Origin: Marchantia polymorpha subsp. ruderalis
Taxonomy: Eukaryota; Streptophyta; Marchantiopsida; Marchantiales; Marchantiaceae
Length of the DNA: 64,000 nucleotides
Direction of reading: 5' to 3'
Assembly: GCA_037833965.1 (NCBI GenBank)
Contig: AP031356.1
Location: 14,344,501-14,408,500 of the forward strand
Shown one piece after another: positions 1-64,000 of the stretch. The position numbers and the translations under genes are program-made. The notes beneath the pieces are model-generated. The model was given only the letters and a program-made list of their open reading frames with translations, had not been told where the DNA came from and ran no database searches. How positions within the stretch are numbered: position 1 is the first letter of the stretch; each line of letters begins with the position of its first letter.

Positions 1-2200
1 GTTCCGAGTCGAGTGACTTGAGTTCAAGCACGCCGCCCGACTCGCTCTTTCTTTTCCTTTACTGTACTTCGTTCCGTTCGAAAAACCCTCCTGTTGCCTT
101 TTGCGTTCACACCTTCGATGTTCTTTTCAGGGCTAGTCGAGCGGAACCCCGTCACGAGTGCATGGAAAGTACAGACGCCATCACCGAACAGAAGTCTCGA
201 TCCCTTGTGCTGATAAAATGGGGAATAGATCTTCATATAGACCTGCAGATCTCTATAGACCGGACTTTCTGTTAGAAACTTCACTCGCTCAGTCCATTTC
301 ATCGATAAATTGTGACGTCGATTCGAAGGCTTTTTTGTTCTCCTTCTGCAGAAAATAGACCAAACGATTGGATCATTATGGAAGACGGATTTGGACTAGA
401 GGTTGTTTAAATTGCGGGTGTTGTTACGGAAGAACTATTAGAGGTGGATACGCGGTGGGTTCCCATCGCACTTTCTATACTGAACGGGTAAAAGGGGAGA
501 ATTCGAGTTAGCGTAAACACCAAGGCTCGACTTCCAGTGTACATTATTCTCCTACATTTTTCTAAATTTGTAAATTTCGATCGATGCAAGTTATTCGTAT
601 ACCGACGTTGAAACATCCATGCCGACCATGTGAATGTGTAAGCACGAAACGAGACTCGCCCGATTGTGCAGATAACGTTTGAGAGATGTGCCTTTGTTCA
701 TCAGGGCGTATATGATTTGACAGTGTAAATTCAATTTTCATAAGTATTGCAAAGGTACAGCTTCATCACGAGAAGGTTGTACCTATTAAAGTTCTCTATG
801 TTAATTGAGCTTTGTTCCTTTATGATATTCCAATTTTAGAACAGGAATCGAATGTATATTTATGCGTAAAATCTACATCAGGTTAAGCGTGTTTCGAAAA
901 CATATGGGTACTATGATAAAATATAAGTCTGGATTCTACATCTAATACAAATGTATAATCTACGCAACATGCTATATTTTCAAGGAGGATAAGTATCTGC
1001 ACATGATGGTAACCTTCCCATTTTCTTTAGTCGTACTATTATGCGCATCAATGTCATTGATTTTTTTTTGGAAATTTCGGTACATTATATTATATTTAAC
1101 ATATTAAATCCCTGGTTAAGAAACCATTTGAGAAAGTACTTCGGACTCAAAATCATCTAAATATGAGGTTCATATGATTTCACTGCTGATAGGAAAATGT
1201 CATCAATTTCAGGTGCTCAAGAAAGGTGCAATGTGTCCACTATTTTTGCAATCTATTTCTGATATATTTACTATTATCACAACATTTATTCACATCTAAG
1301 GCTTCAAAACACGAAGAGCATCTATCTACGATATAGACGCATGTTGAAACATGTGTTACACTGAATAGATTTCAAGCTCTTCAAGTTTCTCACATGTAGT
1401 TTGCACACGGACGGTATCGGTCACAACCCTCTAAGAACAATAGTGAGCAATACAATTGTGAGTCACCATGTGGATCGAAGAAAAAGAAATCAGAGATGCT
1501 TGTGTTGAACATCAACACCGAGTTGGAACATCAACAATCTTTTCTTTTTGAAGATAATAAAAGATTGTGAGACTGTGCAAGAATATGTTGCACGGTTCTG
1601 ACGTATTAGTACGAGCAAAATCCTCCAATGTGACAAAAGTATGAACCCGTCACAAACTACAATTCCACATTTGCAGGATCGCTACCAAAAGTCAAAAACT
1701 TGAGCCAACGACCAAGCGTCAGAACTCCAGAGCTATCTGTTTGACAAAGAACGCAATCCTCTGGGGAAGGCGGGAAGAGACCAGATGTTGTTACACTATC
1801 CCAACCTCCAAGTCAGAAACGCAAGACAACTCGGCGGTCATCAGCTTCTCCTTCCATTCCGCTTCCAAGTCAGCCATTCCGACTCGAGGCAGATGAGCTC
1901 ACCCGAACGTCGAGCGACACTTCTGCCTCGCTCGATCACGAGGAATATACAATTATTTACTGCCGAGCATGGACCATCGTCTCTCCTAATCAAAACGAGA
2001 CGATCGATCGATCTATCACTCAATCCATCCATCCATCCGTCAATCATGAATGAACGAACGGTCAAAGACGAGACTGATTCGAGATGGGCAGTACGTGAAA
2101 TCACAGAAGCACACAGCTGCGCACACTCCAGAAGTCATCCGATGTGATTAATTTATTTTTATTTCATCTTCGGGAATTGGAAACGAAATTATATTTAAAA
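1..2200. other. Intergenic, no gene recognised
   Basis: AT-rich with short chance open frames. A short (ATCC)n run lies near 2,024-2,040. Confidence 0.6.
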
Positions 2201-2960
2201 TTATATTAAAATCGAGAAAGAAACCAGGTGTCTCGCCCGGAGGGCTCCGGACCGGAGTGGAACAGGGGGGACCGGTCCCACCCGCCTCGGTGACCGCAGC
2301 GCTGCCCGTTGGGGTTCATACGGCTTACCGAACCCGCTGCTCTCGACGCTCCTAACGTTCAGAAGACACTTGTCCGAGACGAGAGCGAGGCATTTGATTG
2401 GAATGCCAGTGTGTCGAGAATCTTCAGGGGAATCTTCATCTCTCCTGAGCTCAGCCTCGTCGTCGTCGTCGTCCACGTCCCCGGACCAGTGAGACCGTTT
2501 CCCTCTCGTTGACGAGGCGGGAGGCGGAAGGCGGAATGGGGGAAGGGCGGAACGGGGGAGAATCTACCGGTCGTGGATCGGAGCGAGCCAGAAGCTCGTC
2601 GTCGGTCGGCCGCGCAGCCGATTTGCATGGGAGCTTCTCTGCGTTGCGTCCACGAGAGCGAATGGCAGATGTGGACGGGAGGGCCGACCTGACCATCCGC
2701 TGTGGTTGCAGCATCATCGTGGACGAGATTTCGTGATTCGGCACGATCCTGCAGAGAGACATGTCCGGAGGATTGAGAGCATCCATCGCCTCATGACTGG
2801 CATCGTCGTCGTCGCGCGAACAGGTCAATTCAAGCCAAGCCAAGCCAAGCCGAGCTCATTCATGGAATCCCCGGACTCGATTCTGTTCGCGCAGGCTGGA
2901 AGTATCTAGCTAGCTCCGAGGCCCAGTTTGATCCTCGTCCAAATCATGAACCTCTCTCTC
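2200..2960. other. GC-rich island without a recognised gene
   Basis: A sharp rise in GC compared with both flanks. It contains a (GTC)n run at about 2,458-2,473 and a CAAGC pentamer tandem at about 2,832-2,851. Frames are open on both strands because of composition. It could be a promoter or first exon of a gene I cannot resolve. Confidence 0.35.
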
Positions 2961-3258
2961 TCAGCGTGACGTTCTTCAGCGCTTCTCACAGATTTTTGTC
3001 GGGTTTCGGGGGTGACTTCGTCGTCGTCCTCGTGCATTGTTTACTTCTGCCAGGAGTTACTCATTTGGGACCTAGCCCTCCTCATACAGACCCTTTTGCT
3101 TCCGTCCCTGCCCGAGTTGATTGGGTCTTCCCCATCTATATTGTTCCCCAAGGTCGCTTCTTTGAGGCCTGAGATCCGTGTACCAGGCTGGTTTCGAACT
3201 CCGTGCGACAGTTTTGGTCTTTTCTTGTTCGTGCCCTTGGATTTACATGCCATTCCAC

Positions 3259-3297
3259 ACTAAGTCATCCTCGGCGAGCCTTCAGACTCCTACGAGA

Positions 3298-3334
<37 letters not shown>

Positions 3335-3570
3335 TTCACAAGAGAACTAGCTGGGTTACATATAGCCTAATTCGATGAGATAAAAGTTGCACCAAGTCAT
3401 CCTCGGCGAGCCTTCATACTCCAACGAGACGAATGGATAGATATAAATTAATTAATAAATATAAGAAATTAAATTTTTTCGCCAGATAACTAGCTGGGTT
3501 CCATATGGCCTAATTCGATGAGATACAAGTTGCACTAAGTCATCCTCGACTAGCCTTCATACTCCAACGA

Positions 3571-3611
<41 letters not shown>

Positions 3612-3667
3612 CGCCAGAGAACTGGTTGGGTTCCATATGGCCTAATTCGGTGAGATACAAGTTGCAC
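3259..3667. repeat. Triplicated 132-143-bp repeat with embedded (TA)n
   Basis: Copies begin at 3,259, 3,391 and 3,534 with AC(T/C)AAGTCATCCTCG and end with GATGAGATACAAGTTGCAC-like sequence. Copies 1 and 3 contain expanded TA runs (3,301-3,330 and about 3,574-3,609). Copy 2 has degraded AT sequence at the same spot. Confidence 0.92.
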
Positions 3668-4862
3668 TCCACGAGTGACATAGATCCCAGTAGATGATAA
3701 AGTATTATATTGAGACTCCGTCAAGCGTTACAAGTATGCAACGAAATGGGTCACGGGGCTTGGCCCCGGTAGTATCAGATTACACAGTAGGGGATGTGTA
3801 ACTCTACGGAAAACGAGCTATCTGGGTATACTTTATATACCTCGAACATATATAGACCTTACTTTGGTTCAATTGATTTTCTTCAAGTATAAAATGTGGA
3901 ACCTCGTTATAATCAAACGCGGGCAATTTAGCACGCTGAAAGTAGTGGATGTTTATACCACCTCTTTTAGTGATGATGAGACTGGTGCCCATCCTTCCTC
4001 CTGAAGATGGCAGAGGATCATGGAAATCGAGCAACATATTTTTTCAATCGGCTACTGAAAAATGAATAATAACATAAGTGTTAAACTTGTCATACAAATA
4101 TGATGATTCAAAGATCTTCTTTTTCTCAAGATCTTAAATAATGTAAGCATCCCTGAAATTTACACTTTTAAGAACAAGCCTTACTATATTCAAAGTTTTT
4201 TTTAGGTACCCATTTTGCGAACAGAAATGTAGCCTTATTATCCTAATTTATGTGTAAAAGGCTATTCTGTTGACTTGCATATAGAAATCAAATAGAAATA
4301 AAACTAAAACGAGAAATGATATTTGTAAAAGTTGATTTTATATCTTATCGGGGTCATTGGATCCATGCAAAATTCGTATTTTGTCTTATCTATGATGTTT
4401 TCTGAACACAACGCTTTCAAGATGTTCCAAATTTTTAAGAATTTTTTTATGCTTTACTAATATAATACTAGGAATAAAAACGACATCGATTACTTTAGCA
4501 TTGACTAAAAATTATTGCCAGTATTGTACCATTTTTCAATAACCAATTCTCTCCGAACCTATCACGAAATGATTTTTATTACAAAGATGTTTCATTACTT
4601 GCAAGAAAAAAATTTCTATTAATAGGTAGTCTTGATATTCTTTTTGCCTCAGTTGAAAAATTTCATATATTTTCAATAAAAAAACAAAATTATTGCTTAC
4701 TTATCACATCTTGATATTCATTACATTCTGTGAGATTTTCTCTAGGATTTTTAATGAATTTTTTATTAAAAAGTTGAGATTAAACTGAGAGAAATTGATA
4801 CCAATGGACTTGGAAAATTTTCATATGAACAGGATATTCGCATATTATTATTCAGATGATAT
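3668..4862. other. AT-rich intergenic DNA
   Basis: No gene or repeat is recognised beyond a small GC hairpin (CGGGGC-TTG-GCCCCG) near 3,756. Confidence 0.55.
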
Positions 4863-7707
4863 TCATGTACATCTTTGACCAAATCTGTGAGTTGGCATTT
4901 CTTCACGCAGGGAATTAGTTTTCGAATTGCAATACAAATTTTTCAAGCGTGAATAATACGAAATGTTAAGTTGATACTTTCCTACAAATATGAATATACA
5001 TAAATGAAGGCCAATGAATATATGAATATATGCTGTCCGTCCACTGTCATATAAAACCAAGAAAAAAAAATCCCAACAGCCAAAATGCTCAATGCTCATC
5101 ATGGAAAAGTATGAAATCTGAGTCTTCCAATAGTTTTCATCCTTACCATCAATGCCGACACGGAACTGAGCATTCAGAGAAATCTGAGGTTTAGTAGGCA
5201 AGGAGGCTGAGAGTTGAATTTGTAACTCCGACGCAACGAGAATCACACACCATGGTAAACTTTCACTTGAGACTATGTCCACGATCCAGATAGAAGTTTC
5301 ACTAAAGTGAGAATATTACATCACACTTCGTAGCAAAATTCTCGAGTATCTCTCTCGCTCAAGTGTACATGTGAAACTGAACTGAAATGTGCTAATATTA
5401 GGACTAAGTACCCGGACTAAAAACCTTAACTAGATACCAAGCCTGACTATGGTTAAAGTAACTAAGGTTAACAAGATGCAATTTAACTTTACAAAATTCT
5501 ATGCAATTTTCGAAATAAATCTCCCTCGACGTTTGCATCACGACTGAGTTACTCAATCGCACGGAAATTTTTTTTTTAGACGAAAGAAAGCCTTTGAAAA
5601 CGACCTTCTTCACTAAGTATGGATTGGAAGCACCGACCTTCTTTTCTCTACATTTTTCTATTGATTGTCTCCTCACGATGTTAAAGCATTCGGATCAAAA
5701 TTCTTACACGCTTCTTAAATTCGACATCACATGTGCAAACTTTGTCCATTTGCAGGTCTTAGAGCTTAGAAGTCAATAGCATCCTGTAAGTTATTAGTGA
5801 CTTGCATATTTTCATGTGACTAAGCTAAAACAGCGCAGCCATTCCTGATCATGGTCAACAAAGTAGCTCGTTAAAAATTGTACGTAAGATGTTCACAATC
5901 CCCATGCAGAAAGTGAGCTCCTGTTAGTTCTACGCTCCTGCTCGTCACATCAGAGTCGGCTCTGAAAGCACTCTTTTTCATGAGGCTTTTCATGTCATCG
6001 TCAACCACGACAAGAGTGCCTTATCCATTACGGCTAGCAGTAACTTCTTCGAATGAAACTCACAGCAAGTGATGGTGACAGAGTATATGAAAGTGACAGA
6101 TGTCCGTTTTGCTTTTGACTCAGCCTCGAGGAGTACGAGACACTTGTAGCTCAACCAATGCGTCTTGCACCATCTCTCCGTGAATATTATAACCATGACA
6201 AATGGAATGTTTGTTTGCTCGCCCATGACTATGCATAGAGAGATGGCCACACAATCACACAGAACCATAGTCTTTCTTCTTGGCGTCTTTGTCCGATGAT
6301 GATCATGAAGGATACGTCCGCCATGAGTACCAAACTCGTGTATATGGAGATGCACTGGAAGTACCGAATTTCTGAGAGGGTGGGCTCTTTTCTGAGCAGT
6401 CAGTCACAGTCAAAGAGCTAAAGGGAGCCGAATCGCCTGCGACCTCGATCTTTACTTCATCTTCCCTTTATTCGTTCTATCATACGCTGGATGAAAGCCG
6501 AAGAATCAGAAGTACAATAATTCGGATCCGCAATATTCTACGCGTCCAAACGACAATTACGAAGTCCCTAATACGATAAATATTCCCGAGACAGTCTAAG
6601 TTGCCAACATGAAACTGCTCTCCATCAACGAGCGAACGAAAGGTCGGTCAGTCCAGGTTGACGACTTGTTGGATGCAGTAGGCCCATGTTGAACTTACGT
6701 TCAGTCACATGGGCTTCTCACTGAGGAGCTTTTCCCGTCACGAGGAAACACCTCCATCTTTGCTTTACACCTACGATAAGGTTATACGACCGCATTCAGA
6801 TGCCAGTCAACGTTGATTTTGTTCAAATCCAAAGAATTTATTTTGGTCGTGATTGTGGTATAGTAAGGTATACCTAAGTAATATATTAAATTCCATTCCA
6901 TTCCATACCACTTCGCCATCTGGGTCCTTAGAATCCTTCGATGAAGATTTGATAGTGACTATCAGAGTTGGAACGAAGAGTCAGACGTTTTTTCCCCTCG
7001 ATCAACATTTTCATGGGTGCTGGTGATTTGATTTTCAGCTTCTTTTCAAACATTCCTGCCTGATCTGAGGATCTCATTACAGTGTTACAATAGTCCACTG
7101 CTTCGTCATCACCTGCCACAACTGTATCATTTTATTTTCCGAGCCCATTCAAAGGAAATGGGCCAATCTTCATTAGCCACCTCTTGCAAACCGAGCCATG
7201 ACGAAACTCAACAATGACTCACATATTACAACACTCTGTCTACTGACTTTTGCAAACTTTTTATGGGTGGCGGAGAAACAGGTTATTATGGTCACTATTT
7301 ACATTTCGAATTTTCTTATCTGATATAGGAGTATTGTACAACCAAATGTTACTTTGAATTTGTAAATAATACATATCGTGGACCTGTGCAATATTGCCTA
7401 AAGGACGTACAAAAATGGGGTGCTCACACATCATCCGTAATAATATGGACTGATATACATTATGTTATATGGGTTATTACATCTTGAAGGGCCCTGTGGA
7501 TCACAATAATACATTTTGCCGTTTTGCCGAAAGGCTACCACTTGGATACCCTAAATACGTTCCAACATATATACTTCTGAAACGAAAATACATTTTACAG
7601 CTCGCAACTGAAGGAATGGTCTCAAGGATACAAATCCCACACTTGTGATAACTACTTATTTTCCTTATTTTCTTTATCACTCTCCGTGGGTCGAGGCTAG
7701 AGTACAA
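4863..7707 (-). other. Scattered coding-like fragments, gene-poor region
   Basis: Besides the stretch at 6,928-7,136, short open pieces with protein-like composition lie on the - strand at about 7,520-7,600 (SIYVGTYLGYPSGS), 6,240-6,350 and 5,130-5,280. They do not share a recognisable family and I cannot join them by splice sites with confidence. Probably remnants. Confidence 0.25.
6928..7136 (-). other. Coding-like open stretch, unidentified
   Basis: About 68 residues (start NDTVVAGDDEAVDYCNTV, end SNSDSHYQIFIEGF) have balanced, protein-like composition. No domain is recognised. It could be an exon or a fragment of a decayed gene. Confidence 0.3.
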
Positions 7708-8109
7708 GCAGTAATTGTACAGGTAGAATAAATGCCTTATTGGATAAGGACCTTATCCTTCAGTATGCTTTATCACCAGTTTCTCTTTCACAGCAAACAA
7801 TTCATTGAAAATTGACTAAGCGAGTAGTTTGATTTATCTTCTGTGGAAGGTTGAGGTAGATAATATAGACTCGAGGAAATTCACCAAAAGATATTTGCAG
7901 ATGTGAATTCGATTCACATTCTGTTGAAAAAAGCACAGCACAGTAATTTGGACCGTTCCAATCTGTTTCAGTTAACGAGATGACACTTGCTTGGCCATAG
8001 CCACCACGTTCAAAGAATGACGTAAACCTACCACTCATCTGCATGCACAGAAGCTATTACAGACATTGAACACAAGAATCATGGCAGAAGAATCCACGTT
8101 CGAATGATT

Positions 8110-9240
8110 TTGAACCCGTGATGCCTTAAAGATCAGCCCATCCGGTGGCTGCAGGAAATGTGGATGCGGTACTTATTCCCGTAAGACTTGAGGAGCTGCA
8201 TTGGGATGCGGCGTCTACCTACCACATGGAACCTTTACTGCACCGTGTGAAAGATTTGCACTTATAGACTATAGTAGAGTAAAGTGCCGGCATGTCAACA
8301 AAGAACGCGAAAGGTTACGGCAAATGTGAAAAGAGGGAAAAATGAGCTCATGCTCGCACTCTGGATATGCAGAGGTAGAAAAATACTCGGCCATCTCCAC
8401 TGCGATCGTGCGCCATGATTTCCTTCGGTCCCTTGAAATTCAACGAGGAGACAACGCTTTTCAACGCTGAAAGAACACACCTGCTTTCGCTCAGTCTGTC
8501 GACTTTCGATGCGTGAACGCTCTGACGCCATCATTTCAAACAAGTTGTTCAGACAGCCTGAACGAAACATACAGTACTTTCTCTCACCTTTACGTGCTGA
8601 CCGGATGCTGTCTCCTTTTGCTGGGTTAAAAATTACAATTCGCAGCCATTTCCATGTGAAGGAAGCCTCCCATTGTTGGCTGAATCGAAATGACGCAAGC
8701 GCGTTTGTACCATAAAGGAGATCGAGGACATTCTGCTGGTTGCTCCTCTGGATTTTTCAGTAATGTCATCCCGAGACAAATCTGTACCTGGTGAAGATTG
8801 TCAAGTGTGTAAAATATATCAAGATTAGGAGTTCATTGCACCATCGCATATCCTCTTCTACAGCTCCCCAAACTTGGAAGTCGATGTCAACCCAAGCAGC
8901 AGGGCATGTAGATCCTCTACCAATCTCGATGTGCAGACAAGATCGTCGACTTCAGAAGTAACGAGTCAGGCGCATCAATCTACAAGCCCCATTCTCAAAA
9001 CGAATCTCACCATCGCCTTCATTCCATTTGAGCAAAGTCTCAAGGATCGATGATCTTATCTTCTACATCGAGAAGCTCCAAAGAACTCCATAGCTTCCTG
9101 CTATCGAGGACCAGAACTTTATGTTATGTGAAAGGCCGTCTCATCATCTCAACAAGTACTTTGATCCAGACAGTACAAGTGAATGTGGGGCTTACATGTT
9201 GTCTTAACAACCGTGCACAAGAAGGTTCATATTCTCAACT
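8110..9240 (+). pseudogene. Interrupted coding-like tract, unidentified host gene copy
   Basis: Successive coding-looking blocks run along the + strand in shifting frames with little spacing. Examples are LEELHWDAASTYHMEPLLHR (about 8,180), VEKYSAISTAIVRHDF (about 8,380), EIEDILLVAPLDFSVMSS (about 8,720), ILKTNLTIAFIPFEQSLKD (about 8,995) and LNKYFDPDSTSECGAYMLS (about 9,150). There are no clear intron borders between them, so this reads as a processed or decayed gene copy. I do not recognise the family. Confidence 0.4.
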
Positions 9241-9249
9241 CAAGATGTT

Positions 9250-10216
9250 GAATAATGTTCATGAGTAGTTTGTTTATATGGAACGAGGATTGAGTGAGAC
9301 TTACACGCTAGGATTCAGATTTTACCACACCATACTGCATATATTGTTACGAGAATATATCTACACACACGAGTGCAAGAAAGTGGAAACTTAAAAAATA
9401 TTATTTGAAGTAAAGTACAGCAGCAACAACCATATCTTCTTTGAAAAGTAATCTTCATTATCATCTTTGCATCCAACCATCAGCAGGATTGTGCCCTTAG
9501 AGATTTGATAGTATCCATGTGAGAATTACATTAAAAATATTATTTATTATTTATTTTATTTTATGAATGTTCCATGTTTATCATCAAAAGGCAGTTAAAA
9601 AATAGTAACATTTTAGTTTTTTCCATGAATGTATATCTCTCTCTGGTGTTTTCGTGAAGTTGATCTTGGAATATACATAGTTGTGAGAGGAAAAATAAAT
9701 TTTCTGTTACTTAGCTAGATGTTAGGTTTTAGTCATATTCTCAAGATATAGATTCATGTGAAGTTATCAAATGGATTTATCTTAAGAAATTTTTACTATA
9801 GGCTTTTGGTCACACTGCTAAGCTTTAGACTTCTCCTCTTCCCCAACATCTTTTTTTCTCATCAAAAAATATGTGTATTGTATGCTAGTAGAGAAATCAT
9901 TGAAATTAGCGTGGGATGCTTTAACATCTTTGTTAGAACCAAGAAGTTGTGATGCATTATTGTTGAGCATTAAAGCAAGATATCTCTTTCTCTCATTATA
10001 TATATATATATATATATATATATCAATTGAGAGATGTCTTATACAAAAATCTCCTTATTTTTGGAATTTCCCAAAATTACCAAAAATAAGCTAATTTTGG
10101 GATCATTTCAAATTTATTTTCAAAAAATTAGAAATATGGGAAAATATAGAAAATAATGGTTTATTTTTGATTGGATAGAGCATGCAGACGCGTCCACTAT
10201 TCACAATGCATTATTC
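9250..10216. other. AT-rich intergenic DNA left of hAT element 1
   Basis: A (TA)n microsatellite lies at about 9,998-10,022. No gene seen. Confidence 0.6.
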
Positions 10217-10461
10217 CTCCAAGGCAGAGTTCCGAATAATATTATCTGATATTATATTGGCTTTTCCAAAAACATAATTAAGTATATTTGTATTGTGTTT
10301 CAACACAATACAAAATATTGGTATTGTCAATCACACAATACAATATATTGCAATATCTATTATAATAAATTAGACATATTGAGATCATCTATTTTGCTTC
10401 GCTTTCTGCTTGGCTTAGGTCATCTCCTTCACAATCGGTATTAACCACAATTGAGACCAAG

Positions 10462-12057
10462 GCCATGTTCCAAAGGTTGTGGTTCTGTTTGAGAAACAGT
10501 AACACATCTAGAATACGGGGTAGTAGTCGTCGGCGTTTGTTCAAAAGATTCACTTGGTCATAGAGAATAGCCGCTCGACATGGTTTGATGTAGGCAGTAG
10601 AAATTGGGTATCAATGTAGGCAAATCAGTTGGATTGCTTCATTCGATGTTGCTTGAGTGCGCGTTCTGCAAAAGAAAGTCTAGTATCATCATATTCTTCC
10701 AATGCATCGGGTTTTGGCAACTTCAGGCATAGAACAACCTCCTTTTTATTATCTAGCATTTCACAGTCCCTTCCCGATTGAATCTTTATGATGACATTTT
10801 CAAATGTGGTATTGTGAACGATGCGCGCATCAGTTGAAAGATATGAATCAAAATGGAAATTTGGAAAACTATGAATGAGAGATTGGAATAAAGTTTGAGA
10901 TTCCCAAATAGTGACATTCTTTCTTTGCAACGATTTGGTCACTGATTTGAAATCAGATAATGCGCCAATATGGTGGCGAATGACGTTTCGTTGATCAGTA
11001 GTTGGAAGGAGTTCCGCTACATCGGGATTGGTGTCGTCAATGTGAGGTCGCAGCCTTTTGTAGCGATCAAGCATTTTGATCACTCCGAGCCAACGAGTCT
11101 TATTGCGTTTAACAGGACGCAATGAACTAGTCATGCGCAATCTACTCGCCTCTTTCAACATTGAAAGCTTGGACATCAGATTGCTCACCAAATCAACCTT
11201 GCTTTCTAAATATCGATCAATGTAAGCTTCAACTGCCAAGTTGAAACGATGGCTGCGACAACACAACAATGGAAATCCGAGTAGGTCTGCTGTTGCACAA
11301 TTCGTACTGCAGTTGTCACCAATCAAACAAATGAGATTACTAAGAGGAAGTTGATACCAATCTAGTGTTGCTAGAATAAAATCCCGATGATTGGCTGCAG
11401 TGAATGTAGTTTCGTCCAGCAATGGCGCAAATGCCAACAGATGGATGTCAAAAGAGAATGATGCCGTATCTTGAGCAGGAAGAGTGATGAATAAACTAAC
11501 AAAATGAGTGGAATCTTCCGTCCAACCATCAAAGATCAAGGCATAGCGTGACGCAGCTAAAGCCAATGTTGTGATCTTTTTTTCAACAGCATCCACCAGC
11601 ATAAACATATACTTCTTCAAAGTTTTGGAGCAGATCTTTGGCAGGTTCGTGTTCTCTTTGGTACGATTTTTTTCACAGAAACTTAGCTCGTGCTCATCCA
11701 TGACTATCCAATCCAACCATATATACCGCGCGACTTCAAATCAATCATATATTTTAGCGTGGTCTGCTCAACTCCATCGTTGGAAAAATGTGATCTGCTT
11801 GAGGATAATTCTAGAGAATGCGCCGCGTAGATGTCGAGATAATCTGGAAGCTTGCTCTTTACGTGGGTCATAAGATTATTGTACCCATTTTTAATGACAT
11901 CGGATTTCCGTTCTACTCCACATTTACACTCCCAGATGTTCTCAGAAGAAGTAACCTTGCTGTAGAAGAGTCGACATATTGCATTGGACGACGGGGGAAC
12001 GGTTGGTCGAGTGATCTTGCTGCTCATGTCATGAGCAGATCCGATCATGAGCCTCAT
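10462..12057 (-). pseudogene. hAT transposase (element 1), interrupted
   Basis: A BED-type zinc finger sits at the N-terminus (ENIWECKCGVERKS with a downstream His, about 11,870-11,950). The RNase-H-like core follows (FDGWTEDSTHFVSLF, IGDNCSTNCATA, CRSHRFNLAVEAY, KTRWLGVIKML). The C-terminal dimerisation block is around 10,470-10,620 (YIDTQFLLPTSNHVERLFS). The finger and core are in different frames, meeting near 11,710 at the motif IYGWI / DWIVMDEHELSF, and the C-terminal block is also split over two frames with stops. At least three breaks are visible. The motif set is that of a hAT subfamily also common in oomycetes. Confidence 0.9.
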
Positions 12058-12059
12058 GA

Positions 12060-14840
12060 TTGGTATCCGTCTTATTCTCAGAACCTGCTCACCACTTCTT
12101 CGGCAGCTACCCCTATAGCTCCTTATTGTATATCTTGTCCTCCTTGGCCAATATTGGGCTCAAGACTAGAGGCCACCGAGAGAAAAGCTCAATCAGGTAC
12201 CTTGATCAGCTCAAACGAGATCTGCACAACGACGAGATGTAAGTTTACATTGCCTGAGACAATTTTCCTCAATGTATGATCTCGTGTAGTAAGTTGCTGT
12301 AAAACTCCTGGATTTGTATCTTACGACAAGTGAATTATCTGGAACGGATCTAGGACTGTAAACAAAAAAATCTCTGAAATACAGAGCACCTTTGACGTTC
12401 CGACATGCCCTGTCAACAGTATGTGCTACTTCACTCAACGAAAACATCCCCAACTCTTACACCTCCCGACTATTTGATCTAGTCTTGGTTCTCAATAGCT
12501 CCCAGAATTGAAACAGTCAGAGACGTACATCCTAAGACAAGGTATGTGAAAAATATTGGTTTGGACACTTCCGCTTACAAAGATTCAGGCCTTCATCGGC
12601 TCAAGGTTGATACTTGTGGCAGTTAAAGCTTGGAAGATATTATACAACATAGGTGCTGTAAAGGGCACATGACAACCATACATTGACGTAATACGCAGAT
12701 GGCGACTATGAGCGTGTTAAATTTCACACAAGCAATCACCTGAAATTCAAAGACTGGAGCAGATTCGTGTGAAACTAATTGCAAGTGTGCTTGCCGCCTC
12801 AAAAGCCACTGCTAACTCAAACAAGGTGAACACTCATCCATATGTTATAACCGGAAAGAACGATAAACATAACAGGAAAAAAAATTCAAAATGCACAAAC
12901 ACTAAAGTGCACGCAAGTTTCTATCAACTATTTGTAACTCCACAAACGTTGATTTATTTTGAAAACACCGCATGTGATACAAAGAGTAACAAGTAAACAG
13001 TCCATAAAAAAGTTGTTAAATGAATAGGAAAAAATTGCAAAAAATTTCTGAGTCAAATAACGTTATACAGAAGATTTAAGATCTTACGTGTCACAATATT
13101 CATATGTGCCAATAAGATAGGACCTAGCAGAGACAGTTGAAAACTTGGTGCAGAAGACTCAACTCTTCAACCTAAATGGAATTTCTACAAACAGTATCGC
13201 ATTTGTAGTATAATGAAACAATACAAGTTTGAAAAACTCGCATATACGATGTAACTGTAGACTACTAGCTCTGTAAATTGTAGATATGAAACTACATGGT
13301 GTCAGTTAAGCGAACGATGTGAGCATGGTTAGTTCTAATGAAGGATGCAAAAATCCAAGCTCGGCTGAAATATCGCAAAAATAAGTACAACTTTTAACGG
13401 GTTACGAGGCAGAGAGTACGGCGTGATAGTTGAAGGTGGCTTAATTTTCTCTAGATCCATCTTGTAGGTTACGTGACTCAATAGGCAAACAAGCATCCGA
13501 AGCATTGTTGAGTCTTTACAACAACAAGGCATCTAGCTCGTCTGCTCAGATGCAGCAAAGAGTTAATGTTTCACAACTACGAGACTACGCTGGCTACGAA
13601 GGTCCAATCGGCATGGCTTCAATGAAGACATCGTAAAGACAAGATCCAACCTTCCATTCACAAGCCTATGTACAGTACCGCCGCAGAATGAGACTCGAAG
13701 TACTTGTTATTGACTGTAATGTACGTTGGTGGGTAAGCGTATGGACCTCGTATGAATATAGCCTTCTCGGGACAACGAAGTGAAGGCTCAAATCTAGCTA
13801 TACAAAGAACATTCCTTTTGTAAACAATCACACAAGAAATGACTCACAAACTGGCATGTTCTGGGTCCAGTATATACAGATTACTCTTCAACTCTAAGAA
13901 AAAAATTCAAAGTGCGCAGACAGCGTTCCCGATTTATGAGAAGGAGAAGAACGCATGTACACATACCTTGCCAGCGGAGATGCATGCCACGCAAATTGTA
14001 TGTCCCTAGACGGCCGTGGATAGTAGGAAAGCCTGCGAGGTGGCAGGATTCTTTTGGGTTTCACATGTGATCAACTTCACGTTCGAACCCTGCAGACGGA
14101 ACCGTATGTATCCAACGAGTCGTTCAGATGTACATGAAGTGAATTAGCACCTGTGACAAACACATGTACTGTACTCATTTGATGTACAGTTGAAACTTGT
14201 GTAAGCTATATAAAAATCAATAAAAGTTGGAACTTTATTTGAGGTTGTAATTCTCTACTCAGAACATGAATCATGACACGACTGACGTGGACGTAAATCT
14301 CAAGTATAGATCCAATCCACTATGATAGCATTTGAGAAGATTCTACAGATATCAAATCAATCCAAAGTAACTGCAAACCATCCATATCCAAAATCCCCAC
14401 TTTTGACCTTCTTCTAGCAACTGCATACGCATGTTCGGAATCACAAGATTCAGCAGAGTAGTACTTGCACCATCACCTTCTTCTTTGCAAACCGGGATAT
14501 AAACCACAAACGGCTGAAGTTCGCATAAACAGAGGGAAAATACACATACCACGATCCATATGTGGAGTGCAAAATCAACGTTCAGTGAGAAAGCCTGTCT
14601 GCCCCCGCGCGTCGTAAGCTTTGCATTTCCAGAATCGTCGAAGAAGAAGAAAAAGATGAAGAAGGAGAAGAACCAAAGTTCGTTCATATCCCCTCGCAAA
14701 CCTCTCCAGCAAAACGTGTTCGACTACTCCTGGTTAATCTCAAAAGAGGTGGACGCTCCCCAAGCAAACGCCACCTCACCTTTCTTCCACCAAGCAACGG
14801 TCCAATCAAATAAAATTTTACTTTAAATGAACGGCCCTAT
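12060..14840. other. Unassigned interior of hAT element 1
   Basis: This lies within the transposon between the transposase 5' end and the right subterminal repeats. I found no protein family on either strand. The open frames around 14,352-14,826 overlap one another on opposite strands and are low-complexity. It could be captured host DNA or an old nested insert. Confidence 0.5.
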
Positions 14841-15125
14841 CAGACAAATCTCCAATCAGACAATAGTATTGATATTGTATTAAGCAACAATACAATATAT
14901 TATTATTGAAGTCACGACCAATACAATATATTGAATACAATATAATATAATATATTGTTCGATAAATATATTATTCCCAATCTCTGCTCCAAGGGTAAAG
15001 TCCGTTAGACAGTTCTTATATTCATCCTTTTCCCACCCCAATATAGAAAAATTGGACTCAACACAGGCCATATTGGGAAACACGGTGGCAACATCACCAC
15101 CGTGTTTTCCAATAGGGCCAGTTAC

Positions 15126-15359
15126 GGGAGCAATTATGTGGCGATGTTGTCACAAAACTGCTCTAGAAATCAGAATTGTCCATTGATAGGTGTTTAAACA
15201 AGCTGGAAGTGCTGTTGACCTTCATTGTCATTACATGTGTCAGGGAGCAATTATGTGACGATGTTGTCACAAAACTGCTCTAGAAACCAGAATTGTACAT
15301 TGGTAGATGTTTAAACAAGTTGGAAGTTCTGTTGACTTTCATTGTCATTACATGTGTCC
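15126..15359. repeat. 117-bp tandem duplication
   Basis: Two copies, starting GGGAGCAATTATGTG at 15,126 and 15,243, differ at only about nine positions. They lie just outside the right end of hAT element 1. Confidence 0.92.
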
Positions 15360-15631
15360 GCAACGTTCTTAAATGCGGACTCCTCGCTGTACGCCCGCTT
15401 CAACTTTACAAAATCCTCATCGATCTCGTTGATATATTCATCGCTGTACGTCTCCTTCAAACGGTATTTCTGTGAACAAAAAGTACTTGAGAAAGCTCTC
15501 ATATCAACCTTGACAAGATGAAAAGTTAAGACGAGGCAACTCCTCCCTGATTTCATTAGCAAAATCACGCTCGGCCACGATTGTTGAAAATGCATTTGCG
15601 CCCTCGACAAACATTTGTGCAACAACAACAA
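15360..15631 (-). other. Coding-like fragment, unidentified
   Basis: A - strand stretch reads KYRLKETYSDEYINEIDED and then FVKLKRAYSEESAFKNVAD, preceded by a plausible acceptor (TTTTTGTTCACAG). Its charged, helical composition looks coding. No family assigned. Confidence 0.3.
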
Positions 15632-17000
15632 TCACTCAAGAGACATCTACTTCTGGTAAGTCAGCAAGAGTGTCATACACCCGAATACTGGAAGTGTTAT
15701 AGTAGATAGTTTACATCACAAAACCAGTTGTATATATAATCAATCTAACTCTTTGCTTTTATTTTATTTTAAGCTGTAAGAGGTAATTATATCCTTTTTC
15801 TATACATAGGTACCACTTTCTCAAATGTTTATGTTAGATGAGAGAGATGTTTTGTTCTTAAAGTGATGAAGTGAACTCTTGCTTTTTCCTCTTTGATCTT
15901 TGGTCAAAGTTGAAGAAAAAATTTAGCTGATAGAATGAAAGTTGCAAGAATTTTTTCTTTAAATGAATATGACTATGAATCCTACTTGTTTTTGTTTTAT
16001 TAGAAACTATGCAAATTCTTGGATGTGGTATCTATGTGAGGTTTTGTCTTCGTTTGATTTATTCATCTTCGTTTTTTCACAAGAGTCTACTAGTATGCTA
16101 ATAATCAATATCACTTTTCAGATGAAATCAAAGAATTGATATGACACATGAGGATGGAAACCTCATTTGGAGTAAATGTTGATATGCTTGAAATGTGTAG
16201 ATTCTCTATTTAATGTTGCAGTAGTAACTACTACATAGTTAAAAAAAATCACAAAACTTTCCCAATGTCAACAGCATGATTGATTGCATTGAAGTAAATA
16301 AATTATGTATAGTTACTACTATTTGTTGATATTGACTCGGTATTACAAGGATTTATGATGTTACAAACTTTAAGACAGAAATCGCGACAGAATAACGTAT
16401 AATTCAAATATTTTGATTTCATGCTATTTATTAAATTCAAGAGAGTATTGGTTGGTGCAATCTAGCAATCACTTAAATGCTTCTTAGTTCCCCCAAGTGT
16501 ACATGCGCCGATGTATCTAGATAGTGCGAAAATCTTGGACCTTTATAGTTCAATAAATTTGGTTGCAATATTACATATTTTGATTCTTTGGGACCTAATC
16601 CACGATGACCGTTTAATCTCGTCCCTATCGGACTTGATGTGGACTTTCCAATCTTTTGGCAATCGTAATCGCTTCTCTTGACTTTGTCCCAAATAATGTA
16701 CCGAATGATCTGATCCAATAAATCTACAAAGTCCACCACTTCGTGAATTAGATGAATTAGGAGTAACTTTGAAGAATGTGCGAGGTTTACCTAAGAAGAA
16801 GGAGGAGGAGGTAAGAAAAGAAGAACAGTAGACAAGGATTCAGTCAATGGCTGTGTCAAGGATCGAGTTCGGACAAAATCCTTCTTTCTAGAATACGATG
16901 ATTCGAATGAGGAGAAGATTCATGGGGATTCATTGACGTACGGAGTTGTGCAGGCTATTTTCATCTCAACTCTCACAAGAGTCCAGATTATGCACAGTTG
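15632..17000. other. AT-rich intergenic DNA
   Basis: No gene is recognised. A - strand open stretch at 16,473-16,739 has protein-like composition but no known motif. Confidence 0.5.
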
Positions 17001-18061
17001 CGAGTAGAAAGACACCACAAAAATATCGTCGAATGCAGGCAGTTGACTCCAGACAGCAACACATGGACCTGAACATTGCTGTGGTGCAGCTTGCGATTGA
17101 CCGAGTCGCTGAACAACTAATTTCTAAATAATGATTTCGCGCACCAGAAACTCTGGATGTTCCAGACTAGTGGGTCAGGGCATTCCATTCCAACCGCAGA
17201 CAAGCAGATCCAGCTATCCGAACATTCAGAAGCACATGGGCTGGCTACAAACAAAGCGTTCGATGTCGCATTGGTCAAAACCGTGAGAACGTAAAGCCCC
17301 ACGCCAAACTTATTCCTTGTATTTGTGAGCCCGGTCTTCCCGAAGGAACGAGCCAACAGCGAGTGAGACCAGCTTCCGAGCTCCGACTGTCAACTTGCCG
17401 CAAGTCGTCCCCACAATCCCCGTGCTCGGGGGCTGGCTGGCTGGCTAGCAGCCGATCCAACGCCACTTGCAAATCAACCCTATTCTAACGCAGCAGCAGT
17501 CATGGTCCAAGTTTGATGTTTGGGGGCGTATGAAGCTCCAGTTCGTTCGCCCAGCAGCAGGTCGTTGGCTCGCATCACGGCCCTCTCAGTTCCTGGCAAC
17601 GAAAGAGGGTCCAACAGATTTCCGCCAACAGGGTTCCAATCATCAATCACAGTCCAAGATTCTGCTGCTGTAATCTTCTCTGCGACTCACTTTCTTACGT
17701 CCGACCCGAGCGATGAAGCTGCTGCTGCTGCGGCTCGAGGCATGTCCGGTGAAAAATGACCATGCGGCAGGAGGAAAGCATTTACTGCCTATAGGAGAGC
17801 ATCAGCGAGCATCATGATCGTCGATCATGATGCTCACCTTGTCGATCATTGATCGACAAGGTGCGCAGAATTGCGGCTCGATCGAAGAATCCGCGGATAA
17901 CTCGGACGAGCCTGAAGCTCGAACGATGCGCGACGGACGTGACGGTTGCGACTTTCTTTGCCGTGCCGGGAGATGGATCGTGACCCGTGGGGCAGGTGAG
18001 CGTCGTCGCGGGCCGTTCAAACGGCATTATCCGCAACGAGAATCGCAGTCATCACCCGGTG
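17000..18061. other. GC-richer unique DNA at the hAT element 2 target
   Basis: Without the insertion, this sequence would run into 31,113 onward. The + strand frame at 17,827-18,069 would continue as GGQRMAARITVPPYFSTEF across the junction. The element may therefore have landed in a gene or promoter, but I recognise no product. Confidence 0.35.
17807..17863. repeat. Two abutting perfect 29-nt palindromes
   Basis: The first is 17,807-17,835, with arms GAGCATCATGATCG around one T. The second is 17,835-17,863, with arms CACCTTGTCGATCA around one T. Each has 14-bp perfect arms and a 1-nt centre, and they share one base. The centres both read GATC-type sequence. Confidence 0.95.
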
Positions 18062-18082
18062 GCCAACGGTAGGCTTGGCCAC

Positions 18083-18215
18083 GGTCCGGTTAATGGTTAA
18101 CCGGTCCGGGAAATGTGTGGACCGGTTAACCAGTCCAATTAAACCGGTAAGTTAACCGGATTGGTCCGTATCAGTTAACGGTTAACCGATCCTGACGGTT
18201 AACCATCGATCCGGA
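18083..18215. repeat. Left subterminal GGTTAACC array of hAT element 2
   Basis: Several exact or near copies of the palindrome GGTTAACC alternate with GGTCCGG-type sequence. The right end (31,021-31,075) has two more. This pattern is typical of transposase-binding subterminal regions. Confidence 0.8.
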
Positions 18216-19239
18216 CCCCTACGTGGCCGAGGGGATTTGGCGATGGCGGAAGGAAAGAATCGTTTGATCGCGGTGGCTGATATTGAAGGCCACGAGCAGA
18301 ATCAGGTCCCGTAGAGGGAGCATTTTTTCAGCACCCGCTCGTCCTCCTGGCACTCGAAGAACTGGCGGTCGCAAAAGAACTCCAAAACCCTAGGCATAAT
18401 ATGGAATAATTTTTTCCATCCTTATCTTCCTGCTTAAAAAGCTGAGGGCTTTCCCTTGGGGTGAGCCCTCAGAGAGAAAAGGAGTTCGGAGATAGCCCGC
18501 TGGTAGGGCTCGTTTTTATTTCCTCATTCAGGTGCGTCCACATAACTTGACGAAATCTTTTACGGGATCTTTACTTCAAGAGGAAGTTCAATAAAGTGTC
18601 GTTTTCACAATTAGGATTTTGCCTCGGGTTTTTTTTTATTTAGGTGCTTAGTCTTCGTCGAGAATGTTGAGTGCATTACTTTTAGAGTCAATTCCATTAA
18701 TTCTCCTTAATTATTGTAAATGTGTATATTATATAGATCTACGATCTGAACCGTTCAAGATTAGTTTTAGTATGTATCTAGCGTGTGTAATAAATATTAG
18801 AAAGATCTAACGGTCCAATTTGATTTTTGAACTTTACAAAATTTATAAAATCTTAACTAATAGAAGAATTTGTAATAAAGACAACCAAGCATTAAAAATT
18901 TGCAAGTTAAGTCATACGAAATGCACATAAAATGAAATAGAATATTGATTTAGATATTTTTCTGTATGATGAAACACGACTGAAACCATTTATGACATAC
19001 AATCTATATTGTAGAATTTTTTTGTTATTTTAAAAAATAGATAGAATATTTTAATCTCATTTGTTATATTTTGATTCAATTTCCAAGAAAATCTAGATAT
19101 TTTGACACCATCTAAATTATGAATAATATATGTGTTGATTATTGAGAAAAAAATGTTTCAATTTGGAACTATATTTAAAAAAAATTGAAAAATTATTTTT
19201 TTATAAAAAATACCCATAAATTGTTCTTTAGAGAATAGA

Positions 19240-19990
19240 AAAAACAATCCCAAGTATTTTCATAGATTTAATGTAAAATAAGAAAAATATAAAAGTACTA
19301 ATTGGCAAAAAATGAAACCTTGAAATATATAATTCATATTTAAAATAGAATAATGAATTTTTTAAGAGAAAAATATATTGAAATTGAAAATTTGACTATT
19401 TGAGAACTCTATAAATTATATTAAAACATAAAGAGTTGAAAAAATTTTAAAAACCACAAATTGAAGATGAGCATATAATATTTTCAACCTAAATAAACTT
19501 TGATGCACTCAAGAATAAAAATTGTATATATGAATTATGTCAAAAAGTATTTTTAGCATTAGATAGACTTCAGAAGAGAGAAGAAATATATTAAAATACT
19601 ACTTGACAGAAAGTGATACCTTCAGGTATATAATTCGTATTTAAAATAGAATAATGAATTTTTTAAGAGAAAAATATACTAAAATTGAAATTGGACGATT
19701 TGAGAACTCTATAAATTATAATTAAGCATAAAGAGTTGAAAAAACTTTAAAAACCAGAAATTGAAGATGAATAGATAATATTTTCAACCTAAATAAACCT
19801 TGATGCACTCAAAGATAAAAATTGTATATATGAATTATGTCAAAAAGTATTTTTAGCATTTAGATAGACTTCAGAAGAGAGAAGAAAAATATTCAAATAC
19901 TACTTGATAGAAAGTGATACCTTCAAGTATATAATTTGTATTTAAAATAGAATAGTGAAATTTTTAAGAGAAAAATATATGAAAAATTTG
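19240..19990. repeat. 301-bp tandem repeat, about 2.3 copies
   Basis: The marker ATATAATTCATATTTAAAAT and its variants begin at 19,327, 19,628 and 19,929, an exact 301-bp period. Units are AT-rich and diverged by scattered substitutions. They lie inside hAT element 2. Confidence 0.9.
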
Positions 19991-20042
19991 AAAATTTTTT
20001 AAAATTTGTTTTACTTTTTTATTCACTCAAGAAATTCCCAAC

Positions 20043-20278
20043 TGAATAAAAGAAATAAAAGCTAAATCAAATAACTCAACTAAACAAAATAAAAGCCAAA
20101 CACAACTTCCGAGAAAGCTTTCTATGTGAATAAAAGAAATAAAAGTTAAACTAAATTACTAAAATAAACTAAATAAAAGCCGAACACAAGTTTCAAGAAT
20201 AACTACCCGACTGAATAAAAGAAATAAAAGCTAAACTAAATAACTAAACTAAATAAAACCCGAACACAAGTTTCGATA
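20043..20278. repeat. ~85-bp tandem repeat, three copies
   Basis: The marker TGAATAAAAGAAATAAAAG begins at 20,043, 20,127 and 20,212. The array abuts the 3' end of the element 2 transposase remnant. Confidence 0.9.
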
Positions 20279-20283
20279 ATAGC

Positions 20284-22110
20284 TTACTCTCGGAATAAAC
20301 GGTTACAGCTTTTCAATTTCATAATCATCTCAATGTTTTCATCTGATAATTTAGATCTAGAAGTACGAACAAATCCACCACTCTCCGAAAATGCCGATTC
20401 AGACGCCATAGAAGAACCTTGAATCATCAACGTGTCCCTGGCCATCATGGATAACGTCAGAAAATGATTGCTATGCTGTTTCCAACATAGCAATACGTTG
20501 GACACACGACGATCCTCTTTTGCCGTGAGCATGAAGAAGTCATCGACCTCGTCAGTGTTTGCAACGTTTTCAATGGCACTGTATCCCTCTCCAGCAAATA
20601 GATCAAATACACCAAAAGTTGAAGATGGTTGCACCTCTGAACACAAGCCGTAATGAATCATCGTCAAAATGAATCGAAGCTGATATTTGAGTTCCATCGT
20701 TTCATAGGAAGCAATACTGGATCTATTATCAAGAAGCAAAGCCATTTTGGAGGCTTGACAATTCAAATTTGCACTATATTTAAATAACTTGAGCTCCATG
20801 GCAGTAGCAGCTTGTTTGACTGTCGGAGTGGTAAACCCAGTGTCTACTTGTCCAAAACGGATTTTTTCACACAAGGTAAGGAGATGCTTGTAGCTTAGAG
20901 GCTGGAGAGAAATGTAGTCACATCCACTAGTGGCGACAGTGCAATGGTACGCAGATTGCAAAAAGTCTTTGCATGATTTGAGAACACGCCAATCCATGTC
21001 GGACAAAGCCATATTGGTCAATCGGTCACAGAGTTCTTCGGATTTACAAAGCGCTGAAAATACACCACGATATTGAAACGACTGGTCGATCATAGTGAAC
21101 ATGGTGTTTCAATGTGTCTCCATATCTAGACTTGAAACTTCAACACGGCCCTTGGAAACCCCCAGCACAACATCCAATTTTGAAAAACTTGACGCGGATA
21201 GCAACGGATCCATGAACAGCTTTCAGTATTTGACGGAACATTTGCACTTCTTTTTTGATGAAATGTGTAGCATCACATACAACACGATTGATGACATGAC
21301 AAATGCAGCGTATATGAAAATCATCCTCCAACAAAAGAGAGTATTGATCATTCAGATTCTCTTTCACAATGATCATGGCCGGTGGCATCTCTCCGCCGCT
21401 CTCGGATGTAATGGCCTTGATCTTGGACCAAATGTTGAAATCTTTCACCACTGAGAGAATCAAGTCCGATGTAGTGTGTTGATTGTGTGGAGGTGGAAAA
21501 TAGCAAAATTCCAGCACAACAGACTGAAGTTTCCACTCTTCATCAATCCAATGAACTGTAATCACCATATAGCCACACATCACACGAGACGACCAACAAT
21601 CTAGAGTGAGAGCAATCGCTCCCTTGATAGAATCTACAGTTGAACAAAATTGTAATAATGCTCATTCAAAATGATCAGATAATTAGCGTGTGAGAGTTTG
21701 CCGTGATGCTAGTGAGTAATGGGGGTTGAGACGTCGGCAAAATGATCAAAATGTCTCGTTCTCGACCAGGTTGAACGCTTGTTGCTGATCCACCACAAAT
21801 GCAACCAAGACATTAAAATTGGCTTCTTTGGACTTGTTGTCTAACTCATAAGGATCCTGCAGTTCACCATTTACACCAAAAAAAGTCTGCAGAGGATCGC
21901 CTGATTTGTGACTCTTTGAGATATTGTGTTTTACAAGAATGACGAGACAACGAGCTTGTTCCAGTTTTGGCCGAAAATGAGGTAGTGCATCTACTGTTAT
22001 GAGAACCTATGGGCTCAAGACAGATGATAAGGGATTTATTAGAATCTTTCACCGATTTGAAATGATTCCAAACCCAATGTAATAATCCACCAAAGGCTAA
22101 AACTGCAGTA
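20284..22110 (-). pseudogene. Ac-like hAT transposase (element 2), decayed
   Basis: A BED-finger remnant lies at about 21,930-22,110 (VWNHFKSVKDSNKS, TGTSSLSRH in another frame). The core at 21,140-21,583 shows VITVHWIDEEWKLQS and DFNIWSKIKAITSESGG. The C-terminal part at 20,284-21,102 ends in the hAT dimerisation domain (CWKQHSNHFLTLSMMARD, ASESAFSESGGFV). These parts lie in at least three frames, with a disrupted stretch at 21,584-21,930, so the gene is inactive. The motif set matches plant Ac/Tam3-type transposases. Confidence 0.88.
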
Positions 22111-22199
22111 TGGTGGTAAAAAGATCGAACCCACAGGGACAGAGGCAACACACAGAGTAAAAAGTGTCACGTTTAACAGACTTTTGTAGAGTTTGAATT

Positions 22200-23008
22200 C
22201 TCAGGCGACTGTCACTCCCAGAAATACTGCAGTGCTCGACTCGGAGGATGCTCGGAGGATGCACAGTACAGCGTAGTCACTCAACACACACACACACACA
22301 CACACCTGAAACTGGCAAAAGCACAACTTGGAGGTCGGTCAGGACCTCCGCTTCGGATTTCAGGGGGAAAGTGTCTCAAAAGTTCACTCAGAGGTTCTGC
22401 AGGTAGTGACTCCCACTCCGGCTTTTACTGCCCTTCCGCCAGGAACTAGCGTAGGGAACCCGGACTGGACTTCCCACTTCGGAACGAAGTCCCTTCATAC
22501 GCCGTGGACGTCACCCTCGACTCACACCAAACGCAGGGGGTACAGGCCCGACTGAGAACTTAACTGAGACACGATCCAGTAACACACACACACAACCTGA
22601 ATTGCAAACCAAGGCTTACACGAAGTAATAAAACTTCACTTTGGCATTCAGGGGAAACTTCTCGTAGGAGTACAATCAGGATATGTCACTCGAAGGAGTA
22701 AGGGGGAACTGTTCAAGTCTCTAACTCGCATCCGGCTCTGAGCATCAGAAATCACCCGCAGGTGCAGATCCGCACTACTCAAGTCTCTAACCGGGTACTA
22801 GCTCTGAACATTCAGCCGAAGGCCTTCAACTACAACATACGGTAACTTCGCTATGCTGCAGCTTCTCTACGTGGTGCCAGGACCAAAATGCACAAACACG
22901 CCAAGAAAGTGAGTTCCTGATCTGCACTTCCGAAACTGGAAGAGTCCCAAGGCAAAACGCCTTGAACTACTTTATACCCTCAAAGGTCCTAACTAACACT
23001 ACGCTATC
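22200..23008. other. Spacer between the transposase remnant and the large ORF
   Basis: This contains a (CA)n run near 22,285-22,306 and a shorter one near 22,583, plus short degenerate repeats (AAGTCTCTAAC twice, near 22,715 and 22,780). It is probably the 3' flank of the large ORF. No other gene is seen. Confidence 0.5.
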
Positions 23009-25570
23009 CTATCTACTACTCGCAACACTTGCACGAAACCAAACTACACTACTGCACTCTGCAGATCCGGTGCTGCGCCTCCTGCGCGCCGGACTGCCTC
23101 GCTCTCTATCTCTACCTTGCCAATCTTCCGACCGGCTGCGCAACCCCAGACGCCGGAGGGCTGCAGTCACTTCCGACTCCAAGTGCGCCATAGTGTCGCG
23201 CGCACCCGACAAGAAGGATTCTAATTTCCTTGCTACTCGCCGCCGACTCCGACTGTCACCCTCCGTCAATGCCGCCGCCCGAAGCTCGAACTCCCTGAGT
23301 GTGATCTTCTCTTGAGCTGCCACCTCCCAATGGGCGTATCCTTTTAGACAGTGAGTCACCCGCGTCGCCAACTCTTCTCGCGCCCGGCAGCTGCCTTCCA
23401 TCTCTGCTAGCTGCATTTCCGCATCCGCGCGCTGCGCCCTCAAATCCGCGCACTCGGATTGCAAGTTGCGCAACAACTCCTCATCCTCCTTGCGTGTACT
23501 TTGACTTTCTTCTAAGGCGCGCTTCTGGCGCGCAAGCTCTTCTGCTAAGATGCGGTTTTGTCTCCGCTCTTCCTGCAATTCCGACTCGATCTTTGCCCGT
23601 ATTAGCTCGGCATCCGCCTGGTTTTTCGTCGCCGCATCCTCCCTCTGCTGTTGCAAGGTTTGGTATAGCTTCTGTGTGACCGCCAGGTGCTGTCGGAGGG
23701 TAGCGTTCCTATCCTGCAATGTTTGGCACCTAGAGGCCCAAGTGGCCACCTTGCTCCTCGTCCTGCGCTTGACAGTCTCCACGTAAGACTGCGGTTTTCC
23801 GGTACCCGAGTACTTGGATGTCTTGCGATCCAGATATCGCAGGAGTGGAACTATCTGCTCGCACAACACCCCTGTTGGCGTTTTCTGCACAGAGTCCGCT
23901 TCCTGCTCTTCCGAGCTCGTCTCATCCTCCGTTTCGAGGATTTCAGTCGCCACCGAATCCCTTGGCGACTCCCTGGAACTGTGGCGCGCAGCAGCTTCCG
24001 CCGCGACTGCCGCTCCACTCCCTGCTAAAATATCCAAGGCAGTGGGGGATCCCACTGCTTGAGCCCCTGTTCCGGCTCGATCTTCGGTCTCCGAAGGGGT
24101 CGACGCCGCAGTGACTTTTGTCACCTTTGCACCGCCCGCTTCTGCTGCCTGCTCTTCCGGCGCGATCTGCGCGGAAGGTGTCTTCGCTGGAGGTGCGTCC
24201 GCCGAAGGCGTCCGCACACTGATCGCCGGCCCTGTCCGTCTCGCAGTCGGCGAATCTGGCCGACTCTCTGTTGACCGACTCGCAGTCGGCCGACTAGCAG
24301 GTGTCCGACTGGTAGTCGGATACACCCTGCGCGTCTTCACTCCACTTGGCCTGCTTGCTGGCGGCGTTTTCCCAGAAGTGCCTTCCGCCGAAGACGACCC
24401 TCTGAGAGTTGTTGGCTCGTCAGCCAAACTCTCTTCTGCTTCCGGCCTGCTGTCCGGTTCAACGCGCCGCTCCGTCGGCCTTCCTTCCGTTTGTCGACCT
24501 TCAGTCGCCCGACTCGTAGTCGGCCGACTGTCAGTCAGTCTGTCTTCTTCCGAAGGCATTGGTGCCTTCTGCGCAGAGGTATTTGCCGACTTCCCCAGAA
24601 TCTGCGCGATTATCTCCTCCTGCGTGGGCAGGATACTCCGCCGGACCGGAGTACGCCCGGTCTCCTCAGTACTAGTTGGCATTTTGCGTGCCCTCTGTTT
24701 CGGTCGGTTGTGAGGCTCGTTGGTTGGCCGACTACGAGTCGGCGCAGCTGGCGCTTCCGGCTGCCTGTCCTCAGGTCTCTCATCCCACTTCCGCTTTCGC
24801 GGAACGCGCTCACTTCGACGTTCTTCTGCTGCTCTTGCTGGGGGCGGAGCCGGAGGCGGACTGGCAGGTGCCTCGTCCGGATCCGTGTCTACTTCGGCCT
24901 CCCGCGAGTATCTACCTGGATAGCTCCGGGTCAGCAGCGGAAACCGTGTCCGCTCTGAATTTGTCAAACATCCCATCGCCCGATAAAACACAATCAGGTA
25001 AGGCGAAAGATGATTGAGGGTTCCTCCTCTCTCTTCTTGCGCATGTTGGCGCGTCTCCTTCCACAGGAGCCGTGCCCAATGCACTGGAGCTCCTGACAAC
25101 ACTAGCTCCATAAATCCTACTTGCCAACCATGCATGTAAGCGGTCTTGGTCGGCTGCAATATCTGCAGCAATGCAGTCGCGACATTTCTCCGCAATCGAT
25201 CTTTGTAATCCCGTGTCCGGAAACCGTTCTTGGGATGCCTGGCAACTTTGAAAAGCTCATTGTAGGAGATTTCTTCCTCCTTGGACACCTTCACGCTATC
25301 GGCCTCGAAGAGGAGATACCCTTCCTCGCCGGCACACCTGCCCAACACCTGCGCCCAATCACAAATGTCCCACCTCTCTGAATGTGGACGGAATCCGCGT
25401 GAGGGCTTGTGTCTCTCCTGCAGATACTCGCGCACCATCTCCGGACATGTCCAGTTCCATCCCCACAGGAGGAAATCGAGCTTCAGCCCTATCAGCACAT
25501 CTTGGAATGCGCGTAGACCTATATGCGGTACCCTGAGTGGAGACACTCGCAGCTGGGGGACCTTCGACAT
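23009..25570 (-). CDS. Large GC-rich ORF in hAT element 2: plant-transposon-protein-like with coiled coil
   Basis: This is a single uninterrupted reading frame of 853 codons. The first ATG (25,570) has A at -3, and the frame stays open upstream but without another ATG. The N-terminal ~230 residues are a folded-looking, Trp-rich domain (LLWGWNWTCPEMV, HGWQVGFMELVLSGAPVHW). It is reminiscent of the 'putative plant transposon protein' domain often found in plant mobile elements. The middle is Arg-, Ser-, Pro- and Thr-rich low complexity. The C-terminal ~200 residues form a long coiled coil (QTLQQQREDAATKNQ, LQEERRQNRILAEEL). Codon use and GC content are clearly higher than in the surroundings, which suggests a separate origin. 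Function unknown. Family assignment is by resemblance only. Confidence 0.6.
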   Translation of the reverse strand: MSKVPQLRVSPLRVPHIGLRAFQDVLIGLKLDFLLWGWNWTCPEMVREYLQERHKPSRGFRPHSERWDICDWAQVLGRCAGEEGYLLFEADSVKVSKEEEISYNELFKVARHPKNGFRTRDYKDRLRRNVATALLQILQPTKTAYMHGWQVGFMELVLSGAPVHWARLLWKETRQHAQEERGGTLNHLSPYLIVFYRAMGCLTNSERTRFPLLTRSYPGRYSREAEVDTDPDEAPASPPPAPPPARAAEERRSERVPRKRKWDERPEDRQPEAPAAPTRSRPTNEPHNRPKQRARKMPTSTEETGRTPVRRSILPTQEEIIAQILGKSANTSAQKAPMPSEEDRLTDSRPTTSRATEGRQTEGRPTERRVEPDSRPEAEESLADEPTTLRGSSSAEGTSGKTPPASRPSGVKTRRVYPTTSRTPASRPTASRSTESRPDSPTARRTGPAISVRTPSADAPPAKTPSAQIAPEEQAAEAGGAKVTKVTAASTPSETEDRAGTGAQAVGSPTALDILAGSGAAVAAEAAARHSSRESPRDSVATEILETEDETSSEEQEADSVQKTPTGVLCEQIVPLLRYLDRKTSKYSGTGKPQSYVETVKRRTRSKVATWASRCQTLQDRNATLRQHLAVTQKLYQTLQQQREDAATKNQADAELIRAKIESELQEERRQNRILAEELARQKRALEESQSTRKEDEELLRNLQSECADLRAQRADAEMQLAEMEGSCRAREELATRVTHCLKGYAHWEVAAQEKITLREFELRAAALTEGDSRSRRRVARKLESFLSGARDTMAHLESEVTAALRRLGLRSRSEDWQGRDRERGSPARRRRSTGSAECSSVVWFRASVASSR

Positions 25571-25899
25571 TGTGTTTCCTGCACACACAAACGTTCTCCC
25601 TTCCGCTCGCTCTCTCACAATCGCCGCTGAGCGTCGGCCGCTCAAGTACTGACTGCTGTCTCTCTCTCTTCTCTCGCGCTCAAGTTCGCTACTCGCAAAT
25701 TCTCTCCAAGGTCTGTCAAGATCCTTGTACAACTCGTCTCCGCACTCTCCCCTCTCACTGCAGGTCTCTCCGCCCTTGCGCAAATTCTTGGAAGCTGGAA
25801 ATCGCAAAATCAAGAATGAAAGAATGAGACTGGAGAGCAGTCTTTTCTTCTCCGAATTCAAGATCGTCCAACGTTCTTACTGGTTACAATTTACGCAGC

Positions 25900-26880
25900 C
25901 GGCTATACGGCCTAACGGTTCGCCCTTGCATGCTCGAATTCACGTCTCCGCACTGCGCGCATTCGCATGCGTGAATGTTGAATTCTCCCGCCGCCACCGT
26001 CTTCCGGACTCGAGTTCGCCGCAGTGTATACGTCGGCTATGTTGTCTTTTCCTAACCCGACCATCACCGGAGACGTGTCGCCGCTGGCGTGTTCCTTATC
26101 CGTCGGCGCCTTGCTGGAGGCGTACATCCAGTCGGCGTGAATTACGCCGGCGCGTATTCGTACCGCTTGTTTTGTCCGTTCTGCCTCGTCCATTGCTGAC
26201 GGCGCATATCCCGCCGGCGCAAATCATGCCAGCGCATCCGCCTATCCGCGCCACGTCGGAGGCGTACATCCGGCCGGCGCTTTTCTTCCGTTGCGCAGCC
26301 GCCAAAGGCGCTTCCGACTCTGAGTTGATTTCCTCCCATGAGCGCGCGATTCAGGCGCATCGCCGAAGGCGTACGGGAGTCCTTTCCGACTGTGAACCCT
26401 AGCGCGAACGGCGCATGTCCGGCTACGAGTTTTCCAATGCTCATAACTTCTTCGTCCCTGATCCATCTCCGACGCTCTTGGGCTCGTTAGGACAAGCGTC
26501 CCGAGCTCTTTCCAATGCAACTTCAATCAATTGGAACTACCGTGTATTTCGATTGTTATGAAGGTTTCCTTTTCAGCGCTAGCGGCGCATCGCCGAAGGC
26601 GCACTCATGGTCGGAAGCCTTCAGAGGTCCGTGCCGTTCTTCTGACGTCTTTAGCAAAATCTCCTCCGGAGGTGTCTGCGCTGGCAGCGTAGCTTCCTTA
26701 AACGCTGGGAGCGCGTGAGTAGAGACACCTCAGAAAAGGAGCTTTTGCCGAAGTCGCCGAAGACATTTGGCGCTGGTACATCCGACTTCGCGATTCTTCG
26801 TGTCCTCGTGACGATCTCCTCAATCCACTCTATTTAACGTACCCTTTTCTAACTACAGATATTGCTTCGGTACTTGTTTT
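25900..26880 (-). promoter_or_regulatory. GC-rich 5' flank of the large ORF
   Basis: This is a GC-rich stretch with many short palindromic CGCCGGCG- and GCCGAAGGCG-like repeats, for example GGCGCATCGCCGAAGGCG at about 26,357 and 26,585. All frames are open for long runs because of base composition. I read it as the upstream region of the ORF that starts at 25,570, not as a gene. Confidence 0.35.
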
Positions 26881-27639
26881 CTAAAATTGTTTAAATTCTG
26901 CAAAAAAAAACAAAAAGCGTGTTACCACACCCAACTTGCAGAGGTTTTTGCCTTTTGTTTACGACCCGTGGATGTTGTCGCTGTCCGACCAGAGAGAACG
27001 ATAGAGTCTTCATGTGTACTTGGAGACGAGTATGGAATTGAATCCGTAATGAGAGAAAGGTCTGCCATGCTTCACCTTAAAATATCTGCATGGATAGTAC
27101 AAGACATATTAGAATATATTCCCTAAATCCTAAACCCTAACTCACTCAATATATAGAAAAGGAATTTTTGGAGTAGTTCAACCTATAGTGGAATAAATTA
27201 ATTGAACCAATTAATCAAACAAGTGGATATGAATTATGTTACAAAATAATTATGTCCCACCAAAGTCTCAGTAATTACCTTTACGCGATTTTGTGCAGGT
27301 ACATGCCTAGAAATCAGGTCACGGAATCAGATTAAATTAGATCGACCGCGGCCACGACAACTCTCACTCACATGACCTGGCTCAGTGCCTTCGGAAGGGG
27401 TCTGCTGCTTTCCGCTGGCGCCTCTGAGCCTTGGCTCATGACATCAAGTAACGTGAAGTATTCATGAACTTATTTTCTCCCTCAAGAGTATAATGACATG
27501 ATCAATACAAAAGCCTTAACTGGTCACGAATGTAACATGAAACGAGAACAAAACTTGTCGCATAAAAGACAATACCAATACGAGACACAAAACTACGCCA
27601 AACGTTAACCATATTATAATCACACACACCCAAACTCAC

Positions 27640-29325
27640 CTTCTAACCTTTCCGGTTATACGGCCGTGTGACTTGGAGGAAAACGTTTGCACGTACTGCA
27701 AAGTAGCACCAAAAAGAGTAGGTCCTGCCTGTTTACATGCATAGGCAAAATCAGAAACAGTGGGTTAAGCAACATCTCTTTTTCCTAAATAACAAAGAGA
27801 AATTCAAGTACAAGAATTTAGCACTAGCACTTTGTGAAGGATCAGGCACGGAAGAACTCACCTCCCAACCACTCTGGTTATACGGCCGTATGACTTGGAG
27901 GAAAACGTTCGGACGTACTGCAAAGTCAAAAATCAGAATAAAAAATTTCGGCATCAGAATTTCAGAATCACAATTAGAAACTGGAATTAATTCTGATTCT
28001 GATTAGGCAAAATCAGAAACAGTGGGTTAAGCAACATCCCTTTTTCCTAAATAACAAAGAGAAATTCAGCTACAACAATTTAGCACTAGCACTTTGTGAA
28101 GGATCAGTCACGGAAGAACTAACCTCCCAACCTTTTCGGTTATACGGCCGTGTGACTTGGAGTAAAACGTTTGGACGTACAACAAAGTCAAAAATCAGAA
28201 TCATAATTTCAGAATTAGAATCAGGGCAGATGCTGCCACAATTTTTGACAACACATCTCCTTTCGCCAATTCCTCCATCTTAACAAAATCAAACAGGAAA
28301 GTCATATCAGTGGGGTGAGATCTTGGTATTCAGTTAACCATACACTTTGTTGCCAGAATGGCGTACATTTCTCAATAACTCTTCCGTTCTAAGTGGGCCT
28401 TCAGAAATTTGCAGTGCTGGAACTGCCATGCACCAATGTCAGTTCCATGCAAGAAAAAAATAAAGAGGAATTTTTAAAGCTAACAAAGAAGTTGAATATG
28501 ACTATGCACTCCGAGGCTTGCAAATGAAGCCCAAAACTGTTACATTACGACAACTTGTCCCATTTCTTAAGAGCTTCCACCCCTACTCTCTATTGGGTGC
28601 ATTGATGTAACATTTTGACAATGGTTCATTGAGATGTAAGTAGCCAGCGCATTTGATGTATGGCTCAAATTTGCTTTTGGTATTCTTATAGGGACTCACT
28701 TGAGATACAGAGCGGGCGACAAGAGTTGGTATACTGCTACGTTCGGAGAGGATAGAGCGTACTAACTCCACATTGGCACCATCATCAATATGTTCCGCCC
28801 AGCAAGTAAAGAACATGTAATCAGCAATGTATCAAAGCACCCACTTTAAATACAAACGAGCTGTGGTATCTGAAATCTTGGGGGTGCCAAGTAGCAGGGC
28901 AAAAAGGATGAGAATTCCCAATCAAGTCATGCAAGGATGAAACTAAAGGGCTAGGATGGAGCTAAGCCCCAATAAGATCACAATAGAAATATGTCAATCT
29001 GATCTATCTAAATCTATCTAAATCAGGTACAACAATTCAGCACTAGCACTTTGTGAAGGATCAGGCACAGAAGAACTCACCTCCCAACCTTTCCGTTTAT
29101 ACGGCCGTGTGACTTGGAGGAAAACGTTCGGACGTACTGCAAAGTCCAAAATCAGAATCAGAATTTCAGAATCACAATCAGAAATCAGAAATTAATTCTG
29201 ATTCTGATTAGGCAAAATCAGAAACAATGGATTAAAAAACATCCCTTTTTCCTGAATAACAAAGAGAAATTCAGGTACAACAATTCAGCACTAGCACTTT
29301 GTGAAGGATCAGGCACGCGAAGATT
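27640..29325. repeat. Dispersed ~260-bp repeat array
   Basis: A unit containing TATACGGCCGTGTGACTTGG, CTAAATAACAAAGAGAAATTC and GGCAAAATCAGAAACAGTGG recurs. Copies start near 27,745 and 28,006 (period about 261), with further copies at about 29,030 and 29,209 and a partial one near 27,640. A unique stretch at about 28,240-29,025 splits the array. Confidence 0.85.
28240..28816 (-). pseudogene. Possible captured host exon fragments in hAT element 2
   Basis: Three consecutive coding-looking blocks lie on the - strand. At about 28,600-28,780 one reads NVELVRSILSERSSIPTLV. At about 28,360-28,430 one reads VPALQISEGPLRTEELLRN. At about 28,240-28,290 one reads MEELAKGDVLSKIVAASA. They are separated by stops and by AG/GT-like borders that would suit introns. 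They interrupt the repeat array. I do not recognise the parent gene. Read as transduplicated exons, but chance open frames cannot be excluded. Confidence 0.35.
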
Positions 29326-29329
29326 CTAA

Positions 29330-31020
29330 TTAATGATTCAAGCAAGCTCGCGGAAAGCAAAAATGCGACAGACAAAGAGAGAGCAAGCTCGTAGGCAGCA
29401 AATCTGGATGTAGTCTCTAAATTGCGCACTAAAGTTGGTGGAGTAGTCAGTATCGTAATTTATGTGCCTGTTCCCATCCGCTGCAAACCCAAGATGGGAA
29501 ACACCGTACACCCAGTCCCTCGCAGTCAGTGACTCTCACTGACGGAATCAGCAGTTGAGTAATCAACCCAAAAAGGACCACAAATCAGCAATTGAGTAAT
29601 CAACCCAAAAAGGACCACAAATCAGTAGTTGCTCCTTTGCTCCCTCCTTCAATCCATTATATACCAAATCTCAAAGACTAAACAATCGAATTCAAAGGGT
29701 CTGAAAGATTGAACGGGTCGAACCGAACGTTCAAGATTCAAGACTCAAACGGGAACTCTGAAACATGATGATTTTTTAACCATCAAATTTCTCAAATGGA
29801 TGATGAAATGGACTCGTGTGCAGTTCCTCCCGTCTCGCTTAAGTGTAATATAGTGGAATTAGTGGTGAATATAAGAAGGGACTGAAAGAGTTTTTGCCTT
29901 CTCAATCGTTGATATTCGTCTTTTCGAGTGGGAAGGTAATGACTTGCGCAGCGCTGAACTTTTGTCTGATGTCAATACGAGTCCAACAGAGGAGGGATAG
30001 AAAGATAATATCATCTTGTGGAAACCTTTCAATTAGTTCTGACGTTGAGAGGAGAGCAAAGATGGAGCTGGAGCTCTGTGCTTTGTTTATAGAATGTGTG
30101 AGCATAGCAGTAATTTAGCCTGTCAAAAAAGTGCCGCTGTCCGATATTTTTCCTACTATGAGTAATCAGATGTCAGTGCGCACTGAAGTGCTATTTCCCA
30201 GTATCTGTACCAATAGAAATAATTAGTTGTAAGAGCTCACAAATTATGTCGCACTCTTCCCGGCATGGTGCTCATTTCCCCTCTGTTCCTGTAGAACAAG
30301 TTTATTATCTCTCACCAGAACGAGATCTTGGCCATCAAGAGCACAGTTCAAAAGGTTGCCTTGACAGGTAAGTTATGCTGAAATGCCTCGAAGAAAATAT
30401 TTTCTTACGGATGCAGGATTGATAACTTTCAGCGATATCTGAAATACTATCAGCGACTGATCATATCGACTTTCAGCGATATCATACTCACTCGGATTGC
30501 TGTTTTGTGTCTACAACAGCCTACCGGGCTGTAGAGGAGGCTCTGCGCTCAACGAGAATCAAAGGCTCACGACGAGACCAAGGATCGAGCACGGATGGTA
30601 CTGATGCCCCACGATCTACTGACGAATCCTCTGTAGCTAGCTTTTAATCCGTTGCATGGCACCTGATCGAGGATCCAAGCTGGATCGAGGTCTTAGGAGT
30701 CGAGATTTTGAGAGATAGATCAAACCAAAGTCCTTCTAGATAAATTGTCATTCAGATTTTCCCATTTTGTCAGATGGTGTGACAGAGAGTTATTTGAGAG
30801 CCTTGTTTTTCAATGCGGACGCGCGGGGCGGTAATTCGAGTTATGGCTTCTTCTTCCATAGACTCCCTCCCTGTCCGCCCTCAAATCTAATCTCGCTTGC
30901 CGACATTTCTTGTTGCTTATCTGCAAGCTATTCATTCCTCAGTCATGCTCTAGCCTCATGCATGGAGACAAAATGAGAAGCGATGAAAAGAAGTCTGAAA
31001 TTTTTGTCGGTTGAATTTTT
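29330..31020. other. Right interior of hAT element 2
   Basis: No identifiable gene. A 33-bp sequence (from AATCAGCAATTGAGTAATC) is repeated near 29,546 and 29,584. A CAGCGATATC motif recurs near 30,432-30,485. The open stretch at 29,902-30,105 (- strand) looks mildly coding-like without a known family. Confidence 0.45.
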
Positions 31021-31112
31021 TTCGGACCGGTTAACCGGTCCGGAGAAATTTGGGACCGGTTAACCGGTTAATCGTCGGTCCAGACCGGATCGTGGCCAAG
31101 CCAAGCCAACGG

Positions 31113-32087
31113 ATGGCTGCGCGGATCACGGTGCCGCCCTACTTTTCCACGGAGTTTGACTGTGAGCTAGCCGTGGTTCGATCCACGGTTCACGATAATT
31201 TGAGTGATGGTTGTCAAATTTATAGAGAAGAGGCTTGCCGTGCCAACTCTCTGCACAATTTTAGACATGCCAAGCAAGCCAGAACCAAATTTCTTGTTTT
31301 GGAATTGCGAGATTCGCATGCATCTGATTGCCATTGGTTTTAATGTGACACAACTTCTTTTGATGAGAGGTAGAATGATGAGGCACAACAAAATGTAACA
31401 AGCATTTATACAGAAAATTTTCAATGTATCTAATTTCAATCTCTTCACATTGTAAATGTATAATGCTCTATAGAAGAGAAGTCATTAAGCAGCATGAAAT
31501 GTAGTCTTCGATCCATATTTCAAGTTCAATACTTCCCTTAAACATCAAAATGCTACAACTTGGTTAGTGATTATCACACTTGGAATATAATTAAACTACT
31601 CACTCATATCAATTAAGAAAATGGATTCACAAAATACCTTTTCAAATTTCCAATCACTTTGGTTCAAAAATGTAGGATGAATCTTTTGTTCGGTGAGAAG
31701 ATTATAAATAAAAATTTGCATAAATTGACTCACAAAATCATTATTATTATCGTTTCTCATCATCAATGAGTTGCTGGTGAATATGAAATTGAAGCTTCAT
31801 CACATAAATATTGACACAATTAGAGATTTCAACTCGAAGAAGATAAACTGAATAAGTGTATGAAGAAAATCATTTGGAAGAAGAATTAAGTTGGATTCTT
31901 TAGTATTGAATTCAGATTTTCATGTGAAATAGTGTTATAAACAGTTTTTATAACATTAGAATTACAGGTTTTCTTATATTTAAAAAAATCCAAAGCCTAG
32001 ACATGATATCAATATACATAAATTTAAAAAATTACTCTTGAAGTAATAGTTTCATGTTAGTATACAACTATTAAGGTGCTTCAAAGA
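31113..32087. other. Right flank of hAT element 2
   Basis: The first ~250 bp continue the GC-richer target sequence, with open frames on both strands. The rest is AT-rich with no gene seen. Confidence 0.4.
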
Positions 32088-32095
32088 TATAAATA

Positions 32096-32436
32096 GAGTA
32101 TTGTTAAATACACCACACTTTTTACTAAATACACCACACACTGCACACCACACCACCACCATCCAAGCAGCCCCGCACCACACCGCGCACAAATGTACTA
32201 TCTACAGCAAGCTCTGGAGCTCGCCAATAATTGCCATTTACATGCAATAACGTGATTTCCATGCCGCCAGTCACTGTGGTATATGGTAAGAAGGTTGTCA
32301 CCTGACCCTCATAGGACAAAATGATGATTGGGCAAGCATACAAGCTTGCAGCGAGAATCGCGCATTCTGGAGCTTGAAACCAGATGGTTAGTGTGTGGTG
32401 TATTTAGTAAAAAGTGTGATGTATTTAACAATTCTC
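32096..32436 (-). mobile_element. 341-bp Mutator-like element carrying an OTU-like fragment
   Basis: The 47-bp terminal inverted repeats (GAGTATTGTTAAATACACCA and the near-identical right end) differ at about two positions. Both sides are flanked by TATAAATA (32,088-32,095 and 32,437-32,444). The interior encodes, on the - strand, a fragment resembling OTU-type cysteine peptidases found in plant mobile elements. Long TIRs beginning GAG and an OTU passenger suggest the Mutator superfamily, although an 8-bp rather than 9-bp duplication is seen. The element is non-autonomous. Confidence 0.85.
32208..32382 (-). pseudogene. OTU-like peptidase fragment
   Basis: About 58 residues read WFQAPECAILAASLYACPI, then VTTFLPY, then LLHVNGNYW. 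This follows the C-terminal half of OTU-like domains in plant transposons, whose pattern is W..(M)P..G..IA..Y.....LS....TF.PL, with a later N-H-W/F block. In this copy the expected His is Tyr (NYW). The N-terminal half with the catalytic Cys is absent, so it should be inactive. Confidence 0.5.
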
Positions 32437-32862
32437 TATAAATATCAATAAATTAACATGATTTAAATATATGCAAACAAAAGCATCCAAATATATTGAA
32501 AAAAATGATTGAAAAATTATTTATGAATCATTTATCTCCAAAATATATTAAATTTTTTGATAGAATAAACATTTTATTTTATTGTCAAAGATACTTTCAA
32601 TACACTCTTTCACACGTGTGAGATTTTCCGTTGTGGATGTAGCACTCCAAAGGTTAACCCACGTTACGACTTGTGTTACACAATGTCCACTCTTGTATTC
32701 TATCTATTGCTATCTTGCATATTTTGGACTAATAATTGGCTTTGTTGTCAAATTGATGGCTATTTGAGCTAGTATGGCTTAAAGTGTAAGCCGTATTAAT
32801 TCAACTTAACCAAATGCAAAAATGTAAAAATTGATATGAAATATTTTGCCTGATTTGATTGT

Positions 32863-33109
32863 TTTCTTAAACTTAAACCAAACGTCATTCAAGTTCAGCA
32901 CAAACAAAGGGAGACAGTCATATAATGTGGTTCACCCTCGGGGGCTACGTCCACGGCTGAAGCGCACGAGAAGATTTGATGACAACTGAATACTGAATGC
33001 ACATCCAAGTAGAAGACTTAGGGGTATATTTGTACCCAAAGTCAGCGACACACCTAGCTATAAATAGCTATAACCTGAGATTACTCCTCAACCGGAGTTA
33101 ACCTCAACA
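32863..33109 (-). repeat. Copia 3' LTR
   Basis: 247 bp, matching 38,963-39,207 in the same orientation. The outer and inner borders coincide with the TGTTGAGG start and TTTAAGAAA end of the partner. Confidence 0.88.
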
Positions 33110-36100
33110 ATCTTACTCTTAACTTGTGTTAAGGAAATAGTAACTTCTGGAATCTATATTATTACTCAGCGGTAAGTTCTAGACTAAAACCTAACACAAG
33201 GCCTCTCCTTATACGAGAGTTAACTAGAACTAGATCGTAACCAAAACATGATAGAGTAATAACATGACGAGATATATAACCTGCTGGCATAGAACAATTA
33301 GAGATTTTGTAGTCTATATAATTACTTAGCCATCATAGGATAGAGTAAATATATAAAGAGATAACTAAAGTTACAATGCCAACAAATTCTACATGTGCTC
33401 CCCATGCACAACCTGCATGGTAGCACAATGTCGCTTGAAACTCTCCAAAGTAATAACTTGGATCAAATCATCAGCTAGATTGAGTTTACCGTTGATCTTG
33501 ATTAGCTCAATTGTTCTATCAGACATTGCTTGTCTGATAAAATGATACATGATGTTGATATGCTTCACTTTGCTATCCATGACCTAGTTAGCAGTCAAAT
33601 GTAAAGCACTTTGACTATTACAATGAAGATAAATCACACCCTGTTTCAATCACATTTCATGATAATCATATCCAACCAAATAGCTTTCTTTGTCTCTTCT
33701 GCTACTACCACATATTCAGCTTCCGTTGATGATTGAGTTACGCATTTCTACAAGGTAGATTTCCAACTAATGCTTCCACCGCCAAGTGTAAACACATACC
33801 CAGTTGTAGAGCTTCTTTTTTCTAGATATTGTCCGTAGGTAGCATCAACGTAACCAAACAAGGATTTGGCATTGTGTAATAGACCATCAAACAGAAGCCA
33901 TCATCCAAAGTACTCTTCAAATATATCATAATCCATTTCATTGCTTCCTAGTGAATCTTCCCTAGATTTGACATGTAACTGCTCATCTTGCCCATCGCAA
34001 AGACAATGTCCGGCCTAGTGCACGCCATCAAATACATGAGGCTGCCAATAATTTGTTCATAGGGAACACATGACATTCTTCCTTTCTCCACAACATCGGT
34101 AGGACATTGAGATGCAGAGAGTTTGAAATGTGTTGCCATAGAAGTCCATACTTTTTTGGAATCGACCATACTCAACCTGTCAAGTATATTGACTTAGGCA
34201 TAAACTCTTTTGTTCATGATCTCTATGAATTTCCATGTCCAATATTCTATCTGATTCCTTCGTATCCTTCATTTTAAATGCAGACTTCAACTTACTCTTG
34301 CATTCATCAACATCGGATTGGTTTTCGCCAGGATGAGCATGTCGTCAACGTAGAGTACTAGAATGATGAGATTGAACGTCTCATCATTTACCTTCTTCAT
34401 GTAGACACAAGGATCAAACACGCTCCGTAAGAAATCTTGTGCCTTCATGAACTCATCAAATCGCTTGTTCCATTGCATAGGAGCTTGCTTAAGTCCATAC
34501 AATGATTTCAACTGTCTATATACCAACCTCTCTTTGCCTTTGACCTCAAAACCAACAAGTTGTCTCATGTAGATCTCCTACTCTAAATATCTAAAGAGAA
34601 AGGCTGTAACCACATCCTTCTCATCTATAACATGATCAAATATCGCAACCAGTGCACATACCAGACGAAATGTAGCATACTTAGCTACAGGTGAGAAAAC
34701 TTTGTTGTAGTTCACACCCTTCTCTTGTATGAAACCTCTAGCCACCAGTCTAGCTTTGAAGATTCTTGCCTTGTCTCCTACTGGATTGTTTTCCGCTTGT
34801 ACATCCACTTGAAGTCAATCAGCGTTTGATTTGTAGGAGGTTTAACTAGCTCCCAAGTCTTATTGTCAATTAGAGATTCCATCTCCCGTTCCATAGCATC
34901 ATTCCACTCAAGCTTGTTGACCGAAGCTTGAGCTTTCATGTATGAAGAAGATTCATCTTCTTCCAAAATCAATGCCATACCATCCTCATCAATGACATCA
35001 AAGTCAAAATCTTTAAGAATGGATCGATTTGCCCATACACCAAATCTTTTAGGAGCCCTACTAGCACGATGCGATACCATAGTAGACATTTTTGATTAAT
35101 CTCTATCGTCTGAAACTATTGGAATAGTCTCATCAATGATAACTTGCTCATGTTCCTCCTATTTTTTAAGTACCGGTGCTACTTCTTGTGACAGATCATT
35201 AGTGATATAATGATCAAACTCCCCCACAACGACATCCGTGACTGGAGATAACACCTTGTCAGTACGAGGAGTCTTAGAGTTCTTCCCCTCTTTCAATAAG
35301 CCAAGCTCATTGAAAGAAACATCTCTACTGAAAATCTTTTTACGAGCTAGTGAATCTCATAGTCTGCAACCTTTCACTTCACTAGCATATCCAAGAAAAC
35401 GACATTTCTTGGACGTAGGGTCTAACTTAGTTTTTCGCTGCTTTGGTGTAAGAGGATAAATAGTATAACAAAAAAGCTTCAAGCGACTGTAATCCACCAT
35501 CCGTTTATGCCTGAGTTCAAAGGATGTGGAGAAACTAATTGCACTACAAGGAGAGAGGTTTATCAAAGAAATTGCAGTGTTGACGGCTTCGGCCCAAAAC
35601 TCTCATGGTAAACCAAATTCTCTTAGCATACTCCGCACCTTCTCCAACACTATTCTGTTGAGTCTCTCAGAAACAACATTTTGTTGGGGAGTGTAAATTG
35701 TTGTTAAGTGATGAGTAATCTCCTCCTCTGTACAATATCTTTGAAACTACTCAGAAGTATATTTGCCGCCATTATCTGATCGTAAATATTTTACCCTCTT
35801 GCTAGTCTGAGTTTCAACTTGTACGCGCCAAGTTTTGAAGGTGGAAAACACCTCAAACTTGTGGGTAAGAAAATATAATCACACATAACTGGAGTAATCA
35901 TCTGTAGAAGATACATAGTAGAGTTGTCCTGAATTTAAAACTTGTTTATGCTGTTTTTCCATGATGCAGTGTTCACAAAATGTGAAGTCAACTTTACCCA
36001 AACCCGATACCACTTGATTCTCATCAAGAAGAGACAAGTATCTATCACTCATACGGCCTAGTCTGGAATGCCATAAATGAGACCTCTCTACGCGAGATCT

Positions 36101-36639
36101 GGCAAAGTTAACTTCTTCACAAATTGTGGTGCCCTCTAATAAGTACAGATTATTGTGCTTGTATACCCTAAGTATAATCATTTTATCACTGGATTTGACA
36201 TCTAAAACGCCTTCCCTAGATCTCCACTCTAAGCCGTGTGAGTCTGACACTCCAAGAGAGATCAAGTTCTTTATCATGTTAGGTATAAATCTAACGTGTG
36301 TCAATGTTTGATTAACACCATTAAACATGCGGATTTTTACATATACCACACCCTCAATCTTACAAGGTTGGTCATTTTCCATAAGAACGGAACCGTTTGA
36401 TCCTGAAAAATTATAGAAGAACTCTCTAATGTAACAAATGTGATAGGAACAAGCACTATCCATACATCACCAACAACTGTTGATGAACTACAAAAACCAT
36501 ACCTCTAGCATCATATACCGTCGGCAAACACATCTTCGTCTTCGGAGTGAAGATGCTCCGCAACATTCGCCACTTGAGAGAAATTCGCATTTCAAACTAT
36601 TATTCGACAGTACTTCTTGATGTGGCCTGTGAGATCGGA

Positions 36640-37420
36640 TGTTGCACATGTGTATCAAGTTGTAGAAGTTGCCAAATGATTAATGATGATTAGCCAAGAC
36701 ATAAGCTAGTTGTGACTAAATTAGTTAATTATAACTAAGTTTAGCTATAACGTATATAGTTGCTAGAATTATTAGCGGAGTTCTAGAAGAGTGGAGTGAA
36801 GACTTTTATTTTGTCTTTCACAAAGGTCTAGATTCAAGGGATTAGACTCTTGATTATAAGCTTGGATTTAATTAGTTTGACTAAATTTATGAAAGATGAT
36901 TGGCTAGATTAAGTCTAATGGTGACTTAGTGGGTAAGAAGCTTCTAGAAGTTTTAAAGTTTCCAATGACATGTCGCCACCTCAACCTCAGATTTTGGAAA
37001 TTTCTAGAAAGTTTAGGTAGGCCAATAAAATGTTGCCACGTATAGTGGGTTAGTCAATCATATCTAGGAAAAAGTGAATTAGGAGAAATTACCACATGTT
37101 ATTATGGTAATTTCTCAACTAGTATAAATAGAGAGGTAGAGTAGCAACTCTCAATCAAGTTTGAAGAGTTTTTGTGTGAGGTTTTGTTTCATGAATGAAG
37201 GAGTGAGGTTTTTCAATATCTTGGAGTATCGATTTGTAATTCAATTTGTGTGAATCGAGTGATGTATGAAGAGTTTGTGTGAGCGGGTGTTTGAGACACG
37301 AGTATGAGTGAGAATCCTAGTCTTCTAGAACCATGATGAGCTACCAAAAAACCATATGAGGTAAACCTTAGTGAGAGTTAGCTTAGAGGTTGCAAGCCAT
37401 TCTTGCCACATCTTCCAACA
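36640..37420 (+). mobile_element. Probable solo LTR nested in the Copia fossil
   Basis: About 780 bp, bounded by TGTTG and CAACA. It contains a TATA-like ACTAGTATAAATAGAG near 37,120 and no coding sequence. It sits between the Gag and protease regions of the Copia element. I could not confirm a 5-bp target duplication, so the borders are provisional. Confidence 0.5.
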
Positions 37421-38469
37421 TACCAAGTTCTTCAATTTACTCTAGATTGGGGATGGAATCCGAAACTGAACTCTCTTTTGCTCAAGGGATCTAGATCTCT
37501 GCCGTTTGAATCCTGTACGCTGCAAATTGTCCATACTTGATGATTGCGACTGATCCCAGATCACAATAAGTGCAGTATTTGAAGTGAGTGGGCGAAAGAA
37601 TGACAAAATCTCCTGTTCCATCTCGTCTACCAGAAAAGCACTTACAATTTTGTTGTAAGTTACAACCTTGTTATCACAATGAAGGAGAATGACAAAATCA
37701 GTAGGAATCAGTAAAAATCTTTGACAATGTAAGGTAGGAGGAAGGCATTGCGTGAAGGAGATGCATAGCTTTTCAATGTCAGAAAGCTCCTCTCCCATAC
37801 TCTAAAGATTTACCAACAAATCGCTGTAGGCGTGAATGTGATACTGAATTCTCGATACTGGTCTCATCTTGAAGTTCAACACCCTCATGTAGGTGTTCGT
37901 GACATGTGATATTTCTTTCTGATAAAAACGTCTTTGTAGTGCATCAAAAAGTTGTGTAACCTTAGAATACTCCTCAACTTGCTTCATAATTGAAGTATCT
38001 AGATAACCCATCACAATGTATACTGCTTGCTCTTGTGAATCCCTCCAATCAATGTTAGCAATGTGCATTGGTTTGTCTCTAAGCACATTAGCGAGACCCA
38101 TAGATCTTAGCTTGCTTTTCACTTGTTTTTCCAAAGCAGTTAATCAACTCGGCCATCAAGAGGAAAAATGTTGTACCATGTTTTTCCTACTTGTTTCGAT
38201 GCCATCCTAGTTTGACAAAAACTAGAGACGTCTGCTACCACGTCAATTTTGTCATTCGGATGCGTTTTCAGCTTTTGAAAATGATAAAATGCACTATTCG
38301 TGTCAAAAGTTTTCCAACAATAACCAATTTGCGTATATTCCAATAAAGAGTGTTGGATACAAAATATGCACAAACAAAATATTTCACTAACAGTACAAAA
38401 TCTTTTGCGACAAGAATTTGCAGGATAAAAACCGGTTTGGCTTGAACAACCCGCATAAGTGAAATTTCA

Positions 38470-38720
38470 CCTGCAACCACCGTCGCCCGTGATTCAACGT
38501 TCGTAACCCGCGACTTCCGTCCTCCGTGACCACTGTCATCCGCGATTGAAAAAACCGTCACGTGCGACTCCTGTCGCTCGTGATCAATGTCGCCCGCGAC
38601 TGTTGTTGCACGCGATCATTGTTGCCCAAGACCTGCACCATTACCGTTAGGACTGTTACTGGCACATGCGTTATCGCCAGAGCTGTCACCGGCGAGCACG
38701 TTTTTTGTTGACCACGTTTT
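38470..38720. repeat. Degenerate short tandem repeat in the Copia leader
   Basis: The words GTCGCCCGCGAC / GTCATCCGCGATT recur with spacing near 20-40 bp between the upstream LTR and Gag. This is leader sequence of the fossil. Confidence 0.5.
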
Positions 38721-38962
38721 CCCTGAGATCACCACGTCAACCGTGACTACGGTATACCAATCACGTACGAGTGCGAGCACATGACTATAACCACATGGAC
38801 TGCTACCACGAGCAAAATTCTGAAACTGAAAAAAAATTTGAAAATTTCTTCTATTAACAAACTTTCAGAAAGTAAAACAAGTTTTTCACTGTATGTGTAA
38901 GTGAAAGAACACCAAACAAAAACCTGAATACTATTCCGAATCGTAAGCCCACTGTGATACCA

Positions 38963-39207
38963 TTTCTTAAACGTAAAACCAAACGTGACTCAAGCCAAGC
39001 ACAAACACAGGAGACACTCATATAACGTGGTTCAGCCTGGGGGCTACGTCCACGGCTACAGCGCACGAGGTGATTTACTGACAATTGAATACTGAATGCA
39101 CATCCGAGTAGAAACTTTGGGGTATATTTATACCCAAAGTCAGCAACACACCTAGCGATAAATAGCTATAACCTTAGGTTACTCTTTGACCGGCGTTAAC
39201 CTCAACA
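38963..39207 (-). repeat. Copia 5' LTR
   Basis: 245 bp, followed on the - strand directly by the TGGTATCA primer-binding site, which fixes the element's orientation. Confidence 0.88.
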
Positions 39208-40299
39208 TTTTTGATTTTTTTTTAATTTGTACAAAAATGTAAGAATTGGTATGAAATTTTTAACTGAACATGATTGTTTGAATTAATCTTTTGATTGCAT
39301 GCCACACAACTGAAACATTTTAGAAAGAAAATTATGTATATAGCTTGCTTTTGCTTAACATTGGAAAGAACAAGTGAAAAAAACACTTGTGAACATATAT
39401 TATGCATTAATTCATCAAAGATGTTAAAAATATATGAATATTGTAATGTATCAAGTTATTCTAAGCTGATTCAATGAATCTATTTAGAAAACATGAAATT
39501 TTGATCCAGATATTTGTAGTTATATCTATTGGAATTTTCTTTTACACGTTTTAAGGTTTTAGTGTAATACTAAAAGATGAAGTTGTTGACATGAGAGTCT
39601 TAGTATAAGACCAATAACATATGACAACATGTTTAATTCGATTTGGACACTTGGCCAGGTTTATTAATAGTACATCTATAACGTCAACCATCGTAGATAA
39701 TGTAAGTATTCACTCATTTCAAGTTGCTTAAATATTATGAAGTCATTTCTTTAAAACGAATCACTATATGAACATGCTCTTACAATTATAATTGATCCTT
39801 TTTGACAAAAGTATTACGAAAAAAAATATTCGCATACATTCTTGTATCTTTTATGATCTCAAAATATCTATCAACTGAAGCAACCAAAATAATTGACTTT
39901 AACCAGGACATAAAATTACATTACTGACTCTTCATTAGTCATTCATGACCTGATATGTTATAGAGAAATGTTGGATAAACTTAGATGATCATAACAACCT
40001 CCAAGCAGTGGTGTTTAACATATCTCTATGTGTAAAATCATGAGTAGAAAAGAGGAAGAAAATGAAAAATCTGAAATTAGGATAAGACATATGGTGTGAG
40101 TTTTATATATTTTTAAAAAAACAGACAAACTCACGAAGTACATAAAGGAGGGGTATTTAATATATTTTTTTGTTAGTTGGAATTGATGTTAATGCACATG
40201 TCTTTGTTAATACGTTTTGCAACATAACAAGTAAAATAGTATTTAGAGTTAAGAATATCCCTTAAGTAGCTAATATACTTTAGGGCTCGAGTAGTTTAA
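39208..40299. other. AT-rich intergenic DNA between the Copia fossil and the channel gene
   Basis: No gene is seen. Positions 39,229-39,285 resemble 32,810-32,865 on the other side of the Copia element, in the same orientation. Confidence 0.5.
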
Positions 40300-40908
40300 A
40301 ACAACCAGTACTTGCTCTGCACTTTTATCATTTAAGTAAAACATGAAGCTCAAGTTTGAGCTACGAAAAGTGTATATATCTATTTTGAACCTTGTAGGTA
40401 GTAGTAGTATGAAAGTAGAGACTACCTAATCGAGAACATGCCTTGTGATAGGTCATTTACTCAGAAACTAAGCATAACTTTAAAAGTTGGATTGTTCAAA
40501 AGTGGACGTGGATTCAACAAGCTAGCCCAACTTGGAGTTGACTCCTTGTGAAGTTCTCTCGAGAAAATTCTGAACCTAGTGTTACTGATCACAATCCACT
40601 TGAGATTCAAAGGCAGTCGAAAGTACTTATGGTTAATCTGTGAGTTAAGAGTAGCAAAAATCCTCGTTTGTCGTACATATGGGAAAAAAATAGTTGAAAT
40701 GTACCACATAAGAAAATTAAAAATAATATGCAAGCTGGATAGGTACTAAGTTTCATGGGATGAGAAATCCAGGTCAGTTGGGCATGACTGAAGATGAACA
40801 TGGTGAAGATGAAGAAGGGCGAGGAGATGGCCGAGCAGAGCATGAGTACGAAGAAAAGAGAAGGAACAAGGAGGTGATTGACAAATGACAGCGTGGTGTG
40901 CATGATCG
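40300..40908 (-). other. Probable 3' UTR of the channel gene
   Basis: This sequence follows the stop codon. It contains short hydrophobic open frames with no family resemblance. No clear AATAAA signal was found, so the 3' end is not set. Confidence 0.4.
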
Positions 40909-42197
40909 TCAAGGTTCTTCTGCTTCTGCTGGGACGATCTGCTGCGCCTCGGGTGTGGATGTTGTTGTTGTTGTTGGCGACTGGAGCAGCAATGGCACTG
41001 GAGTAGCAGCAGCAGGAGCAGCGCAGGCAGACGAGGACGAAGAAGACGAGGACGAAAACGAGACGGCTGCTCCTCCATGGCCATGTTCAGAAGAAGAAGG
41101 ACCAGGAGCATCATCACGTGATGGTTCTGCCACGGCCCCTTGTGTCAGCAGCAGCGGAGGAGGGTCCGAGGAGGAGGAGGAGGGAGGCTCTTCGTCTCTG
41201 CCTCGCCTCCTCCTCTGCAGAAAGCCCCGAACGAGGCCCTGGATCATGACGGCCGCTCCTTCCTCGTAGATGCTGTGAATCTCTCGCTCTCGCTCTATGC
41301 GCACCGGGAGCTCCAGACCCTGCACACAATTTTCGGCCGTCCAGAACGAGGCTAGCTGTATTAGCTAATATTAGGACCTCCCATCCCCTCCCTTCCCCAC
41401 TCCCCCAAAATCCCGATCCTTGCGGATCTTCTCGGTGCCATTTCGTCAGAAATTTGACCGAAATTTGAGCAGCATTTGGACATGGTGTCAAATGAAGTTG
41501 GAAATCTTGTCAACGAGGAGGAAGTCGAGCGAGCTCCCGTGGATTATTCGGTCCAGAGACACAAACCAGAACGTTTCAACCATAGCAAGGGCTACATAAA
41601 TGGATTGACTTCATCAGCGCAGGCTCCATCATGGTTGGCAAGTGACTAGATGACAGAGCACGTCAGATGGAGACCCCACGTTATCAGGCTGGGCGAGTTT
41701 CGTAAGAACCGCAGTTAGAGGACGACTTCAACATGCTCCTCAGAAGAAGGCATGGCAGTAAACGACGGAGGAGGTGGAATTGCACATACTCTGGGGCCAA
41801 TCTTGTACAGGCAGACGGTTTCGAGAAGAGGCCGGAAAGCAACCCCTTTTCCATCGCGAAAATGGTTGACTTCGAACACAATTCGCGTGTACCTGACAGA
41901 AGACGACGAGGGCGGTGACATCTGATGCTTGCCTGTCCCATTGCGTTGGTCGGACTGAATTGCAGTTGAGCTGAAGGCCCTACGACATGAACCAGCCTCG
42001 ACGAGCAAAAGCAAGAACACGACCAGTCTGATTCCATTCTGACGACGAGATCTGAACTGGTTTCGCAGATCTGTGACGCCTGAGGACGCGTCACACTCAC
42101 TCACCTCTTGAGAAACTGCGGTCCTCTCCCTCCCAAAGGTGGCCCCAGCTCGATGAAGAAGTCCTTCAGTTTATGTTGTCCCAAGTATCCCGTGCAT
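40909..42197 (-). CDS. Channel exons 22-24: C-terminal regulatory tail
   Basis: Exon 22 is 42,105-42,197, exon 23 is 41,790-41,892 and exon 24 is 40,909-41,319 with a TGA stop. Exons 21-22 join to form an EF-hand-like segment (DYDPRCTGYLGQHKL), matching the DPxATGxI stretch after IVS6 in animal Cav channels. Exon 23 contains a pre-IQ-like helix (VAFRPLLETVCLYKIG). Exon 24 carries an IQ motif (AAVMIQGLVRGFLQRRRR, about residues 1,967-1,984), the known calmodulin-binding type, then ~90 residues of Ser-, Pro- and Thr-rich low-complexity tail. Function of the tail in Ca2+/calmodulin feedback is inferred from the family. Confidence 0.88.
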
Positions 42198-45100
42198 CTG
42201 TTCCAGCTCCAAGAGTTGCAGCCAATGTTTCAATCAAACCCGTGTTCCAGGAAGAAAAGAAAGCCTTCATGGAGAGACATCTCATTAGAAGCTTTTATTA
42301 TCTGAAGTAAACTCCAGGATTGAGGTTTTATCTGAACACTTTGCGAAATGGAGAAGATGGAGCAAAGATGGCTGTCCAGTTCACGGAATGACATACGAGG
42401 ACCCACGTACTCATGAACGTACGTGCGAGACTAATCAACATGCATCCATAGCCACAACGCAAGAGAAATCCCAGCTGCTTGCCTACTTTAACACTAGAAT
42501 ACATTCTAGTATAGTCTGGGGCCATTCACTATTAACACTTTGTAAGTGATAATTCTCATGATGCATTCATCATATAAGTGTGCTTTTGGCCGATCCTGCT
42601 GATCAGCCGAAAAAAATGCTGATCGTGTTCAAATGCTTTGTAGATAACAACAGCCTATGCACCTTAATCTAACCAATACATCCTGTGTAAAATATAGAAT
42701 CCGTGTATGTAGTCTATTCCAGAGTATTTAGCTCAATTACCCGTAATGACTGAGGAACCTATACTAGTGAAGGATGGAAGTTCACAATTCGAGCCCATAT
42801 ATACACTCCGTAGACATATCATTTTTATTATAGTAGGTGAAAGTTGGAACCAAGAAGTGATGGTAGGGTATAAAGTAATAGCAGTAAAATGATTTCGAGA
42901 TTTTGAACTTCGTCATAACTCTGGATTGGCATGTATCTGTGTGTATTACCAGCAGTGTATTATGCTCTAGATTCTCATGGATTAGCCATAACTTGCTTTG
43001 AACCTCTCTCGGTTGGGCTACGAGTAACAATAGAGATATTTAGATATCACTCCGCATATTTGAAATGAAACAAAGTCAAGATTTAACGACAATGCTAACC
43101 CAAAGTCCAATCTTTCATCAAATTGCAAGATATGATGAATATATCATGAAAACTATCACTTACAAATTGTGGAGGTAATGCTTCATACTCAAATTCTTAA
43201 AATGGTGGCTTAACACATTAATTTAAAATTTGCTCAATATGTATCGAAGTTTCTCAAACTAATATTTATGATTTCAAGCAAAGATGATAATTATATATGA
43301 AAAGTTTAAAAAATCGGTTTTTATTTACCTAACGTAATTACTCTTAACCAAAAAATTAACATCTGACATAACATTTGTGACATGGAAATGTTAACGTCAT
43401 GTTCTGTTATGAGCTATATTGTTAATCACATCCTTCTTGCTTGAAATTGATTTCGTATACCAATCACCAATGATTCATTCAAACTATACATTACATCTTT
43501 TTCTTCTTATGTATCATCATATTTTTTATCCTGAGAATATATGAAGGTGTTAGAAGAGATTGTTATAATTCCAATATCATCATATAAGTTACAGCTGAAG
43601 GTTGTGGAGTGAATTAAAACAATTCCAAACTTTATTTTTGATCTACTCAATTCATAAATAAAAGATCAAGAATCGTAAGTTAATTCTTTATGGTCGCTTA
43701 CTTTGTTACATATTACATCAGAATCATATCTTCTGTGCAAATATTTTAACATATTGCAATTTCTGGATTAATTGTTATTATAATCGTTTCGTCACTTTTT
43801 CAATTCACATCAAATTTTACTTGACAATAGAGTCAAATTCTAAAATTGTACAACTTAAATATATATGGATATAGTTTCAAATATACATTCTCAACATATA
43901 AATGTGTAAATAAAGATACAAAATTAGACTGATTGAGCAAAATTAACATGGACTGAACTTTCGTTGTAAGGTGAATGTTTTCGTTGTTCATTCTTGTCTC
44001 ATGAGTTTTATTTCTTTGATGTATAATCACAATTGAAAACCTAACAATAATTTCTGCGTCCTTCAAAGTTACATGCAAACATTTTCACCTGTATAGCACG
44101 CAGCAGTAGTTTTATATCATTATTCAATGGCAAGGAGTCCTAGTCACTTCCAAATGGATTATTCTATCACATATCGTTGAATCATAGAAATTCAATTATC
44201 TAGTTCGAGAAATTTTTTAGATTAAACATGTTTTAGTACCTTAAGCATTGCCTTCAGGACTTTACCGTCAAAAAATAGCTTAGTATTCTTTATCTCTTTG
44301 TACTATATTTTTTTTCTCTACGATGCACGTCAAAACCAACATGTTGGTTGTAACTTTTTGCTAGTAACATGGTATGTTGCTTGTGCTCCAACACATGCAC
44401 ACCAATTATCTACAATCCCTCCTCTAATTCTGATCCAAACAAATATTGAGTTTGAAATTCGAAATCATTTCCACTCTACATACCTCGTACTAAAGTGAGG
44501 GTTGTACTGTTTCAAGTGAGACTTGCAAATTTAATCCAGATACCATATAACATACAAACTTCCCTCCAAACAAGAAAGTGGCACACCATGCTCCAATAAT
44601 AGCATTCTGTGCCAAAAAGTGACAGCATACTAGGCTAAAGTTCTAGCCAGGCATGCGCCAATTGTATTTTCCTCATATTACTGAACCTACATAACACATC
44701 CCCTCCGTGCACACGAGTACCAGAACAGCTTGAACATAGCAAGAATGAGAATGCGAAACGTAAACACAAAGCTTCATCAGCGCCTATCATGGAGAGCTCT
44801 GGATAAGAACCAATGACCAAAGTCACGAGTTTCTGTACTACTAGAGAGCAGCCAGGGCAAGCTGGGGGCAATCAGATTGGTGGCTTTGTTAGTTTCTTCG
44901 TATATCTTCTTCCTGTATCAGCTTATGAACAGGATAGCGTCCTTTGAACAAGCAAGGCGAGAGAAACATAACTCTGCAGTATGACTTTCAGAAGATGAAA
45001 TCTGTGTTCAGAAGATCACAAAGATGTGTCTGAAGGCTAACGGAAAGAAGATGCGAGTGCCAGCTTTTTACCTGGGGTCGTAATCGCTCTTCGACCACAG

Positions 45101-48100
45101 AGCTTGAAAAGCCATCACGTGATCTGGAGACAACAGAACTTCATCCCTGAGTAAGCCAAATGTAATAGTATCCAAAATCTGGGCGATGAAGATATTCGAA
45201 AATATGTAGGTCGTTACGATAACACAAACCAGGACGTAAATCAATCCTCCAACGGGAAATCCACAGTCGTCAGTAGTGTTTGAATCAGTATGCAGGCACT
45301 GCGGGCTAGTAACTCTCAGATCTATTAAGAAGCAAGACCAGTCGTCCAGAGTCGTTATCTGCTCGAAGACAGAACACAAGAAGTCAGCCAAACTAGTCGC
45401 AGAGCCACCCAGACACCAAACCACAAAGCCAGTCCGGAGTAACTTGCAGCAACATTCACCGAGAACGGTATCACACGAACTCAGTGCTGAAGTCAGTTGT
45501 TGCCAAGGGTGTGTGTGCAGAGAGGCTGACAGGACGATCATGGTACATACCTGAAGCAAGATGAGGAAAGAACCACTGAAGTCTCTGAAGTCCCTGGTAT
45601 GTTTCTCTATGCACACCCCGTTTCTTATGTTCCAGAAGACGAAATTCCCCATTGAGGCGAAGAAACAGAGAAAAATGCCCATCAACGACATGATGTTCAC
45701 CATAGCCGGAAAACTGATGAGAACTGTACTCATCATGTGATTCAAAGTTGGTAAATAACGAATCACACGAAAGATCCTTACTATCGTAAAAAATGCTCCC
45801 GTAAAATACCTTTTCTTATTGGTACCGGGATATAAGCAACTCGCGGATATGATAGCCATACACAACTCCATGACATTCCACTTGTCGTCCCACCAATCTC
45901 TGAACTGCAAACATGTTCAAATAGACAAACAGATAAACCATCAACGCTCATAGGCGGAGTTAGATAAATCATAGAAGCCAGAAGAGCAACTGGTATAGTT
46001 GCACGGTGGAGCTCTCGCACCGATTGGTCTCCCCACACAGAACTACAACAAATGCACCGCTGTTTAAAATCCGCCCTTAGATCCAACACAAACGGACCTG
46101 ACTAATAAACTTCATGAGAAGCACCACAGTGGCGATTTCCATACCGACCGCAAAGAAAGAGATGAAAGTTCTCACCTGGGTGCCAACAAGCTTCATTATA
46201 GCCTCCACGATATAAAGACACACGAACATGACTTCGATAACTTGGTATCCCCCACGATTCTCAGTCAATAACAAGGGAACTTTTTCATTCGAACCAACTT
46301 GTACTGTTGTCAGGTATAGAAAATTGACCATGACTACGAAGACCAACAGAAGTTCAAACTTCCTATTGTAGACAGCTTGGAAGCATAAGCGGCGAACTCC
46401 GTAAGTAGGAAAAATTATAGGTACACGCTTGGGTCTCAAGCCTTGAATCAGGCGGTTGGTGTCTCGCCACAACTTCTGCCTTTCAGTCAGCAATTTGCGC
46501 CCTGAGATGATTCCAAACTGATCAATAAAAACACCCACAAACATTCGTAGGATGAAAAAACCTCCGATGCAGACGAAGGAGACGAAATATATGGCATGTG
46601 AGGGACTTTGATTCCGACGAGGTTGGAGCCCGATTTTGTGACCCAAGTCCATTGCGGGATATAGAAACCTTGAAGGCCAGCTGTCGAATGTGGACACCAC
46701 GAACAGTGATAACATGGCGTTGCCAAAGTTATCGAAGTTAAAGTCCTGATTCATCCATGTGCGCGGCGCCATGATTCCAACATCGTTCCGGAAAATGCCA
46801 ACACAATCCAAGTGGCTCTCGGCATCCGGGTCTGAACAAAAACGAAATCGATCTGCATAAAGTTGTAGACCGATTACCGCGTAGATTGCATACACAACAA
46901 GTGTGAAAAGGAAAACCTGGGAAATGGCGGGAATAGTCTTCACAATATAAAGACATAAATTCCTTAGGCCTGCAAATCGAGCGATCAATCGAAAAGGCCG
47001 AACTGTCATCAAACATCGAGCCGCTAAATCAAAAGTCGGTCGCGATCCGCCATCACTCCAATACATCCGTAGTCTAATTAGCGAAAACAACAAGTTCAAG
47101 AAGTCGATCAAGTTGAATGGATCTCCCAGATATGGTTCTGGTGTAAAAATTAAGCCGTAAGCAATCAGCTTGAAGAATAGATCAACTAGAAAAACCTGCA
47201 GCCATACAGGAGCCATGTAGATCCAACAGATAAGAAGCTAGAAAAATGGAAGATTACTGTACCTACGCGTGCGATCTCATTGGGATTAGAACTGAAACAA
47301 CTAATTCGAAGTTCGTTCACTGGACCTTTCATGCCTAAGCACTTAAATAAGATGTTGGAGAAGAGGTATACATTTTTTCTTATGGACTACCAGTCAATTT
47401 TATACATGACAAGCGGTATGTTGGCCGATTGAGATAGTGTTTAAAATAACTGCTATAACAATAGACGCTGTGAGTGATATACGAGGCGTCCTGGGTGTAG
47501 AAATGGAACAATTGTAGGTGGTCCGGATCGTCAGAGGCCATATATGACCCATGGAAGGAGACTTACGATAGAGTAAATTGAGATAGAATAAGAGGGCATG
47601 CGGAGTGCATATGCAAATCAGTTGGAAGAGTTGAGTGCTTCTACGATAGTCATCTGCTGAAGCAAATCGAGAGGAGCCAAGTGCAGATTGCAATAGGTAG
47701 AAGAACTGCATACTTTGCGAGAGCAAGAAAATTTATCAGTGGGCAACAGAAGGCAAGTGAAACGATACAAGAGTATGTTAATCATGGAAAGATGGAACGA
47801 GAGAAATGATGATCTAGTACATTTTTAAGGGTGGAGCAAGCTGATACAAAGCAAGGAATGAACGTCAATGTTTCTACAAAACAATGTACTGGTGGAAGTA
47901 AGCAAGCATGGTATTGGAATGATATATTTTAGAAACTGTACGAGGATTGAGAACTAGTAGAGCCTTAGACGAGAGGCCTTATTCAAAACAGGAGAAATAC
48001 TGAACTAAAACATCTGGATGAAGGCTACTTCTCGAACCTAGTCGTTGTAAGTACATCTACCATTACGAACATTACAAAGGCAGTTGTGTGAGGAGATAAC

Positions 48101-51100
48101 AGTTGTCTGAGATGTGACCTTATAGATCTGAATATCAAGAGCAGCGCCAAACTGACATCGTTGAACCCTGAAACTGAGTGTTTAAAGAATGAAGACAGGA
48201 ACCCTGTCATCGAAACATATTGCAGCCCTAACGGGCTGCAATATGTTCCGATGAAAAGCATCTGAAAAGCATCTTAAGATCCAGGGTATTCCGAAGGCCA
48301 GATCAGTTAGCTTGTTATTCATGAACACCTTAAAATTCAAGACGACAACATCACCGATGCTCAAGAAAGCAAACCTTGAAATGAAGGAGCAGAAAATGGG
48401 TAAAGATCATGACATAATGAGGGAATGAACCTTATAAAGCAAGCTAGAGCGAAAGCGGAAGGTGTGTTAGCAGACCTGGGGCATTCGGTCCTGAGTTTAG
48501 CCTCAGGACAAAAGATTCCAACAACAGAAGGGATTGCCACACCCAAAGGGGATCATCAAAGTACAGGTATGTAGTGATAACGACAACTTACAGCAGCATG
48601 CCCATATTCTGAATAATTAATCCAATTATCGAGATATGGTCCCATCGGAGATTGCCGTATCAGCGCGTAAACACCCAGAAATATCCATAAGCACTCCCAA
48701 GCAAGGTAGACAGGGTGTTCAATTAACTTCGTGATAAAAACTCTAAAGACATTGTCTCGTTGAAATAGAAAAAGAGACCGACTGCTCAACCACCACGGCA
48801 CTACTTTTTCCACCACGGCCGGTGCTTCTTGAAATTCGGATAGGAGAAACGAAACTCCACGAACACTTCTCGTTCTTGAATATGCAGGATTCTTTGAGGT
48901 GGCGGGAGACTGTTCATCATTTTCTACTTGCTTCGAGATTGTAACTTTCTTCTTGTCAGCAGCTGCAACCAAAGCTTGATCATCTGCGATAGCTAACACT
49001 GCAGACTGCAATACAAATCTGTTTCCACCATTAACAGTTGCAGCCAAATTTGAGGCAGTATCTCCACTCCTCAGTAACGATCTATCCATTTCTTGGCTGC
49101 GGCTCCGCCTTATAAGTGGCTTGTCGATACCCGGATTCAAGCTACTCAAGCTGCTTCGCCGGCGAACTCTTGCTTTCGATTGAACATCCTCTTCGGAAGA
49201 AACTGATGTGTCAAGAGCTGAGTAGGAACTTCGTTTCGTTGAAACCTCTTGAGACATACTTACACCTTCGGGGCTGCTGGGTGTCTGGAAACTGTCGTCT
49301 ACTTCTTGTTGTTGCGGTACATCGGCCGTTTTTGAACTTGATACAGGAAGAATTGACTTACGCGATATCTTCAAGGAGCTCATCCGCCGCCTCACATCCT
49401 TGAGCCCCTTTTGGGCACCTTGAACAGCCCCAACAAGCCAGTCTGAACTCCGTTTCTCAGAGACCCCATGAAAATGCTTGGTTTGTAACCACTTCAGGTG
49501 TTCTCGCTGTTCAGTTAAGTGATCAAAATAGACAATACGTTAGAGATGTCATGAGAAAGGAGATATTTCTTGTTCTTTTCAGCACAAAGTAAGGCTGTTT
49601 CCCGTTGTGATATCGGTGAGCTCTTGTATTTCGATGTCTGCAAACTCTCCCGAGATTTCTTACTTGAGGAGCCCTGTACTGCCCGCTGGAGCTTAATCTA
49701 ATACGCAGCACACGGACATTCTTGATACGTAGTACAATTTTCCGGTGTTCTTGTCACACGAAAATTAAGGCTAGTAACATCACACACCACAAGAGCTAAA
49801 ACATGACGAACTTAAGGTGCTGGCTAAGTCAACTTCACATCGTACTTCTAAATACAGCGACTGAACTCTAGTTTGTTTGAAGCATCTCTATAGAAGCTAT
49901 TAATATTGAAGGTTGACGCTGTGTACGATCCCCTTACCTTTTGTAGGTGCTTTTTCTGATTGTCTGTCAGCTCCATTTCTTCCAAGATAGTCGCAATGAT
50001 TAGATTGAGGATCACATAAGCAGTTATCATGTAGTAAAAGATGAATATGAATGGGGAAACCCACCTGAGAAATGAAATATAGTCATATAATGATGGAGAA
50101 CAGGTCGCAAATTTTATATGGAAATTCCGATGAAGCTGCAACTCAAGAGCTCTCTACGACCAATCAAGAGTTAATAAAAGGTAGGACAATCCTAGTTATA
50201 GAGTATTTGCTAAACACGCTCTTTACACGAGATTGACGATGACTTACAGACTTTTCTTTGTTCTATTCAGAATACCATCACTTTCGGCGAATGCTTGGGA
50301 TTGTCGATGATACGATTAGTACTTTCCTTTGATCAAACCAGAGTCTATGTGCAGATTAAAGGAGTGGCCATTGAAGGCTTGTAGGCCTTTTCTAAGTTGT
50401 ATAATCAATAACTTTAAGTCAATGATAATCTAATTGACTTTTTATTACTATTGAATTATGCTAGGATTGTGAGACTTGCCTAGTGACTGTAAAGAGAGAT
50501 CACGATTTTTACTACATCCTCAGAATTTAATCTCTGTAGTTGAACTAAATCAATAACGTTAAGGGCAGAATTTTGCGGAAGCTACGACCTGGGCATTTTT
50601 ATACCCAAACGTCGCTCTCCTGAATATATCAGAGTCGACGAGTGGCGAAGTAACATAAGCAACAAAAACTGCTGCTCTGTGCAGTGTATCCATGGAGAGC
50701 TTCAGCTTGAAGATCGGTTTTGACAGATATTAAGATCCCGAAGGTTACAAGTTTTGATCTAATACGTACATCTAGGCCAACAGGCATCTCGAGTACATAT
50801 CCCGATAGGAGCTAGATACATCAGGGATGCAAATTCGGGAACTTCAGGCACGGATAATATAGCAACTAAGTTTCTAAAGTGGGGAAAGATGAAGGAAGAG
50901 GGGACTAGGTAGTTAGACAAAAGATTGACACCAATTACCTGTTTTTAACTCCGGGCCGCATTGCGGACCACATGTAATCCACCCAACTTTCGCCCGTAGT
51001 AACAATGAACCACAAAAGCATTGCTTGCAGGAAACTGTCGTGATTAGCACGAGGATAACCATCGTCAAACTCATCCATTTGACCACCCCATAGCTCCATA

Positions 51101-54100
51101 CTGAAGATGGAGAACATAATTATGACAATAAATAGAAAAAAGTATACACTCGCCAAAGCTCCCAAGCTCCTGAGGATAGACACCTGTTGCGGGCATGAAT
51201 ATGCTGTGTTACACAAAGTCACAACTATGAGACTATGAGGTTCAACGGAACAGCGTTATTATCTTCTGTAGGCTTCTATGCGATATCTGAGCAACATCCC
51301 ACGGTAGATTTGAAACTATCATGATGATCAGAGCACATTCACTTGTAATGTTGATTTTTTTTTTAAATTCTCATCAAAAGAATGAAAGATGAGAACGTGG
51401 CATAATTATATCAACTCGCCATTATTGTCTGATTGTCACCGCCTTTAGCCATCCGTTTGCTCCTTTTGACGTAAAACCAGCGCAGCATTCGGATCGGGGT
51501 GACGTTGACGAACTTCCGATGTGTTCCAGTATTCCAGCAAGAGATAATGACCACCAGAAGATCGATCACATTCATTTCTGTACATTCAATTAGTCTTACA
51601 TCAATACACGTATCAATATATGCTTTGTAATTCATTGTTTGTCTCTTAGTCTGCGGTCTTAAGGAGGACAAAATATGAAAACCACAAGGAGCTTAATATC
51701 GAGGTTAATACACTCTTGAAACCTCTCAAGGTATGGAGCCGATAAATAACAGTCCAAAAATACAAGCCGGCTAGTTGATGCATCATCGTAAATCGTACCT
51801 TCGTTGAAATGGGATGTGAAAGGAAACCAAGATGGCAACAACAGAGCGACTGGAACTTCTCGGTTGGGAGAAGGACTACGTGCAAATACAAATGCGTATA
51901 CACAGCTAAAATGTTGATGGAAAGTCTAAAAACAGGACTCTTGAGTAGATTTAAGAGTTAAAGAGGAAGCGCATTACTTTGCGGCGGGTGCAACGCGTGC
52001 ACGAACCGGTAGTATGGTTTTGGTGTTGTTCAGATTTGGAAGGAAAGTTTCCATTAACTGGAGTCTGAAGTCATGTCTTGTAGAATTAATGAAATGAACA
52101 TCATAAGCTCCTTCTCATGAACCAACGATAAACTTTAGCAATACACGCGTGCACAATTCCCTATAGTGGCCTGAAGACCACAAATTCTGCCCCTTGGTTA
52201 TAGCGTTCCTTTCATGTTACAAATGAAAGGAAGAATTGTTGAGGGAGGATGAAAAAGAATACGGGTCCTTGAGAGTGAGGACAGTCTCTCTTATAGATGT
52301 ATTTATCACCATAGTTCGAAGTTTCTAGGTCACAGCCAGGGAACTTTGACCAAAAGCAGTGACCTATTTGGTTCTGGGGCCCCACGAAACTGCCGCTCAA
52401 GACAACGGCAGTTCTGGGTTCTGGATGTGGGGAAACCGAAAGCTGCCAGTGGTCTTCTAAGTGCACATCCGGCTCAAACATCTGAGCAAAGTTTCGGAAT
52501 ATTGTGGCCTTCATTGTGACAAAGATAGTACAGACAACTATAAGCAACGAATCAATCGTCTACGTCAACAAGGGTTGCATGATGCAAGGTAGTCCACCAT
52601 CTTGCTCCTCTCTTGGTAGTTGAGAAAGATACATTGTGGAAGTTAAACATAAGCACTGTATTCAGTCAACAAATTCCTGAAGATACTGAATGAAGTTCCA
52701 CCCAAACTGTGCTCTTGGTGTTGTGCCGTAACTGCTGTATAAAAATCTACATGTTCCTACTAAGGGCGGCCTTCCATGCTCCTAATGAATTATCTGGCTG
52801 AGAGAGAAACTATGATCAACACAGCCTCAGGACTCCCCCGCTCCCCTATCTTGACAAGGTTAAAGATGGTCCCAAACATCCACATCAAGTGGAACAAACA
52901 AACAACGAACAATAGATTATGCAGGGCCGAATTATTATCAGAAGTTCCAGAATTAACAAAAAGAATGTCGCTAGACAACTCATAATAGGTACTGAAGCGA
53001 GTGAATGATGTGAAGATGTAACAGAAGGTCTTGAAAAGAAGAAAGACGACAGAAACATACAATTACTGAACTTTATTCCGAGAGGGCACAGAACATCTTG
53101 AAAAGGGTGTTACAGGGCTGACAGTCAATCCAGATCCCTTACTAGGCAACAACACCAAATTAGATGATAGCAGCCTTTCGCACAAGGATAGATGACAGCG
53201 CCATCAAACACGTTAGCAGAGGCTCATGGTCGTCCATGTCAAGTATCTGCAGCGCATTCGCAGTAGAAAAATATAGGAAAGACAGACTAAGGAACATCGG
53301 TTAAGGTTTGCAAAAAGCACAAGAACTCAGACTGGAATAAATGTGTGTATCCCTCTTATCAAATCCCTCCTAAAGAGAAGTTCTCGTAAACTTTCTCATT
53401 ACGGAATCTTTCCCCATGAATGTATATGCAAATTAATTTACGCTGCTGCAAGAAAGAGTCGAACATTCAAAGTTTAGAATAAAGTTTACTCATACTTTCA
53501 TCTACAAACCCAGGAAGGCCCGCTGCTAGAAAGCGCAAGATCAGCTCAGCAGCAAAGACTGCAATGAGAGCAATCTCCAGCTTATCTGATCTCTGTCAAG
53601 GTCAATAATTCCGAAGACTAGAAACATCATTTTCGCACAAAGCAGAAAGGCTGAAATTCCAAGTCTATGTATGTAGTCTACGCTACTCTTACACTAAGTG
53701 TAAACGTATTCATATCCAATCTAGTAAATCCTGGCTCACGTGTTAACTTTGCTCCTGACCCTTCTCCATTATCATCAGATAACTTTCGGACATGATGCAC
53801 AGCTGAATTCAGCTATCAATGATTCCTCCAGTACATTTTAACTTCTACTTGAGAACAGAGACCATTCCAATCGTCAAAACGTGCTTTCCAATTAGATCGA
53901 CGTATTACTATGTTCATGATATCGAAATCGAACTGAACTTGAAATTCTGTCCAGACTGAAACCAAAGAATGCTATCAAACAATGGTCCTATTCAGACACC
54001 CTGTTTGAAAGCCCGTCAGTTGGTACCAAATTGGTTCATGTAATTTGTCCATGGACTCCAACAGTGCTAAATTGGAGAAATATGCTCTTCGTGAGTTCGT

Positions 54101-57100
54101 AGAGTAAAGTCACATATTCAATAATGTCAGCTGACTCCACTAATCTGTAAATAGTTTGTTAAACGCTATAATTAGTTGTGGTCATCAGGATACGAACGGC
54201 GTCCGCGTGCCGAGAGGTCATATTCGCTTTCAAGGAACACAGAACTATCATGTTGAAGGACACAAGAAGTAGAACAGCATACTTGAACGCCTTGCTTTGC
54301 ACTATCGCCCAGCATTTAGCAGAAAATCTCTGCACATAATGGTGAGTTGTCATAGACACACTTTTTGCAGCGGTACGACCTAGGCGAGAGGCGCGGGAGA
54401 CGTTGCGGGACAGGCTGCGAGACAAGGATCGCGAAAGGGTTGGGTCATCGGGAAGTTTATCGGAGGAGTCTTCAGTTCCTAAAACAGCAAAGCTGCTGAT
54501 GTGTTTCAAGTAGGAACTGGACTCCTTCCAGTCGAAAGCTTTTGACATGGTTCTCTTCACCCTGGTGCTTTGGCGACTCAAAGCATAAGAAAAGTTGGTG
54601 CTCAGTCCGGCAGTCTTTCGCCTAAGTCGGTGCCTCCAGGTTAGCCTTGCATCATTGCTCAAGATAACCTCCTTCATCAAACTAGCCATTTGAAGTGCAT
54701 TGGCGAATGAGAATGCTTTGTCTCGTCGATACCTTCTCATCAAAGCCTACAAGCATGGCATTCCCTAGCAAGCTTTAGTAAAATCGAGTCAAGTATTGGA
54801 CCAGCATGTTATCACGATAATCTGATCTTTCCTTTTGAGGATGGAAAAAAATCACGAATCAGGTTTTACATCCTTTCAGACACACAGAAACGTTTGATAG
54901 ACATCCTGATGCCTGTGGATACCAGCAGAAAATAATTTCTTCACTCTGGGACAGGGAGAACAATATCAATGGAAAGGTTTCAGACAGGAAGGATACATTC
55001 AGTCTGGTCGGCCACAGGATCTAGTAATGAGAGAAACAAACAATCCATGTATGTATCTCTAGATCCTGACGACAGATTTAATCTAGTAATGTTTAGAAAG
55101 CAGCAATAGTTAAGGACTAGAGGCGATGATGAAATGCACAAGATAAGAGTAGCTAAGTTCAAAGAGAGAGGAGACGCAATGCGATCGGGAGGACACGTAT
55201 GGGTGATGAAAGTATGCTGCCGGAAAAAAACAATTAAAAAACAGCCAAGAAGTAAACAACGTCAACGAAGGAACAGTATAAATCCGCACAGTACTGATCA
55301 AAGTGCCTATGACACATCGATCCGAAACCGTTACATTGGCATCACACATGATCTCATCAGTGCCCAGATATGGTGTGAGCAAAGCAAACATTGTATCGAG
55401 CCAATGTCGTTAACCAGTGAAGCAAGTTCATTAGTAGTCGAAGTTAGTTGATTTCTTATCTCTTTCATGAGAAATATTGTCCACTATTTTTTGGCTGGCG
55501 AGAAGAGCATGCGATAAAACCTTTCAAGCACAACGCACCTGGTGTTCCTTTCTCACTCGTAAGAAGACACCACTAATGGTTGCCACAAAAACGTTGACCA
55601 TGAAATAGCTCCCAAAGATGACTAAGATAACAAAATATGTCTGCGTGCCTGTCACAGTTTTGATCAAGACCGAGGTGAAGATCTCCAAGTTAGAGTTCAT
55701 GATTGGAATTCATAATGAGATCTACGTCCTTATCGGACATTAAAAATGGTGGCAGAAACTGTAACCTCCCAGCACTGTTCGGCCGAACTGTTGGAACAGT
55801 ATTATATTAATAAAAACAACTACAGCAGCTTTATGCATGACAAGTCATCGATTGTTGAAGCTTTTATCTTTCTTCTATGCTTTTGTTAGGCGTAAGCGCA
55901 AAAGATTGCTCTCACACTCTCAGACCCAGAGCTAGTAAGAAGACAGACAGTGCAGTAAGCTCTGATACTCCATCTAGACTTATAGATTGTCTACTACATC
56001 CAAGGAATTTGTACAACTGAGCTCGACGAACGAAAAATAGCGGATGACGATACCAAGATATGCAGTTAAAACTCGAACCATATAGTAAACTAACATATTG
56101 GTAGCCGGTGAAGAGCATGTAAGGACACATCTAGTGTGTATCGTTAAAGCACGAATCGCCATGACCCTGTCCAGGAACAGTTCCTGTACACTTCGATCAT
56201 TGCAGGGATTCTAAGGGGACACAACAAGACATCGCTCAAGGTGCCCATCCTGGTGTCCAAGCAACTGGGCAAGAACCAGTAACCCCCGCTACAAGTTTTG
56301 TATTACCCAAGAGCAACCAGGGCGGACTCGGCGCCAACTGCTGAGTTAATCTGAGAACCTATTCCCGTTGTCTCTTGCCCCAGCAGCGGATGAATGCTCG
56401 ATTGATAATTGAGTATTGCATTCATTCCTATCTACATAAACGTCTCAGAGACTTTATGATGACTGAGTAGATATACACAGCGCTGCCTCAAAGGGACGTG
56501 GAATATATATACAACAGAAAGTGCGAACTTACTTTTTAATGCTGAGCTGTCGTTCGCCCACCTCATAATAAGAGACCACCCTTCAAATGTAAGAACCTGT
56601 GGAACCATCCGGTAAAATAGGTTCGATACATGACTTCCAAGTTTCTGAATAGCCATATGGAATTATATCTTGGTTGGGCAATTAGTTCACACTACAGGAC
56701 TTCATAAATGTCTTCCATTCAACGGAGGCGTAGAGAAGGAAATTTTTACGTTCACCATGGATTTTTGTGTGATACTCAATGATGCCTGTTAATGAATTGT
56801 TGACCTCTATTGGAAAAAACGTGACTAGGAAAAATTATTAGCTGATAATGATCGGCTTAGTCCTTCTACAAATCGTCATAACAGCAATACAGCCTCTATT
56901 TTTGGGTACCGTACGACCGAGTTTAAGGAACTGAACATAAAAGATCAACGAAGCGATACAGATATCTAGTTGAACAATAATACGTCCACACTATAACTGG
57001 CAAAGAACTCCAACCGCTGGATTTGAGTTAAAACCCAGTAGTGTCATCGGCCATTTCTTTCACCTTTCAGGCGAAACAATATACAATCTTTCAATTATGT

Positions 57101-60100
57101 ATTCCACTTTTGTTGAACATCAAGAAGAGGAATAAATCTTCACGTAACTGAGTTTTGCTGATTTTAACTCAACCAGTAACAGGAACTCTCGATGAACCAT
57201 TACCAAATCTAAGAATTAAAAGGTGGAGTAGTAGGAGACAGTTGAGTTGTGAAGTAGCTAGGTCTAGACTGTACTTAGGAAGGGAATAACTTCGAGTGCT
57301 TGACTACGTTCACATTCTTCCGTTTATGTGACAAACAGATTGTGCCTGTCAACAATAGATGAAACTCTGTTGATCAAATGTTGAGTACTAATCAGAGTGC
57401 TTTCATACATAATCGACCGACCTATTCCAACCTGGAAAACGATAAGGATGGATGCAGAAAAATTGTCAAAGTTGGTAGCTCCCCAATTTGGATTAGAGCG
57501 ATCCTGAAAGACAACACTTCAAACATGAGCGGTATATCAAATTTGCAGGCTTGGGTGATAGGAAGTAAACACTAGTGCTTCACAAAAGCTGATGAACTGG
57601 ATAGCTGTTGTAGATCTTAATTGATGAAGAGAGTCTGGGGGGAGTAAAATGTGAAGATTGCAGGGGGCGTGATCAAAGGCAGGATTATGGAGTAGGCTTT
57701 AAGAAGAGCACAAGCATACACTCCGTTACATGAGAAATTCCGCTGGTTTGCGTCAATCCAAACGGCTTGTGCGAATAAAAACTATAGAGCTACACGCGAG
57801 TCATAATCGGATGACGTGTAAGGATTGATGTACTGACCTTGCAGACCATAGCCGCGTCTGGGAGTTTATCACACGTATCTGCCCAGCCTATATACTCCCC
57901 TTGCGAGTCAGATATGCCTTCATAATAATTAATGCAAGCCCTTTCTGGAATACTTACTTCATTATCACTCTTCCTCACGCACCTACCAGGATCATGATCC
58001 AATTTCAGAGAAGAGATGCCCAGAAATGTATAAAGAACTGGAAGCGCTGGTGCACACAAGACTGTATTCAGATTTCGAGAGCAAGCCCTTTAGTGAACCC
58101 TTGTAATCCATTTAGAGGGACATGTTCAAAGCCTGCCCGAGACCAGATTCCGAACAGATTCCATCAATTTGGTAGAGGAACTTATAAATGTTTCTGTACA
58201 ACCAAGGTATATGAAAATGTTTGTATGAAGCTTCACCTGAAGTGAAAACTCCCACCAAAAAGTTGTGATCCAAGTAGTGCATAGAAGGATAGGAACATGA
58301 GTGTAAACATGATCACCGTTTCCAATGCACGGACACTCCGGCGAATTGCATCTAAGATCGCCTGTCAAGCAAGTTGCAGAAAACAGGGAATGTACTTAAG
58401 AAAAGAAACCCCAGTGGCCAATATGAATGTCGCCAGTATAAGTACAACTATTTGGTCCTTGCAACCGGGCCGACAGGAGCTTCAGCTTCTAGATTCGAAA
58501 ATAAACCACTCACTTAAACAACGAATATATGCCTGCAAACAAACGTCCCTACATACCATGATGAACTCACGGACAAGCACGACTTTACACGAAGGTGGAA
58601 TAGGGGTTTAAAAAACAGAGCTTCTCTTATGCATCATTTCAAGGACAAGTCTACAAAAAGATACAGATTATTTGTCTAGATCTTAACTGAGGATTAGAGC
58701 CCACCCGCACGTTATTTAACTGGAATTTAACGGCTGTAGCATAAAGACCATAGATCCCTGATTGGCGGGTGCTAACAAAGGATAAATTTCAGTTACTTCC
58801 CAGAAGCTAGCCTTCTCGATTGATAACTAATGAATACTCAAAACAGGCCTTCAAAACCTGATGTTTAGGTCGATCATGCATTGAGATTATGGTCAAAGTA
58901 CCAGGAAAAAAGAAAAGTAGCAACAGGCTTACAAATATATCTCCAACGAAAGAAAAGTGACGAAGAACCAGTAATCCTCGAAAAATGCGGAGTACTGCAA
59001 TGCGAAGCCACTTGTCTCCATTCATAATGTATGTCCTCACAATGTGGACCCTGATTGTACTTAAGCAGAACTCAAATCAACAATGGTAGACATTCACTTC
59101 CAAAAGGCAATTCGAACTTTCAAATCCATAAACCTAATCAATTGATGAATCTTAGTTTCACAAACTGATCATGGGAGCTAAGACATATGGCTGGCACCAT
59201 GAGAAATAAAGTGGAGCACAAAAATTACCAGGAATCCAAAACAATGATAAGGTCTAGTTTGTTGAAGCCATTTCGAAGATATGCATGCGGACCTTGGTAT
59301 AAACCTAACGTTAAGATCCGCCCAACACATTCGGCTCTGTGGTACGTTCGACAAAAGCAAAGTAAGTCAGAAGTTCGGCGTTCTTTGGAACGAAATGAAG
59401 GAAACTTAGCAACCAGCGTATGATCCAAATCAAGTCTGGAACTGGTATTGACATCACTACACATCCAGTACTAGTGACTCATGCTGCAAAATCTTCACTC
59501 TCTTATTCAATGTAGAAATATGCAATTGAATTCTTGGCAAAAGCATACGCTATCTTCCACCTATGAATTGCCAAAGTCGATGCTCTTTCAAACTAAGAGC
59601 GCATCTCGACTGTCTATGCATGTACTTCCCAATGGAAATTGTTCGTCTACATCAAGAACCTCGACTTAAAGAAGCTCGTACAATGAAAAACAACAGACAA
59701 TCCATTTAATGTGCTCCGGGTCATAGACGAGGCTTCCAATGAAGGGGGCTGTAAAGTACAGTAGTTTCCCTTACGTATAAACTGACGTAAGAATGACGTC
59801 TGCCACCATGACGGCGTCCATGCTGGGGTGAAAGGGGGTCACCCATTTGTGCTCAGCTTTCAATATCAGCACAAAGAAATGACCCAGAATGACACCAAGA
59901 AGGATGTACTCCGTTTTTCTTCACAACAATCAAGGGAACATGCTGGATTACTAATATCAAATAACGATACGACTTTTCGTTCCAGCATCCCAGTGACAGA
60001 GTTTGTCACGGCTTCGATATTGCGCGGCACTGTAATTGTCGAAAACGAAGGTAAAATGAAGAACTGTGATGAACAGCTAATCACCTTACAAATGTGGAGG

Positions 60101-61911
60101 ATACTGATTATATAGAGAAGTAAACAGCATCTTGCGAGTTGCACTCTCTATACTCATAAAGCCCAAGGCATAGCCTTCCAATGTCGCCCCAGTACCTATG
60201 AGGGAGGTCGAGGCCTTCTGTTTTATGACCTGCGTTAAACACAACAAGATAGAGAAATGAATTCAAGGTTGACAAGCATGTAATACACCTGCCCTGAATC
60301 TCCTGAAATTGACAGTTCCGGGAATACACAACGTGTACAAGTGGACGTTCTCAAATGTCAAGAGCTGACAGCAGAGAGAGAAAATGTACTTTTGAGTTCT
60401 TGGCATAGGCATAAGCTGTCTTCCACCTACGGAGTGCCGAAGTTTCCGATGCTTTCTTCTGTCCAGCGGAGGGACCTGAGGGCGAATCTTCCCTCTGCTT
60501 CACATCCCCAGGGTTGTCCTCTTTGCAAGGCATTTGCATCCTGGGGTTCGAATTCGTTATCGGTTAGGTAATAGAGCTTTGGAACTGGCACCGGAATAAA
60601 GTTATATCAAAGATTCTGCACTACTGTACCCAGCTCATGAACAAAATGGAACCTTTCGAACACATGTGGATCTAAGCTTTTCGACAATACACTTGTGGAT
60701 AGGGGACATCCCCTGGCGTGGATCTCCGAGGGTTGATGTCTATCCTTCTGCGAACAGCCCCTTGCGTACAAGATTGGGCAATGCGTTCTCTCCAGACATT
60801 TTGGAATTCAAAGGTGGGTAACAGGACATTCTTTCGGGAAACATGAATCCTATGCCAGTGGCTTGGTGCTGTGGCTGGGAGATAGGTGAGCGTCGTTTCT
60901 CCAAGGAAAAGTCCCTGCGCGTTCAAACTACGAAGTCCCGAGACATCTAGCGATAAAGTTTTCGGAAACCCTAAGGATTTGTATCCTAACGAACTTCCTG
61001 CGTCTCAAGCTATGAAATTTTCATAAAGAGAATAATGTTTCTAGGAGACTGTATTCGCCCATAGGGTTCACAAATGCATAGAGGTGTGTGCATTTGAGGT
61101 ATTCGGAAAGCAGCAAGACGAGAGAGACTACAGCATACTCCGGCTACAATGTTGAAACATCTACACACGGCTTCCCTTCAGAGGTCAATACCGTCGTCTC
61201 AGAAAAACGAACGAAAACAAACACTTGCAATATCAAAAAGGATGGGAAGGCAATTCAAACGATAAAAGGGAAAGTCAGAACAATTGACTTGGAAGGCTGC
61301 CTGAAAAATGCCATTCGGTACAGAACTATTAGGAGAAGACTCTACTTTACGAAAACGATTTTCGTGGACTGTATGACACATCTCATCACAGGCCCGCACC
61401 TGCCTGGATCGGAAGAACTTGAGGCACTAAAAGTTAAGGTACTCGTAGACTTTAGCTCGTTCGACGAGATTTCTTCGAGCACAGGCACTTCGCCACCTTT
61501 CCCAAGTGGTGACGAGGCCGAGACAATCTGAAGTGTTCCATGATCACCAGCATCATATCCAGATCTTCCCGCGCCCACAGTTCCACCGCTTTCTCCAGCT
61601 CCGAATTCACTGGTTATTTCACTTTCTTCTCCTGAAGCAGGCTGGGCTCTGTGTCCAACATTCAAATCAACTGGACAACTTTCGTCCTTCACTCCGCTGC
61701 TACTCTCAGTCTCATCTCCAGGTGTGAGAATTACACTAGGTTTAGCTGCAGTCTCAAGCTCGGGGATATCCATCGCAGATATTCCTTTTGTTATGCTATC
61801 GACAGCGTCCGATGTTTGATTCCCAAGTCCATCCACGAGTGCTTCACCGCTCAAGGCAATCTCCTCGGGCGGTGCCGACTCTTCCATTGATAAGTTACCT
61901 GACTCTGACAT
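40909..61911 (-). CDS. Four-domain voltage-gated cation channel (Ca2+ channel alpha-1-like), 24 coding exons
   Basis: This gene would encode a pore-forming membrane channel of the voltage-gated Ca2+/Na+ superfamily. I placed 24 exons by GT-AG sites. Their phases agree at all 23 junctions and the sum is 6,246 nt (2,081 aa), the usual size for a four-domain channel. Each of four repeats shows S1-S6, an S4 with spaced Arg/Lys, and a pore loop. The filter motifs are TFEGW (about E577), TGESW (E962), TFDSW (D1497) and TLDDW (D1789). An E/E/D/D filter points to Ca2+ rather than DEKA sodium or EEKE NALCN channels. The C-tail has an EF-hand-like segment and an IQ motif. The start ATG at 61,911 has an in-frame TGA 18 nt upstream. 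Filter, S4 and tail features are read directly. Ca2+ selectivity is inferred from the family. Splice sites near the N-terminus are the least certain. Confidence 0.93.
42198..45071 (-). other. Channel intron 21 (2.9 kb)
   Basis: This is the longest intron, lying between the exon ending after IVS6 and the EF-hand-like exon. It is very AT-rich over 42,800-44,300 and has no recognisable coding sequence. I saw no inverted ends or duplicated flanks that would mark a young transposon. Confidence 0.75.
45072..45904 (-). CDS. Channel exons 20-21: repeat IV S3 to S6
   Basis: Exon 20 (45,551-45,904) holds IVS3 (WNVMELCMAIIS), IVS4 (FTIVRIFRVIRYLPTLNHM) and S5 up to the pore helix. Exon 21 (45,072-45,358) starts at the filter ITTLDDW (about D1789) and runs through a turret, IVS6 and the proximal C-tail. 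The intervening 45,359-45,550 has GTATGT...GAGCAG borders and is 192 nt with no stop in the channel frame. I call it an intron because splicing it out gives the canonical spacing from the pore helix to the filter, while retention would insert 64 residues there. Confidence 0.9.
46176..49506 (-). CDS. Channel exons 18-19: II-III linker, repeat III, IVS1-S2
   Basis: Exon 18 (48,592-49,506) encodes a ~230-residue cytoplasmic linker followed by IIIS1. The linker has several basophilic kinase-type sites (RRRSS, RRSRS, RTRS). Exon 19 (46,176-47,195) is long and holds IIIS2 through IVS2 without an intron. It has S4 with RCLMTVRPFRLIAR, pore helix FNFDNFGNA, filter STFDSW (about D1497), and S6 ending in FVGVFIDQFG. 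A linker of ~50 residues then leads into IVS1. The exon 19 end was set at CAG|GTGAGA because it joins IVS2 directly to the IVS3 exon in frame. The open frame runs ~26 codons further into the intron but would insert sequence foreign to the family. Confidence 0.92.
49938..54746 (-). CDS. Channel exons 13-17: I-II linker and repeat II
   Basis: Exons are 54,194-54,746 (linker plus IIS1), 53,496-53,585 (IIS2), 51,440-51,577 (IIS3-S4), 50,939-51,203 (S5 to filter) and 49,938-50,064 (IIS6). The linker is basic and contains a small internal repeat, LSRSLSRSLSRNVSR, that looks like a string of kinase sites. IIS4 reads IRMLRWFYVKRSKRM. The filter TTGESW places Glu at about residue 962, and IIS6 reads YVILNLIIATILEEMEL. 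The exon 13 donor has two usable options four bases apart that pair with two acceptors of exon 14. Both keep frame and change only a few loop residues. Confidence 0.88.
51578..53495 (-). other. Channel intron 14 (1.9 kb)
   Basis: This intron separates IIS2 from IIS3 and is the second longest in the gene. No family member has coding sequence here. The short open frames inside it, such as the hydrophobic one near 52,790-53,060, do not resemble channel segments. Confidence 0.7.
55539..59918 (-). CDS. Channel exons 5-12: repeat I (S1-S6)
   Basis: Exons are 59,775-59,918 (S1), 59,229-59,336 (S2-S3), 58,933-59,050 (S4), 58,237-58,361 (S5), 57,838-57,982 (turret), 57,432-57,503 (pore helix, NFDNF), 56,533-56,596 (filter, TFEGW) and 55,539-55,648 (S6). 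S3 includes the family hallmark HAYLRNGFNKLDLIIV. S4 reads LRIAVLRIFRGLLVLRHF, with arginines at 3-5 residue spacing. The turret exon has six cysteines in about 50 residues, as in animal Ca2+ and Na+ channels where this loop is disulphide-bonded. The exon also contains a perfect internal donor (GAA|GTAAGT at 57,957). Confidence 0.9.
59500..59600 (-). repeat. Decayed copy of channel exon 3 inside intron 5
   Basis: About 75 bp of this stretch matches the 3' half of exon 3 (60,385-60,460) on the same strand. The exon reads ALRRWKTAYAYAKNSK and this copy reads LAIHRWKIAYAFAKNS. The similarity fades on both sides. It lies between the S1 and S2 exons, where an extra basic segment would not fit the fold, so I treat it as a relic of tandem duplication and not a used exon. 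Confidence 0.6.
60126..61911 (-). CDS. Channel exons 1-4: cytoplasmic N-terminus
   Basis: Exons are 61,443-61,911, 60,691-60,970, 60,390-60,540 and 60,126-60,229. They encode about 334 residues before repeat I. The first ~150 residues are acidic and rich in Ser, Gly and Glu, with no domain I recognise. Exon 3 carries a basic stretch (RRWKTAYAYAKNSK) and exon 4 runs into S1. The exon 1 donor and exon 2 acceptor were chosen because they keep frame. An alternative, stronger-looking donor (CAG|GTGCGG at 61,399) would break frame with exon 2 as drawn. Exon 3 is entered through an acceptor with a good CTAAC branch site 25 nt upstream. Confidence 0.7.
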
Positions 61912-62700
61912 AATTACCGATTTTCTTCAAAGTAAAACGACAACCTTTGGTTTCTTTGCATATCCATGAATTTTCGTGCTCTTCAATGCAAATGTCAATC
62001 AAGGTGAGCAGCCCAAACAGGTGCACCACTCGCTCATCTCGTCCACAAACTTCACGAACAACCGCCTCAAGCCAAAATACCACATGAAAAAACACAGAAT
62101 GAAGCTTACGATCGCTTTACCATCTGTCACATCGATTTCGCCTTGATTCTTGTCTACAACAGGAAATCAAGGTAAAATCGATTAAACAAATTCCAGTCGC
62201 ATTCATTTCCCCTCGTCACTAGATCCAAGGCAAGACTCGCCTTGCCCCGTGTGGGCTCTGATCGCGGCCTCACTGAGCCCATTGAGCTCTAACGCGCGCA
62301 AGCCAAGAGCATACGCATCCCCCGATAGCCAACATTGTGGGATTTCTCTCGCCTTCGAATGTGACCCATTCAATTGTCTGATGCACGTCGGCAACATTTG
62401 AGCGGAAGTTTAATCAGGGATTGTCGGAGGAATTGTGCGACCCCATGACCTCCATACAACTGACTGCCATCGTAACCTACCTCCTCCTCCGATCGAAGTG
62501 ACATGAGGCCATCTCCGACGCAAGCCTCAAATGTCGCACCATTGTGTGCGTCGTCCGAATTGACGAATTGGCCAACTGGCGCTAGGGAATCTTCAGCCGA
62601 TACCCTCGATATTCCTTCGAGATTGCTTATTACGAGCACATATCTCTACGCTGAAAAGGAAAGGGACGAAGAAATTAATATAACTTAAAGGATGGGTAGA
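61912..62700 (-). promoter_or_regulatory. Upstream region / possible 5' UTR exons of the channel
   Basis: This region is more GC-rich than the DNA beyond 62,700, as expected near a promoter. Two open stretches on the - strand (62,203-62,397 and 62,370-62,639) look mildly coding-like but share no family signature. They may be 5' leader or an unannotated upstream exon. No convincing TATA box was identified. Confidence 0.3.
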
Positions 62701-64000
62701 TCACGCGTTATATAGATATACCAAAGGTATAATATGGACTAGTTATAATAGCATCACCAGGGGCATTTGTGCTGCATTGTGTAGGATAAAATATCTCGTT
62801 GGGTAGGTCAACGAGATATTTTAACATGAGTTAAAATATCAACTAACTTGAGTTTTATTGAAGAGTTTACAGAAGTTCTCTCTACATTTGGGCTAAGAAA
62901 TATATTAGTGACAATCTCTACAATTAATATAGTGGTCCCTGAAATACTCTCTACGTTACAAATCAATTCAACATATGTCCAAATTCCAAATCTACACATC
63001 AAAACAATTGATCTCTTTACATAACTCTTTACTTGAAGGTTTTGGTAGTTTCTGCTACATGTAACCTCCCATCCAAGAGAAGTGCACCGTTCTAAAACTA
63101 GATTACACGCAAAATACAAAATCATTAGTTCTGCAACAAAAATACAATCTCCTTTAACCAGATTAAATATATCCTAATCACAAGCCATAACAGATACGTC
63201 ATCCTTTTCGACATACTTGACAATGTACTAATTTTTTCAAATGTACAGCAAGTCATTTGCACGCATTTAAATGTTTGCTTCAAATTTTTAGCTTAATATA
63301 ATTTAATCTAGATTTTGACCTTTAACTGTAAAGTAGCTGCAAAAAGACCAGACATCAAACGTCCTGGAAACCTTAAAGTAGTTGATAAAATTTAAAAATT
63401 CTGCACCCACAAGCCGTGTTTGCCGTCCTTTCGACGGCTTTGCATGCTACCGTGATTTATGTCTCATGAGATTCAATAAAACATCTCGTCTACCTTACAG
63501 TACATCATAGTCATATAGGGTTGTTCAAACCCAAATTGATTGCAATGAAGAAGATGATTCATGCCATCTTTTCATGTAACAAACACAAAAATTGCCTATC
63601 TATCTTATATTTTAGCAGGATTCAAGACTTTTTTGCAATCAAATTAATGTACATATGAGCATTCAAGATAAATATATTGAATGCAATAAGTTTCATCAAG
63701 AGAAATGGAAATTTTAGGTGCAATCATAATTTCTTTTTAACAAAGTAAGTATCTGTATTCAAGTTTGGATTGAATCCAGTTTTTATCATTAGGATTGAAC
63801 ATAATATTTTTTTTTCAAATGTCATTATATGCAATAGATTATCGAGTTAAATCATTTTTCATATATATGTATTTTCTAATTGAGTAAATTTGTCGATAAT
63901 TGAGTTTTGAATGGTCATAATCATAATTAATTTGTATATAATTTTAAAACAAATTTTTGATGAGTGGTCAGTTCATGACAAATTTTTAACATATTATACT
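62701..64000. other. AT-rich intergenic DNA
   Basis: No gene is seen. A 15-bp perfect inverted repeat with a 7-nt loop lies at 62,787-62,823. A short open stretch on the - strand (62,808-63,125) has no recognisable family. The remainder is low-complexity AT-rich sequence. Confidence 0.6.
62787..62823. repeat. 15-bp perfect hairpin
   Basis: The arms 62,787-62,801 and 62,809-62,823 (TAAAATATCTCGTTG and its reverse complement) flank the 7-nt loop GGTAGGT. No T-run follows and no transposon is evident, so its role is unknown. Confidence 0.8.

Follow-up and report, generated by a model that had tools for sequence, protein, structure and literature searches.

We describe here a gene for a four-domain ion channel that lies on the minus strand of the window (the whole stretch of DNA that was analysed, 64,000 nucleotides), from a start codon at 61911 to a stop codon ending at 40909. 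The final gene model joins 23 exons in phase into 6,030 bases, which encode 2,009 residues and end in a single stop codon. The initial annotation had placed the gene at the same coordinates, and its count of 24 exons, also joined in phase, and its protein length of about 2,081 residues were close but are corrected by this model. The exons, together with two introns that have U12-type signals, are as follows.

61400..61911, minus strand: exon 1, start codon and cytoplasmic N-terminus (first methionine after an in-frame stop; without homology)
60390..60540, minus strand: exon 2, N-terminus (phase-consistent, without homology, less certain)
60105..60229, minus strand: exon 3, N-terminus and segment before DI-S1 (Cav likeness by eye; U12-type donor at its end)
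59919..60104, minus strand: intron 3, U12-type signals, at DI-S1, phase 2 (donor GTATCCTC, 7/8; branch site TCCCTTGAT, 8/9, at 11 nt)
59775..59918, minus strand: exon 4, DI S1 and start of S2 (gene model, PDB alignment of DI)
59229..59336, minus strand: exon 5, DI S2-S3 (gene model, PDB alignment of DI)
58933..59050, minus strand: exon 6, DI S3-S4 (gene model, PDB alignment of DI)
58237..58361, minus strand: exon 7, DI S4-S5 linker and S5 (gene model, PDB alignment of DI)
57838..57982, minus strand: exon 8, DI turret with four cysteines (gene model, cysteine count)
57432..57503, minus strand: exon 9, DI pore helix 1 (gene model, PDB alignment of DI)
56533..56596, minus strand: exon 10, DI filter TFEGW (gene model, PDB alignment of DI)
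55539..55648, minus strand: exon 11, DI S6 (gene model, PDB alignment of DI)
54194..54746, minus strand: exon 12, I-II linker and DII S1 (gene model, PDB alignment of DII)
53586..54193, minus strand: intron 12, U12-type signals, DII S1-S2 (donor GTATCCTG, 7/8; branch site GACCTTGAC, 7/9, at 10 nt; gapless protein alignment over the join)
53496..53585, minus strand: exon 13, DII S2 (gene model, PDB alignment of DII)
51440..51577, minus strand: exon 14, DII S3-S4 (gene model, PDB alignment of DII; weak donor)
50939..51203, minus strand: exon 15, DII S5, pore and filter TGESW (gene model, Pfam, PDB alignment of DII)
49938..50064, minus strand: exon 16, DII S6 (gene model, Pfam, PDB alignment of DII)
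48592..49506, minus strand: exon 17, II-III linker and DIII S1 (gene model, whole-protein PDB search)
46176..47195, minus strand: exon 18, DIII S2-S6 with filter TFDSW, III-IV linker, DIV S1-S2 (gene model, PDB match)
45551..45904, minus strand: exon 19, DIV S3-S5 and pore helix 1 (gene model, PDB alignment of DIV)
45072..45358, minus strand: exon 20, DIV filter TLDDW, turret, S6 and proximal C-terminus (gene model, PDB alignment of DIV)
42105..42197, minus strand: exon 21, EF-hand-like segment with PPLG motif (gene model; aligned with Cav2.2)
41790..41892, minus strand: exon 22, second EF/pre-IQ part, by eye (gene model; among the matches listed only NALCN extends through it, query to 392)
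40909..41319, minus strand: exon 23, IQ motif, low-complexity tail and stop (gene model; IQ 15.0 bits, cutoff 20.3)

All 22 introns, which span 0.16-2.9 kb, have GT-AG borders, and the 2,009 codons contain no internal stop, so that the gene appears intact, in agreement with the first reading. Introns read in any frame have 0.052 stops per codon, which would predict about 105 stops in 2,009 codons, and the joined frame has none, a comparison that is partly circular because the exons had been picked for openness. Plain reading of open frames is misleading at this locus, because the ORF at 45916-45068 hides an intron of 192 bases (45550-45359) that is itself free of in-frame stops, and the ORF at 47237-46077 overruns the splice at 46176. 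The least certain join is that of exon 14 to exon 15, where the donor is weak and the linker, by our own count, is 5 residues longer than in Cav1.2. Exons 1 to 3 are also among the least certain parts: the Ion_trans match begins in exon 4, the best PDB alignments of DI begin after the exon 3 join, and the resemblance between exon 3 and the stretch that precedes S1 was seen by eye. Two other models were discarded, namely an automatic one (26 exons, 1,707 residues) that missed much of the channel, and a subsequent hand-built one (21 exons, 1,936 residues) that lacked two N-terminal exons, used another DII S1-S2 join and was replaced after the U12-type signals had been seen. The whole-protein PDB search used this 21-exon version, and parts of the final model were searched separately.

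A recently inactivated copy, with the working gene located elsewhere in the genome, might be flanked by transposable element debris, as this gene is, and might have a weak donor such as that at exon 14. We regard this explanation as highly improbable, since the filter, cysteines and splice signals are kept along with the stop-free frame, and simulated random change left such a frame in 1 of 300 cases at 2% change, in 25 of 300 (8%) at 1%, and in 35% at 0.5%.

The Pfam family Ion_trans was found in all four domains (9.7e-40, 1.1e-38, 1e-37, and 5.7e-26), and these matches, the filters and the S4 charges bear out the four repeats, S4 ladders and pore loops that had been read from the letters. 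The filters TFEGW, TGESW, TFDSW, and TLDDW form a selectivity ring of E/E/D/D, without lysine, and a tryptophan follows two residues past the ring residue in every domain. Turret cysteines number four, none and two in DI to DIII, and DIV has three cysteines after the filter, two of them in the turret and one just past the filter, as well as an extra one before it; this agrees with the 4-0-2-2 turret pattern that PMC6259924 includes in the plan of four-domain voltage-gated cation channels (FVCC). The III-IV linker has 52 residues by our own uncertain helix borders, against about 53-57 in FVCC. The animal-like calcium filter class, as described in PMC10120453, has an EEEE or EDEE ring, which differs from E/E/D/D, and an aspartate beacon in DII or DIV, which is present here at ring position +1 of DIV (TLDDW), with a serine in its place in DII. 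At least three positive charges were counted by eye in the S4 of each domain, and some of the charges found in Cav are absent in several domains, also by eye. In the C-terminus, the EF/PPLG segment aligns with Cav2.2 in the PDB search, and two Pfam families scored below their cutoffs, the Cav family GPHH (17.5 bits, cutoff 26.8) and a weak IQ motif (15.0 bits, cutoff 20.3). The gene, its fold family and filter residues, like the U12-type intron signals, are read from the sequence itself.

The assignment to four-domain voltage-gated Ca2+-type channels made in the initial annotation is supported by the Ion_trans domains and by the PDB search with the spliced protein (21-exon version), in which Cav1.2 was the best match and collinear (1.1e-102); Cav3.2 scored 1.5e-97, Cav1.1 1.7e-92, Nav1.7 2.1e-89, Cav2.2 1.1e-86, and NALCN 1.2e-70. 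Channels of this type are familiar from nerve, muscle and the flagella of algae. In the whole-protein search several Nav outscored Cav2 and two Cav3, and NALCN ranked below all Cav and Nav in the list apart from Nav type 7. The best-matching PDB family changes along the protein, being Cav2.2 for DI (4.4e-60), Cav1.2 for DII (1.5e-44), Cav1.3 for the DIII ORF alone (1.6e-60; NALCN below all listed Cav and Nav), and insect Nav for DIV with the C-terminus (5x0m, 4.3e-31; Cav2.2, 1.7e-28). For this last part NALCN (4.1e-19) does at least as well as the Cav1 chains and better than Cav3, and among the matches listed only its alignments reach exon 22 and the IQ motif. Identity to Cav1.2 is 33% (17/52) and 29% (26/89) in two counted stretches. 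Because of the nearness of DIV to insect Nav, the standing of NALCN against Cav1 there, and the rank of several Nav above Cav2 and two Cav3, the protein looks like a deep branch and not a member of Cav1, 2 or 3. The DIV results and the missing S4 charges could also point to a leak channel, either insensitive to voltage or passing sodium, akin to NALCN or Cch1. This reading is quite unlikely given the low rank of NALCN for the whole protein and the DIII ORF, the ring without lysine, the positive charges retained in each S4, and the statement in PMC6259924 that NALCN is without the U12 intron in DI-S1.

U12-type (minor spliceosome) signals are reported here for 2 of the 22 introns of the calcium-type channel gene, intron 3 at DI-S1 and intron 12 in DII. 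Both were picked partly for their motifs, and the background rates therefore overstate the U12 evidence somewhat. A plain join was also available for intron 12, and the U12 join was preferred because it makes the protein alignment gapless there. Intron 3 presumably agrees with the DI-S1 U12 intron of human genes in exact codon and phase, and among several animal DI splice positions compared with the gene we take the agreement to be exact at DI-S1 only and make no use of the others. Such an intron in DI-S1 is described in PMC6259924 as common to animal Cav and Nav genes, and the position of intron 3 agrees with it.

The surroundings of the gene contain remnants of Copia (Pol_BBD, 6.9e-20; gag_pre-integrs, 9.7e-15) and hAT elements (Dimer_Tnp_hAT, 2.7e-13), as initially proposed, whereas the ORF at 25876-23009, then called plant transposon protein-like, has no Pfam family above noise. 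No conserved cellular gene was found in the 22 of 51 outside ORFs (at least 100 aa, wholly outside the gene) that were scanned with Pfam; NCBIfam gave one weak coiled-coil match on five ORFs, and neither tRNA genes nor Rfam matches at gathering scores were found in the window. The DIII exon had no match in the viral contigs and genome contigs collections, nor did the Copia ORF in the viral contigs collection. Five two-mismatch sites resembling the plant-type Copia primer site occur in the window, one of them at 38962 beside an LTR-like repeat, and are too weak to use. The plant nuclear genome proposed earlier fits the Copia and hAT remnants, but both element types are also found outside plants, and the scanned ORFs include no gene that places the contig.

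A land-plant origin of the channel gene is likely, and the host would most likely be a non-seed land plant, with a liverwort as our first guess, suggested by a resemblance of the repeat proteins. The initial annotation had described four-domain Cav channels as absent from flowering plants; the absence is indeed stated, but for all land plants (PMC5824947, PMC11085791, PMC6259924, PMC4030171), which makes such a host less likely beforehand. The titles and abstract openings listed from the open-licence literature gave no report of a four-domain channel in a land plant, which is not proof of absence in print. The same gene might come from an alga of the streptophyte line, or from some other eukaryote where a channel of this kind would be unremarkable (brown alga, oomycete, animal), or from a contaminant of a plant assembly, since the host evidence consists of repeats and introns only; we consider this possible but doubtful. 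The identity to Cav1.2 is too low for an animal Cav, and oomycete genes are compact, so that the intron lengths and element-rich flanks are ill-suited to such a source. Phytophthora, however, carries U12 introns according to PMC2846911, and four-domain channels have been reported in brown algae and oomycetes (PMC6259924). A chlorophyte or diatom source is disfavoured by the reported lack of U12 introns in green algae and diatoms (PMC2846911).

The interpretation that we prefer, and hold to be probable, is that the locus is one intact nuclear gene, which codes for the pore-forming subunit of a four-domain voltage-gated channel of the calcium type; the host would most likely be a non-seed land plant, and the sperm flagellum would be the most likely site of use. 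Host, gating, ion selectivity, and place and time of use are what we infer. Membrane depolarisation would shift the four charged S4 helices, S6 would then open, and calcium, perhaps with some sodium, would pass in via the E/E/D/D ring, above which the tryptophans sit; calmodulin at the EF/IQ part of the C-terminus may adjust gating. The most likely use would be to let calcium into the flagella of swimming sperm, by analogy with CAV2, which sits in the flagella of Chlamydomonas (PMC8318260). The initial annotation had suggested motile sperm or fast electrical signalling, both as conjecture. Instead of acting in sperm, an intact channel might mainly drive slow, calcium-based action potentials of the plant body, and we give this use only a modest chance. 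Action potentials occur in liverworts and characean algae, and the authors of PMC8067100 regarded the identity of the channel proteins behind them as unsettled; the four-domain calcium channels of Paramecium and Chlamydomonas are restricted to cilia or flagella according to PMC10120453.

On balance, we lean slightly towards the view that a seedless land plant kept both an intact four-domain calcium channel and a U12-type intron at the DI-S1 place of animal Cav and Nav, and that channel and intron predate the animal-plant split and were later lost within land plants. If the source is a land plant, the view that land plants are without such channels needs correcting, and, with the gene intact, the loss of the channel moves to within land plants. 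The gene would then offer a candidate, open to testing, for the channel that lets calcium into swimming plant sperm and for the one behind the action potentials of liverworts. The shared U12-type intron would trace plant and animal channels back to a single ancestral gene.

Among known systems, plant TPC1 is likewise voltage-gated, calcium-related and built of Ion_trans domains, but it has two domains only and is absent among the PDB matches listed (the best 60 or fewer each) for the whole protein, DI, DII, the DIII ORF, and DIV. NALCN and fungal Cch1 share the four-domain plan, and NALCN aligns furthest into the C-terminus among the matches listed; it differs in its low whole-protein score and in being, by the account of PMC6259924, without the DI-S1 U12 intron. 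Chlamydomonas CAV2 and the other green-algal four-domain channels are similar in the four-domain plan, in belonging to a green lineage, provided that the host is a plant, and in the flagellar use assumed here, whereas the ring is EEEE in CAV2 and DDDD or TEND in other Chlamydomonas channels (PMC5824947), and a search for U12 introns found none in Chlamydomonas (PMC2846911). Animal Cav3 (T-type) channels have the same E/E/D/D ring and, through Cav3.2, are the second family in the whole-protein search; the protein described here lacks most of their extra turret cysteines, matches them poorly in DIV, and has a putative IQ-like motif where, according to PMC10120453, Cav3 has another site. Animal Cav1 and Cav2 alpha-1 subunits differ in that identity in the counted stretches is about 30%, that their ring is EEEE, that the DII aspartate beacon is missing here, and that the DIV of this protein is not closest to Cav1, but they share with the channel the order of the four domains, the plan of turret cysteines and the DI-S1 U12-type intron and, more tentatively, a short III-IV linker, the EF/PPLG segment and an IQ-like motif.

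The final model of the predicted four-domain voltage-gated Ca2+-type channel gene comprises 23 exons on the minus strand (61911-40909), encodes 2,009 residues and ends in TGA; its exons were assembled manually on the basis of phase, splice-site strings, and resemblance to known channels, in a 64,000-base window without a single N. The initial annotation had placed the gene at 40909-61911, in agreement with this model, whereas its 24 exons and about 2,081 residues were slightly off. Its claim of a four-domain voltage-gated channel is borne out by Pfam Ion_trans matches in all four domains (DI, 9.7e-40; DII, 1.1e-38; DIII, 1e-37; DIV, 5.7e-26).

Compared as an earlier 21-exon version with sequences from solved structures, the full protein matched best with Cav1.2 (1.1e-102), followed by Cav3.2 (1.5e-97), Cav1.1 (1.7e-92), Nav1.7 (2.1e-89), Cav2.2 (1.1e-86), and NALCN (1.2e-70). 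In the same set, the top match was Cav2.2 for DI alone (4.4e-60) and Cav1.2 for DII alone (1.5e-44), and the ORF that spans DIII and the beginning of DIV matched Cav1.3 best (1.6e-60); DIV plus the C-terminus matched a cockroach Nav best (4.3e-31), with Cav2.2 at 1.7e-28, Cav1.2 at 3.2e-19, and NALCN at 4.1e-19. On sequence comparison, the predicted channel is thus Cav-like overall with clear membership in none of the animal subfamilies, the best match differing by part, and in its last quarter Cav is not favoured over Nav. Passages in four papers state that four-domain channels are missing from land plants (PMC5824947, PMC11085791, PMC6259924, PMC4030171), and another places Chlamydomonas CAV2 in flagella and gives its plant counterpart as 'not identified' (PMC8318260). 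No report of a land-plant four-domain channel was found among the matches listed from the open-licence literature; the gene may already be present, unremarked, in the annotated public liverwort genomes.

All 22 introns (160 to 2,874 bases) have GT-AG borders, and GC content is 0.469 in coding sequence and 0.405 in introns. Under simulated random base change (300 trials each), the frame remained stop-free in 35% of trials at 0.5% change, 8% at 1%, and 0.3% at 2%. Since the frame is free of stops and the pore, cysteine, and splice marks are preserved, a long-dead gene is unlikely as judged from these features, and a very freshly dead copy is possible. Intron 20 (42198-45071), at 2.9 kb the longest, is AT-rich and perhaps holds an old insertion. 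Intron 19 (45359-45550, 192 bp) has no stops in the frame of its flanking exons, and its retention would add 64 residues directly before the DIV filter.

The surrounding sequence contains the following features:

32940-39212, minus strand: Copia-type LTR element, decayed, its gag and pre-integrase remnants lying in interrupted frames
32940-33114 and 39039-39212: LTR-like repeats of this element, 86-88% alike
20284-21661, minus strand: hAT transposase remnant, C-terminal dimerisation domain (Pfam, 2.7e-13)
10625-11740: second hAT-like ORF, by eye, with no Pfam match above cutoff
25876-23009, minus strand: GC-rich ORF of 955 aa, coiled-coil-like in its C-terminal part
19280-19996 and 20037-20299: tandem repeats side by side, 301 bp x 2.4 copies and 84 bp x about 3

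In a Pfam scan of 22 of the 51 ORFs of at least 100 aa lying wholly outside the gene, the above-cutoff matches were to transposon families only. The 955-aa ORF had no family match beyond noise in Pfam or NCBIfam and is possibly a lineage-specific repeat protein; its C-terminal part probably resembles repeat proteins of the liverwort Marchantia, which is no more than a lead. An embryophyte host is considered likely.

The selectivity filter ring, with one residue per domain, reads E (TFEGW), E (TGESW), D (TFDSW), and D (TLDDW) from DI to DIV, with tryptophan at ring +2 in every domain and, at +1, serine in DII and aspartate in DIV. Aspartate at +1 of DII or of DIV is described, together with an EEEE or EDEE ring, as a Ca channel beacon (PMC10120453); relative to this animal-like filter class, the aspartate is present in DIV but the EEEE/EDEE ring is absent. 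The turrets of DI-DIII contain 4, 0, and 2 cysteines; in DIV the filter is followed by three, of which two sit in the turret, and preceded by an additional one. The III-IV linker spans 52 residues with helix borders set by us, and 53-57 are given in a published family plan (PMC6259924). By eye, each S4 helix carries three or more arginines/lysines, fewer than in Cav1. The segment after DIV aligns with Cav2.2, including the PPLG motif; GPHH and IQ matches behind DIV are both weak and below the Pfam cutoff, and among the matches listed for DIV plus the C-terminus, the NALCN alignments alone extend across exon 22 and the IQ motif.

In the proposed working, voltage would shift S4, the pore would open and admit calcium, and calmodulin would tune the channel. 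Our best guess for its site of use is the flagellated sperm, by analogy, because Paramecium and Chlamydomonas channels are described as confined to cilia and flagella (PMC10120453). The main rival use would be in thallus action potentials, whose molecular basis is called the main question in the relevant passage (PMC8067100).

All 22 introns were scored against the U12-type (minor spliceosome) donor RTATCCTT and branch site TTCCTTRAY. Intron 3, in DI-S1, scored 7/8 and 8/9 with the branch site at 11 nt, and intron 12, between DII S1 and S2, scored 7/8 and 7/9 at 10 nt; donor scores in the remaining 20 were at most 5, and a branch score of 7 was reached in introns 1, 6, and 16. On the minus strand of the window, a donor score of at least 7 occurs at 28 of 3,791 GT sites and branch scores of at least 8 and at least 7 at 34 and 299 of 3,811 AG sites, rates that flatter introns 3 and 12 since the motifs themselves helped choose both joins. 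The U12 join at intron 12 closes a gap in the DII protein alignment of the 21-exon version; the upstream side of intron 3 is based on resemblance by eye. Immediately ahead of the DI S1 core, intron 3 interrupts the frame in phase 2, probably at the same codon and in the same phase as a human SCN5A exon border. A U12 intron in DI-S1 is common to animal Cav and Nav genes (PMC6259924). Animal counterparts are often AT-AC, whereas introns 3 and 12 are both GT-AG. According to passages in PMC6865273, every human Na or Ca channel alpha gene contains a minor intron, and minor-intron positions are better preserved than major ones between land plants and animals. The U12-type signals speak against a chlorophyte or diatom host and leave streptophyte algae, land plants, oomycetes, and animals as candidates: U12 introns are given in PMC2846911 as absent from green algae (tabulated species: Chlamydomonas) and two diatoms, and as present in plants, animals, and Phytophthora.
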